Source of the DNA: Fischerella sp. JS2
GTDB lineage: Bacteria; Cyanobacteriota; Cyanobacteriia; Cyanobacteriales; Nostocaceae
Reading direction: 5' to 3'
Length of the DNA stretch: 64,000 nt
NCBI RefSeq assembly: GCF_032393985.1
Contig: NZ_CP135918.1
Location: 4,402,001 to 4,466,000 of the forward strand
Made by a program: the position numbers and the translations under genes. Each line of letters opens with the position of its first letter. Within the stretch, counting starts at the first letter, position 1. Below the pieces are notes generated by a model. That model was not told the DNA's origin. It saw only the letters and a program-made list of their open reading frames with translations, and did no database searches. Shown here piece by piece: positions 1 to 64,000 of this stretch.

Positions 1-906
1 AAAGCAGAAGGAGTACCTGTAGTCCAGACCTTACACAATTACCGTCTTTTGTGTCCCAACGCTTTATTTTTCCGTAATGGAAACATTTGTGAAGACTGCT
101 TGGGACAAGTTATACCTTATCCAGGAGTGTTGCATGGTTGTTACCGCAACAGCCAAGTTGCAAGTGGAGGTGTAGCAACGATGCTGGCGGTGCATTGGGC
201 AATAAATACCTGGACAAAAATGGTAGATATATACATCGCTTTGACTGAGTTTGCCCGACAGAAATTTATTGCTGGTGGTCTGCCAGCAGAGAAAATTGTA
301 GTTAAACCAAACTTTGTCAGTCCCGAACCTGCTGTTGGCAACGGCAGTGGTGGCTACGCCCTTTATGTAGGTAGACTTTCTGTGGAAAAGGGTATAGATA
401 CTCTCTTAAAAGCTTGGGAACATCTCAGTCCACAAATTCCTCTGAAAATTGTAGGTGATGGCCCTTTAGCTGAGCAAGTGGTAGAAGCTGCAAAACGACA
501 TTCTGGTGTGGAATGGCTGGGACGCAAACCAATGTCACAAGTACATGATTTGATGGGAGAAGCGAGGTTTTTGGTTTTTCCCTCAAAGTGGTATGAAACT
601 TTTGGTCGGGTTGCAGTTGAGGCATTTGCAAAAGGAACTCCAGTCATTGCTGCTAATATCGGTGCGATCGCAGAGTTAGTAGATTCCGGTCGAACTGGCC
701 TGCATTTCCGTCCAGGTGATCCAGATGACTTAACAGCTAAAGTAGAGTGGATGTTAGCCAACCCAGTCAAGCTTGCTTCCATGCGCCAGGAAGCACGGGC
801 AGAGTTTGAAGCTAAATACACCGCAGAGCAAAATTATCAAAAACTAATGGAAATTTATACTAAGATGCAAAAACTTGTTCCGAATAATAAATTACGACAT
901 CATTGA
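1..906 (+). CDS. Glycosyltransferase family 4, 5'-truncated by window edge
   Basis: The reading frame is open from base 1; the first visible residues (VPVVQTLHNYRLLCPNA) are the N-domain loop typical of GT4 enzymes, so the TTG at 49 is not the real start and the gene begins outside the window. The C-terminal Rossmann domain has the sequence ALYVGRLSVEKGIDTL and the nucleotide-sugar-binding E-x7-E motif in YETFGRVAVEAF. GT4 enzymes are retaining transferases that move a sugar from a nucleotide donor to a lipid-linked or sugar acceptor at the cytoplasmic membrane. It ends 28 bp before a membrane polymerase-like gene and probably shares its transcript. Family is secure; donor and acceptor cannot be read from sequence. 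Confidence 0.9.
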   Translation, partial: KAEGVPVVQTLHNYRLLCPNALFFRNGNICEDCLGQVIPYPGVLHGCYRNSQVASGGVATMLAVHWAINTWTKMVDIYIALTEFARQKFIAGGLPAEKIVVKPNFVSPEPAVGNGSGGYALYVGRLSVEKGIDTLLKAWEHLSPQIPLKIVGDGPLAEQVVEAAKRHSGVEWLGRKPMSQVHDLMGEARFLVFPSKWYETFGRVAVEAFAKGTPVIAANIGAIAELVDSGRTGLHFRPGDPDDLTAKVEWMLANPVKLASMRQEARAEFEAKYTAEQNYQKLMEIYTKMQKLVPNNKLRHH

Positions 907-934
907 ATCATCAAATCAAAACTTAGGGGGATAG

Positions 935-2284
935 ATGAACGCCGGGATAGGAATTTATAGAAAAAAAGCAGCGTACATTAAAAATTCTTTACTCATACCA
1001 TTTGCATTTGCTACCGCTTTTTTCCCCCGGATTCTCTATTCTTTAGGTTTTCCCTCATTTATCAATTTTTTTCACTTTTTCATAGTTCCACTGGCTTGCG
1101 GCATTATCATAATAAAAACAAAAATTAAAGATAAAAAGCAAATTTCTCTTTCTCAAACTCTCATAGTTGCTCTTTTCATCTTACTAGGAGTCATGACTGC
1201 TAGTGCCCTTCTTAATCGGGCTGGAGTGATTAACGTTTTTCTCTCATTGATGTTGCTTGGCGAGCCTTTTTTACTGCTACTGGCAATAACTTGTATTACT
1301 AATTCTCCGGAAACTCTCAAAAGAATTAGAACTTGGATATTAAGGTTTGCCTTTGTACACCTATTTTTGGCTTTTCTTCAGTATTTTCTTCTCAGTATTG
1401 GCAGACCTTTACCTGCACGTATCGTTATAGCAGGACCAGACAGTATCCAAGGAGTGTTTTTTGTCTCAGGTTCTGGTCATGTTGTGGGTGTTTCTGTGTC
1501 TATGGCATTTGGTCTATATTATTTCGTCAGTGCCAAGACTGCTCCTATGTGGCTGCGAATTTCTGTTTTCTTTGCTGCTTTTTATCACCTTTTAATTGCG
1601 GATGCCAAACAGGTACTGCTCGTATGGCTCATGGCCTGGGTACTATTGATATTTATTAAATTAAACGATATTAAAGCTACCATACAGTATTTAATAGCCG
1701 CAATCTTAATTGGTTATGCCCTAAATTGGTGCTTACAAAATCTAGAAATCTTTAGTGCTTTCAAAGTTTGGATGAGACCAGAACTTTACGGTCCTGACGG
1801 TTTAGCTACTCAACTGAAGACAGAACCATTGAAAATTATTCCCTCATTCTATAAATCACCCTTAAATTGGTTATTTGGTCTTGGACCGGGTCATACTATT
1901 GGACGATTAGGAGGGTGGATGTTAAAAGACTATTCAGCTTTGTTAAGTCCATTGGGTGCTACTATTCATCCCGCCAGTCAGGCTGTTTGGGATGCTTGGA
2001 GTGAACTGTCTTGGTTAGACTCTAGCTTTTTTGCTCCATTTTGGGGTTGGGCAGGGATTTGGGGAGATTTGGGATTTTTAGGTTTGGGAGCTTACCTATA
2101 TCTTGCTTCTATTGTATGGCGTCGGCTTTGTTTGGATGACTATTCTAAATTTCAGATGCTGACTGTGATGATTTTTGGTTTTATTTTCACTCAGATGGAA
2201 GAGCCTGGATATATGCTCTGTGTGGCTTGTTTGATTGGTCTGCGATGGCATGAGGTGCAGATTGCCAAGCGATATTTAGTTTGA
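935..2284 (+). CDS. O-antigen ligase/polymerase-like polytopic membrane protein
   Basis: A 449-residue, strongly hydrophobic protein with about ten predicted membrane helices. A long non-membrane segment (roughly residues 285-365, from GPDGLATQLKTEP to the Trp-rich stretch) sits before the last helices, as in Wzy/WaaL family proteins, which polymerise or ligate polysaccharide repeat units at the outer face of the inner membrane. The ATG at 935 is preceded by TAGGGGG at good spacing. It lies between a GT4 gene and a GT61 gene, which supports a polysaccharide role. No HNDYxR-type signature is seen, so the exact subfamily is open; another multi-pass exopolysaccharide protein is possible. Confidence 0.7.
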   Translation: MNAGIGIYRKKAAYIKNSLLIPFAFATAFFPRILYSLGFPSFINFFHFFIVPLACGIIIIKTKIKDKKQISLSQTLIVALFILLGVMTASALLNRAGVINVFLSLMLLGEPFLLLLAITCITNSPETLKRIRTWILRFAFVHLFLAFLQYFLLSIGRPLPARIVIAGPDSIQGVFFVSGSGHVVGVSVSMAFGLYYFVSAKTAPMWLRISVFFAAFYHLLIADAKQVLLVWLMAWVLLIFIKLNDIKATIQYLIAAILIGYALNWCLQNLEIFSAFKVWMRPELYGPDGLATQLKTEPLKIIPSFYKSPLNWLFGLGPGHTIGRLGGWMLKDYSALLSPLGATIHPASQAVWDAWSELSWLDSSFFAPFWGWAGIWGDLGFLGLGAYLYLASIVWRRLCLDDYSKFQMLTVMIFGFIFTQMEEPGYMLCVACLIGLRWHEVQIAKRYLV

Positions 2285-2356
2285 CAAATGACCAATGATA
2301 AATGACGACCATAACCAGTTAGCTTTAGTTGTGCCGACTTACTTAAATATTTTTCT

Positions 2357-3625
2357 ATGCAAATTCTCGATCAAATCACACCTCAACTCTATGCAATCAT
2401 CAAACGCGATCGCAGGCTAAAAAATTTGGTGATGCCGATTTGGCAATTCTTATCAAATGTTGCTGTGTGGATACGTAGTTTATCTCATCGTTCCAAATTT
2501 TTACCTCCACCAAGCGGAATTTGCCAGTCAGTTCAAGATTGGGTAAATATCTATCCTACTTCCACAAACCAAAAGCCAGCCAGCTACCAAGTCATCTACC
2601 CTAGTCACACAGTTACTAGAGCGTTACCAAAAACCATAGATGCAAGCATACATTGGAAATTTCGGATTAACCAACAACGGCAACTACCAGATGCATTTAT
2701 TGCCACTATCCCTAATGGTAGAGTTTGGGGTGATGGTAACGTCATTACACCTGACAACCAACTTCTAGCAGAAGTTTCCAAAGTCATAGGTAAAGGAGAA
2801 TACATCGCCGATTCAGCCAAGCATCCCATTTTCTCCCAGGGAAAACTGCCGCCTCTACAAAAAATATCGGGTAGTGTGGCAGTTCTCTCATCTGCTGGGG
2901 GAACAGGCTACTATCACTGGCTCTTTGATATCTTGCCACGCTTAGCATTACTACAAAAAGCAGAGATTGCATTTGAAGAGATTGATAAGTTTTTAGTTAA
3001 TAGATATATTTCTCGATTTCAGATAGAAACATTAAATACTTTAGGCATCCCGCGTAGCAAAATAATTGAAAATCATTGGAATCCACACATTGAAGCTGAA
3101 CAACTTGTAGTTCCTGCTTTAGTTGGAGAAACGAGTCATATGCCTAAGTGGGCTTGCGATTTCTTGAGGGACAATTTTCTTGGTGACAAAACAAAACAAA
3201 ACAAACAATCACTTCGCCTCTACTTAAATCGCACACAGGTCGTTCACCGCAAAGTAGAGAATGAATCAGAAGTTATTGAGTTTTTGAATAGATTAGGATT
3301 TCGCAATCTTTCCTTAGAAACCCTATCAGTTGCAGAACAAATTGAGTTGATGGCGGCGGCTGAAGTCGTAGTTGTACCTCATGGGGCCGGGTTAAGTAAC
3401 ATTGTCTTTTGCCAACAGGGTACAAAAGTCATTGAATTGCTATCACCTAAAGCAGTGAATTTCATGTATTGGTCTTTAAGTAATCAGGTAGGTCTAGATT
3501 ATTACTATCTTCTTGGTGAAGGAGAAGTACCACCTGAGCCGATTGATCCCTATGCCAATAATGATAATATTTTAATTAATTTAAACTCGCTTTCTCAGGT
3601 ACTGGAATTAGCAGAAATTCGGTGA
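2357..3625 (+). CDS. Glycosyltransferase family 61 protein
   Basis: A 422-residue protein with the hallmarks of the DUF563/GT61 family: the segment GTGYYHWLFDILPRL near residue 180 and the C-terminal VVVPHGAGLSNIVF motif near residue 340. Bacterial GT61 members are found in capsule and exopolysaccharide clusters and are thought to be inverting transferases. It follows the membrane polymerase-like gene by about 70 bp in the same direction and looks like the last gene of the left-hand polysaccharide group. There is no signal peptide; a cytoplasmic location is expected. Sugar specificity is unknown. Confidence 0.85.
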   Translation: MQILDQITPQLYAIIKRDRRLKNLVMPIWQFLSNVAVWIRSLSHRSKFLPPPSGICQSVQDWVNIYPTSTNQKPASYQVIYPSHTVTRALPKTIDASIHWKFRINQQRQLPDAFIATIPNGRVWGDGNVITPDNQLLAEVSKVIGKGEYIADSAKHPIFSQGKLPPLQKISGSVAVLSSAGGTGYYHWLFDILPRLALLQKAEIAFEEIDKFLVNRYISRFQIETLNTLGIPRSKIIENHWNPHIEAEQLVVPALVGETSHMPKWACDFLRDNFLGDKTKQNKQSLRLYLNRTQVVHRKVENESEVIEFLNRLGFRNLSLETLSVAEQIELMAAAEVVVVPHGAGLSNIVFCQQGTKVIELLSPKAVNFMYWSLSNQVGLDYYYLLGEGEVPPEPIDPYANNDNILINLNSLSQVLELAEIR

Positions 3626-3818
3626 CTAAATAAATGAGAAAAAGTCTTGATTTTATTTTATAATCAGAGCTTTTATAGTACTCATATTTTATTAGAGTTA
3701 GTATTCCTCTTCTGTCACTTTCCAAGATAAGCAAGTAGTGAATAAATGAAATTATCCAGAAGCAAAAAAGGTTTTAAATTGGTTCATCGCACAAATTAGA
3801 TGATTAAATTTTAGCCTA

Positions 3819-4949
3819 TTATTCATCTAGTAAAATATTTTTATCTCTCATCAACCAACGCAAAAATAATTCAAAATACAGAAGCTTATTCTGCAAGCCT
3901 TCTCTCACTCTAATTTGGTAAAAAGTATTTTGCATAAATTTGTGGTGGTCGGTATTACCAGTTAATAGTTGCCTGCATATATCTGAGGAGAGAGAAACAA
4001 CCTCTGGATCAGCTTCTATGGCTTGTAAAACTTCATTTGGTAGGGTAATGCCTATAATATTATAAGTTAAGAAAAGACCAATAAAAACCATTCGTCTACA
4101 ATCAAACTCGCTAGCTTGTTGAATTAACATTTGCCAATTAATCTCTGGGTTGCGTCCGATTAATTCTGCAATATCAGCTAACCAACTAAGTTTTTCCCAG
4201 CGATGTCGAGATGCATGTGAACTCAGTAATAGTAACCAATTTTCTGGCGATAAACTATAGATTTTCATGCCACCAAAACTAGATGACAGGAGATTTTTCC
4301 AAATATACTTGACTTCTATTGAAGATGTGTATCGTGGTGTAATTCGCCAATGAACCTCCACCATTATTCTCTTGTTATCATTAATAAAGTTATAAGTATG
4401 CTTACTTTTATCTTTTAAGTAAGCGGCTTCTTCTGTTTTTGTTAATTCAATTTGTGGTCTATATCCTTGAGAAATTAGCAGATCTTTGAACTTTAAAACA
4501 TCTTGTGGTTGCACTAATATATCTAAATCACAGAACTGGCGTAGTGCGATATTTCCATATAATAAGTTTGCTAAAACAGGGCCTTTATAAGGAATAGCCA
4601 AAATTCTATTTTCTTGCAATAGGCGCAGGAGTTGTACAAGCTCTCCAGTCAAATGTAAACTGCGTTGAGCATTTGTGTAGAAAATCTTGCGAAGTTGTTC
4701 GAGAACATCTTTAGGAACAGTATCTGATGCGATCGCATTTATATTAGTATACAAAAGTGGTATCAAACCCTGTTTCCATGCACTACTGGTAATCTCTTGC
4801 CAGTCTAAATCTGTTTGTTGAATCAAACTTTTTATTTGTTCGGTTTTAGCACCATCTATTTTGGTAGAAGCACAACCAAGAAGTAGCTGTATTTCCGCAG
4901 GAACATTGACGTTTAAAATCTTAGTATTTAACTTTGGTAGAGTTTGCAT
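3819..4949 (-). CDS. Nucleotidyltransferase-family protein of the lasso-peptide cluster
   Basis: A 376-residue protein of the 'uncharacterised nucleotidyltransferase' (NTP_transf_5) type. The diagnostic stretch lies near residues 115-145: IPYKGPVLANLLYG followed by a DLDILV acidic pair, the metal/nucleotide-binding motif of the superfamily. Members are frequent next to lasso-peptide genes, and there is literature evidence, quoted from memory, that one works after a kinase to add a further group to a phosphorylated lasso peptide. Here it is the last gene of the minus-strand lasso cluster, 205 bp beyond the ABC exporter. A tailoring role is inference; its substrate is not shown by the sequence. 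The ATG at 4949 has only a weak ribosome-binding site. Confidence 0.75.
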   Translation of the reverse strand: MQTLPKLNTKILNVNVPAEIQLLLGCASTKIDGAKTEQIKSLIQQTDLDWQEITSSAWKQGLIPLLYTNINAIASDTVPKDVLEQLRKIFYTNAQRSLHLTGELVQLLRLLQENRILAIPYKGPVLANLLYGNIALRQFCDLDILVQPQDVLKFKDLLISQGYRPQIELTKTEEAAYLKDKSKHTYNFINDNKRIMVEVHWRITPRYTSSIEVKYIWKNLLSSSFGGMKIYSLSPENWLLLLSSHASRHRWEKLSWLADIAELIGRNPEINWQMLIQQASEFDCRRMVFIGLFLTYNIIGITLPNEVLQAIEADPEVVSLSSDICRQLLTGNTDHHKFMQNTFYQIRVREGLQNKLLYFELFLRWLMRDKNILLDE

Positions 4950-5154
4950 TTTTTTACTTCACTTTTTAGAAGTCTATGATTTATCGCCCTTGGGGCAAGG
5001 CAGGAGGCAACAAGGTTTGAATCTTTTATATTAAGCCTTCTTAAAAAGCCCAATTTGGTCTCAAGTCCCGTCGTTTACACGTCTATAATTGCTTGAGATT
5101 TGAATCTCCATACTTTTCTTCTACCATCTGCCTTCTTCAATGATTTTCAGTTTG

Positions 5155-7017
5155 TTAAGCAATCCCATTTTTAAGTTTCTGACTCGAACTAGACTCCATT
5201 TGTGCTTTCCAAGACTGGGCATAAAGTCCACCTAAAGCTAAGAGTTCGCCATGATTCCCTGACTCTACAATACGACCGGCACGCATTACGTGAATTATGT
5301 CTGCTTGCATAGCAAGAGTGAAACGGTGAGTAATCACAACAGCAGTACGACCTTCTGCTAATGTGCGGAAACGTTCTAACCAATCGTATTCAGCCCAGGG
5401 GTCCATAGCACTGGTTGGTTCATCTAAAATAATAATTTGAGCGCGTCTAAAAAATGCTCGTGCTAGTGCCAAACGTTGCCACTGACCCCCACTTAAATCG
5501 GTTCCATCAGGAAACAACTTACCCAGCATCGTGTTGTAACCCAAGGGTAAGCGCATAATCTTTTCGTGAATACCCGATGCTTTAGCTGCCGATTCAATCT
5601 CTGCCTGATTTGATAGTGCTGTGATATCTCCCAATGCAATATTGTCACCTGCTGTGGTGTAGTAAGGAATTGGAGATTGGAACAAAACAGTAATTAATCG
5701 ACGGAATTCTTTGACAGCAAACTCACGCAAGTCTATGCCATCTAATTCAATCCTTCCCGAATCTGGATCATAAAAACGGCATAAAAGCTTAATTAGAGTA
5801 CTTTTGCCTGCGCCATTGTCACCAACGATCGCTACAACTTTACTAGCTGGAATCGTCAAGTTAAAATTTTCTAATACAGCTTCTGTAGCACCAGGATAGC
5901 GGAAAGTAACCTGTCGAAATCGAATTTCTTTTTGAGGTTTTATAGGTATAGTAACTGGATTTTCCGGGTCTACAATTGTGGGCTGGATTTGTAAAAACTC
6001 AAATAAATTACCAATAAATAAGCTATTACGATAAATTTTTCCAATATTACTTAATAAGTCTTTAACAATACCTTGTCCCTGATTAAATACCTGAAAAAAT
6101 AAAGCTAAATCTCCTAATGTTAAAATACCTAATAATACTTGCCGTCCCATCCAAGCCAGGGCGCCACCAGTAATTGTCAGTGCAATGATGGCAGCAACAA
6201 AGCGACCTAAAGTTTGCAGTTTTAATAAATGGAATTGTTCTTTAACAAGTCGCCGACGCAGACTCTGATAAGCAGACTGGAAATGATTAGCAAAGTCAAA
6301 TAATCGTACTTCTGCGGCGGTGGAACTGTTTGTCAGCAGATAGTCATAATACATTAGCCAGCGACGGTCAGTTGTTGTTCGCTGTGACCATTGATATTGA
6401 ATTTTGCTGAGATACATTAATACATAGAACGCAGGAAAAGCACTGATAATTAAAATTGTCGGTAGCCAAAGACCGTAAGGAATTAAGATTGTTGCCATCG
6501 CCAACAATGTGACACTGTTTTGTAACAAACTACCAATGCTTTCTAATAATGCTAGCGATCGCCCACTTGCTCCTTCTCTAGCGCGATTAAGTTTGTCATT
6601 ATATTCTGAGTATTCATAAAAACCATAATCTACAGCCACTGACTGTTTATGAATCAAAGCTGTGATATGGTCATTTACTAATTCTGATTGAGCAGTGCGA
6701 ATCCATTCACCAGAACTATTTAAAATCTCTCCCAACAGCATGATACCCGCCATCAATGCTACTGGAATCAAAATCTGCTGAATACTTGCCGCAGAAATAC
6801 CATTGCCGGCAACTACTACTAAATTATCAACTACTTGACGAGTGAAAGTAAGGGAAATAGCTGGCAGTAATCCTTGCACTAATAACATTACCATCCAAGC
6901 TAAAGTCCAGTAGCGAGACGCAGCCCAGACAAGACTTAGAGTTTTAATTAGATGAGTGAGTATAGTATTTACACTATGAAATTTGCGCTTCAAAATATCA
7001 AAACCCTGTAAATTCAA
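5155..7017 (-). CDS. ABC transporter, fused permease-ATPase (lasso exporter)
   Basis: A 620-residue half-transporter: an N-terminal six-helix exporter domain (about residues 35-330) followed by an ATPase domain. Walker A GDNGAGKST is near residue 397, the signature LSGGQWQR near 507, Walker B IIILDEPTSAMDP near 527, and the switch His in VVITHRF. It should work as a homodimer in the cytoplasmic membrane. There is no N-terminal C39 peptidase domain, which fits lasso systems, where the leader is removed by B2. Its start overlaps the stop of the kinase gene by 4 bp (ATGA), indicating translational coupling. Export of the mature peptide and self-immunity is the likely job (D protein), inferred from context. 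Confidence 0.9.
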   Translation of the reverse strand: MNLQGFDILKRKFHSVNTILTHLIKTLSLVWAASRYWTLAWMVMLLVQGLLPAISLTFTRQVVDNLVVVAGNGISAASIQQILIPVALMAGIMLLGEILNSSGEWIRTAQSELVNDHITALIHKQSVAVDYGFYEYSEYNDKLNRAREGASGRSLALLESIGSLLQNSVTLLAMATILIPYGLWLPTILIISAFPAFYVLMYLSKIQYQWSQRTTTDRRWLMYYDYLLTNSSTAAEVRLFDFANHFQSAYQSLRRRLVKEQFHLLKLQTLGRFVAAIIALTITGGALAWMGRQVLLGILTLGDLALFFQVFNQGQGIVKDLLSNIGKIYRNSLFIGNLFEFLQIQPTIVDPENPVTIPIKPQKEIRFRQVTFRYPGATEAVLENFNLTIPASKVVAIVGDNGAGKSTLIKLLCRFYDPDSGRIELDGIDLREFAVKEFRRLITVLFQSPIPYYTTAGDNIALGDITALSNQAEIESAAKASGIHEKIMRLPLGYNTMLGKLFPDGTDLSGGQWQRLALARAFFRRAQIIILDEPTSAMDPWAEYDWLERFRTLAEGRTAVVITHRFTLAMQADIIHVMRAGRIVESGNHGELLALGGLYAQSWKAQMESSSSQKLKNGIA

Positions 7018-7946
7018 GATTTGGTAGCTAATAAATAATCCGAGGAAGTTTGAAGAGTATTACTACTATCATGTTGTGCTGTCAGCAGGGCAATATCATC
7101 CTCAACTAACTTCACTAAATTTGGTAAATCTTCCAAGGAAGGTTTGCGAGTAAAACGACAGAAACTCACACTTTTAATTAACTCGCTACAAAGATGTAAA
7201 TGACTAGTAACAAATTCTTTTTCTGTGAGTAAATTAATAGCACGAGTATGACGTACCAATTCTAAAAAAGCTTCTTGGAGTTCCATTTTGGTAATTATAT
7301 GTTCACTTCCCTTATCCAAAACATAAATCCGTTGTAGCGGTAGCGGATTTTGCTGAAAACCATGAGCAAATTTATAGGATAGTTTTGATGCATTTTGATA
7401 AATTGGCGATAAGTTTTTAGTCTCGTGTCCTAGAGAAATTAAAGCTTCTGGAAACACTTTAAATTGAGGATAGGCAGGTAATACCAATACTTGCCCTACT
7501 GCAATTTGGATCGGCATAACATCATCAGTTAAAACATCGTAGCCTTTTTTATGAAAAGCAGCTGCCAAAGTAGATTTTCCCCACCCAGAACCACCCATAA
7601 AGGCCACACATTTGTGATTGATGCTAATACAACTAGCATGTAGAACTAACAAACCCCTTTGTCGCAGGAGTACACACAACATAGGACCCAAAAGTACAGT
7701 GCGAAGCAGAGCTTCATCCACATTCGGTAAAGGATTAATAATAATTTCTCGTCCGTCTTTAATAAAACACTTAGCTACTTCTGGTATTTCTCCAACAAAA
7801 TTTTTACCGCCATCATGTTGTATTGCAGTTACATCATCTATTTTGCCAAACCGCACAATTACATCTGGTTCACCCTCAGTTTCAATCAGTTCGGGAAGTG
7901 GAAATTCAGAAGCAATGCACAAGTTATAAACTTTAAAAAATTTCAT
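7014..7946 (-). CDS. HPr-kinase-like peptide kinase of the lasso cluster
   Basis: About 310 residues. A P-loop GGSGWGKST lies at residues 118-126 from the ATG at 7946, and a DD pair (VLTDDVMP) follows, as in HPr kinase/phosphorylase-like proteins. The P-loop part is preceded by about 110 residues of the kind seen in RiPP-associated members. Homologues in lasso clusters (for example the paeninodin type) phosphorylate a serine of the precursor. I prefer ATG 7946 (MKFFKVYNLC) to an in-frame TTG at 7964. The stop overlaps the ABC exporter start. That it acts on the two precursors upstream is inference; neither precursor ends in Ser. Confidence 0.8.
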   Translation of the reverse strand: MKFFKVYNLCIASEFPLPELIETEGEPDVIVRFGKIDDVTAIQHDGGKNFVGEIPEVAKCFIKDGREIIINPLPNVDEALLRTVLLGPMLCVLLRQRGLLVLHASCISINHKCVAFMGGSGWGKSTLAAAFHKKGYDVLTDDVMPIQIAVGQVLVLPAYPQFKVFPEALISLGHETKNLSPIYQNASKLSYKFAHGFQQNPLPLQRIYVLDKGSEHIITKMELQEAFLELVRHTRAINLLTEKEFVTSHLHLCSELIKSVSFCRFTRKPSLEDLPNLVKLVEDDIALLTAQHDSSNTLQTSSDYLLATKS

Positions 7947-8297
7947 TGGTTTTATCAAATGCAATCAAAAAAGATATTTCATACAAAATTATCAAGCATA
8001 TGTATCTGGGCAATTACACTCCTAGATAAGAAATATGTAGTAGGTTGAAGTTGACGGTATTAAAACTCAATCAAAAATGGTTGGGTTTCGCAACCTCAAC
8101 CAACCTACAAAATTGTGCTTTTCCTAAAAAGGAAAAAATTTACTCTTAGTGAGTTATCTATTAACTGCAACAGCAAAATTTAGGTTTTTTTACATTAGTT
8201 CAGCTTAATTGCTTAACAAAAAAACCAAACTTAATGTTGTTTGTGCGTGCATCTGATCAAATAGTTTCTACAGCTTGAAAATATTTTGCTGGTAAAA
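7947..8297. other. Gap between precursor gene and kinase gene
   Basis: No convincing ORF is present. The gap holds an inverted repeat of the dispersed GTAGGTTG...CAACCTAC type (about 8040-8108). Nearer the precursor is a perfect 9-bp inverted repeat, GGTTTTTTT at 8183-8191 and AAAAAAACC at 8218-8226. These structures could limit read-through from the highly expressed precursor genes into the kinase and exporter genes, but no classical GC-rich terminator is seen. Confidence 0.5.
8040..8108. repeat. Dispersed-type inverted repeat (GTAGGTTG / CAACCTAC)
   Basis: Eight-base arms GTAGGTTG and CAACCTAC flank about 50 bp that include GGTTGGGTTTCGCAACCTC. This resembles the GTAGGTTGGGTT...-type intergenic repeat that I recall being common in Nostocales genomes. 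No coding content is seen. Confidence 0.5.
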
Positions 8298-8492
8298 CTA
8301 CTTAATTTCGCAATTTAAATTCTTACCTTTTCTAGTGCAGTTTAGATCTCTTGAACCCTGATCATCACCGCCAGATATAGAATTGCCATTGAAAAAGAGA
8401 AAGTCTGTTCTGCTTGAACTACCAAGAATTTGTGTAATTTCAGCAACATCACCGTAAACGGTTAGTTTAGGAATGCTGTACGCATTCTTCAT
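8298..8492 (-). CDS. Lasso-peptide precursor A1
   Basis: A 64-residue peptide. The leader carries the RRE-binding pattern Y5-x2-P8-x-L10-x3-G14-x5-T20 shared by many lasso precursors. After T20 come QILGSSSRTD and then FLFFNG, a block shared with the second precursor. The ring acceptor is probably D30. With T20 at -2 the core would start at I22 and make a 9-residue ring; if the core starts at G24 the ring has 7 residues. The tail is long and holds two cysteines (C52, C61). The ATG at 8492 follows AGGAG at 9-10 bp. Core boundaries are inferred. Confidence 0.85.
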   Translation of the reverse strand: MKNAYSIPKLTVYGDVAEITQILGSSSRTDFLFFNGNSISGGDDQGSRDLNCTRKGKNLNCEIK

Positions 8493-8840
8493 GATCTGTC
8501 TCCTAATCTGTGAGTGTAGATAGATAGTCTTTGCTAGAAGTAAAAGGTAGTGCCCCAGATTTGGACTTACGGTGTAGCTTAGTGGTCATAGATACGACAG
8601 TTCTATGACCACAACCTGCCAAGAGGTTGGATTTACGGTATTGTCGAGGGCGATGTGTACCATAATCCCTAAGCTACAACCTGCCAAGAATTAGAACTTA
8701 TATGATCACCTGCTTTTACAAGAAGTAAAACTTAGAGCATCACCTGCTTGTAGAAGTAATCAGCGTTTTGTTAGCTGTGCCTGTCTGATTTCAAGCGGTA
8801 ATCATTAAGATTTGAATCAGCAGCTTAGTTAGCTCAAACT
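8493..8840. other. Spacer between the two precursor genes, with nested inverted repeats
   Basis: No ORF is supported. On the plus strand, GTAGCTTAG (8574-8582) and CTAAGCTAC (8669-8677) are perfect inverted copies that enclose a second perfect 10-bp pair, GTGGTCATAG (8582-8591) and CTATGACCAC (8603-8612). The phrase CAACCTGCCAAGA occurs twice, GGATTTACGGT/GGACTTACGGT twice, and TCACCTGCTT twice. The pattern suggests local duplication and a folded RNA between the two peptide genes. Confidence 0.6.
8574..8677. repeat. Nested inverted repeats between lasso precursors
   Basis: The outer arms are 9 bp (8574-8582 and 8669-8677) and the inner arms are 10 bp (8582-8591 and 8603-8612), all perfect. 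The inner hairpin has an 11-nt loop. There is no T-run directly after it on either strand, so it looks more like an mRNA-processing or stability element than an intrinsic terminator. Confidence 0.6.
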
Positions 8841-9038
8841 CTACTTGTGTACAGGGTGAATAATCCCGTCTATAGATCCTTGAGCAGGTGTACCACCGTC
8901 ATCTGTTCCATCAGTATCTGGAATGTTTGAACCGTTAAAAAACAGAAAATCAGTCAATTGTTTGTTGCCAAATGCCTGTGTAATATCTCCGACACTACCG
9001 TGTGCAATCAGCATTGGTGTACTGTACGTTTTCTTCAT
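8841..9038 (-). CDS. Lasso-peptide precursor A2
   Basis: A 65-residue peptide starting MKKTYSTPMLIAHG at the ATG at 9038, which follows AAAGGAG at good spacing; an upstream in-frame start at 9092 is less likely. It shares with A1 the residues Y5, P8, L10, G14 and T20 and the block TDFLFFNG, with the candidate ring acceptor again at D30. Core start would be A22 (9-residue ring) or G24 (7-residue ring). The tail after FNG is Gly/Asp-rich and, unlike A1, has no Cys. It lies 127 bp downstream of the cyclase gene, on the same strand. Precursor identity rests on the leader motif and neighbours. Confidence 0.85.
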   Translation of the reverse strand: MKKTYSTPMLIAHGSVGDITQAFGNKQLTDFLFFNGSNIPDTDGTDDGGTPAQGSIDGIIHPVHK

Positions 9039-9164
9039 TGCTGTAACTCCTTTGGTGTTTGACCTATTTTCTTCAAACTTGTGGTGATACACCCGGCTAA
9101 TTGGATTTACAGTGGCTATAATGTTAAAAGTGCTTGTAAATCCACATTTGCCAAGTTTTGAAAA

Positions 9165-11192
9165 TTACGGTACTAATCCCTTAAAGTCCAGCCATGATGC
9201 TAAGATGACTGCCTGCCAAACTGCCATCCAATCATCATTGCTAGCTTGGTTGTCTGCGGAAAGTATGCGCTGATAAGCTGTTTGCAGAAAATCTAAGTTA
9301 ATGTATTTTTCCAGATGTTTGATTTTTTGGGACATCACCTGATCGAGAATTTGGCGATCGCGCTTGAGCAACCCATTGTTAAAGTTTGGTGACAAGTCTG
9401 CTTTTCCACCACGCCACTGAATGCTTTCTGGAAGGATACCCTCTAAAGCACGACGCATGATCATCCGTCCCCATCCTTGATATAGTTTTTGTTCAGAAGG
9501 CAATGCTAAACAGAATTCTACGAGTCGCTTATCCATGAAAGGATGACGAACTTCCAAAGAAAACATTGCTGCATATTGATCCATCTGTTCTAGGGTGTAG
9601 GCTAGTATTCCTTGAGTTAAACTACGCCAATGCTCCTGTCTTAAAGTCAGGGGCGTTTCCTGTGGAGGGTCTAACGTTTGTATCCGTTCATCCAGACGAA
9701 TACGTTGTGCAAAGTTACGGTTAACTAAAGGAGTCTTAGGCAAAGCCGAAGCCGGAGATGTTTTTTGTCTGGGTTGTCCCCTCCAAAATAGCCGTATTTG
9801 TTCCCACAAAGGTTTAATTCCGTGATAGATAATTAACAATTTCCGGGAAACACCAAAATGTTGATGAATCAGTTGCACGGTTTTAACAAACTCTATCCAT
9901 TGCCACTTCTTGACCAAATCCTGGAGATATGGTAATCCATGACTTCTAAAAACTACGTATGGTGAAACATTGTGATGTGCCGCGATCGCTTTAGCTTCCT
10001 GGATGAGGGTTTTCCACTTACCTTGACGTCCCAATTCAGTGAGTCTAGCTATACCGTGGCTCACCGTAGTATCACCATCAAAGCCATCCAGGGAAATCCG
10101 CATTCCTAGTTCTTTGGCAGCGCGATAAACCATCCAAGGATAGAAATGACTTGGACCCAATAAAGCTTCATCTTCGTACTGAAAAATGCTATCTAGATTA
10201 GACAAAGGGCCAAACTCATCACCATGAATATAGTGGGGAATGAATCCTCCCTGTTCTAGTACAGCATTGATAAAAGGGCGTTCATCACATTCAGTAACTT
10301 TGTCAAAAATACTTGAGATGGTGTGTAGTGGGGATTTCCCGACTTCCGCAAGTAGATTCCGTGCTACACAACTCACAGCAGAAGAATCCAAGCCACCACT
10401 CAGTTGGCTAAACATTGGAAAGGCGGTACGCAAGCGACACTTCACTGCTTGGGTGAATATCTGCCGAAATTCTTGAGCATAAGCTTCGTTATCAGCTAAA
10501 TGAATCTCCCGCTCAGGGTCTAGTGACCAGTAAGACCATTGTTGTATTCCTGATTGACTGACCACCATGCTGTGAGCAGGAGGAAGTCGCAGAATATTTT
10601 TATAGGTGGTAATCTTTTGGTCTTCCATCATCAATGCCAAGTAGTCGCCAATCCTAACTTCATTCAGGCGACATGGAACGTGTGGCAAACATAGGATTGC
10701 TTTGATTTCTGAAGCAAATATGAATTGTTGATTTGGTTGATGGTAATAGTAAAAAGGCTTGACTCCAAAATGGTCTCTAGCACAGAAAAGTGTTTGCTTT
10801 TTTCTATCCCAAATGGCAAAGGCAAAATCACCTAGTAGATGCTCTGCACATAGCTCTCCCCATTTTTGATAAGCAGCTAATATTAGCTGAGTGTCCGTTA
10901 TTTTTTCGAGCGGACAATCATTTATTTGTAATATAAATAATAATTCTTCCCGATTGTCAATGCGAGCGTCGGATGTAATGACTAAATCACCAGTTTCATT
11001 AACTAGAGGTAACTTTTCTAGTAGAGATTCGGGGGTAGTCCACAGCATTCTATGGCCAAAACCCAGATTTCCATCATGCCAGATATCTGCACCATCAGGG
11101 CCACGGTGAGCTAGAGTATTTACCATCTTTTCTAAGTCTTGCTTGTCTACAGAACGCCCGTCAAGATAGTAAATTCCCATCATCCCACTCAT
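9165..11192 (-). CDS. Lasso-peptide cyclase (C protein, asparagine-synthetase-like)
   Basis: A 675-residue two-domain protein like asparagine synthase B: an N-terminal class II glutaminase-like domain (LAHRGPDGADIW, near residue 30) and a C-terminal synthetase domain with the ATP-pyrophosphatase loop SGGLDSSA near residue 262. It begins MSGMMGIYYLDG, so the catalytic Cys2 of true asparagine synthetases is missing; glutaminase activity is not expected. That fits lasso cyclases, which adenylate the Asp/Glu side chain and close the macrolactam. The ATG at 11192 overlaps the B2 stop (ATGA). The longer frame to 11393 lies over B2 in another frame and is not credible as coding. Confidence 0.92.
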   Translation of the reverse strand: MSGMMGIYYLDGRSVDKQDLEKMVNTLAHRGPDGADIWHDGNLGFGHRMLWTTPESLLEKLPLVNETGDLVITSDARIDNREELLFILQINDCPLEKITDTQLILAAYQKWGELCAEHLLGDFAFAIWDRKKQTLFCARDHFGVKPFYYYHQPNQQFIFASEIKAILCLPHVPCRLNEVRIGDYLALMMEDQKITTYKNILRLPPAHSMVVSQSGIQQWSYWSLDPEREIHLADNEAYAQEFRQIFTQAVKCRLRTAFPMFSQLSGGLDSSAVSCVARNLLAEVGKSPLHTISSIFDKVTECDERPFINAVLEQGGFIPHYIHGDEFGPLSNLDSIFQYEDEALLGPSHFYPWMVYRAAKELGMRISLDGFDGDTTVSHGIARLTELGRQGKWKTLIQEAKAIAAHHNVSPYVVFRSHGLPYLQDLVKKWQWIEFVKTVQLIHQHFGVSRKLLIIYHGIKPLWEQIRLFWRGQPRQKTSPASALPKTPLVNRNFAQRIRLDERIQTLDPPQETPLTLRQEHWRSLTQGILAYTLEQMDQYAAMFSLEVRHPFMDKRLVEFCLALPSEQKLYQGWGRMIMRRALEGILPESIQWRGGKADLSPNFNNGLLKRDRQILDQVMSQKIKHLEKYINLDFLQTAYQRILSADNQASNDDWMAVWQAVILASWLDFKGLVP

Positions 11193-11626
11193 AACTTGAC
11201 TCCTTCTAGCGTTGGTAGGGGAATAAAGCGAGAAAGGTCTGCGAGATTCCCAATCACGATCTTTCCTTGATGTTCTATCCAAGCATGAGCCTCTAGGATT
11301 CCTGTCTTGTCTTTGGCGACACCGATGCGGAGTTGACAAGGGTGACTGTACCGATTCATCAGGACTTGCGTAGTCAAGGCACGAGCCAAGCACTTGACAC
11401 CAGGCATATAACGACTAGCTACCTCTACAGCCCAGACAATTTTGCGGATGGATACTTGGTTTGTAGTTTGTGTGACTGGTTGACTGATTTTTGCTAATAG
11501 TTTTAAAAGAGTGCGAAACGGCAGCAACCACAACCCCAGGCGCATAGCTGCTAGTAAAATCAAGGTCGTGATTAATAAGTGGCGATCGCCTGCATTAAAA
11601 CTCAAAAACTTAAACAGTAGCGTCAT
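11189..11626 (-). CDS. Lasso-peptide leader peptidase B2 (transglutaminase-like)
   Basis: A 145-residue protein of the transglutaminase-core type used by split lasso B proteins. The likely Cys-His-Asp catalytic set is C79 in GVKCLARAL, H114 in EAHAWIE and D130 in GNLADLS. A hydrophobic N-terminal region (about residues 15-45) suggests membrane association. The enzyme removes the leader so that the cyclase can act on the new N-terminus. It overlaps B1 by 17 bp and the cyclase by 4 bp, a tightly coupled B1-B2-C arrangement. Confidence 0.9.
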   Translation of the reverse strand: MTLLFKFLSFNAGDRHLLITTLILLAAMRLGLWLLPFRTLLKLLAKISQPVTQTTNQVSIRKIVWAVEVASRYMPGVKCLARALTTQVLMNRYSHPCQLRIGVAKDKTGILEAHAWIEHQGKIVIGNLADLSRFIPLPTLEGVKL

Positions 11627-11924
11627 TTTGAATATTTATTAGTTCCGCAGCTAAAAGATCTTCAAGTAAATTGACCAAATCGCGATCGCACTGTTCGGCT
11701 TCGACCTCGTACTCTGCCAAGATAGCTGCTTTAATATCCTCTACAGTTTTAGGTGTTTGAATTAAATTCCAGATCAGTGTTCCTACTTCATTCAAACCGT
11801 GATATGTACCAGATTTAATATTGAGAATTACTGCTTCACCTCCCAAATCAGAGGAAATTTGCTCAACAGATGCCACAACAATTGTATTTTCTGAGATTTT
11901 ACCTTCTACTGTTTTTGATTTCAT
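11610..11924 (-). CDS. Lasso-peptide recognition protein B1 (PqqD-like RRE)
   Basis: A 104-residue PqqD-family protein. The sequences GGEAVILNIKSGTYHGLNEVG and LIWNLIQTPKTVEDI are typical of the winged-helix RiPP recognition element, and an acidic C-terminal helix (LVNLLEDLLAAELI) ends the domain. It binds the YxxPxL leader motif and hands the precursor to B2 and C. It is the first gene of the minus-strand lasso operon; the promoter should lie in the gap starting at 11925. Confidence 0.9.
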   Translation of the reverse strand: MKSKTVEGKISENTIVVASVEQISSDLGGEAVILNIKSGTYHGLNEVGTLIWNLIQTPKTVEDIKAAILAEYEVEAEQCDRDLVNLLEDLLAAELINIQNDATV

Positions 11925-12631
11925 GTTTACTCAATTTCCTTAGGCTATTCTATTTTGGCTATACATGGGCTCCTGTTCATACTTTAACTAGTTTTCTCAG
12001 TGCTTATCCGGATACTCAGGTAAAAAAAGCGAAGAACATTTTCCAAAATTTGCACCCAACAACTATAGACTTACTTCGTTTCTATTCTTTGCACCCAGCA
12101 AATATCCGTACTCCCCTTGGAAAAATTAATGTATAACCCCATATCAATACTTTTAGTTTTAAGTATCTTTTCTGACAATTTCTCTGACTAACGAAGTTTT
12201 ACTTTTGATCTCAACCCTGGTATAAATATGTGAAACTTTTACCGTAAAACTGCGTCTCTAATTGTTGCAGAGGTAGATTTCTGAGAAATTAACAACCCTG
12301 GATGTGGAAGATGCTTACGTAGCTTTTCTAAGCTACAAGTATACATACATAAACTAATTGTGTACGTAAAGTTCATCAAAAAAACATAATTAGGTTAATC
12401 TTGAATAAAATTTGATCTGAGCGCCCGACTGGCGGCGAATGTCTCCGGCACGCTGCGTAAGCGCCAGCCGCTCCTCAAATGAAACAAACAAGGCAAATCT
12501 CAGATCTTCTTCCCTTCTGCCACAGCGTTCTTTGAACGCGAACCGCAGCTAGCTTTGCAACCCACGTCTGCTCAGCATAGCTGCCTTGTTTTTTGAAAGT
12601 AGGGGTATAAACCTGTAATATTGAACTAAAT
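11925..12631. other. AT-rich gap upstream of the lasso operon, with a repeat island
   Basis: No credible gene is seen; an 88-codon plus-strand ORF at 11870-12136 mostly overlaps the B1 start and lacks family features. From about 12415 to 12600 the base composition changes to GC-rich, with GGCGGCGAATGTCTCCGGCA and then a segment (12518-12567) that recurs near 48816. The lasso promoter is expected next to 11925 on the minus strand but no clear -35/-10 pair could be assigned. Confidence 0.5.
12518..12567. repeat. Dispersed repeat, copy 1
   Basis: The segment with GCGTTCTTTGAACGCG followed by GCAGCTAGCTTTGCAACCCA matches, with a few differences and a short indel, the segment at about 48816-48858. 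Both copies are intergenic and are followed by CT-rich sequence. The element is not mobile by any visible gene. Confidence 0.6.
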
Positions 12632-12790
12632 TTAAGTTTCCTCAACCATTGCTTGATTAAGTAAAGCTATCCACATGTCTGATGGTTCTGAGTAGTAATC
12701 AATCTGCTCAACTTGATACCGATAAGAGCGACTATCATCTTCTAAAATAATCCAGTCACCACGCTTGACACCTTTACACTGCGCGGTCAT
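12632..12790 (-). CDS. Small conserved-looking hypothetical protein
   Basis: From the internal ATG at 12790 the product has 52 residues, with MTAQCKGVKRGDWIILED at the N-terminus and SDMWIALLNQAMVEE near the end. It is Tyr/Asp-rich in the middle (SRSYRYQVEQIDYYSEPSD) and soluble. The frame remains open upstream to 12958 (108 residues), but the extra N-terminal part looks less protein-like, so I prefer the short start. No function is recognised. It stands alone in a repeat-rich region between the lasso operon and tRNA-Gln. Confidence 0.5.
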   Translation of the reverse strand: MTAQCKGVKRGDWIILEDDSRSYRYQVEQIDYYSEPSDMWIALLNQAMVEET

Positions 12791-12958
12791 ATAACCTTTT
12801 TTTAAACCTTCTATAGGCTCAAATATATAGTCGCGCCCATAAATCAATCCCCGAAAGTCATGTATTTTATGTTTTTGGAACGTCGGTATAGTAAAAATGA
12901 ATTGCACTACTAAGTCATAAATAACACTAATGCTAATCCCTGACCTAATAAAAGGCAT

Positions 12959-13651
12959 AATATTTGTCTATAAATAAAATTTGTCTCAAATTAATACTGT
13001 TCACAGAGTAGTCATTCAACTGACAACTAATCTCAAGCTACAAGCAATCAAGAACTTTTGATGTTGACTTGATATTTTTAGTTCTCCCCTTGCTGATTAC
13101 ACTTGAACTAGCCAAAATAGCTGGATGCACACATTTAGATTGCAGTCAGATTAAAATAATGTCAACTGTAATACTACTGGCACAAGTCAAGGCATTGGTT
13201 TGATGTCACTTGTTAGTGGTGGTTGTTAGTTGTTGGTTGGTGGTTGTTAGTGCTTAGGAATCAGTGTAGACGCGTAGCGGCTTGCCGCAGGCTACAGTTA
13301 ACAGTGAGTAATTGAATTTGATAACTGATAACTCATAACTCATAACTGATAACTGACCTACACTCCTCACACTCCACCCTTACCTTAAGGCTATGAGCGC
13401 GTCTACACATCCCCTACTGCCCCTAATCCCCAACGCCTCTTTCTTTATGCCGGGGGACCCTTACTTTACAGAAGCCGAGTAAAGCGCGTCTACGGCGATC
13501 GCTCATGGGGGACCGATGAGTCCCCCATCACCCTATCACCCCACCTCCCCAGTACTCTCACTGCGTCCAATATACAGTCAAAATTTCTGGTTTAAAGTAC
13601 TTGACACAACCATAGTTAAAACTGCTATATTGTTAAACAGCGAAAACGCAA
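12959..13651. other. Repeat-rich gap before tRNA-Gln
   Basis: No gene is supported. The stretch has GTTGTTAGT/TGGTTGGTGG tandem blocks (about 13211-13250), tandem heptamers of the ACTGATA / ACTCATA type (13318-13357), and a GTAGACGCGTAGCGG...GCTAC inverted element near 13266. A second element, CTATGAGCGCGTCTACA, lies at 13391-13407. The short ORF covering 13516-13743 runs across the tRNA and is rejected. Confidence 0.6.
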
Positions 13652-13723
13652 TGGGGCGTAGCCAAGCGGTAAGGCAGCGGGTTTTGGTCCCGCCATTCCT
13701 AGGTTCGAATCCTAGCGCCCCAG
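13652..13723 (+). tRNA. tRNA-Gln (anticodon TTG)
   Basis: A 72-nt cloverleaf: the acceptor arm TGGGGCG pairs with CGCCCCA, the D-arm contains AGCCAAGCGGTAAGGC, the anticodon loop is TTTTGGT with anticodon TTG between CGGG and CCCG, and the T-loop is GGTTCGAATCC. The CCA end is not encoded. TATATTGTT just upstream may be part of a promoter. Confidence 0.95.
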
Positions 13724-14323
13724 TTAATCAAAGAAGTAAATAAAGAAGCATTTGGCTAGGAACAGTTCATTATTAGTTGCTGTCAACGAGGTTTAACAGC
13801 AATTTTACCAAAATTGTAGTGGCGATCACTATTTTGCAAAATATAATGTGCGGTAGTTGGTAACTGATAATTAGTAAGAGTGTCCATTACCATGCATTGG
13901 CGGGTGCTGTCGTTCCTCTTACTCCGACTACGCTTCGGAGGCTTAGTGCCGATTTTGTGTGACTTATGTAAATTATCTTTATACTAATGGCCAGATGCAC
14001 AGTATAAAAAATCTATACATACAGCTTGATTAACCGTCTAAGTTAAGCTACCAATCTACCTTACGTAATGTTACTGTATGTATAGTGCATCGCTCCAAAT
14101 TAACGGGCATTTTCAAGACTTAAAACAGGGTGACAATGAAGTCAAAACAAGGAGTTCAGTATTTAGAATTACCCCACAATTAAAGTTGGGAACCCCAGAC
14201 AAAGAAAATAATTTTTTGATCTACATATGATCGAACTGCGGGCTTTTACTTTTGACTTTATTAATTCTGAATTCTGAATATCTGATTATTTCGATCAGAA
14301 ATGTAGTTAAATTTACTAAGGTT
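13724..14323. other. Gap between tRNA-Gln and the Wzz/BY-kinase gene
   Basis: About 600 bp with no gene. It carries the long interrupted inverted repeat described separately (13994-14091), which lies about 230 bp upstream of the kinase gene, and a palindrome TTACGTAA at about 14061-14068. A promoter for the kinase gene is expected here but cannot be placed with confidence. Confidence 0.5.
13994..14091. repeat. Long interrupted inverted repeat upstream of Wzz/BY-kinase gene
   Basis: The right arm CTGTATGTATAGTGCATC (14074-14091) is the exact inverted copy of GATGCAC (13994-14000) plus TATACATACAG (14014-14024); the left arm is split by 13 bp. About 49 bp separate the arms. It could be a regulatory cruciform or the ends of a small lost element. 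Confidence 0.7.
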
Positions 14324-16546
14324 ATGCTGAAATCAGACAAAACTCATCACCCGTTGTTAACAGCTAACTCTGCTCAATTAAATGATGCTGATGAAGGCGG
14401 ATTAAATTTAGGTCAAGTGGGAGCGGCTCTTCGTCGGCGAGCGCTATTAATAGCTGGTCTCACAGGTGTAGTAGCAACCGCAGGGGTATTAAAAGCAGAA
14501 ACAGATCCACCAGTATACCAAGGCAGTTTTGAAATATTAACCAAACCTGTGACTGGTGAGGGTAAGGTTATAGCTAATGTTCCTCAAACTATAGGAGATG
14601 GCAAAGACGCGATCGCAGCTCCAGAAACTACCGAAGAAGTCAAGACAACAATAAAAGTTTTACAAAGTCGCAGAATACTAGAGCCCGTCATCAAAAAGCT
14701 TCAGACTAAGTACCCAGAAATAGAATACGACTATGTAATTGAGAACTTAGAGATTGAGTCAAAACAGCGACACATTTTAGAAGTTCAATATACCGATGCA
14801 GATCAGCAGCTAGTTACAGATTTGCTAAATAGTATTAAAGATGCTTATCTGCAATATAGTTTGGCAGAACGTCGTAACGACGTAGAGCAGGCACTGAAAT
14901 TTGTAGAAAAACAAAGAAAACCATTAGAACAACGAGTCAAAGACTGGCAAGAACGACTGCGAACAATCAGACAGAAGAATAATTTAGTCGAACCAGCCCA
15001 GAAAGCACAGGAAGTATCCACTCATGTTGCTACATTGACACAGCAGCAACTAGAAAATCGTGTGATGCTAGAACAAATGCGAGCCAAGTATCAGGACTTG
15101 CAAAAAGAGTTCTTGCAACAACCAGGTGCATTAGCTAGCAATTCACTACTCAGTGATAACCCTCGTTACCAAAAAATTCTTGATCTGCTTCAGCAAACGA
15201 ATGCGGAAATAGCTCAAAGAGGATCTATCTTCACCGAAGAAGAAGAAGGCATGGTACGCCTTTCCGAACGGAGAGACACCATGATTTCAATGTTGGAGGA
15301 AGAAAGAGGGCGGGTGAACAGAGATTTTCAAAGCCGCATTCGAGAATTGGAAGCACGTGATCTGGCTATTCGTGAAAAAATAGATAATCTCAATGGCTAT
15401 TTGCGAGCTTTAGCAGCAGTTAGTCGTGATTACGATAACATTCAGCGAGAATTAGAAATTGCCACCCAAGGCTTAAGCCAATTTACAGCCAAGCAACAAG
15501 CATTACAAATCGAGTACGCTCAAAGATTACAACCTTGGAGATTACTAGATCCTCAGTTGTCAAAAGTGAGTGAACCTGACGCTATCTCAGATAGTGCTAA
15601 GAGAAATCTCATATTGGGAGGAATGTTAGGTTTGTTGATGGGAGTAGGAGCTGCTTTAGTTGTTGATAAACTCAGCAATGTCTTCTACACTTCCAAAGAA
15701 CTTAAGGAAACTATAGGGCTGCCATTGTTAGGAGTAGTTCCTCTCAGGAAAGAAATTGCCCTCTCCACAAATGCAGGTAATACTTCTAGTAGTTTGCAGC
15801 AAGCAGCTCGCGCTTCATTTTTTGAAGTATTTCGCTCTCTTTACACCAATATTTTGCTTTTAGGTTCTGATGCACCAATTCGTTCACTAGTGATCAGTTC
15901 CGCAGGACAAGGAGATGGAAAATCAACAGTTGCTGTACATTTAGCCTTAGCAGCAGCTGCAATGGGACACCGAATTTTGCTTGTAGATGCAAATTTACGT
16001 TCTCCCAGCCTCCACCAACGCGTAGGGTTAATGAATATTCAGGGATTGACTGATGTTATTTCTTCCGACTTAGACTGGAGTAACGTGATTGAGCGATCGC
16101 CTCTAGAAGATAATCTCTATGTCCTCTCTGCTGGCCCTGTTCCCCCAGACTCAATTAGGTTACTCGCATCTCAAAAAATGCAGGACTTGATGCAAGACCT
16201 ACATAGTAGCTTTGATTTAGTAATTTATGATACGCCTCCTCTAGTTGGATTTGCTGATGCAACCTTATTGGCAGCTAACACCAATGGTATGGTACTAGTT
16301 GCTGGTTTAGGTAAGTTAAAGCGTACCGTCTTCCAACAAGCATTAGAAGAGCTGCAAATATCTGGCACACCTATCTTGGGATTGGTAGCCAATAAGTCCA
16401 GAGATGCCGTACCTGCTTCCTATACCTACTATCAGCAGTATTACAGACAGAGCATGAGTGTAGAACGTGTTAGTGATGATGATGACACAGACATCAGAAA
16501 TAACTCTGTACCGACCTCTTCTTCTGTAAGAAAAATTAAGGGATAG
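14324..16546 (+). CDS. Wzz-like polysaccharide co-polymerase fused to BY-kinase
   Basis: About 740 residues from ATG 14324, which follows TAAGG; the in-frame TTG at 14252 is less likely. A Wzz domain with first membrane helix near residues 39-58 is followed by a long coiled coil (about 170-410), a second helix near 427-447, then a cytoplasmic tyrosine-kinase domain. Walker A (GQGDGKST) is near residue 527, Walker A' is ILLVDANLR, Walker B is LVIYDTPP. The C-terminal tyrosine cluster (SYTYYQQYY) near residue 698 is the usual autophosphorylation tail. Such proteins set chain length and control export. It is not next to a polymerase, but a second full-length paralogue lies at 50193. Confidence 0.93.
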   Translation: MLKSDKTHHPLLTANSAQLNDADEGGLNLGQVGAALRRRALLIAGLTGVVATAGVLKAETDPPVYQGSFEILTKPVTGEGKVIANVPQTIGDGKDAIAAPETTEEVKTTIKVLQSRRILEPVIKKLQTKYPEIEYDYVIENLEIESKQRHILEVQYTDADQQLVTDLLNSIKDAYLQYSLAERRNDVEQALKFVEKQRKPLEQRVKDWQERLRTIRQKNNLVEPAQKAQEVSTHVATLTQQQLENRVMLEQMRAKYQDLQKEFLQQPGALASNSLLSDNPRYQKILDLLQQTNAEIAQRGSIFTEEEEGMVRLSERRDTMISMLEEERGRVNRDFQSRIRELEARDLAIREKIDNLNGYLRALAAVSRDYDNIQRELEIATQGLSQFTAKQQALQIEYAQRLQPWRLLDPQLSKVSEPDAISDSAKRNLILGGMLGLLMGVGAALVVDKLSNVFYTSKELKETIGLPLLGVVPLRKEIALSTNAGNTSSSLQQAARASFFEVFRSLYTNILLLGSDAPIRSLVISSAGQGDGKSTVAVHLALAAAAMGHRILLVDANLRSPSLHQRVGLMNIQGLTDVISSDLDWSNVIERSPLEDNLYVLSAGPVPPDSIRLLASQKMQDLMQDLHSSFDLVIYDTPPLVGFADATLLAANTNGMVLVAGLGKLKRTVFQQALEELQISGTPILGLVANKSRDAVPASYTYYQQYYRQSMSVERVSDDDDTDIRNNSVPTSSSVRKIKG

Positions 16547-16556
16547 TGGTTAGTGG

Positions 16557-16586
16557 GTAGAGACGCGAGGAACATCGCGTCTCTAC
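16557..16586. repeat. Perfect 12-bp hairpin (GTAGAGACGCGA type)
   Basis: GTAGAGACGCGA and TCGCGTCTCTAC form a perfect 12-bp stem with loop GGAACA, between the stops of two convergent genes. It is flanked by GTGGTTA heptamer repeats. There is no T-run, so it is better described as a dispersed palindromic repeat that might also stop transcription from both sides. Confidence 0.8.
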
Positions 16587-16629
16587 ATTAGTGGTTAGTG
16601 GTTAGTGGTTAATAACTAACTACCAACTC

Positions 16630-17109
16630 TTACTTATCCGCCGATTTCAAAGCACGATCTAGTATTTGCCTAGCCTGTTCTGCTTTCGCTTTAGCTTCCT
16701 GATAACGTACATTCGCCTGGGCGAAAGTTTTGAGAACCTTAAAACCTTCCTTGAGGCGAGTAATTTCCTCTTCTGTCACAGAATTGTCTGAGAAGAGGAT
16801 ATCAATCTGTTTGCGAATTTCTAACGCTTCGGCGCGTGAGTCTTGGACTTTCAGTTTTAGTGTAGCTAGATTACTGAGAATTTGAACAGCTTGAGTAATT
16901 TCGTCCTCACCGTTAGTAGTATCCATTGATACTTCTTTTACCTCTATTAATTGTTTGGCACTAAATCCGTCTTCGAGTTCGGTAGGTAACTTACCTTCAT
17001 CCATGAGTTGCATCAGCTGATCCATCGCTTTCTCGCGGGCTTTGGCTGAATCTTTACCAGGTACAGTGAGGATGATATCTGGGCTTTGAGCGAGAGTGTA
17101 CTGAACCAT
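16630..17109 (-). CDS. Conserved-looking coiled-coil hypothetical protein
   Basis: A 159-residue soluble protein rich in Lys, Glu and Ala. Residues 80-155 are likely a coiled coil (LATLKLKVQDSRAEALEIRK, then QEAKAKAEQARQILDRALK). The first 70 residues have DIILTVPGKDSAKAREKAMD and a predicted ordered fold. It has no membrane span or signal peptide. I do not recognise a characterised family. It lies 109 bp from the epimerase stop-side gene (transcribed the same way) and convergent to the Wzz/BY-kinase. Coding is supported by regular codon use and length. Confidence 0.8.
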   Translation of the reverse strand: MVQYTLAQSPDIILTVPGKDSAKAREKAMDQLMQLMDEGKLPTELEDGFSAKQLIEVKEVSMDTTNGEDEITQAVQILSNLATLKLKVQDSRAEALEIRKQIDILFSDNSVTEEEITRLKEGFKVLKTFAQANVRYQEAKAKAEQARQILDRALKSADK

Positions 17110-17218
17110 ATTTCTGCAAGAAACTTGCTACTGCTTTGAAAGCCGATTAATTTTAACATATTTGGGGATCGGGGATTGGGAGAAGACGAGGAGGACAAGG
17201 AAGCAATCTTTCACCCCA

Positions 17219-18343
17219 TCACCCCATCACCCCATTCCCTAAATAATTCTGGACTATCTGTAAAATCCGTTCTGCTGCATGACCATCTCCAAAGGGATTG
17301 ATGGCGTTTGCCATTGCTGCATAAGCATCTGGGTTACTCAGCAATTCTACAGCGTTAGCAACTATAGTCTGTGATTTAGTACCCACAAGTTTAGCTGTAC
17401 CAGCTGTGACAGCTTCTGGTCTTTCTGTAGTTTCTCGCAGAACCAAAACTGGTTTACCTAGACTAGGGGCTTCTTCTTGCAAACCACCAGAGTCAGTGAG
17501 CAGAAGATGCGATCGCATAATTGCTCCTACCAGTTCACTATAGTCTAAAGGTTCTGTTAAAAAAATCCGAGGGTGATTGCCTAAACTTGCCTGCAATGGT
17601 TCTCGTACTGTAGGATTACGATGTAATGGCAATAGTAAGGCTGTATCAGGAAACTTATCTAGTATCTGTAAAAATCCCTGGGTGATTCCTTGCAGTGGTT
17701 CTCCCCAATTCTCTCGTCGATGCACAGTCGCCAGTAAAACACGATATTTATTCCATTCCAAACCAGGTATATTACAGGCTGGTTCTTTTGCTGCTACATT
17801 TAACAGTGCGTCAATCACTGTGTTACCAGTCATATGAATTTGACCTAAAACACCAGAATTTTTTAAGTTTTCTACAGCTAAAGGTGTTGGCGCAAAGTGC
17901 AATTGAGTTAGTTGGGAAATTAACCTTCTATTAGCTTCTTCTGGAAAAGGATTAAATAAGTCATCTGTTCTTAACCCAGCTTCTACATGACCGACAGGAA
18001 TCTTTTGGTAAAAAGCTGCCAATGTCGCTGCAAATGCTGTGGTAGTATCTCCTTGCACCAAAATTAAATCTGGTTTATTTTCTTGAAATAATTCTTCTAA
18101 TCCTCGCAAGCTACGGCAAGTAATATCAGTTAAAGATTGTTGCCGTTGCATAATTTCTAAGTCACGGTCTGCCTTAAGGTTGAAAAGCTGCATCACTTGT
18201 TCAACCATTTCACGATGCTGTCCAGTCAAAATAACTTGTGTTTCAAAGCCTAGAAAGTTTTGGAAAATTTGAATTACGGGAGCTAGTTTAATTGCTTCTG
18301 GACGAGTACCTAAAATAATGTAAACGAGTTTGTTATTAATCAT
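17219..18343 (-). CDS. wecB: UDP-N-acetylglucosamine 2-epimerase (non-hydrolysing)
   Basis: A 374-residue protein of normal family length. Family motifs are GTRPEAIK (residues 12-19), HVEAGLRT, PEEANRR, and the C-terminal TDSGGLQEEAPSLGKPVL with a following ETTERPEAV. The enzyme interconverts UDP-GlcNAc and UDP-ManNAc in the cytoplasm, a precursor for surface polysaccharides. It fits the polysaccharide theme of the window, two genes from a Wzz/BY-kinase. The ATG at 18343 is the natural start (MINNKLVYIILGTRP). Upstream is a heptamer repeat tract. Confidence 0.95.
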   Translation of the reverse strand: MINNKLVYIILGTRPEAIKLAPVIQIFQNFLGFETQVILTGQHREMVEQVMQLFNLKADRDLEIMQRQQSLTDITCRSLRGLEELFQENKPDLILVQGDTTTAFAATLAAFYQKIPVGHVEAGLRTDDLFNPFPEEANRRLISQLTQLHFAPTPLAVENLKNSGVLGQIHMTGNTVIDALLNVAAKEPACNIPGLEWNKYRVLLATVHRRENWGEPLQGITQGFLQILDKFPDTALLLPLHRNPTVREPLQASLGNHPRIFLTEPLDYSELVGAIMRSHLLLTDSGGLQEEAPSLGKPVLVLRETTERPEAVTAGTAKLVGTKSQTIVANAVELLSNPDAYAAMANAINPFGDGHAAERILQIVQNYLGNGVMG

Positions 18344-18349
18344 TAGTCA

Positions 18350-18413
18350 TTAATCATTGGTCAATTGTCAATGGTCAATGGTCAATGGTCAATTGTCAAT
18401 AATTGTTAAGTTC
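18350..18413. repeat. Tandem heptamer (STRR) tract GGTCAAT
   Basis: Units GGTCAAT and TGTCAAT repeat in tandem with small changes, about eight copies, directly upstream of the epimerase start. Heptamer tracts of this kind are characteristic of heterocystous cyanobacteria. They may separate the epimerase from its promoter or form part of its 5' leader. Confidence 0.8.
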
Positions 18414-18441
18414 AAATTATGACAAATGACAAAAAAGCATG

Positions 18442-18463
18442 AAAAAACCCGGTAAAACCGGGC
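18442..18463 (-). terminator. Intrinsic terminator of the small membrane-protein gene
   Basis: Read on the minus strand, GCCCGGTTTTACCGGGTTTTTT forms a 6-bp GC-rich stem (18448-18453 with 18457-18462) followed by six T. It lies 33 bp after the stop of the gene at 18496-18870. Confidence 0.85.
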
Positions 18464-18495
18464 AGGATGCACTGTTTGTCGAATTTAGCAATAGG

Positions 18496-18870
18496 TTACA
18501 GTTTGATGTCACATGTTAGTGGGCAAGCAGCATAAACGGTCTTCTGCATTTCTTCTGTTTCTCCATGCAACCAGCTTAACCACTTCACTTCTTTAGGATG
18601 AATACCCTTAGCAGTCAGCGCGCTTGCACCAATAACAACAGCCAAAACATTAAACAGAATTAAACCTCCTGCCACTAGTAAAACCGCACTAACAGGCATC
18701 AGAGATTGCAGAACAATAGACAATAGACATCCAACCGTAGCCATCAAAACAACCAAAGGAAAACCGACAACCAGCAAGCATACTGCCAATGTGAAAGACC
18801 ATATTAAAAAGCTTTTAACCATTAACAAAGAATCAGTCTTGCTTAAATTAGCTGTTTGTGAGAGAGCCAT
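18496..18870 (-). CDS. Small two-helix membrane protein, unknown function
   Basis: A 124-residue protein with two long hydrophobic segments (about residues 19-50 and 53-85), a short cytoplasm-type N-terminus (MALSQTANLSKTDSLL) and a polar C-terminus with two cysteines in YAACPLTCDIKL. I do not recognise the family. It has its own terminator and a long upstream gap shared divergently with pilT, so it is probably monocistronic. ATG at 18870 has AGGAG close upstream. Confidence 0.75.
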   Translation of the reverse strand: MALSQTANLSKTDSLLMVKSFLIWSFTLAVCLLVVGFPLVVLMATVGCLLSIVLQSLMPVSAVLLVAGGLILFNVLAVVIGASALTAKGIHPKEVKWLSWLHGETEEMQKTVYAACPLTCDIKL

Positions 18871-19797
18871 GAGTTTATCTCCTAAATACGCAAATCAGTT
18901 TGGAATTCAGAAGTCTTTCCTTGATGTTAATAAACAAAGGGATCAACAATTAGTGATGTTCAGTATATAAAAACCAATTGAGAAGATGAGCATTTATTTA
19001 ATAAAATTAACAGTTAAGATTTTATTATTATGAATAAACGCTGATAGCTTATTTTCGCTGAAAACTTCTTTTTGCCATCTATCCTTAGATAGAGAAGCTA
19101 TAAGCTACCCACTGATTTTGTGTGTGTCAAAAATTCACTTCTAGCCTTCTTAATATTTCTTATCAAAAGCATAGCTGATTCTCATAATTTTAAGACGTGA
19201 CTAGGGTAGCGTGCAAGCAACATTTGTAGAGACATCTCATCAAATATCTCTGCATGAACATGAAGCTAGCTTGAAAATAAGGCAGAGGGCAGTGCAAATG
19301 AAAGAAACAAGTTTCACCGCCAAATTATTCTCCTACACCACGGACTTCCTTAGCCGGAGGTTTCCTCCGGCTCCAGTCCTCCCTAAACCCTCACACCCCT
19401 ACATCCTTTTTCGAGCTAGAGGACAGAAGGAAAGTTTTTTCATCCGTTCTGGTCTACACAGTTGATGATGGCAACGTAGTTCACCTAAATTTAAAATTAT
19501 ATTGGATAAGCATAGTTATTTTTTATACTAAAAATTATAAATATAATTACTGTAGTTGGATTATATGTTTATTGTGCTAAACATAGTAAAGTTAGCAAAA
19601 ATAAATATATTTGGCTAAAAATAATTGAATTAGTAGGTTAAAAAAATACATTTAATAGCAAGTGATGAAATTGATCATAATTTCGTTTCAGTGGCAACTG
19701 AACACGCAACTATAGCGATCGCAATGCAGATGATGTTTAGCTGCCTCCTATTTTTTGCCTTTTACATAAGTTCACACAAAATCATTTGTAAAGATAT
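18871..19797. other. 927-bp AT-rich divergent gap upstream of pilT
   Basis: No supported gene. A plus-strand ORF at 19211-19465 is rejected because it is made largely of a palindromic repeat and low-complexity sequence. The gap holds a perfect hairpin at 19352-19372 and long A/T-rich tracts (19490-19680) that probably include the promoters of pilT and of the small membrane protein. Confidence 0.55.
19352..19372. repeat. Palindromic repeat AGCCGGAGG / CCTCCGGCT
   Basis: A perfect 9-bp stem with loop TTT. It is GC-rich inside an AT-rich gap and has no T-run after it, so it is more likely a small repetitive palindrome than a terminator. Confidence 0.7.
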
Positions 19798-21096
19798 ATG
19801 TCAGAATCACAAAATCCATTAAATTCGACCCCAACTGTAGCTCGTAGTGTGCCTCCGCTTCCCCCACCACCACCAACAATTAGTACACAGCGTCAGTCTA
19901 CACAAACTTTAGAAATACCAGTTGACAGAAGTCGTACTACCCCATCACCTGTTTCTACTCCTGCTTGTGGTCATCGTCCTGGGACACCACCACCAATGCC
20001 TAGTCCCAGTCCTGCCCGTGTCAAAAGCAATAGTTTACACCCAACTTTAAATCAGTTGGTACGGGAAGCTTATGATAATGGCATATCTGATATTCACTTG
20101 GGTGTAGGCGAACCACCGCGCTTCCGTAACCGTGGCGAAATTCAGACTACAGAATATCCAGAAACGGATAAAGAAACTTTTATGAATTGGATGCGGGAAG
20201 TATTGACGGAGGCAGAAATTCAACGGTTTGAAGAATACCTAGAATTTGACGGTGCAACTCAATATGAATTTGCCCGTGTGCGGATCAATATCTTTGATTC
20301 TCTCAAAGGTTATGCAATGGTCATGCGCTTAATTCCGCTCAAAATATTAACCATTGACCAGTTACGCCTACCCCCCGTTTTCAGGGATATTTGCCATTAC
20401 CACAAAGGCTTGATTTTAGTGACAGGCCCGACTGGCTCTGGTAAATCTACCACGATGGCAGCGATGATTGACTACATCAACAAAGAGATGCCCAAACATA
20501 TCATCACCATCGAAGACCCCATCGAATTTGTTCACAAAAGTCAAAAGTCCTTGATCAAACAACGGGAAGTGGGAATGCATACCCGAAAATTTGACAATGC
20601 CTTAAAAGCTGCTTTACGGGAAGACCCAGACTTGATTCTTGTAGGGGAAATGCGGGATAAAGAAACTGTGAATACAGCCCTCAAAGCTGCTCAAACTGGT
20701 CACTTAGTTATGGGAACCCTGCATACTAACAGCGCCGTAAAAACGATTGAACGTATTCTCAATCTTTACTCAGGCGATGAACAGGATGCCATGCGGGTGG
20801 CAATTTCCGAATCTTTAGTAGCAGTGATTGCTCAAGGTTTATGTCGCACAACAGATGGGAAACGTGCTGCCTTTCACGATATTCTCATAAACACAGATGC
20901 AGTTAAAGACTGGATCAAAGATGGGAAGTACGATGAAATTACGGAATTAATGAAACAAGCTGGTTTTGATGGCATGATTACTATGAACCAGTCTTTGTTT
21001 AACCTCTACCAAGAAGGCCGGATTACCGAAGAAACAGCCTTGGAAATGTCACCGACTCCCAACGAAATGGCCCAGATGCTGCGAGGTCGAGTGTAA
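19798..21096 (+). CDS. pilT: Type IV pilus retraction ATPase PilT paralogue
   Basis: A 432-residue secretion ATPase of the PilT class. A proline-rich N-terminal extension (about residues 1-80, with PPLPPPPP and GTPPPMPSPSP) is unusual; canonical PilT has about 345 residues. The core has Walker A GPTGSGKST near residue 209, an Asp box ITIEDPIEF, Walker B LREDPDLILVGEMRD near 275, and the His box TGHLVMGTLHTNSA near 300. It forms a hexamer at the pilus base and powers retraction for motility and phototaxis. The next gene, 106 bp downstream, encodes a KaiB-fold protein. Which of the several cyanobacterial PilT forms this is cannot be settled from the sequence alone. Confidence 0.93.
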   Translation: MSESQNPLNSTPTVARSVPPLPPPPPTISTQRQSTQTLEIPVDRSRTTPSPVSTPACGHRPGTPPPMPSPSPARVKSNSLHPTLNQLVREAYDNGISDIHLGVGEPPRFRNRGEIQTTEYPETDKETFMNWMREVLTEAEIQRFEEYLEFDGATQYEFARVRINIFDSLKGYAMVMRLIPLKILTIDQLRLPPVFRDICHYHKGLILVTGPTGSGKSTTMAAMIDYINKEMPKHIITIEDPIEFVHKSQKSLIKQREVGMHTRKFDNALKAALREDPDLILVGEMRDKETVNTALKAAQTGHLVMGTLHTNSAVKTIERILNLYSGDEQDAMRVAISESLVAVIAQGLCRTTDGKRAAFHDILINTDAVKDWIKDGKYDEITELMKQAGFDGMITMNQSLFNLYQEGRITEETALEMSPTPNEMAQMLRGRV

Positions 21097-21201
21097 GAAT
21101 TAGGGATTGGGGATAGGGGACTGGGAAATAGACAATTAAAAAATAGTTTTACACTAGCCTCTAGCTCCTAGCCTCCAACCCCTAACCTTAAATTAAGAAC
21201 C

Positions 21202-21957
21202 TTGACTTCAGATAAACTAATCCTACCCCAGTTATTTAAAGGCATTGCCCTGTTTACGCCCGCAGGAGATTTGATTTACTGTATCGACCCCAGTAAGCAA
21301 GGTCGATGGCATTTGAATTTATGTGCAACTTTACAAGAAATCCTAGACTTGCCAGAACCACCTCATTTTTTAGTCCCCTGCTATACAGCTACTATTGATT
21401 ATTGGTTAGATCCGCGTACCCAAAAAATACGCACTTTTGCCGAAGCTTATCCAGCTGTGATGCGATATCAAGCCTTACTAAATGCCATTTTTGGCACAGG
21501 CGACATTGTTTGGCAAAGCGCACCTTGGCAAGAAGGATTGTGCGATCGCATGGTATTAAATAGTTATCGCTCTTCGTTCCCGCAACTTTGGGAAGACCAC
21601 GACTTAATCGTACGTTTAGATCCTTTTGAAGCAGTACCATACTACCAAGAAGCAACAACACTACAGATACAACCAAACAACCAAGGCTATGTTCTACGTC
21701 TGTTTGTTGCTGGACATAGCCCCGGTATTGAACGTACACTTGAGAGTCTCCACGACCTATTAGAGCAATACCTGGGTCAACCGTACACCCTGAAAGTCAT
21801 TGATGTTGTCAGCCATCCAGAACAAGCAGAAACAAATCAAGTGACAGCAACTCCCACGCTTGTGAAAGTTTGGCCTCTCCCCGTGCGGCGCATTGTCGGC
21901 GACTTGGATAATGTAGATAAAATTTTGCAGATGTTGGGTGCGAAAGAACAGAGTTAA
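21202..21957 (+). CDS. KaiB-fold (thioredoxin-like) C-terminal domain protein
   Basis: A 251-residue protein. Residues about 162-248 (YVLRLFVAGHSPGIERTLES ... TPTLVKVWPLPVRRIVGDL) match the KaiB/SasA N-terminal thioredoxin-like fold, including the conserved TPTL(V/I)K segment. Residues 1-155 form a second domain (FKGIALFTPAGDLIYCIDP) that I do not recognise. The start is TTG at 21202 with a weak ribosome site; no better ATG is present. Its position just after pilT, on the same strand, suggests a link with pilus control, perhaps by light or clock, but this is inference. It is not a stand-alone KaiB. Confidence 0.8.
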   Translation: MTSDKLILPQLFKGIALFTPAGDLIYCIDPSKQGRWHLNLCATLQEILDLPEPPHFLVPCYTATIDYWLDPRTQKIRTFAEAYPAVMRYQALLNAIFGTGDIVWQSAPWQEGLCDRMVLNSYRSSFPQLWEDHDLIVRLDPFEAVPYYQEATTLQIQPNNQGYVLRLFVAGHSPGIERTLESLHDLLEQYLGQPYTLKVIDVVSHPEQAETNQVTATPTLVKVWPLPVRRIVGDLDNVDKILQMLGAKEQS

Positions 21958-22017
21958 AAGTCAATGGTTAAGGGTTAAGAGTTAACATGCAGGTAGACCT
22001 GCACTATCTTAAATGTT

Positions 22018-22593
22018 ATGACTACAGTCTTAACTAAACGCTTTACTATAGCTGAATACGATCGTTTAGCAGAACTCGGTTTTTTCAGTGAGGATGACCG
22101 AGTTGAGCTAATTAGGGGAGAAATCATTTCGATGGTATCTAAAGGCAAACCGCATTCTGTATGTGAAACACGCTTAGAGCGAGAATTATTTAAGCTAGTG
22201 GGAGAAAGAGCGACACTACGGGGACAACAACCGATTATTATTTCTGACTACAGCGAACCGGAACCAGATCGGGTAATTGTCAAAAATCGCCCTGATGATT
22301 ATCTCAGCAATCATCCCACTCCAGATGATATTTTACTGTTAATTGAGATAGCTGATTCCTCTTTGAAATATGATCAAGAGGTGAAATTACCACTTTATGC
22401 AGAAGCGGGTATTGCTGATTATTGGATTTTTAATTTAGTAGAAAATCACTTAGAGTGCTATAGCGATCCTTATCATGATTTTCAAGGTAAATTTGGTTAT
22501 CGCAAAAAGATAATTTATCTATCGAATGAATCAGTTTATCTACCATGCTTTCCGGATTTAGTTCTGGATTTATCAAAGGTTTTTCCAAAGTAG
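22018..22593 (+). CDS. Uma2-family (DUF820) putative endonuclease
   Basis: A 191-residue protein with the Uma2 pattern: RFTIAEYDRLAELGFF at the N-terminus, RVELIRGEII, EPEPDRVIV and LLIEIADSSLKYDQEVKLPLYA followed by ADYWIFNL. These carry the PD-(D/E)xK-like acidic residues. The family is strongly expanded in cyanobacteria; its physiological role is not known. The ATG at 22018 follows a 16-bp near-palindrome, TGCAGGTAGACCTGCA (21988-22003). Confidence 0.9.
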   Translation: MTTVLTKRFTIAEYDRLAELGFFSEDDRVELIRGEIISMVSKGKPHSVCETRLERELFKLVGERATLRGQQPIIISDYSEPEPDRVIVKNRPDDYLSNHPTPDDILLLIEIADSSLKYDQEVKLPLYAEAGIADYWIFNLVENHLECYSDPYHDFQGKFGYRKKIIYLSNESVYLPCFPDLVLDLSKVFPK

Positions 22594-22840
22594 TGTTTGA
22601 ACTTACTGGTAGTAAATATGCAACTCCTAGCACCTGTCCTAAACGAGATGTTCTGTCGTTCAGCATGAGTCATGTACACTTTTTGACCTGCTCTTACATT
22701 CTTATTGTTCAGAGAGATTTTGCATTGCCCATGTAAGTTTAGCAGCGTTGAGATAACACTGCTTATAACTGTGAAAATTGGGAGGTATACTTATTCTATC
22801 TAGAAGCAATTGTTACAGAATCATTTCTTATAGCTCATTC

Positions 22841-23536
22841 TTAGTCTATTTGAGTAAATATATTCTTTGCTGTTTTGCCACACTTATTTACAAAAGTACT
22901 ATCAAACCCTGCTCCTAATACACCCCCTACTAATGGAACTAACTTCATTAAATTAACAACACCTTTCTCTCCAGCTTTTGTAATTAGTCTAAATCCTACT
23001 TTCTTATTGATTTCTATTAGTACTTTTCCAGGTATTTGACTAATAAGTGTTTTAGTTAATTTTGTTCCTATATTAATACCCACAGTCTTAAGGACTTCTA
23101 ATCCTGAGTCCCCAAGTAATGCCAATAGTACAAAAGTACGAACTTGATCGGAATCAATATCATATCCTCTTATTATTGCTATGGCAGCAGCTGTATTAGC
23201 TCCTAAAGCATAAGATGATGCTAAACTTGCTGGAATTGCTATGGGTAAAGTTGCTAGACCACCCAATCCGGTTATAAATCCTGTACCAGCAGCATAAGCA
23301 GTTCTCCATGCAATTACCGATTTTATTGCTTCTTCTGTTTTATATCCACAGGATTTTAGGTGATTTTCTGCAACATCTTTTGCTGAAGGTAGAACACCAA
23401 AACCGTTGATTCCTACGTTAACTATCCAACGCAGCAATTTCTGAATTGGATCGTTATCATCACTATTATTTGGAACTATAGTCACAGCTGTAAATTTTTT
23501 ATTTCTAGCTATCGATATAGTTCCCAAAATCATCAA
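22841..23536 (-). CDS. EcsC-family protein
   Basis: A 231-residue protein with an EcsC-like hydrophobic core: YAAGTGFITGLGGLATLPIA (about residue 88) followed by IPASLASSYALGANTAAAIA, and later GIN-GTKLTKTLISQIPGKV and LVPLVGGVLGAGFD near the C-terminus. Members are membrane-associated and of unknown function. It is flanked by gaps on both sides (22594-22840 holds no gene) and is convergent with the Uma2 gene. ATG at 23536 is the longest start; a start a little downstream is possible. Confidence 0.8.
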   Translation of the reverse strand: MMILGTISIARNKKFTAVTIVPNNSDDNDPIQKLLRWIVNVGINGFGVLPSAKDVAENHLKSCGYKTEEAIKSVIAWRTAYAAGTGFITGLGGLATLPIAIPASLASSYALGANTAAAIAIIRGYDIDSDQVRTFVLLALLGDSGLEVLKTVGINIGTKLTKTLISQIPGKVLIEINKKVGFRLITKAGEKGVVNLMKLVPLVGGVLGAGFDSTFVNKCGKTAKNIFTQID

Positions 23537-23606
23537 AAAAATCTCATATATAATTAAGAAATTTCTTTAAAGCTGAATAAGTGCTTGATTAGGATCATAA
23601 TCACCC

Positions 23607-24971
23607 TTATTTCACAATCAAACCCTCCATAGCGTGCTGCAAATCTTTGGTAAAATCTGCAACTGCTTGTCTTGCACCTTGACGATTTTCCTTATACACC
23701 GGATACCGTTCTGAAATTGATAACGGTTCACCCACAGTTATTTTCGCCCTCTGTTTGCCCAAAAGCGGTCGCTGGAAAGGATTACCACCTCTGATTCGAG
23801 TGACTACATCCCAAATGAGTAATGTTGTTTCAGCAAAGCGTTCGGCGGTAGGTTTTTCGTGTACATAATTACCTGTGACAGCAACCAAACTTTCTACCAA
23901 ACGCATGTGCCACATCCGTAAATTTGCTTCTTCGGCAATGCGATCGCCTAAATCTCTTTCTAAAGATGACAGTGCTTTGATATCCTTATATTCTTCTCGA
24001 AAAATATAATTCCAACCTGCCTGTTCGACTCGGCGACAACGATCATTAAAATTACCTTTGGGTTGCAAATCAAAATACTGTTCTGCTACTTGTAAAACTA
24101 TATTTAAAAGTGCATTGAGACGAGCAGCAATAAATATATTTATTTCTTCAGATTGTGCTGGGATTTCTGGCAATTTTTGATGATAAAACCGTGTATAAAA
24201 ATCTTCCATTAAACTGAGCAAACGTTCTGCTAATCGTAACAAGCGAGGGTAAAGGGAACTGGGGTGATGGGGGGGTAAACCACTGTAAGTTTCTAATTTA
24301 GTTAATAAATTAGCGATCGCACCCCAAGGATCTGCAACATAACTATATTGAATTCCTATTGGTACAATTAATACCTGTTCATCTCGTCCAGCTTTGTGCA
24401 AGTCTTCAGCACACCAAAAGCCCATTTGGGCGATTCCAGGTTCGAGGGGATTAACAACCTCTGAAAGCCCATTAGTAGCACCTTCTGGTGCAGCAGCCAT
24501 TGGAAAGCGCCCATTGGCAAACAAATCCCGTGCTGAACGCAAACCTGTCCAGTCAGCTTTACCCCGTTGAATGGGTGTTGCACCCAACTTAGAAGCAATC
24601 CAAGCGACGTGGGAACCAGCCCATAGAGTAATACCGCGATCATAGATAAAATGAGCATGGATTGGATGCTGTAGCGATATTCCCTGCTGTCGTGCTACCC
24701 TTGGCACGAGTTGGGAAAGCAAGTAGCCCAAACACAATGGATCTGTAGCTTGAGGATGGCGAAATGCTATCAAAAAACGAATCTTTCCCTCTTGAAACTG
24801 GCGGTAGAGATTTACTAAAACCTCTACGTTATCTGCTTCAATTTGGCTAATTGCTGTTTTCCAGCGTAAGTAGCTGGGTAAACCTAGCTGAATAACTCGT
24901 AAAACCGAGGGGTTAAATGCTGGCGGAATAAATTCTAGGGGCGGCTGTGCTTGATTAATAACATCAGGCAA
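23607..24971 (-). CDS. PlsC-like acyltransferase (1-acylglycerol-3-phosphate type)
   Basis: A 454-residue protein, longer than the usual 200-250 residues of PlsC. The H-x4-D catalytic motif is H72-PQAT-D77 in AFRHPQATDP, a substrate-binding block is GATPIQRGKADW, and the third motif is AAPEGATNG. These enzymes acylate lysophosphatidate at the membrane. The large C-terminal half (from about 230) has no recognised domain. The gene is divergent from proS across 251 bp of tandem GATGAAGG-type repeats, in which no gene is seen. The precise acyl acceptor is not certain. Confidence 0.75.
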   Translation of the reverse strand: MPDVINQAQPPLEFIPPAFNPSVLRVIQLGLPSYLRWKTAISQIEADNVEVLVNLYRQFQEGKIRFLIAFRHPQATDPLCLGYLLSQLVPRVARQQGISLQHPIHAHFIYDRGITLWAGSHVAWIASKLGATPIQRGKADWTGLRSARDLFANGRFPMAAAPEGATNGLSEVVNPLEPGIAQMGFWCAEDLHKAGRDEQVLIVPIGIQYSYVADPWGAIANLLTKLETYSGLPPHHPSSLYPRLLRLAERLLSLMEDFYTRFYHQKLPEIPAQSEEINIFIAARLNALLNIVLQVAEQYFDLQPKGNFNDRCRRVEQAGWNYIFREEYKDIKALSSLERDLGDRIAEEANLRMWHMRLVESLVAVTGNYVHEKPTAERFAETTLLIWDVVTRIRGGNPFQRPLLGKQRAKITVGEPLSISERYPVYKENRQGARQAVADFTKDLQHAMEGLIVK

Positions 24972-25222
24972 GGTAATGTTCTCCGATGATGAAGGATGAA
25001 AGATGAAGTATGAAGGGTGAAGGGTGAAGTATGAAGTATCAAATATAAAATTTTATTTTTTGATTCTTTATCCTTTTTTTCAGACTTGTTTGAGCTTGCT
25101 TTTCAGCCTTTATCCTATCCTGAGTTCAGCCCCTAACGGAGGGTCTATACACTTCATCCTTCATCCTTTATACTTCAGACTTCTTTAGTTAGAGATTAGC
25201 AACACTGAAAAAGGGGCAAACG

Positions 25223-27028
25223 ATGCGACTGTCACAAATGTTATTCGTTACACTGCGGGATGATCCGGCCGATGCTGAAATCCCCAGTCATAAATTACTA
25301 CTGCGCGCAGGTTACATTCGTCGCATCGGTAGCGGTGTTTACGCATATTTGCCATTGATGTGGCGGGTACTGCAAAAAGTCTCTCAAATTGTACGGGAAG
25401 AAATGAACGCCACAGGCGCACAAGAATGTCTCTTACCACAACTACAACCAGCAGAACTATGGCGTGAATCTGGCAGATGGGATACTTACACCAAAGCTGA
25501 GGGTATTATGTTCGCCCTCAGTGATCGTCGCGAACAAGAATTAGCATTAGGTCCAACTCACGAGGAAGTGATCACGACGATCGCTCGTGATATGATTCGC
25601 TCTTACCGACAGCTACCCCTGAACCTCTACCAAATTCAAACTAAATTCCGCGATGAAATTCGTCCCCGCTTTGGTTTGATGCGTGGACGGGAATTCATTA
25701 TGAAGGATGCTTATTCCTTTAATGCGGATGAAGAAAGCCTGAAAAAAACTTACCAGGATATGTACCAAGCCTATAGCAATATGCTGCGGCGTTCTGGTTT
25801 GGCTTTTCGTGCTGTAGATGCTGACTCTGGGGCGATTGGTGGTACTGGTTCCACGGAATTTATGGTTTTGGCGGAAGCTGGCGAAGATGAAGTCCTCTAC
25901 ACCGAAGATGGCAAGTATGCTGCCAATGTGGAAAAAGCTGTTTCTCTACCAGTAGATGCGGAATCTTCGGCGTTTACAAGTTATGAAAAACGGGAAACTC
26001 CGGGAACTGAGACAATTGAAAAACTTTGTGATTTCCTCAAATGTTCTCCGACTCAAGTTGTAAAAAATGTCCTCTACCAGGCACTATACGATAACGGCAC
26101 AACGGTTTTGGTACTGGTGAGTCTTCGGGGTGATCAGGAAGTTAACGAAGTCAAGTTACATAATGAGTTGACAAAACTAGCTTCTCAATATGGTGGAAAT
26201 GCGGTTCTGAAGTTAGCAGTACCTGATGCAGACGCCCAGAAAAAATGGGCGGCGAAAACTTTACCTTTGGGTTATATTGCGCCTGATATTGCTGATGATT
26301 ACATTCAATCTACTAAAGATGTTGCACCGAAGTTTTTGCGTTTGGTAGATAAAACAGCCCTTGATTTAAAGAACTTTGTCACGGGTGCCAATGAGTCTGG
26401 CTATCACGTAGTAGGTGCTAATTGGGAAAAGCAATTTAAACTACCAGAAACAATAGTAGATATACGCAAAGCCAGACCAGGCGATCGCGCCATGCATAAC
26501 CCCGAACAAACTTTAAAAAGCGCCCGGGGGATTGAAGTCGGGCATATTTTCCAGTTGGGTACAATATACTCAATCGCAATGAGAGCAACTTATACCAACG
26601 AACAGGGAGAAGAAAAACCACTTGTGATGGGTTGTTATGGTGTGGGAGTGTCACGATTAGCACAAGCAGCAGTAGAGCAATCTTACGATCAAGACGGGAT
26701 TATTTGGCCTGTAGCGATCGCACCATATCATGCCATCGTTACAATCCCTAACATCAACGACGCGCAACAAGTAGAAATTGCCGAACAACTTTACACACAA
26801 CTCAATCAAGCTGGAATTGAAACCCTCCTCGACGACCGCAACGAACGAGCAGGAGTAAAATTCAAGGATGCAGATTTGATTGGCATACCCTATAGAATTG
26901 TTACAGGAAGAGCGATCGCCAATGGCAAAGTCGAAGTAGTCGAAAGAAAAAGCCGCAATTCTCACGAAATCCCGATCACGGAAGTTGTATCTACTCTTAA
27001 AGGGTGGATCTCGCAAGCAGTAACTTAG
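25223..27028 (+). CDS. proS: Prolyl-tRNA synthetase (bacterial type)
   Basis: A 601-residue class II synthetase charging tRNA-Pro. Catalytic motifs are seen in the first 210 residues ([30 protein letters not shown], shown here in pieces: GPTHEEV and [15 protein letters not shown]) and in [10 protein letters not shown] near residue 476. Between them, about residues 230-390, is the YbaK/ProX-like editing insertion ([13 protein letters not shown]). The C-terminal anticodon domain begins near 500. The ATG follows AAAAAGGGG. Divergent from the acyltransferase gene. Confidence 0.97.
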
Positions 27029-27203
27029 GAACCGGGGATAGGGGATAGAGGGGATAAGGAAGACAAGAGGGACAAGGAGGACAAAGGAAATATCACACTC
27101 CCCCTATCTCCCCATTGCCCCTAATCCCCACTCCCTTGGGGGAGTGGGGACCCCCAGTTCCCCATCTCCCCACCTCCCACCTCCCAATTCCCTTCAAAAT
27201 AAA

Positions 27204-28004
27204 ATGGAATTTCTCGCAATCCTTATATCTAGCCTATTGGGTGTAGTTGCTCCTGTAGGAGTAGTAATTGATCAGACTGCTGAAAATACCATCCGTTCAC
27301 AATTTTCAACAGTGGAACAACTACAAGTAAGAGTGGATAATGCTCCTAGTTATCAATTACTCCAAGGTAAGGTGGAAAGAGTGTTAATTGCAGGGCGTTC
27401 TTTGCAATTAAAACAACAAGATTTCCGCATTGCAGTTTTAGAATTGGAGACCGATGAAATAGAATTTGATCCAACTAGTTTGAGGCAAAACTTACCCAAA
27501 TTAAAACAACCTTTACAGGCTGGAGTACGGTTAGTTGTAACAGAGCAAGATATCAATAAACTTTTACAATCACCACAATTTCTGAAGCGACTGCGAGAAT
27601 TGAATAAAGGGAATTTTTCTGGTCTTGAGTTTACCGAAGCCTCTAATTTCGCTAATCCTAAGGTAGAATTTTTACCCAATAATCGCTTTAGTTTTCAGGT
27701 AGAGTTACAAAACGACCAGGAGGTAATACCCCTTTTAATTAAAATCAATTCTGGGTTAAATATAGTTGGTGGCAGACAATTTCAACTAGTTGATCCAAAA
27801 GTATCATTAGACGGACAAGAGTTTCCAGCAGAATTTCTCAATATGATTATTAGTAACATAAATCAGCAATTAGATTTACGTAATTTGGAAGGTGACGGAC
27901 TGCAAATGCGAATTCTAAAATGGAAAATGAAACCAGGGAAATTAGAAATGGCAGCATTTGTAAAGTTAGAACCATCTTCTAAGTTTTTGGAAACTCGTCG
28001 TTAG
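27204..28004 (+). CDS. DUF2993 family protein
   Basis: A 266-residue protein starting MEFLAILISSLLGVVAPVGV, a hydrophobic N-terminal segment that may be a signal anchor. The rest alternates beta-like segments: LQGKVERVLIAGRSLQLKQQ, VRLVVTEQDINKLLQSP, and FSFQVELQNDQEVIPLLIK, the pattern of DUF2993 (LmeA-like phospholipid-binding) proteins. I choose ATG 27204; the earlier in-frame start at 27144 adds only translated repeat (GTPSSPSPHLPPP). The upstream gap from 27029 is purine/pyrimidine-biased repeat with no gene. Function in cyanobacteria is unknown. Confidence 0.85.
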   Translation: MEFLAILISSLLGVVAPVGVVIDQTAENTIRSQFSTVEQLQVRVDNAPSYQLLQGKVERVLIAGRSLQLKQQDFRIAVLELETDEIEFDPTSLRQNLPKLKQPLQAGVRLVVTEQDINKLLQSPQFLKRLRELNKGNFSGLEFTEASNFANPKVEFLPNNRFSFQVELQNDQEVIPLLIKINSGLNIVGGRQFQLVDPKVSLDGQEFPAEFLNMIISNINQQLDLRNLEGDGLQMRILKWKMKPGKLEMAAFVKLEPSSKFLETRR

Positions 28005-28072
28005 TAAGTCTCGTCGTTAACCAAACTTCTCTTCATACAGATAGCATCAAAAGCTTAAGGAAGGTTTTGCAT

Positions 28073-28681
28073 ATGAGTCAACAACAAGGATCTAAACGGG
28101 TTTCTTCTGGTGTAGTAGCAGCTATTTCAGCAGCAGTTGTGTTGGTAGGAGGGGGGGTAGGCTGGTTAACTTGGAATTCTAATCAGAACACCAATCCTAC
28201 ACCATCAGAACGCCTTGTACCAGGGAATCCATCGCAGGTAGGAAATGAACAAACTACCCAAATTTATTGGTTGCAAGACACTGGCACAAATTTTAAATTG
28301 GTTCCTCAATCAATCCAAGTGCAAGCAAATCGTAACCAACCCAACCAGTTTTTAACAGCAGCATTCCAACGTTTGTTAGAAGGACCTACAGAAGGAAGTA
28401 GTGGTTCGAGTACAATTCCTCAAGGAACAAAAGTGCTGGGTGTAGATGTTCAAGGTGATACTGTCCGTGTCAACTTATCTGGAGAATTTACCAGTGGCGG
28501 CGGTAGCACTTCTATGCAAGGGCGTGTGGGTCAAATTGTTTACACTGCCACTAGTTTAAATCCAAACGCCAAAGTATACATTGATGTAGATGGCAAGCAA
28601 CTAGATGTGTTAGGCGGTGAAGGTTTGGAGTTGGAACAGCCACTCACACGTCAAAACTTTAATGAAAATTTTCAACCTTAG
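28073..28681 (+). CDS. GerMN-domain, membrane-anchored protein
   Basis: A 202-residue protein with an N-terminal membrane anchor (GVVAAISAAVVLVGGGVGWL, about residues 13-32), a low-complexity linker, and a C-terminal GerMN domain (LTAAFQRLLEGPTEGSSGSS, VDVQGDTVRVNLSGEF, GQIVYTATSLNPNAKVYIDV). GerMN domains are found in surface and lipoproteins and are thought to bind peptidoglycan or proteins. ATG 28073 follows AAGGAAGG. It runs 68 bp after the DUF2993 gene and may be co-transcribed. Confidence 0.88.
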   Translation: MSQQQGSKRVSSGVVAAISAAVVLVGGGVGWLTWNSNQNTNPTPSERLVPGNPSQVGNEQTTQIYWLQDTGTNFKLVPQSIQVQANRNQPNQFLTAAFQRLLEGPTEGSSGSSTIPQGTKVLGVDVQGDTVRVNLSGEFTSGGGSTSMQGRVGQIVYTATSLNPNAKVYIDVDGKQLDVLGGEGLELEQPLTRQNFNENFQP

Positions 28682-28856
28682 TCAGTGGTCATTGGTCATT
28701 GGTCATTGGTCATTTGTCATTGGTTATTGGTCATTGGTCATTGATAAAATCTTAATAGTATAAACGTTCTTGATTAAGCTTCGCTTTGGGTAGAGCAAAT
28801 AACAAATGACAAAGGACTAATAACTAATGACTAAGGACAAATGACCAATGACTAAA
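28682..28856. repeat. Tandem heptamer tracts GGTCATT and related
   Basis: About eight copies of GGTCATT/TGTCATT between 28685 and 28744, then ACAAATGACAAAGGACTAATAA-like inverted heptamers to 28856. The tract fills the whole convergent gap. No terminator with a T-run is seen. Confidence 0.8.
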
Positions 28857-29201
28857 TTACTTAGTATTCAATACACGAAAACTCCGGGCTTGTTGTTCTA
28901 ACCTGCTGGCAAGGCGATCGCAAACTTGGTTACACAATTCAAAAATCATATCATCTTCCACCCGGTAGTAGGCACAAGTTCCTTCGCTGCGACGGCTAAG
29001 AATTCCCGCTTGCCACATTACCTTCAGGTGCTTTGACACATTTGCTTGTGACGTTTGGGTTGCCTCTACCAACTCTTGTACGCATTTTTCTTCATCCCGC
29101 AATAAATGCAGCAATCGCAGGCGCATTGGTTCACTCAACAGGCTGAAGTATTCAGCTACTTGTTGCACAACTTCTGGCGGTACAGGCAACGTTTGTTTCA
29201 T
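28857..29201 (-). CDS. ArsR-family transcriptional regulator
   Basis: A 114-residue winged-helix protein. The recognition helix is in QTSQANVSKHLKVMWQAGIL (about residues 48-67), and LLSEPMRLRLLHLLRDEE precedes it. Cysteines lie at CVQEL, GTCAYY and ELCNQVCDRL, possible metal or redox ligands, but the classical ELCVCDL box is not exact. Upstream of accB on the same strand, 69 bp away, so it could be co-transcribed. Inducer and targets are unknown. Confidence 0.88.
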   Translation of the reverse strand: MKQTLPVPPEVVQQVAEYFSLLSEPMRLRLLHLLRDEEKCVQELVEATQTSQANVSKHLKVMWQAGILSRRSEGTCAYYRVEDDMIFELCNQVCDRLASRLEQQARSFRVLNTK

Positions 29202-29270
29202 CAGGATTGTCCCGGAAGAACTGAACTGAGAAATTTTACAAATTTAGACATTAGTTATATAGATTAATAC

Positions 29271-29825
29271 TTAATCTGGATTAATTCGCATCAAAGGTTG
29301 GCCATATTCTACAGGTTCGCCATTTTGAACCAGAATTTCGACCACTTGCCCGGATACTTCCGCTTCAATTTCGTTCATTAGCTTCATGGCTTCAATAATA
29401 CACACAGTTTGACCGCTACGGATGCGATCGCCCACTTCTACAAATGGTGGCTCACTAGGTGCAGGGGCACGATAAAATGTTCCCACCATTGGGGAAGTAA
29501 CATCTGTAAATTTTTTTTGCTCAAGCGCTGAGGAAGTAGCTGATGATTTTACACCTGTACTAATAGGAGTATTAACTGTACTGCTTGTAGTTGCATCTGT
29601 TGTCGGAGTAGATGCTACTGATGGCATTGCACTTACAAGCGGTAATCCGGGGCCGCCAGTAGCAACGCTTGGAGTCGCTACGGTTGCTGGTAACACTCCA
29701 GGAGTGGCGCTAACAGCTTTACGTATTGTGATTTCAAAATCGTTGCTTTTGAGCGCTACTTCTACAATGTCTGTTTTAGCAATGGTTTCTAACAATTGAC
29801 GAATTTCATTAAAGTCCAATGGCAC
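29271..29825 (-). CDS. accB: Biotin carboxyl carrier protein of acetyl-CoA carboxylase
   Basis: A 184-residue protein. The C-terminal biotinyl domain has the biotin-attachment sequence [12 protein letters not shown] with the target Lys near residue 148. Residues 1-35 ([23 protein letters not shown]) and a Pro/Thr/Ser/Val-rich linker (about 40-105) are usual for AccB. It carries the carboxybiotin group between biotin carboxylase and carboxyltransferase in fatty-acid synthesis. It follows efp on the same strand, a pairing seen in many cyanobacteria; the 295-bp gap holds heptamer repeats (CAATTACC). Confidence 0.95.
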
Positions 29826-30120
29826 AGCTTTGATTACCTCATAATGCTTTAAAGAGGGCAGAAGGCAGAAGGCACCAGGGCAGAAGGCAGCAGAAATTTC
29901 ATAAGATAAATATTATTTTTTATTACTTATTTCCAATTACCAATTACCCATTAGCAATTACCCATTACCAATTACCTTTTCCGTGCGTTGTGGTGTACGC
30001 AGTTGATGACGAGTGTAGTGGTAGATAGACTTTTTGGTAAAGATAAATATTAAGCGAGGCAGGGATGGAAATCCCCGCTAGGGATAGAAATATAGATTTC
30101 CATCTTTGCTGAGTTATAAT

Positions 30121-30678
30121 TTACTCCCTGCCAAGATATGTGTCATTACGGGTGTCAATACGGATGCGTTCTCCTTGACTAATAAACAGAGGAACCATCA
30201 CAACTGCACCAGTTTCTAGCGTCGCAGGTTTACTGCCACCAGTAGCTGTGTCACCTTTGACACCAGGGTCAGTTTGCACCACTTCTAATACTACAGAGTT
30301 AGGTAGTTCTACCTCTAGTACTTGTTCACCCCAACGGACGACGTTAGCTTCCATACCTTCTTTGAGATATTTAACGCGATCGCCAATTTGGGCTGCACTT
30401 AATCTACCTTCTTCATAGGTTTCCATATCCATAAAAACGTATTCATCGCCGTCTTTATAGGTATGCTGCATCGTGCTTTTTTCCAGAGTCGCTTGTGGTA
30501 CAGTTTCCCCGGCGCGGAACGTCCTTTCTACCACGCTTCCACTCTGGACATTTTTTAATTTTGTGCGTACAAAAGCGGAACCTTTTCCGGGCTTAACGTG
30601 GAGGAATTCCACTACCCGCCATACAGATCCGTCTAAAACAATTGAGACACCAGGTCGAAAGTCGTTACTGGAGATCAT
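30121..30678 (-). CDS. efp: Translation elongation factor P
   Basis: A 185-residue protein from ATG 30678 ([17 protein letters not shown]), the normal length. The N-terminal KOW-like domain has the loop [15 protein letters not shown] with the usual lysine target, followed by two OB-like domains ([38 protein letters not shown]). EF-P relieves ribosome stalling at consecutive prolines. The longer frame starting at 30726 adds residues not typical of the family. Followed downstream by accB. Confidence 0.95.
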
Positions 30679-30855
30679 GAAGCTTTCAAAGTTTGGAAGA
30701 CAATCGGCATTTATTGTACCCTTCAAAGGGAGAAATTAGTCATTAAGTCATAAAAGAAGGGTGAAGGGTGAAGGGCAGGGATTTTCATCTATAAAAAAAG
30801 GTAGTCCCGATGAAAAGATTTCACAAGCTATGCCATGAAAAACCTCACAAGAACA

Positions 30856-30884
30856 GCCCCTCTTTGCGAGTTCACCAGAGGGGT
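30856..30884. other. GC-rich hairpin, possible small-RNA or terminator element
   Basis: CCCCTCT (30857-30863) pairs with AGAGGGG (30877-30883), loop of 13 nt, in a 175-bp gap between efp and the small ORFs. It is followed on the plus strand by GTGTCTGATAGGGCGGGTG, with no T-run, so I do not call it a terminator. A structured small RNA is possible but not shown. Confidence 0.35.
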
Positions 30885-30924
30885 GTCTGATAGGGCGGGT
30901 GAGTGCGCGATCGCTTGTCACAAC

Positions 30925-31017
30925 TCAGCTATTGCGGCTAAAAAATACAGCAGCCATGATAATTAAACCTAACAGTGCCAAAGGAACCCAAAGATTGGGC
31001 AGATCATTAAAACTCAT
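30925..31017 (-). CDS. Possible 30-residue single-helix membrane peptide
   Basis: From ATG at 31017 the frame encodes MSFNDLPNLWVPLALLGLII and then MAAVFFSRNS before the stop: a short polar start, one 18-residue hydrophobic segment and a basic end. This is the size and layout of the tiny membrane subunits of cyanobacterial photosynthetic or NDH complexes, but I cannot match it to a named one. It lacks a clear ribosome-binding site, and the upstream extension to 31122 is not convincing. Treat as a candidate only. Confidence 0.3.
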   Translation of the reverse strand: MSFNDLPNLWVPLALLGLIIMAAVFFSRNS

Positions 31018-31108
31018 AAAAAAATCAAAAATTAAATTACAAGTATTGGCTGCGTCACCATCTCTGAATCGAGAGATAATAGAAATAGAGCAAAGAGTAT
31101 CCAAAATT

Positions 31109-31291
31109 ATGTCAGTCTCCACTTCTGCCTGTTGTGCCGCGATTCTCAGACAGCAACAGGAGGAAAATATTCATCATCACAAGCAGTGTGCTAAAACCCC
31201 AGTCAACTGTGAGCAAAGCACAACTTCTAAAAAATGCACCGTCGTTGAAAATGGTCGGGTTGTAGTGAAAACAGCTACTCTAATGGCATGA
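31109..31291 (+). CDS. Small Cys/His-rich hypothetical protein
   Basis: A 60-residue product from ATG 31109 with CC at residues 8-9, HHH near residue 22, and further Cys in QCAKTPVNCEQ and KKCTVV. A metal-binding role is possible. The last part (VVENGRVVVKTATLMA) looks like normal protein. An in-frame GTG at 30899 would give 130 residues but the extra part covers the opposite-strand candidate peptide and looks less coding. The 3' end overlaps the convergent K+ channel gene by 17 bp. I do not recognise a family. Confidence 0.45.
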   Translation: MSVSTSACCAAILRQQQEENIHHHKQCAKTPVNCEQSTTSKKCTVVENGRVVVKTATLMA

Positions 31292-32192
31292 CATCGTGGA
31301 AGTAGTTGTAGTCGATGTAGCGATTTCCATCAGAGGTGTGGTAAAAAATATCTACAAATTGGTTATTCCATAAGATTTCATGAGCAGCGTAGGTTTGACG
31401 GGCGTGAAGAACCTGTACGACTGTTTCATCAATTCCACTGAGGGAAACCACAATCGAAGTTTTTGTTGCCATTAAAGATTCTGGTGTCATGCCATATAAA
31501 GGACTTGACTCATCAATTGGATGCATAGCTGTCCAACTTAGCGTGAAACTTGGTGTCTGATTCCTCAGCAAGTTGAGTTCGTGAAACCGACGTATAAATT
31601 GACCTTCGGTAGTCACTTCATCACGCATCAAGTAAACCCGTAACTGCGCTTCCAAAATCTGGTTGCGGCGCTTGTTTGCTGCGCGAAACATGAGAGTAGG
31701 TACACCATTGTGAGGTGCAATTACTGCTACCCGGCTAAAAATGACACGGGCCGTAGGTCGAGAGAAACGGGCAAATGCTAAACCAGTCAGCACCGCAATT
31801 CCCACCAAACCTATCATTGCTTCAATAGTGACAACAACATTGGCATAGGTTGTTTTAGGAAACATTGCCCCGTAGCCAATAGAAGCCAGAGTTTGGACGC
31901 TAAAGAAAAAGGCATCGAGAAAAGACCCAGGTCTAGCGTTAGCAATACAATCTCCCCCTGCGAGGTATGCTAAGGCAAATAAGGCATTAGTAGTTAAATA
32001 AAATAGAGCAATTAACCCCAAGAAGCCAGGCCAGGGAATTGTCAAAAGCAAATGGTAAGGATCACGCCAGTAGGAATACCAAACATTCATGCCCAAGACT
32101 TCAAACCGTCCATCCTGGATTTTGATATGGACTTTCGGGAGTAAACGCTGTAGTCGCCTCTGAGACCGTTTTTTTTGTCGAACTAATCTCAC
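31275..32192 (-). CDS. Inward-rectifier-type potassium channel (KirBac-like)
   Basis: A 305-residue protein. Two membrane helices (about 48-78 and 118-142) flank the pore loop with selectivity filter SIGYG at residues 104-108 (QTLASIGYGAMFPKT). The C-terminal half, from ARVIFSRVAVIAPHNGVPTL, is the beta-sandwich Kir domain (LMFRAANKRRNQILEAQL, SFTLSWTAMHPIDESSPLYG). It should form a tetramer in the cytoplasmic membrane and conduct K+. The ATG at 32192 gives a basic N-terminus; no operon partner is evident. Confidence 0.93.
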   Translation of the reverse strand: MRLVRQKKRSQRRLQRLLPKVHIKIQDGRFEVLGMNVWYSYWRDPYHLLLTIPWPGFLGLIALFYLTTNALFALAYLAGGDCIANARPGSFLDAFFFSVQTLASIGYGAMFPKTTYANVVVTIEAMIGLVGIAVLTGLAFARFSRPTARVIFSRVAVIAPHNGVPTLMFRAANKRRNQILEAQLRVYLMRDEVTTEGQFIRRFHELNLLRNQTPSFTLSWTAMHPIDESSPLYGMTPESLMATKTSIVVSLSGIDETVVQVLHARQTYAAHEILWNNQFVDIFYHTSDGNRYIDYNYFHDVMPLE

Positions 32193-32311
32193 AACGTACC
32201 CTTATCCTTTATCTTTTTTACTAAACGAGTGCAAATCGCTCAAATACTGACTGTACGGGTTTCTTCATTTCATACTTCATACTTCATACTTTATACTTCA
32301 GCCTTTTTGTA

Positions 32312-34414
32312 CTAGCCTAAACCTAGTAACTTGGAAATCAATGGTAAAAGTTTACTACATGCTTCAACTAATGTGGCTGTGGCAGGTAAGCCAGAAACTA
32401 AACCTTTTAACATTGTGATTGCCTTTTTGCCTGTTTTTTGCTTTCCTGCTTCTTGGGGATTTTGACCAACTTCAGCTAAGGTTTTGACTTGTTCTAGCGC
32501 TTCGGCTTTGTCTTCTTCGCTTAAATTAGCATCAGCTTCAATTGCCTCTTGCAACTTTGTTAATAATTCCTTGATTCCTGGTTTATCTGGTTCCGGTGAA
32601 GCAGGTAATTCGTTGATCGTATTTGTCACTGTACCGCTAATATCACCTAAATTAAAAGCTTGTCCGCTAGCATTAATATCTTTAGCGTGAATTTCTACTT
32701 TGCGGCTGGAATCATTACTGTTAGTCATATTTTTATTTTCTAATTTGTTATCTACTTGAACATTAATAGGTTTATTAGCTAATAATTTCACAATTTCAGT
32801 CATCTCGGCACTTTGTTGTCGGTAGATGACTATCTCATGCTCTTTTGCTTGTAATTGGGCTTTATATTTTTCTTCTACGGCTTGCAGTGCTAGTTGATAA
32901 TTATGTGTGAAATCACTATGAATCTTTTCTTTGTCAGCATCAACAGGCACAGCAACTTTAACAACAACTACGCCATCACCTTTATTTTCAATACTCTGGA
33001 TAGCTAATTCTGTGTCTTCATTTTCGACTTGCACTTGTTTGAAAGCTGCCACAAAAGCTTTCCAATCAATGCCGTTGCGGAAAATTAAATCAACGGTATT
33101 AAAAACCTCTTCAAATAGTTTAGTAAATTCTCCTGGTTGAAATTCGCCACTGCCGGGACGGCGTTCTCTGTCATCGGTTCCAGGCTTGGGGTTTTCGAGA
33201 AGATAAATAAAGCGACAATCGACGTTATCTAAGTTAGTTGTACTTTCAATATTCCACGCTTCTACACAAACACCAGTCATTTGGGCGCTACTAAAATCAG
33301 TACCCACAGCTTGAGTGAGAGTTAGGTTTGCCCATTCTAAATTTGCTCCTTGGAAGGTAGCTTGACTAATATCAGAATCTTTGAGATTTGCTTCTTTTAA
33401 ATCAGCACCGATAAGGTTTGCACCTTTGAGGTTTGCACCAAAGTAACTTTTTCCTCGACCATTGCCAGTGACAAGTAAATTGAGGATATTTCGTTTAGCT
33501 AATATGGTATCGCCGACTCTGGCAAAGTCAAGTTTTTTGGCTTCATAAAAACGAGTGCGTGTCAGGTTTGCTTTTCTGAAATCTGTGTTTTTGAGGGTTG
33601 CGCCAGTAAAATCAGCGTTGGTTAAGTCGGCATTGCGAAAGCTAGTTCCACCTGTAGCAGCAAAGTTAACAGCAATCTTGTAAATCAAAGCAAATCTTTC
33701 ATCACGTTTTAGGGTTCGCCACCCCATGTAGCTACCTAATAAGGTTTGAGCCACAATCCAAACTGTAAACAAGGGGATAACTACACTACCGGGAACACTT
33801 TCAAGATTAGGTGTGTTGCCATACTGTTTCCCAGCTAAGGCTCCAGCGAACATGGTGATTCCATAGGCAGGTGCAACCAGAAATCCAGCAACTGTCCCCA
33901 GTTCAATTGTTACTAGAACAATTGAACCAGCAACCAGATCAGAGCCGCCTAGAGACAAAATGACTGGCAATATTACAACAATTGTGAAAGGGATGACCTC
34001 GTTTCCTGCGATCGCTGCAAGACCCATTAGGAGTAGTGAAACAGCGATCGCGATCGCGATTATGGTAAAACCTGTCTCTAGGCCTTGATAAACAATAACA
34101 GCAGAAACGAGAACAAATAGGACAATGGCTATCCAGTTAAGTTCCAGGTTAGCTTGCCAGAGGAACCATCCACCATGAATCAAAGAGAAGGCAACAATGA
34201 AGGTAATGATTGATCCTAGAAAAGATAGGATGGCAAATCCAAGTTTCCAGGAAGGTGGTACCCCTGCTTTCGTATCGACAAACTTTGCTGTTTTGAGATT
34301 GGCATTGGTGAAGTTTACTGCCCGAATATCTGTCTCGCTGAAGTCTGCCCCAGTCAGGTTTTGACCTTTAAAAGAGCGACCTCGGAGATTTTGACCGGAG
34401 TAATCTAGCCGCAT
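32312..34414 (-). CDS. Pentapeptide-repeat membrane protein with long C-terminal region
   Basis: A 700-residue protein. Pentapeptide repeats of the A(D/N)LxX type are in residues 8-50 (LRGRSFKGQNLTGADF) and again about 255-375 (NADLTNADFTGATLKNTDF). Between them lies a hydrophobic region with several helices (about 58-235). The C-terminal part has a charged coiled coil, a segment with INVQVDNKLENKN and INASGQAFNLGDISGTVTN, and a last helix bundle (LLTKLQEAIEADANLSEEDK, then TLVEACSKLLPLISKLLGLG). This last pattern is common at the end of cyanobacterial effector-type proteins. Function unknown; the membrane location is predicted from hydrophobicity. Confidence 0.85.
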   Translation of the reverse strand: MRLDYSGQNLRGRSFKGQNLTGADFSETDIRAVNFTNANLKTAKFVDTKAGVPPSWKLGFAILSFLGSIITFIVAFSLIHGGWFLWQANLELNWIAIVLFVLVSAVIVYQGLETGFTIIAIAIAVSLLLMGLAAIAGNEVIPFTIVVILPVILSLGGSDLVAGSIVLVTIELGTVAGFLVAPAYGITMFAGALAGKQYGNTPNLESVPGSVVIPLFTVWIVAQTLLGSYMGWRTLKRDERFALIYKIAVNFAATGGTSFRNADLTNADFTGATLKNTDFRKANLTRTRFYEAKKLDFARVGDTILAKRNILNLLVTGNGRGKSYFGANLKGANLIGADLKEANLKDSDISQATFQGANLEWANLTLTQAVGTDFSSAQMTGVCVEAWNIESTTNLDNVDCRFIYLLENPKPGTDDRERRPGSGEFQPGEFTKLFEEVFNTVDLIFRNGIDWKAFVAAFKQVQVENEDTELAIQSIENKGDGVVVVKVAVPVDADKEKIHSDFTHNYQLALQAVEEKYKAQLQAKEHEIVIYRQQSAEMTEIVKLLANKPINVQVDNKLENKNMTNSNDSSRKVEIHAKDINASGQAFNLGDISGTVTNTINELPASPEPDKPGIKELLTKLQEAIEADANLSEEDKAEALEQVKTLAEVGQNPQEAGKQKTGKKAITMLKGLVSGLPATATLVEACSKLLPLISKLLGLG

Positions 34415-34616
34415 AACAGGCTCAGAAAGAGGTGATTGCTGAGATTGTATACAAATTCCCGCTACAATTTTTCGGATTTGGTCAAAAACAGTTAACAGTT
34501 AACAGTGAACAGTTAACTGAATTTGGTAGCGTGCGTTATGGACATTAGTCCTAACGCACCGCAAATCATGGGATGATGTGTTAGCCTTCGGCGTATCACA
34601 CTCTACAATTGAAAAT

Positions 34617-34823
34617 TTTTTTACTTGAAACGGGAAAGTTCTTACTTGAAATGAGAAAGTTCTTACTTGAAACAGGAATGTTCTCATTTGAAATGAAAAT
34701 GTTCTTACTTGAAATGAGAAAGTTCTTACTTGAAACAGGAATGTTCTCATTTGAAATGAAAATGTTCTTACTTGAAACAAGAAACTTCTCATCCCAAACA
34801 AGAAACTTCTCGTCCCATTCCCC
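34617..34823. repeat. 21-bp tandem repeat array with 63-bp higher-order unit
   Basis: About ten copies of a 21-bp unit with consensus GTTCTTACTTGAAA(T/C)(G/A)(A/G)GAAA start at 34617, 34638, 34659 and so on. Units 2-4 and 5-7 are identical sets, giving a 63-bp repeat in two perfect copies. Units 9-10 are diverged. Since 21 is a multiple of 3, open frames run through on both strands; these give seven-residue repeats and I do not regard them as proven genes. The array sits about 90 bp upstream of nnr. Confidence 0.9.
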
Positions 34824-34911
34824 TTTTTCGATGATACAAATACATCCGTAGGGGCGTACAACTGTGTGGCTGTACAGTGGTTAATGGTTATAAGAAGACT
34901 AGCTATCAACC

Positions 34912-36582
34912 ATGAACACCCAACACCCAACACCCAACAACCAACAAAGAATCCAAATTTCGCAAGTTGTAGTGACAGCACAACAGATGCGCGAGATTGA
35001 AGCGCGTATCTTTGCAGCAGGTATGCCTGTAGCGGCTTTGATGGAAAAGGTCGCAGGACTGATTGCCCGTCGTATTCAGGTGCTTTATCTTTCTGAAGAC
35101 GCGGAGACAGAAAATTTCTCTGTGTCTGTGCGTCCACACAAAGTCGGAATTCTCGTCGGCCCCGGTCATAATGGTGGGGATGCTTTGGTAGTTGCCCGTG
35201 AATTGCACTTTCGCGAGTACAGTGTCTATATATACAGTCCTTTTGGCAAACTCAAAGAATTAACTGCACAGCATTTACAGTATGCTCAGAGTCTGGGTAT
35301 TCCCTGTTATCAATCAATTGAGGAGTTGCCGGAGTGTGATTTGTTGGTTGATGGGCTGTTTGGATTTGGGTTAGAAAGAGAACTCAAAGATCCTGTTGCT
35401 AGTGCGATTAATCAGTTAAATGACAAGTCTGTACCAATTATTAGTATCGATATGCCGTCTGGCTTGCATACAGATACTGGCGAAGTTTTAGGAACTGCTA
35501 TCCGTGCTAGCCACACTTTTTGTTTGGGTTTGTGGAAATTAGGTTTATTACAAGACCAGGCTTTAGAATATGTGGGCAAAGCAGAGTTAATAGATTTTGA
35601 TATTCCTTTGGCGGATGTGGAAGCAGTATTAGAACAGACACCCAGGATTAAACGTGTCACTAAAAATAGTGTGTTTTCAACTCTGCCTCTATCGCGTCCT
35701 GCTGTCACCCATAAGTACAAAGAAGGCCATTTACTGCTAATTTGCGGTTCGCGTCGCTATGCTGGAGGCGCAATTTTGACTGGATTGGGAGCAAGGGCAA
35801 GTGGAGTTGGTATGCTGTCGATCGCTGTGCCAGAATCTCTCAAACCAATCTTGGTGAGTCATTTGCCAGAAGCGCTGATTGTCGGATGTCCAGAGACACA
35901 AACAGGTGCGATCGCTCAATTACAATTACCCGAAAACACAGACTTAAATTCCTTTGATGCGATCGCCTGTGGCCCCGGTTTAACCAAAGATGCTAGCCCA
36001 ATTATTCAACAGGTGTTAAAAAGCACAAACCCTTTAGTTCTTGATGCTGATGGTTTAAATATTTTGGCGGAAATAGCAACCCCCCCTAATCCCCCCCTTA
36101 CTAAGGGGGGGACGAAAGGGGGGGTGTCCCTTACTAACGGAGGAATACGACAAGCATTAACAGTACTTACACCCCATGCAGGCGAATTCCAACGCTTATT
36201 TCCTGATTTACCAGATGCCAAACACAATAGAATCGAAGCAGTGCGAGAAGCAGCAGTACAAAGCGGGGCAGTAGTATTGTTGAAAGGAGCAAGAACAGCG
36301 ATCGCTAATCCCCAAGGTAGAGTGTGGATTGTTCCTGAAAGTACTCCTGCTTTGGCGCGGGGTGGTAGTGGTGACGTGTTAACTGGATTAATAGGTGGAT
36401 TAATTGCTCAGGCTGTTACCCATCAAATACCTGCCGAAGATATGGTAGCAGCTGCTGCTTGGTGGCACGCTCAAGCTGGAATTTTAGCAGCCCAAGAACG
36501 CACAGAATTAGGAGTTGATGCATTTACGTTGACTCAGTATTTGAATTTAGTTCTCAACCACATTGATTTTGATAGACTGTGA
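34912..36582 (+). CDS. nnr: Bifunctional NAD(P)HX epimerase/dehydratase
   Basis: A 556-residue two-domain repair enzyme. The N-terminal YjeF_N epimerase domain (about 20-230) has GPGHNGGDALVVARELHFRE and DGLFGFGLERE; the C-terminal ADP/ATP-dependent dehydratase (about 255-550) has CGPGLTKDAS, VLLKGARTAIA and the ribokinase-like GGSGDVLTGLIGGLIA. It restores hydrated NADH and NADPH. The start could be ATG 34912 or later, since the first ten residues (MNTQHPTPNNQQ) are encoded by a short tandem repeat. A palindromic repeat is inserted in frame at residues about 390-412. Confidence 0.93.
   Translation: MNTQHPTPNNQQRIQISQVVVTAQQMREIEARIFAAGMPVAALMEKVAGLIARRIQVLYLSEDAETENFSVSVRPHKVGILVGPGHNGGDALVVARELHFREYSVYIYSPFGKLKELTAQHLQYAQSLGIPCYQSIEELPECDLLVDGLFGFGLERELKDPVASAINQLNDKSVPIISIDMPSGLHTDTGEVLGTAIRASHTFCLGLWKLGLLQDQALEYVGKAELIDFDIPLADVEAVLEQTPRIKRVTKNSVFSTLPLSRPAVTHKYKEGHLLLICGSRRYAGGAILTGLGARASGVGMLSIAVPESLKPILVSHLPEALIVGCPETQTGAIAQLQLPENTDLNSFDAIACGPGLTKDASPIIQQVLKSTNPLVLDADGLNILAEIATPPNPPLTKGGTKGGVSLTNGGIRQALTVLTPHAGEFQRLFPDLPDAKHNRIEAVREAAVQSGAVVLLKGARTAIANPQGRVWIVPESTPALARGGSGDVLTGLIGGLIAQAVTHQIPAEDMVAAAAWWHAQAGILAAQERTELGVDAFTLTQYLNLVLNHIDFDRL
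36077..36130. repeat. Palindromic repeat inserted in frame in nnr
   Basis: CCCCCCCTTA (36091-36100) and TAAGGGGGGG (36102-36111) form a perfect 10-bp inverted repeat inside further C-run/G-run arms (36080-36086 and 36118-36124). It is translated as TPPNPPLTKGGTKGG, a sequence of the NPPLTKGG type that I recall from in-frame repeat insertions in Nostocales proteins. Confidence 0.85.
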
Positions 36583-36714
36583 GATCCCCGACTTTTTTTA
36601 AAAGTTGGGGATCTGGCCCCTCGCAACCCCTCAGAACTAATGACATAGACCACTTGTTCTCTCTCCGCAAACGGGGAAGGTTAGGGTGGGGCAAAAGATA
36701 TTTGTGCAAAAAGT

Positions 36715-37446
36715 CTAATCTCCTTGGGGACACTCTTCCCACAAAGTTGTAATTTCCCGCAAACTCTGATGATTGCCATTTCCCAAAATTAAATGATCAA
36801 GCAAGGGAATACCTAAAAATTTAGCTCCTGCTAGTAACTGGCGAGTGAGTTCGATATCTTCGCCACTGGGTTCAATGTTACCAGAAGGGTGGTTATGGGC
36901 AACTATTAACCGTGTTGCACCTTGGCGAATCACTTCTCGAAAAATCTCACGGGGAGATGCAAGGGTTTCGGTAGCAGTGCCTATAGTAATGACTTGCGTT
37001 CCTAGTAAACGATTTTTGATATCTAATAACAGAACTGCAAAACGTTCTTGGTTTTGCCACATCAAGTCCTGACTGAGAGCAGCAGCTGCTGCTGCTGGAC
37101 TGTCTATAACTGTACGATCTGCAGGGCGCGATTGAAAGGCGCGTTTACCCAATTCAATGGCTGCTAAAATTGTTGTTGCTTTGGCTGGGCCAATACCAGG
37201 TATTTGCATGAGTTCAGCAGCACTAATATCTCGTAGAACTGCTAAAGGTTCGCGATCGCATTTACTCAATTCATGTAAGATATATTGTCCCAAACCCACC
37301 GCAGAAAGTTTTCCTGGACCTTGACCAGTGCCAAGCAGAATTGCTATTAATTCAGCTGTAGATAGAACTTTTGCACCATGAGTTAACAAGCGTTCTCGTG
37401 GACGCTCAGTCTCTGGCATATCAGCAATTCTTAGGCAATAGGTCAT
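36715..37446 (-). CDS. radC: RadC-family JAB-domain protein
   Basis: A 243-residue protein. A helix-hairpin-helix region has [20 protein letters not shown] (about residues 77-96) and the C-terminal JAMM/MPN+ domain has the metal motif [15 protein letters not shown] with the preceding [10 protein letters not shown]. The family was named for DNA repair, but its biochemical role is not settled. It is convergent with nnr across a gap with a short hairpin (CCCCGACTTTTTTTAAAAGT region at 36586-36611). ATG 37446 begins [20 protein letters not shown], normal for the family. Confidence 0.92.
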
Positions 37447-37751
37447 AGCTTAAGGAAATAACAACAAAGGAGTACATATACTCTAGTTATCCCCTGTAAG
37501 CTCTCAAAATCTATGTCTTTTTGATAAAATTTTCAAAATTTTGGTGTCTAAAGTTAAAGTTGGTTGTTTGGCACAAGTCATCTGATTTTAGTTTTTAGAT
37601 TTTGGATTTTGGATTGACACTCAACCAACCATCAATCAGTTATCAGTTATCAGTTATCAGGTAATTCCTAAGGTGATAACTGTACCCTACGGGAAGCCTA
37701 TGAGCGCGTCTACACTGTCCACTGTTAACTGATTGACAACCAACAACCAAG

Positions 37752-38687
37752 TTATTGATAAATCTGTGTTGCTTTTAGTATGTGGTAGGTAGTGAGAAGC
37801 TGAGTAATAGCTAGGGGGTAACTCTGGATTGTTTCGCCAGTAGTACCAGCTACTTTGCCTAACTCTGGATTAACTTCGCGATTACATACGTTCTTTAAAT
37901 AAGGCATGTCTGAACAAATCAAATGTTCGAGTTTGTTGACTTGTTCTAGATTTGCATGACCGTCTACTTCTAGCACATCAACTGGTTTACCCATGTCGCG
38001 GTCTAGTCCTAAACGGATGGCAGACACAGTATTATCACAAAAATCAAGAATTTTGGTAAAGTCTGGATGAGGAATTGTTGGACGCAGTACCAAACGCACG
38101 TTTAAATATCCATTGGTGTTATTAACATCATCGCTAGGTGGATAAAAACTCACTACTATATCTGACCATTGCCGTTGCGGACGGATAAACAGTTCTGAGT
38201 CAGGTTCTCGTTTCTCTAGTTCTGCCAACACTTGTTCTTCTGTATAACCGCGCTTTTGGGTATCTCGCTTGACTTTCCAATTGGCGCGTAGTGATTCAGG
38301 GGGTGCAAGGTAAACTTTCACATCATAGCAATCGCGAGCAGCACGGGTAGAATAGCCGAGTAATCCTTCGATAATTACAAATTTATTGGGTTTAATATAC
38401 ACTGGAGCTTCAAAAGTACCAGTTTTATGGCTGTAAACTGGCTTAAGAATGGGTTGCCCAGTCCGTAACAGCGATAGGTGCTGCTGCATGATATCTAGAT
38501 AGTTGCAGTCGGGATGGAGAGCCGTAATGCCAATTTCTGCACGTTGCTTGCGATCGTACTTATGGTAATCATCTGTACAGATGATTGTGACATTTTCTGG
38601 GCCGAGTACTTGAGCAATCCCTCTTGTCAACGTAGTTTTACCAGCAGCACTGTCACCAACAATACCAAGAATAATTGGACGGCTCAT
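37752..38687 (-). CDS. Phosphoribulokinase-like protein (second paralogue type)
   Basis: A 311-residue P-loop kinase resembling phosphoribulokinase: P-loop GDSAAGKTT (residues 11-19), ICTDDYHKYDRKQRAEIGIT (36-55), VIIEGLLGY. The classical cyanobacterial Calvin-cycle enzyme has GDSGCGKST with a redox Cys in the P-loop; here that Cys is Ala15, while the second redox-type Cys (C37, in ICTDD) is kept. The C-terminal half also differs from the classical enzyme. It probably phosphorylates a sugar or ribulose-5-phosphate-like substrate, but the real substrate is unknown. Likely monocistronic; ATG 38687 has no strong ribosome site. Confidence 0.8.
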   Translation of the reverse strand: MSRPIILGIVGDSAAGKTTLTRGIAQVLGPENVTIICTDDYHKYDRKQRAEIGITALHPDCNYLDIMQQHLSLLRTGQPILKPVYSHKTGTFEAPVYIKPNKFVIIEGLLGYSTRAARDCYDVKVYLAPPESLRANWKVKRDTQKRGYTEEQVLAELEKREPDSELFIRPQRQWSDIVVSFYPPSDDVNNTNGYLNVRLVLRPTIPHPDFTKILDFCDNTVSAIRLGLDRDMGKPVDVLEVDGHANLEQVNKLEHLICSDMPYLKNVCNREVNPELGKVAGTTGETIQSYPLAITQLLTTYHILKATQIYQ

Positions 38688-39258
38688 GATTTTTTCCCCC
38701 TGAAGATAGCAAATACAATAAAATGCAGTTTTGAATTGTATTCCAGTTTACTAATTCTAGGAATGAATGAAAGATAACTCAAGGTCTCAAACAGATGTTC
38801 TGATCAAAGTTAGTTAAGGAACATTGACATCATTACTTGTAATCAAGCTTACTTACTCTTTAAAAAGATTTGTATATATTTTTGTCAATAAGTTATGACA
38901 AATGACCGAGGACTAGTTTCCATTTACAAAAAAAAGCCAGAGGGCAAAAGGTAGAAGGTATTCAAAGGTATAAAGGATAACTGAAGTTGTGGGTTTAAAG
39001 CCGACTCATATAAAGAGAATTATACCGAGACTCCCAGAGTGAAGGTATAAAGTGTCCTTACTTCAATCCCATGCTTAAAAGCATGGCTTCTCTTATCACC
39101 TCTGCCTTCTTTCTTCTGCCTTCATGAATGACAGCATCCTTTTTTAATAAATTAAATTAACTTTGTTAATAAACTCTTAATATCCAGTTATTAATCATAC
39201 AGTAGTATTTTTAGTATCTAGTTTTCATAGAGATCACTGTTGTTGAACCAGTGAGTGT
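38688..39258. other. Gap between PRK-like gene and methyltransferase gene
   Basis: About 570 bp. An ORF in the first 90 bases is only the antisense end of the kinase. A hairpin CCATGC-TTAAAA-GCATGG lies at 39069-39086 followed by CTTCTCTT, a weak terminator-like element. The remainder contains purine-rich repeats (GAAGGTA) and an AT-rich stretch that may carry the promoter of the downstream gene. No other gene is seen. Confidence 0.5.
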
Positions 39259-39927
39259 ATGGTCATGGTGTTAATTCTACAAGTAAAAAAAATTATTAAA
39301 AAAATCCTTCCAAAACCTGTAGTTGATAGAATTCAGGGTTTTCTTGCCAAGTTTTCAATTAGTCGAATCCGGGGATTTAGTTTACATCTCAATACACCTG
39401 ATCGCTATGTACTAGAAGATATTATTATCCCATATTTGCTGGAACGCAATGAATTTTATAAAATTCTTTTTGTTGGTTGTGATTGGTTTACTAAACCTTA
39501 CAATAACTACTTCAAAAACAAAGAATACTGGACTCTAGAAATTGATGAAAGTAGAAAAAAATACGGTTCTCAAAGACATATTGTTGATTCACTTTTGAAC
39601 CTCAGTAATTATTTTACTAACGATTACTTTGATGTGATAATTTATAACGGAGTTTTTGGATGGGGCATCAATAGCAGGGAAGATACAGAAACTTCTTTTC
39701 AGCAATGTTTTCAATGCTTACGATCAGGAGGAATTTTAGTATTCGGATGGAACGATATTCCTGAAGCAAAACCTTTTGCTGTAATTAAAGAATGTCAAAC
39801 CTTACAACAGTTTAAACCTTACTTTTTTAGCCCTTTATCTACTGTACAATACTCAGTACCTGATAAATCAGATAAGCATAAATTTGGGCATGTATTTAAC
39901 TTTTATATGAAGCCTTTGTCTGATTGA
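39259..39927 (+). CDS. SAM-dependent methyltransferase-like protein
   Basis: A 222-residue protein. A class I methyltransferase layout is suggested by FYKILFVGCDWFTKPYNNYF (a degenerate motif I near residue 70), YWTLEIDESRKKYG (acidic loop) and FQQCFQCLRSGGILVFGWND (post-motif). The glycine-rich loop is weak, so activity should not be assumed. There is a basic N-terminal stretch (VKKIIKKILPKPVVDR) that may contact a membrane or RNA. Two ATGs, 39259 and 39265, are possible starts. It stands alone between gaps. Confidence 0.65.
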   Translation: MVMVLILQVKKIIKKILPKPVVDRIQGFLAKFSISRIRGFSLHLNTPDRYVLEDIIIPYLLERNEFYKILFVGCDWFTKPYNNYFKNKEYWTLEIDESRKKYGSQRHIVDSLLNLSNYFTNDYFDVIIYNGVFGWGINSREDTETSFQQCFQCLRSGGILVFGWNDIPEAKPFAVIKECQTLQQFKPYFFSPLSTVQYSVPDKSDKHKFGHVFNFYMKPLSD

Positions 39928-40068
39928 GCAGACCTACTACAAAAGTTTTTTGCAATTACTGTAAAAATAATCTACACCCAATTTATTAAAAATTTAGTTA
40001 AATTCTACTGTAGTGTTAAACGATAATAGTTGTAAAAGCCAAAATTTATATAAGTAGAGCTAAGAGTA

Positions 40069-40422
40069 ATGCAAGAAAATACTGTTAACATCACTGGTTT
40101 TCACGCTCACATTTACTTCGATAATCCAACTCGTGAAGCAGCGACACGTGTACGCGAAGGACTAAGTGCTTTTGATGTACGGTTAGGACGTTGGCATGAA
40201 AAGCCTATCGGGCCACACCCAAAATCGATGTATCAGGTTGCATTCTCTCCAGAGCAGTTTAGCAAAGTTGTTCCTTGGTTAATGCTCAATCGTGAGGGGT
40301 TGGATATTCTTGTCCATCCTGAAACCGGAGATGATGTAAAAGATCATACAGATCATTCTTTGTGGTTAGGAGAGAAGCTAGAGCTAAAGATCGAGTTCCT
40401 GCGCCAAGTTGGCACAGCTTGA
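40069..40422 (+). CDS. DOPA 4,5-dioxygenase-family protein
   Basis: A 117-residue protein with conserved His motifs: FHAHIYFDN near residue 11 and ILVHPETGDDVKDHTDHSLW near residue 84. The family is related to aromatic-ring extradiol dioxygenases such as fungal DOPA dioxygenase; bacterial members are small and poorly studied. The next gene, an AraC regulator, starts 47 bp downstream on the same strand, so the two probably form an operon. Confidence 0.85.
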   Translation: MQENTVNITGFHAHIYFDNPTREAATRVREGLSAFDVRLGRWHEKPIGPHPKSMYQVAFSPEQFSKVVPWLMLNREGLDILVHPETGDDVKDHTDHSLWLGEKLELKIEFLRQVGTA

Positions 40423-40468
40423 AAAATTTGTATCAGTGTCTAATGACAAAAGTACGAGAAGTTAGGAC

Positions 40469-41344
40469 ATGAGCCAAGATTCTAGCAGAAAAAATGCTGT
40501 CATACAGGTTGTGCCGCGATCGCCAATTTTATGGAGTCAAAACGTCATTTCAGATATATTACGCCTTGAAAAACATCATCAACCTGCAAATGGAACATCC
40601 CAGTGTTGTCTGCCTAATTATCTACTTAGCATTCATCTTGGCCAACCTATTCAGCTAGAAAGAAAGGTAGACGGGCAACCTAGTAATGATTGTATTGTTG
40701 AAGGCGACATTATGATTTCGCCTCCCTATCTTCATCGTCAACTGTCTTGGGATACAGATGCAGAATTTTTGTTACTTCGTCTAGAGCCGAAGTTATTTAC
40801 TAGTGCTGTGCATGAATCGGTTGATGGGGAGCGTGTACAAATTGTGCCACAGTTGAAGATTCGTGACTCCTTGATTCAACAAATCGGTTTGGAACTCAAA
40901 ACACAATTAGAAATGGATGGGTTGAGCGATCGCCTTTATGCTGAGTCAATGGTAAATGCCTTAGCAGTTCATATCTTACGACGCTACTCGACACGACAGC
41001 AAAGAATTCCAGATATCTCTGGTGGATTGCCTAGCTATAAACTACAACTGGCAACTGACTATATTCAAGCCCATTTAGCAGAAAACTTATCATTAGAAGC
41101 GATCGCCACTGAATTAGGTATGAGCCAGTATTACTTTGCGCGGCTGTTCAAACAATCTACAGGCTATTCTCCCTACCAGTACTTGATTAAATGTCGCATC
41201 GAACTAGCTCAGGAATTACTCGTGCAAAATCAGCAGAGTATTGCGAATGTTGCCTTACAGGTAGGTTTTGCAAACCAAAGTCAATTTGGTAGACACTTTA
41301 AGCGTCTCACCGGAGTGACACCAAAACAATTCTTGAGGAAATAG
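40469..41344 (+). CDS. AraC-family transcriptional regulator
   Basis: A 291-residue protein with a C-terminal HTH_18 domain: LSLEAIATELGMSQYYFARLF (first HTH, about residue 212) and QQSIANVALQVGFANQSQFG (second HTH, about residue 256), ending KRLTGVTPKQF. The N-terminal part is not an obvious cupin but has SPPYLHRQLSWDTDAEF-like residues of a sensor. It lies between a DOPA-dioxygenase-like gene and two-domain ABM proteins, and probably controls these neighbours. Inducer unknown. Confidence 0.93.
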   Translation: MSQDSSRKNAVIQVVPRSPILWSQNVISDILRLEKHHQPANGTSQCCLPNYLLSIHLGQPIQLERKVDGQPSNDCIVEGDIMISPPYLHRQLSWDTDAEFLLLRLEPKLFTSAVHESVDGERVQIVPQLKIRDSLIQQIGLELKTQLEMDGLSDRLYAESMVNALAVHILRRYSTRQQRIPDISGGLPSYKLQLATDYIQAHLAENLSLEAIATELGMSQYYFARLFKQSTGYSPYQYLIKCRIELAQELLVQNQQSIANVALQVGFANQSQFGRHFKRLTGVTPKQFLRK

Positions 41345-41466
41345 CAAGAATCTGCTAAAAACGCAAAAAATCGATATACCTGAGTACAACAGCTTTATAT
41401 CGTTGGTTGAGTATTTCGCTTTGATTGTTCTGACTTAACATACCCAATCAACACAAGAGGATAACT

Positions 41467-42120
41467 TTGATGCTCAGCATTTTTAAGAATAACCAGGTTC
41501 TGGCAGAACTAGATATTTTTGTTACCCAGCCCGATCAACAGTGGTTGTTGATCGATAGTTTAATAGCATACACCGAAAACATTTTGAAAAAACAGCCTGG
41601 ATATACTGCTAGTGTAATTCATCGTAGTTTTGATGGCTTGCGTGTAATTAATTATGTCCAATGGCAGCAGCAAGCGGATTACGATGCATATATCAACAAT
41701 CGAGATATTGCTCTAGTAACACAAATTACAGGTTTCTTGGCTCCAGATTCCCATCTCTACGAAATTTTCATGAGCGAACCTGCTGATAGTCAGATGCAAA
41801 TCACTGCTGGTAAAGGTCAATTGATCAATTTCGGCATCTTTAAATTAAAAGATCCTGCTCATCAACCTCGCTTTTTGGAGTTCACCGCAAAAGCCATCCA
41901 GCAAATATCAGGACAATCTGGATTAATGACAACTCACTTTCATCGATCGCTTGATGGCGCGCGTGCCATCAATTATGGGTTGTGGAGTTCTCAACAAGAG
42001 TACGCCAAAATGAATGCTAATCCTCCGATGGCTGAACCGCTTATGCAAATGAGATTACTCGCAAATAACGAATTTCAAATGTCGCTGTATGAAGTAGTGT
42101 TTACCGCAACAGCTGTCTAA
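41467..42120 (+). CDS. Two-domain antibiotic-biosynthesis-monooxygenase (ABM)-like protein
   Basis: A 217-residue protein made of two ABM-like ferredoxin-fold halves. Each half carries the same pattern: SVIHRSFDGLRVINYVQW (about residue 54) and THFHRSLDGARAINYGLW (about residue 158). ABM proteins are small cofactor-free oxygenases or related enzymes acting on quinones or other aromatics. It has a paralogue at 43528 that is frameshifted. Downstream of AraC by 122 bp, plausibly a target. Substrate unknown. Confidence 0.85.
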   Translation: MMLSIFKNNQVLAELDIFVTQPDQQWLLIDSLIAYTENILKKQPGYTASVIHRSFDGLRVINYVQWQQQADYDAYINNRDIALVTQITGFLAPDSHLYEIFMSEPADSQMQITAGKGQLINFGIFKLKDPAHQPRFLEFTAKAIQQISGQSGLMTTHFHRSLDGARAINYGLWSSQQEYAKMNANPPMAEPLMQMRLLANNEFQMSLYEVVFTATAV

Positions 42121-42481
42121 TACCATTTGACTATAAGTCTGATCAGTTGGCGACAAGGAAGACAAGGAAGACAAGGGGAGTCAGTGCTAACTTGGGGTTT
42201 CAAGAGTTGTAGCACAAGCGCGTGGAAGATTTGTATCAAGAATTTTGTGAGATGCTTGGTGAGGATGGTTATACATTGATGCGTCAGTTGCGATCGCTCT
42301 CCCCCGAATAAGGCGGACAGATCCCAGCCGCCTTCCTTTACTTTACAAGTAATAAAAAGCCCTTAAGTCGAAGCCTGCCTTAAGAGCTTTTGCGCCTTTC
42401 ATCCTTGGGTTTGGCCAAAATATATTTAAGGAAGGCTGTTTTTTTATTTTTTGTAGATCCCTCACAAAAGTGACAATTCCA
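42121..42481. other. Gap with terminator-like hairpins and a gene fragment
   Basis: The stretch has a tandem 9-mer GACAAGGAA, a 29-codon fragment (GTG 42222 to TAA 42311; VEDLYQEFCEMLGEDGY) that may be a remnant of a larger gene, and two hairpins described below. No complete gene is seen. Confidence 0.5.
42310..42391. terminator. Two consecutive hairpins in convergent or read-through gap
   Basis: The first is AAGGCGG (42310-42316) with CCGCCTT (42328-42334). The second is AAAAGC-C-CTTAAG (42355-42367) with CTTAAG-A-GCTTTT (42379-42391), 12 pairs with one mismatch and a symmetric A/T tail. Either could end transcripts of the ABM gene on the plus strand; the second is symmetric and could work in both directions. 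Confidence 0.55.
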
Positions 42482-43411
42482 ATGACTGACAAAACAGCAA
42501 AAGAGGACATAACCCCTTCATTCCAACTGATTCCTGATGTGCAATATGGTGATGCTTGCGGCACTCCGCTTTTTCTCGACATTCTCTATCCATTGCCAAC
42601 TCCAATTTCTCCAATACCTGCGGTTGTGTATTTGCACGGTGGCGGCTGGATGTCGGGTGATAAATGCTTTACTCTTAAGGCGTTAGAATTTTTAGCAACG
42701 CATGGCTTCTTTACTGTCAGTATCAATTACCGCTTAAGCCATCAAGCTATCTTTCCTGCTCAAATTGAAGACGCGAAAGCTGCTGTGCGCTGGTTGCGTG
42801 CCCATGCTAAACAATATCAACTCAATCCACAGCGAATTGGTGCTTGGGGTTTTTCTGCTGGTGGACATCTAGCGGCGTTACTAGGGACAAGCGATAATAT
42901 ATTGACACTAGAGGGTAAAGGCGGATACTCCGAATATCCCAGCCACGTTCAGGCGGTGGTGACAATGGGTGGACCAACTGATTTGCTCCAAATGGGTGGA
43001 TGGCATGATGCACCAGATTCACCAGAAGCAAGACTGGTAGGTGGTTCTATCCACGAAAAACAGGAGGTGGTAAATCAAGCTAATCCTATAACTTACATCA
43101 AACCTACGCCACCGCCCTTTTTGATTATCCACGGTGAATGCGATGAGTTAGTTCCAATTGGACAAGCGGAACTTTTGTACCAAGCGCTCAAAGCAGTAGG
43201 TGGGAATGTAACATTTGTACGTGTCAGGGAAGGCAATCATGGGTTTTGCTTAGCGAACCAGCCATACCCAAATGAGCAGGTTTTTCAAATGGAAATTGAA
43301 CAGCTTGTACTTGCCTTCTTTCAAAAGCACTTGCAGAATTTACCAGGATTTATTGACTCTCCCAGAATAATCTTGAAAAATGCATCGCAAATGTCGTTTC
43401 GAAGGAATTGA
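42482..43411 (+). CDS. Alpha/beta hydrolase (BD-FAE/hormone-sensitive-lipase type)
   Basis: A 309-residue esterase-like protein. The oxyanion motif HGGGWMSGD is near residue 50, the nucleophile elbow GFSAGGH near residue 120 (Ser), and the acid and base are likely in HGECDELVPIG and GNHGF. The product should hydrolyse esters. I choose ATG 42482; GTG 42470 is an alternative four codons upstream. It lies among the AraC/ABM group; a joint role with the ABM proteins and the dioxygenase in handling an aromatic compound is inference. Confidence 0.87.
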   Translation: MTDKTAKEDITPSFQLIPDVQYGDACGTPLFLDILYPLPTPISPIPAVVYLHGGGWMSGDKCFTLKALEFLATHGFFTVSINYRLSHQAIFPAQIEDAKAAVRWLRAHAKQYQLNPQRIGAWGFSAGGHLAALLGTSDNILTLEGKGGYSEYPSHVQAVVTMGGPTDLLQMGGWHDAPDSPEARLVGGSIHEKQEVVNQANPITYIKPTPPPFLIIHGECDELVPIGQAELLYQALKAVGGNVTFVRVREGNHGFCLANQPYPNEQVFQMEIEQLVLAFFQKHLQNLPGFIDSPRIILKNASQMSFRRN

Positions 43412-43527
43412 ATTTCTAACAAGAGGGATAAATCAAGGCAAGCGCAAGGTGTGTAGTTGAAAGGTTATCGGTTGGCATTTAACATCAAATCAAACTGCAT
43501 AAGCCGACAGTATTTGGAGGAGTGATT

Positions 43528-44152
43528 ATGGTACAGATTGATCGAACTAACACAGCTATCGTCGGATTAGACCTGTATACCGTTGCAGAACGTCATCAAT
43601 CAGCTTTGATAGAGGCGATTGTTCAGGAACAGATTAAATCTTGGGTTGCCAATCCTTTTTTTTCTGTCAGCTAGTGTGCATCGGAGTTTGGATGGGGTAC
43701 GAGTTTTTACTTATAGCCAGTGGAATCCTAAGTTTGATCATCGCAGCTTATCTCGTCCTATTGTATTAAGTGAATTTTTTCCACCAGACTCTCTGCTGTT
43801 GGAAGTTGTTGTCAGCAGACCATTTACGACAGAAGTTGAAATTGCAGTAGGCGATCGCATTACCCATCTTGCCGAGTTTAGAATGATACCTGCCAATCAG
43901 CCGGAAATGGTAAAACGCGCTACTGCTGAAATTGATCGTGCGATCGAGTCACCAGGACTAATCTTAGCAACCTTTCATCGTAGTCTTAACGGAACACGAA
44001 TGTTTAATTACGGACAGTGGGAAAGTAAAGAAGCATTTGAGGCAATCCTCAAGCAACCTGGGTTCAACCCGGATAAGCCTTACTGGGAAGGTTTAGCTCG
44101 AAATGAGTTCCATCTTTACAATGTTGTTCACATTGAAGTGAAAGCTGCATAA
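43528..44152 (+). pseudogene. ABM-like two-domain protein with frameshift at T8 run
   Basis: ATG 43528 follows GGAGG and opens MVQIDRTNTAIVGLDLYTVA, but the frame stops at TAG 43672 after an 8-base T run (43656-43663). Removing one T joins it to the downstream frame through NPFFLSASVHRSLDGVRVFT and runs to 44152, giving a two-domain ABM protein like the paralogue at 41467 (second half: ATFHRSLNGTRMFNYGQW). So it is a gene of normal length broken by a single-base length change in a homopolymer. A sequencing error or slippage-based phase variation are alternatives to a true pseudogene. Confidence 0.8.
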
Positions 44153-44330
44153 CCAATCATTGTGGGTGATCAGGCTACCTACTGCTGCTCGAAATGCAGC
44201 TACAGCACCAGCATTTATGTCCTGTATAGCACAGATACGATTTTACTAATTGACTTCAATTTGTATCAACACCCTCACAAGATTTACAATACTTGCAGAT
44301 AATTTTTAAACAACTGGTGTATTTTTTGTA

Positions 44331-44921
44331 ATGACTAGCTCCACAGATATTGCTACCTTAGCCCGCCTGATGGCAGCAGACTTTAGCAATCAAGAACAAG
44401 CTTTTGAAAACCCACCTTTTTATGCCCATATCCGTGTGTGTATGCGTCCCCTTCCCTTGGAATTGCTATCGGGGGTAAGTTTTTTTGTGGAGCAAGCTTA
44501 TGATTACATGCTCAATGATCCCTATCGTATGCGGGTATTAAAGTTACTAACAACAGACAAGCACATCATTATCGAAAACTACACTGTTAAAGAAGAACAA
44601 AGATTCTACGGTGCATCTCGTAACGTCGAACGTCTGAAAATGCTAAACGCTGACGATTTGGAAAAATTACCAGGCTGCAACATGATTGTAGAGTGGACTG
44701 GTAATGGCTTCAAAGGTAAGGTAGAGCCAGGAAAAGCGTGTATTGTCTTTCGTAAAGGTTACAAAACCTACCTTGATAGTGAGTTTGAAATTAACGAAGA
44801 AAATTTTATTAGCCTGGATCGGGGACGTGATCCAGAAACTGATGAACATGTCTGGGGATCTGTTGCTGGGCCATTTCATTTTGTTCGTTGGCAGAGTTTC
44901 GCAGATGAAGTGAAAGTGTAA
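44331..44921 (+). CDS. cpcT: CpcT-type phycobiliprotein chromophore lyase
   Basis: A 196-residue protein of the CpcT/CpeT family: TDIATLARLMAADFSNQEQA, FYAHIRVCMRPLPLELL, AYDYMLNDPYRMRVLKLL, and GCNMIVEW with later CIVFRKGYKTYLDSEFE. CpcT attaches phycocyanobilin to the beta-phycocyanin cysteine near position 153-155 in the cytoplasm, for phycobilisome assembly. The family match is strong; that it is CpcT rather than CpeT is inferred. A hairpin follows the stop. Confidence 0.93.
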   Translation: MTSSTDIATLARLMAADFSNQEQAFENPPFYAHIRVCMRPLPLELLSGVSFFVEQAYDYMLNDPYRMRVLKLLTTDKHIIIENYTVKEEQRFYGASRNVERLKMLNADDLEKLPGCNMIVEWTGNGFKGKVEPGKACIVFRKGYKTYLDSEFEINEENFISLDRGRDPETDEHVWGSVAGPFHFVRWQSFADEVKV

Positions 44922-44925
44922 AGTA

Positions 44926-44963
44926 CCCACCACCAACCGCCAAGCGGTATGGTGGGAATTTCC
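44926..44963 (+). terminator. Terminator-like hairpin after cpcT
   Basis: CCCACCA (44926-44932) pairs with TGGTGGG (44950-44956), with an inner ACCGC/GCGGT stem (44936-44940, 44944-44948). A T/C-rich stretch AATTTCCTTTC follows, 5 bp after the cpcT stop. Confidence 0.6.
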
Positions 44964-45152
44964 TTTCTCACAGGCAAATGCCACGTTAGGTAGTGGTTAT
45001 TGAGCGAGAGCAGAAATATTATCATCGCGATCGCACTAAATTTAGATATTTCTACTCACCCTACTCCAACACTAGAAACTCATTGCCAAAATTTGTAGTT
45101 TTGGGGGTGCAATTCCACATCAAACTTTGATATGATAAAAACCTGTAAGTGT

Positions 45153-45224
<72 letters not shown>

Positions 45225-45532
45225 TTGAGAAATACTTTAAACTTCTGGGCTTGAAAGCCCTTTTTTAATTTGATTGTAGGAATGTTTGATTTTATTTTGA
45301 AACGCAAAGGAGCGCAGAGGTTCGCGCAGAGTAACACAGAGGTTTAACCCCAATACGCATGAATGAAATTGATTGAAAACCACAAACCCTTTTTTAGTAA
45401 AGGCTACAGCTTTTAGTGTTAGATGGCAATTGCCCTATCATAGAACCTGTTTAACAAAATTCCAAGCGTTGCGATCGCAGCACAATAAAGCTGCTCACCA
45501 CGTTTGCGATGTCGGGGCTTGCATGAACTTTA
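45225..45532. other. Gap after tRNA-Cys
   Basis: Contains the tRNA terminator and a repetitive segment AACGCAAAGGAGCGCAGAGG with CGCAGAGTAACACAGAGG (45300-45345), a repeat of the kind common in Nostocales. An open frame at 45373-45558 has no recognised features. No gene is supported. Confidence 0.5.
45247..45266 (+). terminator. Intrinsic terminator of tRNA-Cys
   Basis: GGGCT and AGCCC form the stem with loop TGAA, followed by six T (45261-45266), 22 bp after the tRNA. Confidence 0.85.
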
Positions 45533-46402
45533 ACAACAAACGGATTGCGCTTAGATAAAGAGATTAGAGAAATTGAGGAAGCTATTCGACGAGTGTTTAA
45601 TCGGGATTTATTTGAAATTCGTGTGAGAACTGCTGTACGTCCTCAAGATATTCGTCAAGCAATTGCAGAAGAACAACCCGAAATTGTTCACTTTTGTGGA
45701 CACGGCTTACTCTTGTGAGTGGTAGCGCTGATAAAACCATCAAAATTTGGAATTTATACACTGGAAAACAAGTTCGCAACCTTGGTGGTTGGTTCTCTGT
45801 ATACTTAGACTCAATATGTTCCTTAGTAATCACTCCAGATGATCAGACTCTCATCAGTGGTAGTCGGGATCATACAATCAAGCTATGGAATCTGGCAACG
45901 GGAGACAAACAGGTACTCTATCTCAACACTCATGGGGGGTTTATTCTCTAGCAATCACTTCAAATAGTCAGGTGATCGCTAGTGACAGTTTAGACCATAC
46001 TATTAAGTTATGTCTTTGGGACACCGAGGAACTGTTGCAAAGTTTTCTTGGCCATGCAGATTGGATTTGGGCGCTCGCCATCAGTCCTAATGGTAAAATC
46101 CTGGCCACAGTGGTAGTCAAGATTGCACAGTTAAACTCTCGAACCTAGAAACAGGCGAACTCCTCCACACCCTCACAGATCATCACAGTCGAGTGCATTC
46201 AGTAATTTTTAGCTGGGACGGTCACATTCTAGCCAGTGGTAGTTATGACAATACAATTAAGCTTTGGAATGGAGAAAATTGGCAACTAATCCAAACCCTC
46301 ACCGGACATACAAATGGTGTGAATTCCATTGCTTTTAGTCCAAACAGTAGGATAATTGCTAGTGCCAGTGATGACAAAACAATAAAGATTTGGCAAAGAT
46401 GA
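45533..46402 (+). pseudogene. Decayed CHAT-type / WD40-repeat gene
   Basis: The first part (45533-45717) encodes GLRLDKEIREIEEAIRRVFN and IAEEQPEIVHFCGHG, the sequence found at the N-terminus of cyanobacterial CHAT-type or related effector proteins. At about 45710 the frame changes abruptly to WD40 sequence (LVSGSADKTIKIWNLYTGKQ), so the middle of the gene is deleted. Three WD40 fragments lie in different frames (45694-45951, 45885-46148, 46193-46402), with WD-type ends such as GSRDHTIKLWNL and SASDDKTIKIWQR. About four to five WD repeats remain. A multi-domain signalling or conflict protein has been lost here; fragments are unlikely to be translated. Confidence 0.85.
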
Positions 46403-47467
46403 AGTCATATCATGTCCGCTTGAACACTTATAGTATTCGTTGAGGTCGGTAATGGGTAATTGGTAATGGGAAAAACTGATAGCTAACTTTTCCCTGCAAT
46501 TTGGCGATAGTATTTTGAGTATCTTCTATCCAGGAAGTAAGTTCTTGATCGATGCGATTTTTAAGTTTGTCAAATTGCCAGTGTTTACTCGCAAACATCA
46601 ATTGGCTAGGATAAGCGATCGCTTGTAACTGCTCACTTTACACTTGAGCTTACTTCAGTTTTAGGTAAAGCCTAATGTAGTAAACTTCTAAATTATTCAA
46701 GAATTTCCAAAATAAGATTTATTAAACATCTTTTGATGATTTATGCAAAATATTAGCAAAAAATTACTATTATCTTTATTTTTCATGCTTTCAAAGCTTA
46801 TAGTTGCATATAAATTAAATTGACATTACTTGTGAGTATTAATATCTATATAAAAATCGCTATTAAAGGCAACAAGCACACTAATAACAGAAGGCTCTTC
46901 GAGCAGTAGGTCGTTTTTTCAAAAACTAACTAGGAAACTTCTATAAATCAATATCTGAAATGTCAAATCATTATAAAGTTTTTTAAATCACAAACTTAAT
47001 GAAAAATTCATAAAAGATATAGTTATTCGATTAAATGCATCACAAGCAACAAAAATATGGTAAAAAATAATACTGATTATCATCTAACTTTCAAGCTAAT
47101 ATAAAGATTGTGTAAAGCTTTCTTGATCTAAGTGTCATTCAACTTCAGAAAGACTACATTTTTATTTAAAGACGCAATGAAGCATTGATGAAAAAAGCAT
47201 AAAATTATTTTGCGTGTTTTGGAAAGTAGAAAGCTTGCTCAGTGTATACGCGGGAGCAATCTACTTTTGTGGCTAAGCGTAGATATTTTTTCAAAGTTTC
47301 AAAATATATCCTTAACACGTAATACTACCATCGGAGGAATTCAAAAATCATCAATGTTTTTACATTTGAAAAAATACAGAACTGATGGAAGTAACCAATA
47401 TTTCTTGAGAGTTTGTTGAACTAACAACACCTAATTAATTGCACAATTATTGTGCAGGGTGCATCTC
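46403..47467. other. Gene-poor, AT-rich stretch with gene fragments
   Basis: About 1.06 kb without a complete gene. A minus-strand fragment at about 46432-46640 reads LMFASKHWQFDKLKNRIDQE and LTSWIEDTQNTIAKLQGK and may be the end of a lost gene; its 3' part is STRR sequence. From 46640 to 47440 the DNA is AT-rich. A short plus-strand ORF at 47210-47419 contains NTTIGGIQ, also found near the start of the next gene's protein, and could be a remnant of a glycosyltransferase start. No promoter can be placed with confidence. Confidence 0.5.
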
Positions 47468-48667
47468 ATGCGTAAACCTGTTCTGACAATCTTTTATCAA
47501 TTCAATCCTTGGAATACCACTATTGGTGGAATTCAGACACTGGTCAAAAATTTTATCAAGTACGCTCCCAGTGAATTTGAGGTGCGCCTGGTAGGAACAG
47601 GATGCAGTAGTAACCAACCTGTAGGTAAATGGCAAGAAGCAGAATTAGCTGGTAGGGTAATTAGTTTTCTGCCTTTATTTACATTACAAAATGACAATGT
47701 CAGAAGTTTTATACCTACCACATTGAAGTATACAAGCGCCCTTTTAAGGCATTGCTTTGCTTCAGACTTCATGCATTTTCACAGATTGGAACCAACCTTA
47801 GCAGCCCTGAATTGGTGTGGGGAGAAAACTCTGTTTGTCCATAATGATATTCAGGCACAAATGCAGGCTGCGGGTAACAAGAAGGCGATACTGTGGCGAA
47901 AATTTCCCGCAGCTTATTTTGCCTTAGAAAAATTTTTACTTGGACAGTTCCACCACATTTTGTCATGTAACACTGATGCAGTAGAACTGTACCGACAGCG
48001 TTACCCAAAAATAGCAGAACGTGTAACTTACATCAAAAATTCATTTGACAATGAAATTTTTTGTCCATTGAGTATGGAAGAACGAGAAGCATCAAGATGC
48101 AAACTAGCATCTAATTTAGGGTTAGCTGAGGATACACGTTTTGTGCTATTCGCTGGCAGATTACACCCACAGAAAAACCCGATTTTGTTGGTACGTGCAT
48201 TTGCGACGTTGAACATTGCCAATGTTCATTTACTCTTAGCAGGTGATGGGGAGTTAAAAAATATTGTGCGTGCGGAAATTGAGCGATTAAGCTTATCTGG
48301 GCAAGTAACCATGCTTGGCGCAGTGGGTCAAACAGAAATGGCACAGTTGCATCGTATCAGCAATGTTTTTGTTCTCAGCAGTGCCTACGAAGGTTTACCT
48401 TTAGTGGTGCTTGAGGCACTTGCTTGTGGAACACCTGTGGTTACGACTAGATGCGGTGAAACCCCAAAAATTCTTGCTGCTAATACTGGAGTTGTTTGTG
48501 AAGAACCCACTCCCAAGGGTATAGCAGATGCTTTAAAAAAGGTACTGCTGCATTCAGAGAATTATCCAACTGAGTCTTGTGTACAGGCAGCCAAGCCTTA
48601 TGCTGCACACACTGTCATTCAAGAAGTTTATAGCCAAATGTGGCAACGCTGGAACGAATCAACTTGA
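47468..48667 (+). CDS. Glycosyltransferase family 4
   Basis: About 399 residues from ATG 47468 (MRKPVLTIFYQFNPWNTTIG); an in-frame TTG/GTG 18 bases earlier is less likely. The C-terminal domain has LFAGRLHPQKNPILLVRAFA and the E-x7-E motif in YEGLPLVVLEALACG. It opens the right-hand exopolysaccharide cluster. Sugar donor and acceptor are not known. After it come 268 bp with a dispersed repeat before the next GT4 gene. Confidence 0.93.
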   Translation: MRKPVLTIFYQFNPWNTTIGGIQTLVKNFIKYAPSEFEVRLVGTGCSSNQPVGKWQEAELAGRVISFLPLFTLQNDNVRSFIPTTLKYTSALLRHCFASDFMHFHRLEPTLAALNWCGEKTLFVHNDIQAQMQAAGNKKAILWRKFPAAYFALEKFLLGQFHHILSCNTDAVELYRQRYPKIAERVTYIKNSFDNEIFCPLSMEEREASRCKLASNLGLAEDTRFVLFAGRLHPQKNPILLVRAFATLNIANVHLLLAGDGELKNIVRAEIERLSLSGQVTMLGAVGQTEMAQLHRISNVFVLSSAYEGLPLVVLEALACGTPVVTTRCGETPKILAANTGVVCEEPTPKGIADALKKVLLHSENYPTESCVQAAKPYAAHTVIQEVYSQMWQRWNEST

Positions 48668-48815
48668 AAAAGGCAGAGGGCAGAAGGCAATTAAAGGAGG
48701 ATTGGGACTCCCTTTAATTGAATACCACCAAATCGAAGAGAGGCGTGGGGATCTTAAACCCAAATGGGCAAGGGTACAGAGCATTGATACTTTGGTATAG
48801 AAAAACAAAAACCTT

Positions 48816-48858
48816 TTGCCACGGCGTTCTTTGTTCGCCCGCAGCTTTGCAACCCACG
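48816..48858. repeat. Dispersed repeat, copy 2
   Basis: Segment with GCGTTCTTTGTTCGCCCGCA and GCTTTGCAACCCACG matches the segment at 12518-12567 with a few substitutions. It lies in the gap between two GT4 genes. Confidence 0.6.
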
Positions 48859-48935
48859 CCTCCTCTGCCTTCTGCCTTGCCCCAAGGGAGATAAAAAGGC
48901 TTTAGAGCACAAGGACAACTGATTGGTATGTTGGT

Positions 48936-50108
48936 ATGAAGATTGCCGTTATTGGTGCAAAAGGTCTACCTCCTAAACAGGGTGGTATCGAACATTATTG
49001 TGCAGAAATGTATCCGCGCATGACAGCACAGGGTCACACTGTAGATTTATTTGCCCGCTGTTCCTATACCCAGGCTCCCTGGCTTGTTCATGATGATTTT
49101 CAAGGAGTTCGAGTGATCTCCTTACCTGGTTTGCAAATGAAAGGCGTAGATGCTTTCGTGACCTCAGCATTAAGTGCGATCGCTGCTACTGGAAAGAAAT
49201 ACGATATTATTCATTTTCATGCTCTTGGTCCATCTCTATTTACTGGTTTAGCTAGAATTACCACTGCTGCCAAGGTGGTAGTTACCTGTCAGGGATTAGA
49301 TTGGCAACGCGCCAAGTGGGGTAGTTTTTCCACTCGCTTAATTCATCTGGGCGAGAAAGCAGCAGTACGTTTTGCTGACGGAATCATTGTGGTATCAGAT
49401 GCGCTGAAATCCTACTTTTTACAAACCTATGGTCGAGAGACAATCTACATTCCTAATGCTCCAGCCAGGTATGGTGAGTCAGATCCAAATTTCACCTACG
49501 GAAAGCAGCTAGGTCTTGATTGGGGGCGCTATATCTTGTTTTTAGGCAGAATAGTACCGGAAAAACGTCCCGACTTACTTATCGAAGCCTTCAGCGCCTT
49601 AAAACCGAAGGGATGGAAACTGGTTGTGGCTGGAGGTGTTAGTGATACAAAATCCTTTACCGCAAGCTTATTAGAAAAGATTGCCAGCAATCCTAATATC
49701 ATATTTGCAGGCGAACTCAGGGGTGTTCGTCTGTGGGAAATTGTTCGGGGCGCAGGATTATTTGTTTTGCCTTCTGATTTAGAGGGATTACCTTTAGCAA
49801 TGTTAGAAGCAATGCACGAAGGTACACCAGTCCTGGCAAGCAATATCCCACCCCATCAGCAATTGATTAGTGGGGGACGGGGAATGCTTTTTGAAGCTGG
49901 AAATCTTCATTCTTGTATGCATTCTCTGGATTGGGCAATTCATCACCCAACCCAAATGGCTGCAATGGCTGAGAATGCACAAAGACATGTGCAACTTCAC
50001 TACGGCTGGGATCGCATTACCTCAGAAACCTTAAAACTATATACAACTCTGTTGAACTCACCTGAACTAGTAGTCAATAGTCCAGAGTCAATGGTCAAGA
50101 GTCAATAG
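48936..50108 (+). CDS. Glycosyltransferase family 4, with repeat-encoded C-terminus
   Basis: A 390-residue GT4 of the GlgA-like class: MKIAVIGAKGLPPKQGGIEH at the N-terminus, FLGRIVPEKRPDLLIEAF and the E-x7-E motif in LEGLPLAMLEAMHEG. The last 14 residues (ELVVNSPESMVKSQ) are encoded by STRR-like heptamers (AGTCAAT/GGTCAAT), so the original stop may have been lost by repeat insertion. Followed 84 bp later by the Wzz/BY-kinase gene. Confidence 0.92.
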   Translation: MKIAVIGAKGLPPKQGGIEHYCAEMYPRMTAQGHTVDLFARCSYTQAPWLVHDDFQGVRVISLPGLQMKGVDAFVTSALSAIAATGKKYDIIHFHALGPSLFTGLARITTAAKVVVTCQGLDWQRAKWGSFSTRLIHLGEKAAVRFADGIIVVSDALKSYFLQTYGRETIYIPNAPARYGESDPNFTYGKQLGLDWGRYILFLGRIVPEKRPDLLIEAFSALKPKGWKLVVAGGVSDTKSFTASLLEKIASNPNIIFAGELRGVRLWEIVRGAGLFVLPSDLEGLPLAMLEAMHEGTPVLASNIPPHQQLISGGRGMLFEAGNLHSCMHSLDWAIHHPTQMAAMAENAQRHVQLHYGWDRITSETLKLYTTLLNSPELVVNSPESMVKSQ

Positions 50109-50192
50109 TCAATAGTCATTTGTCATTGTTTATTCCCCTTATCTTGTCCCCCTTGTCTGGTTTGTCTCCCCAATCCCTGATCCCCAACAATT

Positions 50193-52343
50193 ATGGAAAA
50201 AGGCTTGTCATCTTTACCATCTATTTTGAAGCGACGTGCTTTGCCTGCTCTGGTTACATTTGCTGCTGTCATTGGTGGAGCGATCGCCTACCTTCAGATT
50301 ACCCCACGTCTGTATCAGACATCGACGCGACTGATGCTTGATCAAAAGAGGGTAAGCGTTTCGGAATTGGGACGCGACCTGACTCAACTCAGTTCAGGTA
50401 CACCCGGTGGTTCTAACCCCTTAGCTGACCAAGCAGAATTAATCAAGTCGCAACGGGTTCTCCAAAAAGCGTTGACTGAGGTTGCCGGTGAGTCTGGATT
50501 TAGTTCACCGGAAAATGAACTGACAGTCGATCAGCTTAGTCAAGGCTTGAAAGTCAAAATTGTTCCTGCTACCAACATTTTGGAGGTCAGCTATCTCAAT
50601 GAAGACCCTATACTTGCAACCAAAGTCGTCAATGCCGTTTCCAGGGCAATGGTTGAGGATAATACTCAAGTTATCCGTCAAGAAGCTGCTAACGTCCGCA
50701 AATTCTTAGAAAAAAAGGTTCCTGATGCCCGCAAGCGGCTACAGGAAGCTGAGCAGAAGGAAAATAGATATAGACAAAGTAGCGGTATTGTCTCCTTTGA
50801 TGAGCAAACCAAAAGTATAGTGGAGAGCTTAGCTACTTTGGAAGAGCAGGAGAACACTCTTTCAGCTCAACTTCAAGAATTGCGTTCCAAGGAAGCTTCA
50901 TTGCAACAAGTCACCGATGCGAAAGCTCTCAATCAAGCTTATGCAGCTGTACGTGGTGGTCAAGATGAAGAACTCAAAGCCCTACGCAATAAGTTAGCAC
51001 AGATAGAGACTCAGCTAGTTCAAGCTCGTTTATCCTTAACAGATAATCATCCCACTGTCATGAATCTGTTGGGGCAACGCAACGGTTTACGTGCTTTGTA
51101 TCAACAAGGACTAGCTCGTGTATCACCCACAAATCAATCTATCTCTTCTAGTTCTGTCGCAGGGGATCAAATTAGCCAAGACTTGACCTCTCAATTGATT
51201 GTTAATGATGTTGAACGCTTGGCAGTGGAAAACAAGCTAAAAGTTGTGCAAACTAATCGGGCTAACCTCCAGGCTCGTCTGGCACAATTGCCAATCAAAC
51301 AGCAACAGCTGACTCCACTCACACGTCAACGAGAAGAGTCTGCGGAATCTTTAAAGTTACTGCAAAGCAAACTAGAAGAAGCACGAATTGCTGAAGCACA
51401 ACTGGTTGGTAATATCCAGATTATTGAAGCAGCACAACCACCAAACAAACCCTCCTTACCCAACAAAAGAAGCGTATTGGCGATCGCTACTTTATTCGGG
51501 ACTGCTTTAGCTACAGGTATTGTCCTGCTGCTGGAACTGATGGATCACACTTTGAAGGATGCTTCCGAAGCAGAAGAATTACTGAAGTTGCCATTGCTAG
51601 GAGTATTACCGCGTTTACCAAGTCATGCGATCGCTTTGGAGCCATCCGCACGATTTTTAGAGCATGTCGGTTTGGTTGAGCCATACCGTACCCTGTTTAA
51701 AAACCTAGAGTTTCGTAGTCGTGAATCATTGCGATCAATTGTTGTTAGTAGCACCATTACTGGGGAGGGTAAATCTGTAGTTGCCTCACACTTAGCCGTG
51801 ATTTCCGCGATGTTATCTCGACGGACACTGCTGATTGATGCAGACCTGCGTCGTCCCATCCTCCACACATTGTTTAACTTAGCTCCCCAGCCAGGAATTA
51901 CGGATGTGATTGACTCAGAAAGATCCCTAGAAGAAACTGTGCAACAAACTAATATTGCTAACCTCTGTGTCTTAACTTGTGGCGAATTATATGGATATCC
52001 CTCACGGTTGCTAGAGTCAAATGCTATGAGTTCTCTACTAGCAAAAGCAACTCAGCAATACGATTGCATAATTTTAGATACTCCTCCTCTTAGTGCTTGT
52101 GCTGATGCCCAGACATTAGGACGGCAAAGTAATGGAATTCTATTAGTTACACGTCCCGGTTTCACAATAAAGGAAGTTCTAAAAAGAGCAGTATCAGAGT
52201 TAACACATAATCAAATACCAATCATAGGAGTAGTGGTCAATGGCATGACAAACCAGACCGAACAATATTACCGCTACCCCCTGAATAGATATAGATCCCT
52301 ATCATCCAGGTCTATATCCAGCAATGTTACTCGAAACTCTTAA
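50193..52343 (+). CDS. Wzz-like co-polymerase fused to BY-kinase (second copy)
   Basis: A 716-residue protein. N-terminal Wzz region with first membrane helix at about residues 17-35 (PALVTFAAVIGGAIAYL), coiled coils at about 165-400, second helix near 428-447, then the kinase domain. Walker A is ITGEGKSVV near residue 522, Walker A' is LLIDADLRRP, and Walker B is CIILDTPPL. The C-terminus has four tyrosines in QYYRYPLNRYRS. It forms part of the cluster that makes one polysaccharide: GT4, this gene, and polymerase follow directly. It ends 6 bp before the polymerase gene, indicating coupling. Confidence 0.93.
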   Translation: MEKGLSSLPSILKRRALPALVTFAAVIGGAIAYLQITPRLYQTSTRLMLDQKRVSVSELGRDLTQLSSGTPGGSNPLADQAELIKSQRVLQKALTEVAGESGFSSPENELTVDQLSQGLKVKIVPATNILEVSYLNEDPILATKVVNAVSRAMVEDNTQVIRQEAANVRKFLEKKVPDARKRLQEAEQKENRYRQSSGIVSFDEQTKSIVESLATLEEQENTLSAQLQELRSKEASLQQVTDAKALNQAYAAVRGGQDEELKALRNKLAQIETQLVQARLSLTDNHPTVMNLLGQRNGLRALYQQGLARVSPTNQSISSSSVAGDQISQDLTSQLIVNDVERLAVENKLKVVQTNRANLQARLAQLPIKQQQLTPLTRQREESAESLKLLQSKLEEARIAEAQLVGNIQIIEAAQPPNKPSLPNKRSVLAIATLFGTALATGIVLLLELMDHTLKDASEAEELLKLPLLGVLPRLPSHAIALEPSARFLEHVGLVEPYRTLFKNLEFRSRESLRSIVVSSTITGEGKSVVASHLAVISAMLSRRTLLIDADLRRPILHTLFNLAPQPGITDVIDSERSLEETVQQTNIANLCVLTCGELYGYPSRLLESNAMSSLLAKATQQYDCIILDTPPLSACADAQTLGRQSNGILLVTRPGFTIKEVLKRAVSELTHNQIPIIGVVVNGMTNQTEQYYRYPLNRYRSLSSRSISSNVTRNS

Positions 52344-52349
52344 CTAACG

Positions 52350-53771
52350 ATGTTGACTAATCAACGCCCACGTTCCTCTATAGTGTCCCTTTTGATTGGG
52401 TTATCAGGTGTAGGCATTGGCATAGTTGCAGGATTTTTTGCAGGTGCTAAACCCCTGTATCTATATCTACTTCTGGTGGCAATACCTGTAGTTATCTTCT
52501 TCTTTGCCAGGTTTGAGCAAGCTGTTATCGGTTTATTAATCCTGCGTAGCACTCTTGATCCTTGGTCTAGTCAGCAATTACCAGCAGCATTTGCAGTTGG
52601 GCTAGACGCTCTAACTTTGATGTATGTGACGGTGAAGTTGCTAACTGGACAGAGGATGCATACCGATGGATTTTGGTGGTTCTTTGCTGGCTGGGTAGCA
52701 GTACAAGGACTATGGGTGATACTTCTACCTCTGGGAGGATTGGGATTAGATGCTTCGTTGTTGCCAGAAAGCATTCGTGAGTGGATTCGTCTTTTTTCGT
52801 GGCTGATGGTATATCTGCTAGTCACGCAGCTAAAGGATCGACTTCCTCCTGAGAAAGTCATTTCTGGGCTGTTTTTGGCTCTAGTTATACCAGTCACAGT
52901 CGCATTGCTGCAAATATTTATGCCTTCAATCCTACCTCCCTTCCTCGGGGCTGGTGGAGATGATGGTTCTCGCATCAAGGGAAGTATTGGTCACTCTAAT
53001 GGTTTTGTAACCTTTTTGTTGCTATTTATCGGTCTAACCTACTGGAAGTTAAAGCAATCAAGACAATATTTGCCCTGGTTGTTACTGCTGGGTTTACTGG
53101 CTTTTTTGTATGTGAACACTAAAGCTCTGTTTGGTTTGATGATGGTTGCTACTTTTGTTCTGGTTTTGATTGCTCCTCGACTAAATATACCTAACTTCAT
53201 CGGTGGAGCCATATTTTTGGTGCTAGTCATCGGACTATTTGCCAGTACAGAATTTGGACGAGAACGCCTTAGCTCGATCGCTAACACACCGCTATTAAAT
53301 CCAGATATTGATGTGTGGCGGGCAATTCTATTGTCTCAGGGTGATACTAACAGTTTCAACTGGCGGCTTGCCCACTGGAATTTACTTCTCAATGCTTGGC
53401 AACAGTTTCCCATTCTTGGTTATGGTTTGGCAAGCGCCCAAGCAATTGGTAAAGGATTTCTTGCCCACAATGATTACATCCGGGCTTTAGTAGAAGGGGG
53501 AATTGTTGGTTTTGTAACTTTTTTAGTGTTTTTAGGCGTTCAGGGTATACGCATCATTCAATTAATGCAGTCAGCACCTCGTGGAAGTGCAAAGCGTGAC
53601 TTGTGTTCGATTATGTTGGCTCTTTTTCTATCTATACCCGTGGCAATGATTACTGAAAACATTTGGAGTCACACCACTCTCTTTTTCTATTGGATGACTC
53701 TGATGGCAGTAGCTGGTTGGGATTGGAACCAGAGGAATACTGTTTCGGTTAATCCTTCAGGACAGCTTTGA
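52350..53771 (+). CDS. O-antigen ligase/Wzy-type polysaccharide polymerase
   Basis: A 473-residue polytopic protein with about 11 helices. The large loop near residues 325-385 contains NWRLAHWNLLLNAWQQFPIL, then GYGLASAQAIGKGFLAHNDY with IRALVEGGIVGFVTF, which fits the Wzy/WaaL-family HND(Y/F)xxxLVE pattern. It should polymerise repeat units or ligate them at the outer face of the inner membrane. Placement directly after the Wzz/BY-kinase gene supports a polymerase role. ATG 52350 is 6 bp after the previous stop. Confidence 0.88.
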   Translation: MLTNQRPRSSIVSLLIGLSGVGIGIVAGFFAGAKPLYLYLLLVAIPVVIFFFARFEQAVIGLLILRSTLDPWSSQQLPAAFAVGLDALTLMYVTVKLLTGQRMHTDGFWWFFAGWVAVQGLWVILLPLGGLGLDASLLPESIREWIRLFSWLMVYLLVTQLKDRLPPEKVISGLFLALVIPVTVALLQIFMPSILPPFLGAGGDDGSRIKGSIGHSNGFVTFLLLFIGLTYWKLKQSRQYLPWLLLLGLLAFLYVNTKALFGLMMVATFVLVLIAPRLNIPNFIGGAIFLVLVIGLFASTEFGRERLSSIANTPLLNPDIDVWRAILLSQGDTNSFNWRLAHWNLLLNAWQQFPILGYGLASAQAIGKGFLAHNDYIRALVEGGIVGFVTFLVFLGVQGIRIIQLMQSAPRGSAKRDLCSIMLALFLSIPVAMITENIWSHTTLFFYWMTLMAVAGWDWNQRNTVSVNPSGQL

Positions 53772-53821
53772 TCATCATTTCCAAACTAATGTGTATAGTT
53801 ACCTAGTCAGAAAATTTATTT

Positions 53822-54814
53822 ATGAGTACCACAGCGATAACAAATTTTCCTCTCAAATTAACAACAAGTATTCAACAACTGCTTTGCTGTCCAGTTTGTT
53901 ATTCTCCCTTGGCATTAACCCCGTCTCAATTAGAATGCAAAAATTCTCAATGCAGAGCTTGTTTTCCTATCATTAATGGCACACCAATTTTGATTAATGA
54001 AACATCTAGTGTGTTCTCTATTAATGATTTTGTCAATCACAATCATAGTCATCTCAATCCCAAATCTAAGCTAGAAAGATTGCTCATAAATCTGATTCCA
54101 GGAATTAATCTCAATATCACGACAAAAACAAATTATCAAAAATTTATAGAACTTCTACTAGAGCAGAATCAAAATCCTCAGGTTTTAGTAATTGGTGGTA
54201 GTGTAGTGGGTAAAGGTATGGAACCTTTATTATCGGTTCCGGAAATTGAACTAATTGAAACAGATGTGGCTTTTGGTTCTCGTATATCAGTCATCTGTGA
54301 TGCCCATAATCTACCTTTTGAAGCAGACTCATTTGATGGTGTTGTTGTACAAGCTGTCCTTGAACATGTAGTAGATCCAAACCGTTGTGTCGAAGAAATT
54401 TATCGAGTTTTAAAACCTCATGGTTTGGTTTACTCAGAAACTCCGTTTATGCAACAAGTACACTTAGGAAAATATGATTTTACTCGCTTCACTCACTTAG
54501 GACACCGACGTCTGTTCCGTAAATTTGTAGAAATTGATAGTGGTGCAGTATGTGGTCCAGGAATGGCGTTAGCTTGGTCATATCAATATTTTCTTTTGAG
54601 TTTTGTTAGTAGGCCATTAACTAGAGCATTGGTTAAAGCTTTCGCCAGAATAACATTATTTTGGTTAAAGTATTTTGACTACTACCTAATTAATCAGCCT
54701 GGTACATTTGATTCTGCTTCTGGATATTATTTTCTGGGAATGAAAAGTGAGCAAATTTTATCGGATAAAGAGTTGATAACACTCTATAAAGGAACACAGT
54801 CAAGTTCTTTTTAG
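53822..54814 (+). CDS. Methyltransferase with N-terminal Trm112-like zinc ribbon
   Basis: A 330-residue protein. Residues 12-55 have CCPVCYSPL and a second Cys group LECKNSQCRACFPIINGTPI, a Trm112-type metal-binding segment. A class I methyltransferase domain follows: VLVIGGSVVGKGMEPLL (about residue 120), FDGVVVQAVLEHVVDPNRCV, and RVLKPHGLVYSETPFMQQ. It probably modifies a sugar or lipid carrier in the exopolysaccharide cluster, which is inference from position. A start at ATG 53822 (MSTTAITNF) is natural. Confidence 0.87.
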   Translation: MSTTAITNFPLKLTTSIQQLLCCPVCYSPLALTPSQLECKNSQCRACFPIINGTPILINETSSVFSINDFVNHNHSHLNPKSKLERLLINLIPGINLNITTKTNYQKFIELLLEQNQNPQVLVIGGSVVGKGMEPLLSVPEIELIETDVAFGSRISVICDAHNLPFEADSFDGVVVQAVLEHVVDPNRCVEEIYRVLKPHGLVYSETPFMQQVHLGKYDFTRFTHLGHRRLFRKFVEIDSGAVCGPGMALAWSYQYFLLSFVSRPLTRALVKAFARITLFWLKYFDYYLINQPGTFDSASGYYFLGMKSEQILSDKELITLYKGTQSSSF

Positions 54815-54921
54815 AATTTTGACTCTGGAGAATGACATCATAGGGATAAGGCGAGAGTTGGATTAAGGTTTTCAGGATTTATTAGGTCTAATATTTTGAG
54901 CATGGAGCAGGGGATAAATTT

Positions 54922-55995
54922 ATGTCACAAAAAAGACTAAATCTTATTCAGGTATTTCGAGGATTGGCGGCTATGCTTATAGTCCTTGCTCATACAGACC
55001 TTATATTTAATCAGAATCTTAATCAAGATTTTTTGTTTAAAATATTTACCTTTGGAGGCTCTGGCGTAGATTTTTTCTTTGTCTTAAGCGGTTTTATAAT
55101 TTTTTATGTTCATCGATATGAGATTGGCAAACCAAATAAACTTAAATCATTTTTACTCAAACGAATTACACGCATTTACCCACTTTATTGGATAATCTTA
55201 TTGAGTAAAATCTCTGCTTCATTATTTTTCGCCTACAATTCAGATATTAGCCAGCGTAGTATGGGAGAATTTGTCAAAGCTTTTCTCCTCTTTCCTCTAG
55301 ACAGACATATTCTTTCTACGAGTTTTCTGGGAGTTAGCTGGACATTAACCTTTGAAGTTCTATTTTACATTTTGTTTGCGTTGTTAATTGGATTAAAGCC
55401 CAAGCTTGCTAGACCAATAATTATGACTTGGTTGTTAGGAGTAACTTTGAATTTTATTGGTGTAATTGAATTACCTGCAAATAATTTATTTATTCAGTAT
55501 CTTTTTGCAGATTATAATCTTGAGTTTGTGATGGGCTTTCTTGCTGCCTATGTTTTATTAAACTTTTTATTAAAATCAAAGATTAACTGGGAAATGCTTT
55601 TAATCTCTCTAGGAGCCTTTATGTATACCTTGTCAGCTATAAATTATTTCTATAAATTCATAGAAACATCTCCTGTAATGACATTTGGTATTTCTTCAAC
55701 TTTACTTATTCTTGGTGCTACATTATTAGAGTTAAAAAAGACGATCAATATTCCTCATCTACTTTTATATATAGGTAATGCATCATATTCTATCTTTTTA
55801 ATGCACGGTTTTTTCATCAATAATATGACAAAAATATTGAAGAAACTACTACCAGATATTTTTGGCAGTATTTTTATATTAAATATTTTGGGAATAATCA
55901 TTGCCATCATATCTATCATTTGTGGATACATTATTTATGCGTATCTGGAAAAACCCTTGCTCTCAATTTTCAAGCCTAAGGTTGCTACGATTTAG
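54922..55995 (+). CDS. Acyltransferase 3 (OafA/YrhL-like) membrane protein
   Basis: A 357-residue polytopic protein with about ten helices. Family features: QVFRGLAAMLIVLAHTDL (residues 9-26), GGSGVDFFFVLSGFIIF, KRITRIYPLYWIILL. These proteins transfer acetyl or other acyl groups to sugars of surface polysaccharides. Short for the family (no SGNH domain). It sits in the middle of the glycosyltransferase cluster, so it likely decorates that polysaccharide. ATG 54922 follows GGGGATAAATTT, a modest ribosome site. Confidence 0.9.
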   Translation: MSQKRLNLIQVFRGLAAMLIVLAHTDLIFNQNLNQDFLFKIFTFGGSGVDFFFVLSGFIIFYVHRYEIGKPNKLKSFLLKRITRIYPLYWIILLSKISASLFFAYNSDISQRSMGEFVKAFLLFPLDRHILSTSFLGVSWTLTFEVLFYILFALLIGLKPKLARPIIMTWLLGVTLNFIGVIELPANNLFIQYLFADYNLEFVMGFLAAYVLLNFLLKSKINWEMLLISLGAFMYTLSAINYFYKFIETSPVMTFGISSTLLILGATLLELKKTINIPHLLLYIGNASYSIFLMHGFFINNMTKILKKLLPDIFGSIFILNILGIIIAIISIICGYIIYAYLEKPLLSIFKPKVATI

Positions 55996-56079
55996 CAGAA
56001 TCTAGTACTCTGTCCCATTAATTTTACTAGTCAAGCTATTTTCCATTCCTCTTGTTTTTCCTCTTACTTTGCGTTCTAC

Positions 56080-56160
56080 CCTGCGGGTAGACACGAAGTG
56101 GCTTCTGTTCCCTGAAAGGGTTCCCGAAGGGTAAGTAGCCTATGAGCGCGTCTAATGCGT
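56080..56160. repeat. Dispersed repeat with CTATGAGCGCGTCTA
   Basis: The gap between acyltransferase and GT4 genes (56 to 195 bp after 55995) contains CTTTGCGTTCTACC..., GGGTTCCCGAAGGG and CTATGAGCGCGTCTA (56140-56154). The last motif also occurs at 13391-13407 and 37698-37714. No gene. Confidence 0.7.
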
Positions 56161-56195
56161 CCTTTGCGGTTAGTTACTAATGGAGTAATTTAAGG

Positions 56196-57416
56196 ATGAG
56201 CCAACAATTAATTATTGAAAATAATAACACCCATATAAATCTACCGTGTGAAAGGCTACCTTACCGAATTGTTTTAGTTCATCCGAGTGCAGGAGTTAAC
56301 TGGAGTGGTGGCGCGGAAATTCTTGCGATCGAGCTTGCACGCCGTCTGAGTTGCGACTTTGAAGTAGAACTGCTGAGTGGCGAGAATTGTGGCTCTTTTA
56401 GCTACCCCATCAAATGTATTCCTCGTACCTATGCTTTTAATACTGTACATCATCCTCTGATTGCTCCACTATTAGGCGGTTTCACAACTCCTGAGATTGT
56501 GGTGGAACACCTGACTAGTTTCTTTCCTTGCTTGCTGCGCCTTTTAAGTAAACCTGCTGATTTAATCTTTCCCCATAACGACTATGGTGGACTAGCTATG
56601 GCTGCTTGCGTGCGATCGCTCCAGGGAACCCCGATACTTTTCACCGAACACAATAGCTTATTGGGGAAAGGAGATGATGGCTCATTACTACAAAATGGCC
56701 AATGCTTGAAGCGGAATCTTCGCTTTTGTCCAGATCATTTGGTAGTTTTCGATGAAGCTACTGCTGCATTTACCCGTAATCTCAAACCAACACAACCAAT
56801 CAGCATCATTCCCAATGGTGTAAATCTCAATCAATTTACCCCTGATGGCAACCAGATTGATTTAGGTTTGCCTAAACCAGTGGTGCTGTGTGTCGCTTCG
56901 TTGAATTGCAAGAATCAAAAGCGAGTTGAACTAGCCATTCAAGCAGTGTCTCGCCTCAGCAAGGTTAGTCTTGTGATTTGTGGAGATGGCCCTGATCGTG
57001 CCTATTTTCAGTCACTAGGTGAGCGTCTTTTGAGTGCAGAACGCTTTGCCATTCGTACCTTTCCCTTTGAGCAAATGCCTGCAATCTACCGTAGTGTTGA
57101 TGTATTTACCCTCCCTTCTATCTATGAGCCGTTTGGACTTGTCTATTTAGAAGCAATGGCTACTGGTTTACCTGTAGTCGCGACTGAAGATGAAATGCGG
57201 CGATATATCATCGGTGACGCCGGGATTCTCTGTGATGTCACTAATCTAGATGTTTATGCTCATGCGATTAAAGATGCCTTAAGTGGCAGTTGGAGTGAGC
57301 GTGCAAAGCAAAATGCCGCACGCTTTAGTTGGGATGCGATCGCGCTGCATTACCATGATCTAATTCTAGAAATGATCGTGCAATCTAAGAAGAAATTATC
57401 TTTACAAACTGATTGA
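56196..57416 (+). CDS. Glycosyltransferase family 4
   Basis: A 406-residue GT4: the N-domain loop HPSAGVNWSGGAEILAIELA (residues 30-49), LCVASLNCKNQKRVELAIQA, and E-x7-E in YEPFGLVYLEAMATG. It follows the acyltransferase gene and precedes four GT2 genes. Sugar specificity unknown. ATG 56196 follows TAAGGATG; the start looks natural. Confidence 0.93.
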   Translation: MSQQLIIENNNTHINLPCERLPYRIVLVHPSAGVNWSGGAEILAIELARRLSCDFEVELLSGENCGSFSYPIKCIPRTYAFNTVHHPLIAPLLGGFTTPEIVVEHLTSFFPCLLRLLSKPADLIFPHNDYGGLAMAACVRSLQGTPILFTEHNSLLGKGDDGSLLQNGQCLKRNLRFCPDHLVVFDEATAAFTRNLKPTQPISIIPNGVNLNQFTPDGNQIDLGLPKPVVLCVASLNCKNQKRVELAIQAVSRLSKVSLVICGDGPDRAYFQSLGERLLSAERFAIRTFPFEQMPAIYRSVDVFTLPSIYEPFGLVYLEAMATGLPVVATEDEMRRYIIGDAGILCDVTNLDVYAHAIKDALSGSWSERAKQNAARFSWDAIALHYHDLILEMIVQSKKKLSLQTD

Positions 57417-57431
57417 ATTTAGGGGTATATT

Positions 57432-58388
57432 ATGCCTAAAGTTTCTGTCATCATTCAAGCTTACAATGCTATGAATTATCTCCCAGAAACATTGGAGAGC
57501 GTTCTGAAGCAAACTTTTACTGATTTTGAGGTATTAATTATCAACGATGGTAGCACCGATAATATTGTCGAATGGGCTTCTCAAATCACAGACCCGCGTG
57601 TGAAATTAATCTCTCAAGAAAATCAAGGGCAATCTGCGGCTCGCAACCTTGGTGTTGTTCTTGCTAAAGGAGATTATTTAGCATTCTTAGATGCAGATGA
57701 TCTTTGGCTGCCAACTAAATTAGAAAAACAAGTAAATCTTCTAGACAAAAATCCTGATGTTGGCTTGGTAGACACTTGGATAGCCTTAACTGATGAGCAT
57801 GGTAAGCCCACAGGTACTGTAATTAAAACTCACGCCGAAGGTAATGTATGGAAGCGGATTATTGAGCGTCCTACAGTTATTTGTGGTAGTTCACCTTTAG
57901 TTCAGAGTGATTGTTTTGAAAAGGTCGGTTTATTTGATCAAAAATTATCTGTTTCAGCCGATTGGGAGATGTGGATTCGTATTGCTTCGCGTTATAGTTT
58001 TGCAATGATAAAAGAACCCTTAGTCTTTTATCGACAACACTACAATAGCCAGTCTAAAAACTGCCAAAAATTATTAGAAGATAATAGTGCAGTTATCGAG
58101 AAAACCTTTAAATTTGTACCCCCAGAATTGCAGTACATCAAGAGGCAAAGCTACGGACAAGTTTATTTATATTTAGCTTGGAGAGCTTTAGACAATAAAA
58201 GATACCAAGAAGCCATTGATTTTCGTCAACAAGCTGTTGTTAACTATCCACAATTGTTTTTCTCATGGAACTATATTCGCCAGGGAATAGCGCTCATGGT
58301 AATGCACTGGTTAGGTGTACAAGGAATTGATGAAGTACGAAACTTCAGCCGTGGTTTGCGACGACGTATCTTAACTTTAAAAAGCTAA
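57432..58388 (+). CDS. Glycosyltransferase family 2, tandem copy 1
   Basis: A 318-residue GT-A enzyme: MPKVSVIIQAYNAMNYLPET, LIINDGSTDN, and the metal-binding DADD in FLDADDLWL (about residue 90). The C-terminal third has a region with RFQQ and IDEVRNFSRGLRRRIL. Close homologue of the next three genes, sharing the block ETLESVL-QTF-DFEVL. It starts 16 bp after the GT4 stop. Inverting enzymes of this type transfer sugars to form the repeat unit. Confidence 0.93.
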   Translation: MPKVSVIIQAYNAMNYLPETLESVLKQTFTDFEVLIINDGSTDNIVEWASQITDPRVKLISQENQGQSAARNLGVVLAKGDYLAFLDADDLWLPTKLEKQVNLLDKNPDVGLVDTWIALTDEHGKPTGTVIKTHAEGNVWKRIIERPTVICGSSPLVQSDCFEKVGLFDQKLSVSADWEMWIRIASRYSFAMIKEPLVFYRQHYNSQSKNCQKLLEDNSAVIEKTFKFVPPELQYIKRQSYGQVYLYLAWRALDNKRYQEAIDFRQQAVVNYPQLFFSWNYIRQGIALMVMHWLGVQGIDEVRNFSRGLRRRILTLKS

Positions 58389-58410
58389 GAAATCACATTT
58401 GAAATTTAAT

Positions 58411-59364
58411 ATGCCCAAGGTATCTGTCATTATTCCAGCATACAATGCAATGACTTATTTGCCAGAAACTCTAGAGAGTGTTTTACGGCAGACTTTCACA
58501 GATTTTGAAGTATTAATTGTTAATGATGGTAGTTCAGATCCTATCCTCGAATGGGCTTGTGGAATAGTAGATCCGCGTGTGAAACTGATTTCCCAAGAAA
58601 ATCAAGGTGTATCTACGGCACGCAATACAGGTATTACCCATGCCCAAGGAGAGTATATAGCGTTTGTGGATGCTGACGATTTGTGGGAGTCAACTAAATT
58701 AGCAAAACAGATACGTTGTCTGGAAGAAAATCCAGCAATTGGCTTGGTGCATACTTGGATAGTTTTAATTGATGAGCAAGGTAAATCTTCGGGTAGGGTC
58801 ATATCCTCAAATGCAAAGGGTAATGTGTGGAAGCAAGTAGTTGAACACAACCTTATCCAAACTTCCACAGTTTTAGTTCGTCGCTGTTGTTTGGAAACAG
58901 TAGGGGTATTTGACCAAAATTTACGTTCTGCCGAAGATTGGGAATTATGGGTACGTATTGCTTCTCGTTATCTATTGGCAGTAGTCAAAGAACCTTTGGT
59001 TTTTTATCGACTGCACTCTTGTAATACGACTAAAAACTGGCGATTGATAGAACAAGGTCTGAGTCCAGTCATTGAGAAAGTGTTTCAATCAATACCACCA
59101 GAAGCACAGTATCTAAAACATCGATGCTACGGCCGTGGCAACCTCCATCTAGCCTGGAAAGCCCTGCAAAGTGATGACAAAGACTGCAAGTGGGCGCGTC
59201 ATTTTCGTACCTTAGCCGTCAAATACTATCCTCAGTTGCGTTACTCTCGCCAGTACATCCGTCTGAGTTTAGCGATCGCAATCATGGAATGGTTTGGTCC
59301 ATTCGGCTTCAGCAGAGTGATGGCATTTATGTACATCCTGCGTCATCGCGTATTCAGTATATGA
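58411..59364 (+). CDS. Glycosyltransferase family 2, tandem copy 2
   Basis: About 317 residues from ATG 58411 (MPKVSVIIPAYNAMTYLPET); the longer frame at 58399 adds MKFN only. DADD is in FVDADDLWE. High similarity to the other copies, with different C-terminal residues (QYIRLSLAIAIMEWFGPFGF), so it may use another sugar or linkage. A 207-bp purine-rich repeat gap (59365-59571) follows before copy 3. Confidence 0.93.
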   Translation: MPKVSVIIPAYNAMTYLPETLESVLRQTFTDFEVLIVNDGSSDPILEWACGIVDPRVKLISQENQGVSTARNTGITHAQGEYIAFVDADDLWESTKLAKQIRCLEENPAIGLVHTWIVLIDEQGKSSGRVISSNAKGNVWKQVVEHNLIQTSTVLVRRCCLETVGVFDQNLRSAEDWELWVRIASRYLLAVVKEPLVFYRLHSCNTTKNWRLIEQGLSPVIEKVFQSIPPEAQYLKHRCYGRGNLHLAWKALQSDDKDCKWARHFRTLAVKYYPQLRYSRQYIRLSLAIAIMEWFGPFGFSRVMAFMYILRHRVFSI

Positions 59365-59571
59365 GGTAGGGGAGATGGGTGGTGGGGGGATGGGGTGGTA
59401 GGGGGAGTATGAGGAGTATGAGGAGTAGGGGGAGTGAGGAAATAACCACTAATATTAAGTTCGGCTAATCACTTTATTTCCAATGCAATACTACGAAGGA
59501 GCGGTCTTTCACATCGCAATTATTAAGTAATACCCCAATTACCAATTACCCATTACCAAAAACTAAACTAT

Positions 59572-60531
59572 ATGCCCAAGGTATCTGTTATTATCCCAGC
59601 CTACAATAGCATGACTTATCTGCCAAAAACTCTAGAAAGTGTATTGAGGCAGACTTTCACAGACTTTGAAGTATTCATCATTAATGATGGTAGCTCAGAC
59701 AATATCGTTGAATGGGCGTTGCAGATAGCAGACCCACGTGTAAGGCTGATTTCGCAACCAAACCAGGGTGTATCTGTTGCACGCAACATAGGTATTACCC
59801 ATGCACAAGGAGAATACATTGCATTCTTAGATGCGGACGATTTATGGGAACCAACCAAGTTAGAAAAACAAGTGCGTTGTCTGGAGGATAACCCAGCAGT
59901 AGGATTAGTCTATACCTGGACAAATTTTATTGATGAATCAGATCAGCCTACAGGTGTATCCATAGTTTCCCATGCAGAGGGGAATGTGTGGGAGCAAATT
60001 GTTGTTAGAGATATGATTTCTACAGGTAGTTCACCCATGATCCGTCGTGAGTGTTTTGCAACCGTAGGAGTATTTGATGCCAACATTAGTATTGGTGAAG
60101 ACCGAGATATGTGGAGCCGCATTGCTGCTCTTTATCTTTTTGCAGTGGTTAAAGAACCTTTAACTCTGTATCGTAGACATTCTAGAAATACAACTCAAAA
60201 CAGCAACACAATAGTTCATGAACTGCATCAAGTGATCGAGAAAAGCTTTCATTCTGCCCCACTGGAATTGCTGTATTTGCGAAACCAAAGTTATGGCTGG
60301 ATGAACTTCTTTGCAGCTTGGTCTGCCCTACTAGACGAGAATAACTACAAAGACGCAATTAATTACCGTCGGCAAGCGATTTTGCACTACCCTCAAATCC
60401 GCTACACATTCATCTACCTACGCCTAAGTTTAGCAATAGCAATCATACGTTGGCTTGGATCTCAAACTTATCAGGAAGTGCGATCGCTAACCCGTACTTT
60501 GCGACGGCTGATGTTAGGTGCTGCTACCTAA
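59572..60531 (+). CDS. Glycosyltransferase family 2, tandem copy 3
   Basis: A 319-residue GT2 with MPKVSVIIPAYNSMTYLPKT, IINDGSSDN and FLDADDLWEP. It is most similar to copy 4 in both the N-terminal domain and the end (RSLTRTLRRLMLGAAT). A TTAGGT/ACCTAA hairpin overlaps the stop and is followed by a T-run, so it may work as a leaky terminator. Copy 4 begins 30 bp later. Confidence 0.93.
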   Translation: MPKVSVIIPAYNSMTYLPKTLESVLRQTFTDFEVFIINDGSSDNIVEWALQIADPRVRLISQPNQGVSVARNIGITHAQGEYIAFLDADDLWEPTKLEKQVRCLEDNPAVGLVYTWTNFIDESDQPTGVSIVSHAEGNVWEQIVVRDMISTGSSPMIRRECFATVGVFDANISIGEDRDMWSRIAALYLFAVVKEPLTLYRRHSRNTTQNSNTIVHELHQVIEKSFHSAPLELLYLRNQSYGWMNFFAAWSALLDENNYKDAINYRRQAILHYPQIRYTFIYLRLSLAIAIIRWLGSQTYQEVRSLTRTLRRLMLGAAT

Positions 60532-60547
60532 TATTATTCTTTTTTTT
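60514..60547 (+). terminator. Hairpin over stop codon of GT2 copy 3 with T-run
   Basis: TTAGGT (60514-60519) and ACCTAA (60526-60531, including the stop TAA) form a 6-bp stem with loop GCTGCT; a T-rich run follows to 60547. The same hairpin occurs at 61503-61520 at the end of copy 4. It is weak (6 bp), so partial termination or attenuation rather than full stop is likely. Confidence 0.45.
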
Positions 60548-60560
60548 CAGGAGTTCAAAC

Positions 60561-61520
60561 ATGACAAAAGTTTCTGTTGTGATTCCAGCCTATAATGCTA
60601 TGACTTATCTGCCAGAAACTCTAGAGAGTGTATTGAGGCAGACTTTCGCAGATTTTGAAGTATTAATGATTAATGATGGTAGTTCGGACAATATTGTGGA
60701 GTGGGCTGCTGAAATAGTAGATCCACGTGTAAGGCTAATTTCGCAATCAAATCAGGGTGCATCGGTTGCACGCAACACAGGTATTACCCATGCACAAGGA
60801 GAATACATTGCATTCTTAGACGCGGACGATTTATGGAAACCAACTAAATTAGAAAAGCAAGTGCGTTGTCTGGACAATAATCCCGCAGCAGGCTTAGTTT
60901 ATACCTGGACGGCTTTAATTGATCAGTCAGGCAGCCCTATAGGTACATTATGGGTTTCCGATATAGAAGGCAATGTATGGCAGCAAATTGTTGTCAGAGA
61001 CATGATCTCTAATGGCAGTTCACCAATGGTTCGCCGTAGTTGCTTTGAAACTGTTGGGGTATTCGATCCTCAGATCAAGGGCGTTGAAGATAGAGAAATG
61101 TGGATTCGGATTGCTGCTTGCTATCCTTTCGCAGTGGTTAAAGAACCCTTAACCCTGTATCGTCGTCACCCTGGCAACATGACCAGCAACCGCCAAATGA
61201 TAATTACAGAACTACGCAAAGTCTTTGAGAAAGCCTTTGAATCTGCTCCTTTCGAGTTACTGTATTTGCGAAACCAAAGCTATGGTTGGATGAACTTGTT
61301 TGCGGCTTGGGGTTGTATAGAGGACGAGAAGAACTACAAAAAGGCAATACATTACCGTCAGCAGGCTATTTTGCATTATCCCCAATTACACAATACATCT
61401 ACTTATATACGCTTGAGTATAAGAATAGCTACAATGCGCTGGTTTGGTCTTCAAGGCTACGAGAGAGTACGAGGAATAACTCGTACTGTACGTCAACTAA
61501 TGTTAGGTGCTGCTACCTGA
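60561..61520 (+). CDS. Glycosyltransferase family 2, tandem copy 4
   Basis: About 319 residues from ATG 60561 (MTKVSVVIPAYNAMTYLPET), preceded by CAGGAG; the frame extending to 60450 overlaps copy 3 and is not credible. DADD in FLDADDLWKP. The end RQLMLGAAT and the bases after the stop match copy 3, showing that the duplication included the 3' flank. Likely arose by tandem duplication of copy 3. Confidence 0.93.
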   Translation: MTKVSVVIPAYNAMTYLPETLESVLRQTFADFEVLMINDGSSDNIVEWAAEIVDPRVRLISQSNQGASVARNTGITHAQGEYIAFLDADDLWKPTKLEKQVRCLDNNPAAGLVYTWTALIDQSGSPIGTLWVSDIEGNVWQQIVVRDMISNGSSPMVRRSCFETVGVFDPQIKGVEDREMWIRIAACYPFAVVKEPLTLYRRHPGNMTSNRQMIITELRKVFEKAFESAPFELLYLRNQSYGWMNLFAAWGCIEDEKNYKKAIHYRQQAILHYPQLHNTSTYIRLSIRIATMRWFGLQGYERVRGITRTVRQLMLGAAT

Positions 61521-61565
61521 TATAACTCTTTTTTCAGCTCTGCGCTTTTGACAGGAGCAATTATC

Positions 61566-62696
61566 ATGATCAAAGTGTTTATTCTCTGTTCAGGACTTGG
61601 TTACATTCAGCGTGGTTATGAATCTTTTTCTCAAGAACTTTTTGATGCATTATCACAAAATTGCTCCCTAGATGTGACTCTTTTTAAAGGGAATGGCAAG
61701 CCATCCAGTAAAGAAATTGTTGTCTGGAATCTGCCGTATTATGGCAAGCTAGCTCAAAAAATTAGCGAATTTTTTAAAAAACCAGAGAGAAGAGATCCAT
61801 ACTTCACTCAGCAAGTAACATTTTTTATCAGCTTTCTTCCCCATTTATATTTGAAAAAACCAGATATTATTTTCTTTACTGAACCAAGTTTAGGTACTTT
61901 ACTATGGCATTGGCGGTCTATTACAAAGCAAAGGTATCAGTTTTTATTTTGTAATGGAGGACCTTGTTCACCAAGTATATTTTATCGCTGGGATCGTGTA
62001 CTTCAAGTAGCTCCTACTCATTTTCAATCTGCTTTAGATGTAGGAGTAGCTGCTGAAAAACAGACTTTGATTCCCCATGCAATTCATATACCCTCTGAAC
62101 CTGTAATTCTCAGTGATAGTGAACGGGAACTTCTACGTCATAAACTTGGATTGCCTGAAAAAAGACCATTGATTCTCTCAGTGGCAGCTATTAATAAATC
62201 TCGTAAGCGAATGGATTACGTAATTAGCGAAATAGCTCATCTATCTGAACCACGTCCTTATCTTTTATTACTAGGTCATCAAGGGGAGGAAGCACTAGAC
62301 ATTACTCAGCTTGGCAATAACTTATTAGGTGTCAATAATTTTCAGATTAGAACTGTTGATAAAAATAAAGTTGCAGATTACTACAAAATTGCAGATGCTT
62401 TCGTTCTAGCTTCTCTATATGAGGGGTTTGGTCTGGTGTTTTTAGAGGCAATGTCCCACGGTCTACCCTGTTTAGCTCATGATTATGAAGTTCCTCGCTA
62501 TATATTAGGCAAAGAGGGATATTTCGCTAATTTTGAATTAGCAGGTAGTTTAGCAAGTTTAATACCTCATGCGCTAGCAGAATCTCACGATATATCTAAA
62601 CGACGTCATCGTCATTGTATTGTCTACGAACGTTTTAGCTGGGATAAATTGCGCCCAGAATATGTCAAATTGATTCAACAATGTATCAACTCGTGA
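61566..62696 (+). CDS. Glycosyltransferase family 4
   Basis: About 376 residues from ATG 61566 (MIKVFILCSGLGYIQRGYES), with AGGAG nearby; TTG 61548 is a weaker alternative. Has ILSVAAINKSRKRMDYVI, the N-domain RGYESFSQELFDAL and E-x7-E in YEGFGLVFLEAMSHG. Follows copy 4 of the GT2 array. Sugar specificity unknown. Confidence 0.92.
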   Translation: MIKVFILCSGLGYIQRGYESFSQELFDALSQNCSLDVTLFKGNGKPSSKEIVVWNLPYYGKLAQKISEFFKKPERRDPYFTQQVTFFISFLPHLYLKKPDIIFFTEPSLGTLLWHWRSITKQRYQFLFCNGGPCSPSIFYRWDRVLQVAPTHFQSALDVGVAAEKQTLIPHAIHIPSEPVILSDSERELLRHKLGLPEKRPLILSVAAINKSRKRMDYVISEIAHLSEPRPYLLLLGHQGEEALDITQLGNNLLGVNNFQIRTVDKNKVADYYKIADAFVLASLYEGFGLVFLEAMSHGLPCLAHDYEVPRYILGKEGYFANFELAGSLASLIPHALAESHDISKRRHRHCIVYERFSWDKLRPEYVKLIQQCINS

Positions 62697-62898
62697 TGAA
62701 GTATCTGTTTTGAAAATAGGGAACAGGGAATGGGGAACAGGGAACAGGAAAGAGTTATGTTCATGTTTGCTTGTTACCAAAGTTCATGATTGACTGTCTT
62801 GAAAATAGCGATCAAAGATTGTAGATAAACTTAATAGTAAACCTACAAATTATCTGTGTCCATCTGTGTTTATCTGTGTTCGTTAACAAAACTTAATT

Positions 62899-64000
62899 AT
62901 GCACCTGATTGTTTTAGAACTAGAACCAACTTCTTGTCGGGGTGGACAGGAAATAGTCCTATTTGATATTTGTCGTGGTCTTGCTCAAAGAGGACATACT
63001 ATTAGTCTGGTTTATACGAAAGTAGGGAATTTACTTGAGCAGTATCAAAAGTTTTGTAGCCATGTTATCAAGGCTAATTTATTTACAATTTATCCACCAC
63101 AATCTAACTTTCAATTTATAGTTGATATTTTGAAAATAAATAGGAATATCCCAGCTAGCAAAAATAGTATCTTGCTTAGTAATCAGTATCAAGATACTTT
63201 TTTTGCTCGTGCTTTAGCTTTATCAAAAAATATACCTTTGGTATGTTATTTGCATTTACCTCCATCTCATAGAATATTAATTGGTAACACCGCAATAAAA
63301 AGTGTAAAACAGTTTTTTAGAGAGTCATATATTAGATGGCAGTGGCAAACTGGACTCAAAGGTGTGGCACAGTTTATTGCTGTTTCAAATCAAACGAAGC
63401 GAGATTGGGTTATAAAGGGCTATCCAGAAGATAGAATTGAGGTCGTACATAACGGAATTAACCTAGAAATATACACATCTCCAATTAATTTTGCCCTTAG
63501 GAGAAAAGAATGGAATATCTTTGAAGATACCAGAGTAATTTCCTATATTGGTAGGTTAGATCCAGAAAAGGGATTAGAAACGCTAATTAAAGCATTTGCT
63601 ATTTTGCTGATAAGCGGTGCTAAAACTCAATTATTAATTGCTGGAAAACCGATCAACGAGAATGAGGAATATCAAAAATCCTTAGAACAGTTAATAATCG
63701 ATTTGGGCATAGAAAATTATGTTAGCTTTCTAGGTCATATAACTAATACCACCAGTTTATACCAGGTAAGTGATGTCACAGTTCTACCTAGTTTATGGTC
63801 AGAGCCTTTTGGAAGGGTAATTGTAGAATCAATGGCATGTGGAACTCCTGTGGTGGCTAGTCACGTTGGAGGAATACCGGAGATTTTGACAGGAGAGTTT
63901 CAAAAAGGACTGTTTGAACCAGGAAATGAACGAGATTTATCAGATACTCTCAATCGAGTTATGAATTGGAGAGAGAATGACTCCGAGTTAGGGCAAAGAT
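62899..64000 (+). CDS. Glycosyltransferase family 4, 3'-truncated by window edge
   Basis: The frame opens at ATG 62899 (MHLIVLELEPTSCRGGQEIV) and stays open to the right edge, giving at least 367 residues. The C-terminal domain has ISYIGRLDPEKGLETLIKAF and the E-x7-E motif in SEPFGRVIVESMACGTPVV. Upstream gap (62697-62898) holds GGGAACAGGGAATGGGG-type repeats and no gene. The remaining C-terminus lies outside the window. Confidence 0.9.
   Translation, partial: MHLIVLELEPTSCRGGQEIVLFDICRGLAQRGHTISLVYTKVGNLLEQYQKFCSHVIKANLFTIYPPQSNFQFIVDILKINRNIPASKNSILLSNQYQDTFFARALALSKNIPLVCYLHLPPSHRILIGNTAIKSVKQFFRESYIRWQWQTGLKGVAQFIAVSNQTKRDWVIKGYPEDRIEVVHNGINLEIYTSPINFALRRKEWNIFEDTRVISYIGRLDPEKGLETLIKAFAILLISGAKTQLLIAGKPINENEEYQKSLEQLIIDLGIENYVSFLGHITNTTSLYQVSDVTVLPSLWSEPFGRVIVESMACGTPVVASHVGGIPEILTGEFQKGLFEPGNERDLSDTLNRVMNWRENDSELGQR

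Follow-up and report, generated by a model that had tools for sequence, protein, structure and literature searches.

A two-precursor lasso peptide cluster with an HprK-like kinase among polysaccharide genes of a Fischerella-type genome

The window analyzed here, a 64,000-nucleotide stretch of a Fischerella-type genome, carries on its minus strand, from 11924 to 3819, eight genes in the order B1, B2, C, A1, A2, K, D and N (Table 1). B1, B2 and C lie side by side on that strand, and each scored above its curated lasso cut-off in the NCBIfam scan, as did both precursors. The sequence-only reading had proposed a complete one-strand lasso cluster with two precursors, an ABC exporter and a nucleotidyltransferase; all eight genes were found in place, and the family assignments support a complete gene set for two lasso peptides. 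The genes had also been called mostly overlapping, which holds for B1/B2 (17 bp), B2/C (4 bp) and K/D (4 bp) but not for A1, A2, K and N, each preceded by a spacer (126, 348, 333 and 205 bp, respectively). The ATG starts of A1 and C were taken from the sequence, the family scans having run two (A1) and one (C) residues longer at the N terminus. Promoter-like sites (17 versus 23.9) and terminator-like sites (3 versus 5.7) were both less frequent than in shuffled sequence.

Table 1. Features of the cluster and its flanks, in window positions
Feature	Position	Strand	Assignment and evidence
B1	11610..11924	-	PqqD-like RRE protein, predicted leader binding; NF033536 lasso_PqqD 81.2 bits (cut-off 80), PF05402 E 4e-21
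B2	11189..11626	-	leader peptidase; NF033537 119 bits (cut-off 33), Transglut_core3 PF13471 E 8e-24
C	9165..11192	-	lasso macrolactam cyclase, 675 aa, ATG; NF033535 lass_lactam_cya 1096.8 bits (cut-off 525)
A1	8841..9038	-	precursor, 65 aa; NF033528 lasso_cyano 69.2 bits (cut-off 33)
A2	8298..8492	-	precursor, 64 aa; NF033528 lasso_cyano 80.2 bits (cut-off 33)
K	7014..7964	-	HprK-like kinase; H..GxxGxGKS..DD motif intact
D	5155..7017	-	MsbA-like ABC exporter; PF00005 E 3e-31
N	3819..4949	-	NTP_transf_5 PF14907, 210.5 bits (cut-off 31.2), E 4e-62; nucleotidyltransferase fold
A1 Ser34 codon	8874..8876	-	GSID motif, predicted phosphosite; sequence and motif statistics
A2 Ser26 codon	8352..8354	-	GSRD motif, predicted phosphosite; sequence and motif statistics
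A2 Cys31 to Cys40	8310..8339	-	predicted tail disulfide; sequence and Cys parity of relatives
GT4, membrane protein, GT61	49..3625	+	flanking polysaccharide genes; Pfam (membrane protein without Pfam hit)
Wzz/BY-kinase-like chain-length protein	14252..16546	+	flanking; PF02706, PF10609

Both precursors have a 21-aa leader with YxxPxL and Thr(−2), precursor residue Thr20. The A1 core, whose start was set by the Y(−17) register in the available text of PMC10368454, comprises 44 residues from Ala1 and lacks Cys; that of A2 comprises 43 residues from Ile1, with Cys31 and Cys40 in the tail. Both lengths are above the 30 and 33 residues of two size-record lassos in the accessible part of a review. 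Both cores have Gly at residue 3 and Asp at residue 9, so that the predicted rings are Ala1–Asp9 in A1 and Ile1–Asp9 in A2, and both end in Lys (..PVHK and ..CEIK, respectively) rather than Ser. Among candidate precursors from relatives, 139 of 143 carry T(−2) and 119 carry D9; the four candidates without T(−2) look like chance open reading frames and were dropped from the precursor set.

The layout had been thought rare, with few described products, and it was suggested to look for the same cluster in other cyanobacteria. A cyclase above the NF033535 cut-off was found in 83 of 217 same-family genomes, and in this cyclase subfamily K lies on the same strand as C and within 2.3 kb of it at every one of the 100 loci sampled. 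N lies inside the fetched stretch at 61 of the 100. Rarity can thus be rejected: this kind of cluster is already known and common. Just beyond the fetched stretch, N was seen at some loci scored as lacking it (G553 and G443). No locus without K occurred among the 100, so precursors could not be compared with and without the kinase. Six cyclase loci yielded no precursor, L031–L041 were not counted because contigs of equal length came in again with whole genomes, and L042, at 26% identity, was unused. As for the product, titles and abstract beginnings in the open-access literature revealed no isolated cyanobacterial lasso peptide, and it is plausible that the compound of this cluster has so far gone undescribed.

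The claim of an HPr-kinase-like gene stood as to motif and predicted fold, but K scored below the curated cut-offs of the HPr kinase models (Hpr_kinase_C, 23.8 versus 33.3; HprK_rel_A, 35.1 versus 200). Its predicted structure (pLDDT 92.7) matches PEPCK and HPr kinase folds. The strict H, GxxGxGKS, DD pattern, matched by K itself, occurs in 90 of 107 kinase rows, and in 40 kinase sequences H109, K130, S131 and D148 are invariant and D147 nearly so. In a FastTree phylogeny the kinases of loci whose precursors end in Ser (class II; 13/13 so coded) form one clade with support 99, and class I versus class II amounts to one change, a pattern that may only mirror descent of the whole operon on a tree whose root is unsure. 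The tree included seven plasmid kinases, two of them trimmed to the C-terminal part, and omitted L176 and L181; L162, with one precursor of each class, was coded class I.

The sites of published lasso kinases, a C-terminal Ser and core Ser3, are both absent from A1 and A2. A candidate is offered by an internal motif, [GD][ST].[DN], present in 100 of 121 class I discovery cores (22.6 expected by shuffling) and in 50 of 65 cluster representatives (12.7 expected); the remaining 21 cores lack the strict form. Conservation of the Ser column is partly built in, as the precursor finder demands Ser or Thr there, and we relied on the shuffles instead. Thr replaces the motif Ser in three precursors (L137, L142 and L164). 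Elsewhere, Gly occupies residue 3 in 101 of the 121 class I cores and Ser or Thr does so in 3; seven of the cores end in Ser, and at no ring position do more than 47 carry Ser or Thr (L130 was left out of these counts and of the Cys counts below). For A1 and A2, phosphorylation of the conserved Ser is probable and glycosylation possible.

The motif was then scored on a held-out set of 35 loci, 18 of which yielded no precursor, drawn from part of the matches in 33 new genomes, with six already-known genomes left out and loci taken without a check of neighboring lasso genes; one candidate without T(−2) was dropped. The strict motif occurred in 6 of 27 held-out class I cores, against 4.8 by shuffling, and missed the preset level of at least 70%. 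It was accordingly rejected as a rule for all cyanobacteria. Post hoc, 15 held-out cores, all from genus code g225 (L255, L257, L258 and L259), were seen to carry [GD]S.S instead.

Cys residues came in pairs. Class I cores contain none in 69 cases, two in 51 and one in a single case (n = 121), where a Poisson distribution would give 44 singles, and all 32 held-out cores contain 0 or 2. All 49 discovery cores that have the motif and two Cys place the pair behind the motif Ser; the same prediction failed in the three scorable held-out cores. Because the count is 0 or 2 per core, A2 probably has a disulfide-bonded tail (Cys31–Cys40) that is retained.

For N, D141, D143 and H200 are invariant in 37 aligned sequences. 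The nearest folds to its predicted structure (pLDDT 91.7) include LnuA, ANT(2'')-Ia and FKRP; only LnuA matched at E ≤0.001, FKRP standing at ~0.02, and searching PDB sequences with a profile of N gave no match up to E 0.1. FKRP is a ribitol-phosphate transferase. The best NCBIfam models for D are MsbA_rel and MsbA_lipidA, both under their cut-offs, and a Pfam scan reporting 20 families at E 1 or better detected no peptidase domain in D.

The cluster is flanked on both sides by polysaccharide genes (Table 1), including a membrane protein that we take to be O-antigen-ligase-like. Exopolysaccharide-gene homologues were about tenfold enriched, in 46 of 91 cluster flanks compared with four among 40 regions of 17 kb picked at random (Fisher p 5e-6); nine of the 100 loci, with flanks under 4 kb or lacking a cyclase, were left out. 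The enrichment persisted without genus codes g1 and g193, the genus of the present locus and other Fischerella (40/85, p 4e-5, from hand-entered counts). Such genes were also found at 39 of 57 loci with N versus 7 of 34 without (raw p 1e-5), but this link lost significance with phylogeny taken into account (p 0.22 by genus vote; median p 0.375 over independent pairs) and was discarded. Beyond cyanobacteria, 15 plasmid records were found and nine fetched; sugar or polysaccharide genes lay near the kinase-bearing lasso cluster in seven of the nine (Bacillota, Alphaproteobacteria and a haloarchaeon), a count made without a control set. In Bacilli, according to the available text of PMC13381572, sugar and polysaccharide genes likewise lie near related loci, with co-up-regulation of an exopolysaccharide gene in one strain.

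Curated models already cover part of this system: the precursors and the cyclase exceed the cut-offs of lasso_cyano (NF033528) and lass_lactam_cya (NF033535), entries that name the family only and are silent on kinase, phosphosite, Cys pairs and surroundings. The comparisons that follow draw on the accessible portions of the papers cited. Pseudomycoidin shares a kinase and a nucleotidyltransferase within the lasso cluster, and an NTP_transf_5 gene is present here too; PsmK targets the C-terminal Ser for phosphorylation, with one or two hexoses attached by PsmN (PMC9266682, PMC8498205). As A1 and A2 end in Lys, their phosphosite must differ. Phosphorylation followed by a further group, as proposed from the sequence, has its support in this analogy only; N would probably add a sugar-containing group to phosphoserine. 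The kinases of paeninodin (PadeK), ThcoK and SyanK are likewise HprK-like and act on lasso precursors (PMC9266682), and their His-Lys-Asp-Asp residues are kept in K, but A1 and A2 offer no C-terminal Ser. The bsf cluster of Bradymonas encodes all seven functions found here (A, B1, B2, C, D, K and N), with phosphorylation away from the C terminus, by BsfK at core Ser3 (PMC10368454); bsf has Ser3, Ile(−2) and one precursor, whereas the present locus has Gly3, Thr(−2) and two. The LPP loci of Bacilli combine a kinase (LppK, acting on S3), an NTP transferase, an RRE and an MsbA-like exporter near polysaccharide loci, but have no cyclase and rely on an enzyme resembling a signal peptidase, where cyclase and B2 are present here (PMC13381572). 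Finally, A2 would qualify as a class IV lasso, defined by a tail disulfide, by virtue of its two tail Cys; A1, having none, would not. Pandonodin, of that class, has a long tail with a disulfide within it, at 33 residues and with phosphate unmentioned in the available text (PMC13352647), whereas A2 would have 43 residues plus phosphate.

Taken together, we favor, with somewhat better than even confidence, an operon whose products are two long lasso peptides modified by the kinase, with an internal phosphoserine, a disulfide tail in A2 and a surface role; the precedents of PadeK, PsmK/PsmN and BsfK count in its favor. B1 would hold the YxxPxL leader while K phosphorylates the Ser of [G/D]-S-x-[D/N] (Ser34 of A1, Ser26 of A2), B2 would cleave behind Thr-Gln, C would link residue 1 with Asp9 and D would carry the product out. 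Cys31 and Cys40 of A2 would then pair, N would probably place a sugar-containing group on the phosphoserine, and the product would probably work in or with the exopolysaccharide layer encoded around the cluster. The calculated neutral monoisotopic masses are 4595.199 for A1 (4675.166 with phosphate, 4837.218 with phosphate and a hexose) and 4643.224 for A2 with its predicted disulfide (4723.191 and 4885.244, respectively); for forms cut off behind the motif Ser they are 3485.565 for A1 (3565.531 with phosphate) and 2659.215 for A2 (2739.181).

That no lasso is made, B1, B2 and C serving another peptide or an asparagine pathway, is scarcely credible: C does exceed the TIGR01536 asparagine synthase cut-off (284 versus 267 bits), but the lasso cyclase model gives it 1097 bits, and the precursors, B1 and B2 pass lasso cut-offs. 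A different fate for the tail seems rather unlikely. The part after the motif could be a discarded follower, trimmed by a protease to Ser34 or Ser26 to give a paeninodin-type lasso with a C-terminal phosphoserine, which would agree with the C-terminal Ser targeted by characterized Firmicutes and Proteobacteria kinases (available text of PMC8498205), with the Ser ending of class II precursors, which belong to this cyclase family too, and with two of the three L106 precursors (..LTFSGTF) and the L162 form (..LTFSETPMRG), bridging forms that run on briefly past the Ser. The paired Cys behind the Ser, in all 49 motif cores with two Cys, suggest a folded, retained tail instead, and the Pfam scan assigned no cluster gene other than B2 to a peptidase family. 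We regard as unlikely that the phosphate sits on another residue. BsfK and LppK both use residue 3 (accessible text of PMC10368454 and PMC13381572) and the strict motif missed its held-out test, whereas A1, A2 and most class I cores have Gly3 and no ring position is consistently Ser or Thr.

Polysaccharide loci are variable islands, and the surroundings of the cluster might be a mere gene-exchange hotspot and the product a secreted antimicrobial, a possibility we doubt but take seriously. Several characterized lasso peptides inhibit RNA polymerase and are antimicrobial (available text of PMC13352647). Against this stand the sugar genes near seven of the nine uncontrolled plasmid clusters and the similar setting, with joint up-regulation in one strain, described for Bacilli (PMC13381572, in part). 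A bolder variant, which we consider improbable, makes the lasso itself part of the exopolysaccharide: K would phosphorylate the internal Ser, and N, with FKRP among its nearest folds, would attach it to a sugar or a sugar phosphate; the tail-locked lasso would thereby be covalently linked to, prime or cap the surface polymer built by the adjacent genes. If so, the kinase-bearing lassos of Bacillota, Alphaproteobacteria, Cyanobacteria and Haloarchaea would serve as parts of the matrix and not as antibiotics.

The features shared among relatives make the chemistry and role of the cluster directly testable. If the kinase is a constant of this cyanobacterial lasso group, and the internal Ser, the disulfide-locked tail and the polysaccharide locus hold as well, a single tractable cyanobacterium could reveal the structure of a cyanobacterial lasso and a new specificity for the kinase, and put a surface-polymer role to the test.

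The lasso-peptide cluster encodes a PqqD-like RRE protein (B1), a leader peptidase (B2), the lasso cyclase (C), two precursors (A1 and A2), an HprK-like kinase (K), an exporter (D) and a putative nucleotidyltransferase-fold protein (N). In family scans, B1, B2, C, A1 and A2 exceeded the curated lasso cut-offs, and D and N were assigned to MsbA-like ABC exporters and NTP_transf_5, respectively. Kinase models were matched by K, all under their curated cut-offs; K contains the H..GxxGxGKS..DD residues, and its predicted structure (pLDDT 92.7) was closest to solved PEPCK entries, with HPr kinase lower in the list. The gene assignment is near certain, and the cluster is a complete one of an already known and common family. 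The lasso B2 family had one match in the whole genome (one contig, 7.02 Mb). The host genome is of Fischerella type: over the best segment, the cyclase shares 96% identity with its Fischerella muscicola PCC 7414 counterpart. The repeats between the precursor genes may serve in processing or regulation.

Features of the window, with coordinates counted within it
Feature	Position	Strand	Content
Lasso cluster	11924 to 3819	-	eight genes: B1, B2, C, two precursors, K, D, N
A1-A2 gap	8530-8752		imperfect direct repeats of 24-34 nt; inverted repeat
One flank of cluster			GT4, membrane protein, GT61
Other flank of cluster			Wzz/BY-kinase-like protein, epimerase
Second exopolysaccharide-type run	47450-62696	+	eight glycosyltransferases (four GT4-type, four GT2), Wzz/GNVR chain-length protein, Wzy_C, methyltransferase, acyltransferase

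With the register that places a leader Tyr at -17, taken from the available portion of PMC10368454, both leaders end in Thr-Gln, and the cores comprise 44 residues from Ala1 (A1) and 43 from Ile1 (A2), with Asp9 as the predicted ring acceptor in each. According to the accessible part of a review (PMC13352647), the largest loop belongs to a lasso of 30 residues and the longest tail to one of 33. As described in excerpts of the source papers, the substrates of PadeK and PsmK are modified at a C-terminal Ser (PMC8498205) and that of BsfK at core Ser3 (PMC10368454), whereas A1 and A2 end in a residue other than Ser and have Gly3, so both published kinase sites are absent.

Within the same family, 83 of 217 genomes encode a cyclase above cut-off. 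The comparison set comprised the window and 100 retrieved stretches, surrounding a cyclase in 80 cases and a precursor in 20, for a total of 101 loci. K was present in all 100 loci holding a cyclase, on the same strand and at most 2.3 kb away, and N lay inside the stretch in at least 61 of them. Because these cyclases represent one subfamily, other cyanobacterial lasso cyclases may be without K. The strict catalytic pattern was retained in 90 of the 107 kinases in the tree set, the first Gly differing in most of the other 17. The lasso cluster on a Halopiger xanaduensis plasmid (L177), a haloarchaeal example, lies close to a flippase and combines an ABC transporter and an NTP_transf_5 protein with cyclase, kinase, B1 and B2; the record's annotation covers just part of the open kinase frame. 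Three loci (L111-L113) are a separate type inside the same cyclase family, with YGTMK leaders, 34-63-residue cores rich in Gly, Ser and Asn (Asp8 in 6/7) and kinases on a distinct branch.

From these loci, 143 unique candidate precursors were collected, 139 with T(-2); the four lacking it resemble chance ORFs. Class II comprised 18 precursors with cores of 23-30 residues and a terminal or near-terminal Ser (one, L130, has an apparent frame-shift and was excluded later), and the remaining 121, including A1 and A2, formed class I, a catch-all group. In the kinase tree, the 13 loci coded as class II group in a single clade (FastTree support 99), which does not prove substrate recognition because whole operons share descent. 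Class I cores have a median of 43 residues (>33 in 113/121), and their tails contain [GD][ST].[DN] in 100/121 cases versus 22.6 expected from shuffles, or in 50 of 65 representatives (<60% identity) versus 12.7. This internal motif is commoner across class I than the alternative sites, since residue 3 is mostly Gly (101/121), a terminal Ser occurs in 7/121 and the Ser/Thr-richest ring position, position 5, reaches 47/121. Thr replaces the motif Ser in three precursors (L137, L142 and L164). In the three-precursor cluster L160, the precursor at 6782 (minus strand) has Cys instead (GCPDG). One locus, L106, encodes ..LTFSGTF alongside ..LTFS, and such forms link the terminal-Ser and internal-Ser types. 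Phosphorylation by K is likely, and Ser34 of A1 and Ser26 of A2 are moderately likely as the phosphosites.

Three predictions were fixed before further genomes were searched. The held-out sample covered 33 genomes new to the analysis and 35 loci (15 of ~3 kb or less, 20 of 350-1251 bases), 17 of which yielded 32 new cores. The strict motif, predicted in at least 70% of held-out class I cores, was found in 6/27 versus 4.8 by shuffling. Because this prediction failed, the strict motif characterizes the group to which the window belongs and is not universal, which leaves the phosphosite claim with no more than moderate support. Post hoc, 15 held-out class I cores from one genus code were seen to have [GD]S.S instead. 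Four loci of this genus (L255 and L257-L259) each have a tandem array of four or five precursors with [GD]S.S(L/I) tails, most then carrying a Cys pair, as in DCDNNGNC.

The other two predictions concerned cysteines. Discovery class I cores contain none in 69 cases, two in 51 and one in 1 (n = 121), against 44 single-Cys cores expected under a Poisson model; the sole exception, from L160, has its Cys exactly at the motif Ser position. Among 67 representatives, 37 have none and 30 have two. The predicted count of 0 or 2 held in 32/32 held-out cores, 15 of them from the single genus with [GD]S.S. Both Cys lie downstream of the motif Ser in 49/49 two-Cys discovery cores with the motif; this arrangement failed in all three scorable held-out cores (L263). 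Cys parity in both sets points to a disulfide within the tail, which would be odd in a tail that gets discarded. A2 has a Cys pair and probably forms the disulfide; A1 has no Cys.

All 37 aligned N sequences match NTP_transf_5, with invariant residues including K122, G123, Y131, R137, D141, D143 and H200. The predicted structure (pLDDT 91.7) is nearest in fold to LnuA (E 9e-4), followed by ANT(2'')-Ia and FKRP (~0.02), the last of which is a ribitol-phosphate transferase; in the matched entry, FKRP is complexed with CDP-ribitol and a sugar acceptor. The available parts of PMC9266682 and PMC8498205 describe PsmN adding one or two hexoses onto phosphoserine, and by analogy sugar addition by N is plausible.

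Polysaccharide genes surround the cluster. With 15 window proteins as queries, homologues were detected in 46 of 91 flanks (loci with a cyclase and at least 4 kb of flank) versus 4 of 40 control regions of 17 kb drawn at random from 20 of these genomes (Fisher p 5e-6); window-derived queries may favour close kin, and the controls were searched with identical ones. Excluding the window's genus and other Fischerella left 40/85 (p 4e-5), and 25 of 45 genera had a flank homologue. Density per 10 kb was 1.07 in near flanks, 1.65 in outer flanks (10 loci; homologue in 10/20 stretches) and 0.10 in controls. In an uncontrolled set of nine fetched plasmid-borne relatives, sugar or polysaccharide genes lay nearby in seven: Priestia, Thalassobaculum (only galE), Halopiger, Butyrivibrio, Sulfitobacter, Paracoccus and Azospirillum. 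The Rhizorhabdus locus showed none nearby, and the Paenibacillus region is without annotation. Open-access literature, judged mostly from titles and abstract starts, gave no description of the shared features of this cluster family. The same polysaccharide association is reported for Bacilli in the available part of PMC13381572, which calls the role unknown and raises biofilm as a speculation; the addition here is therefore the extension of this association to cyanobacteria, with a control. A role in a surface polymer is possible.
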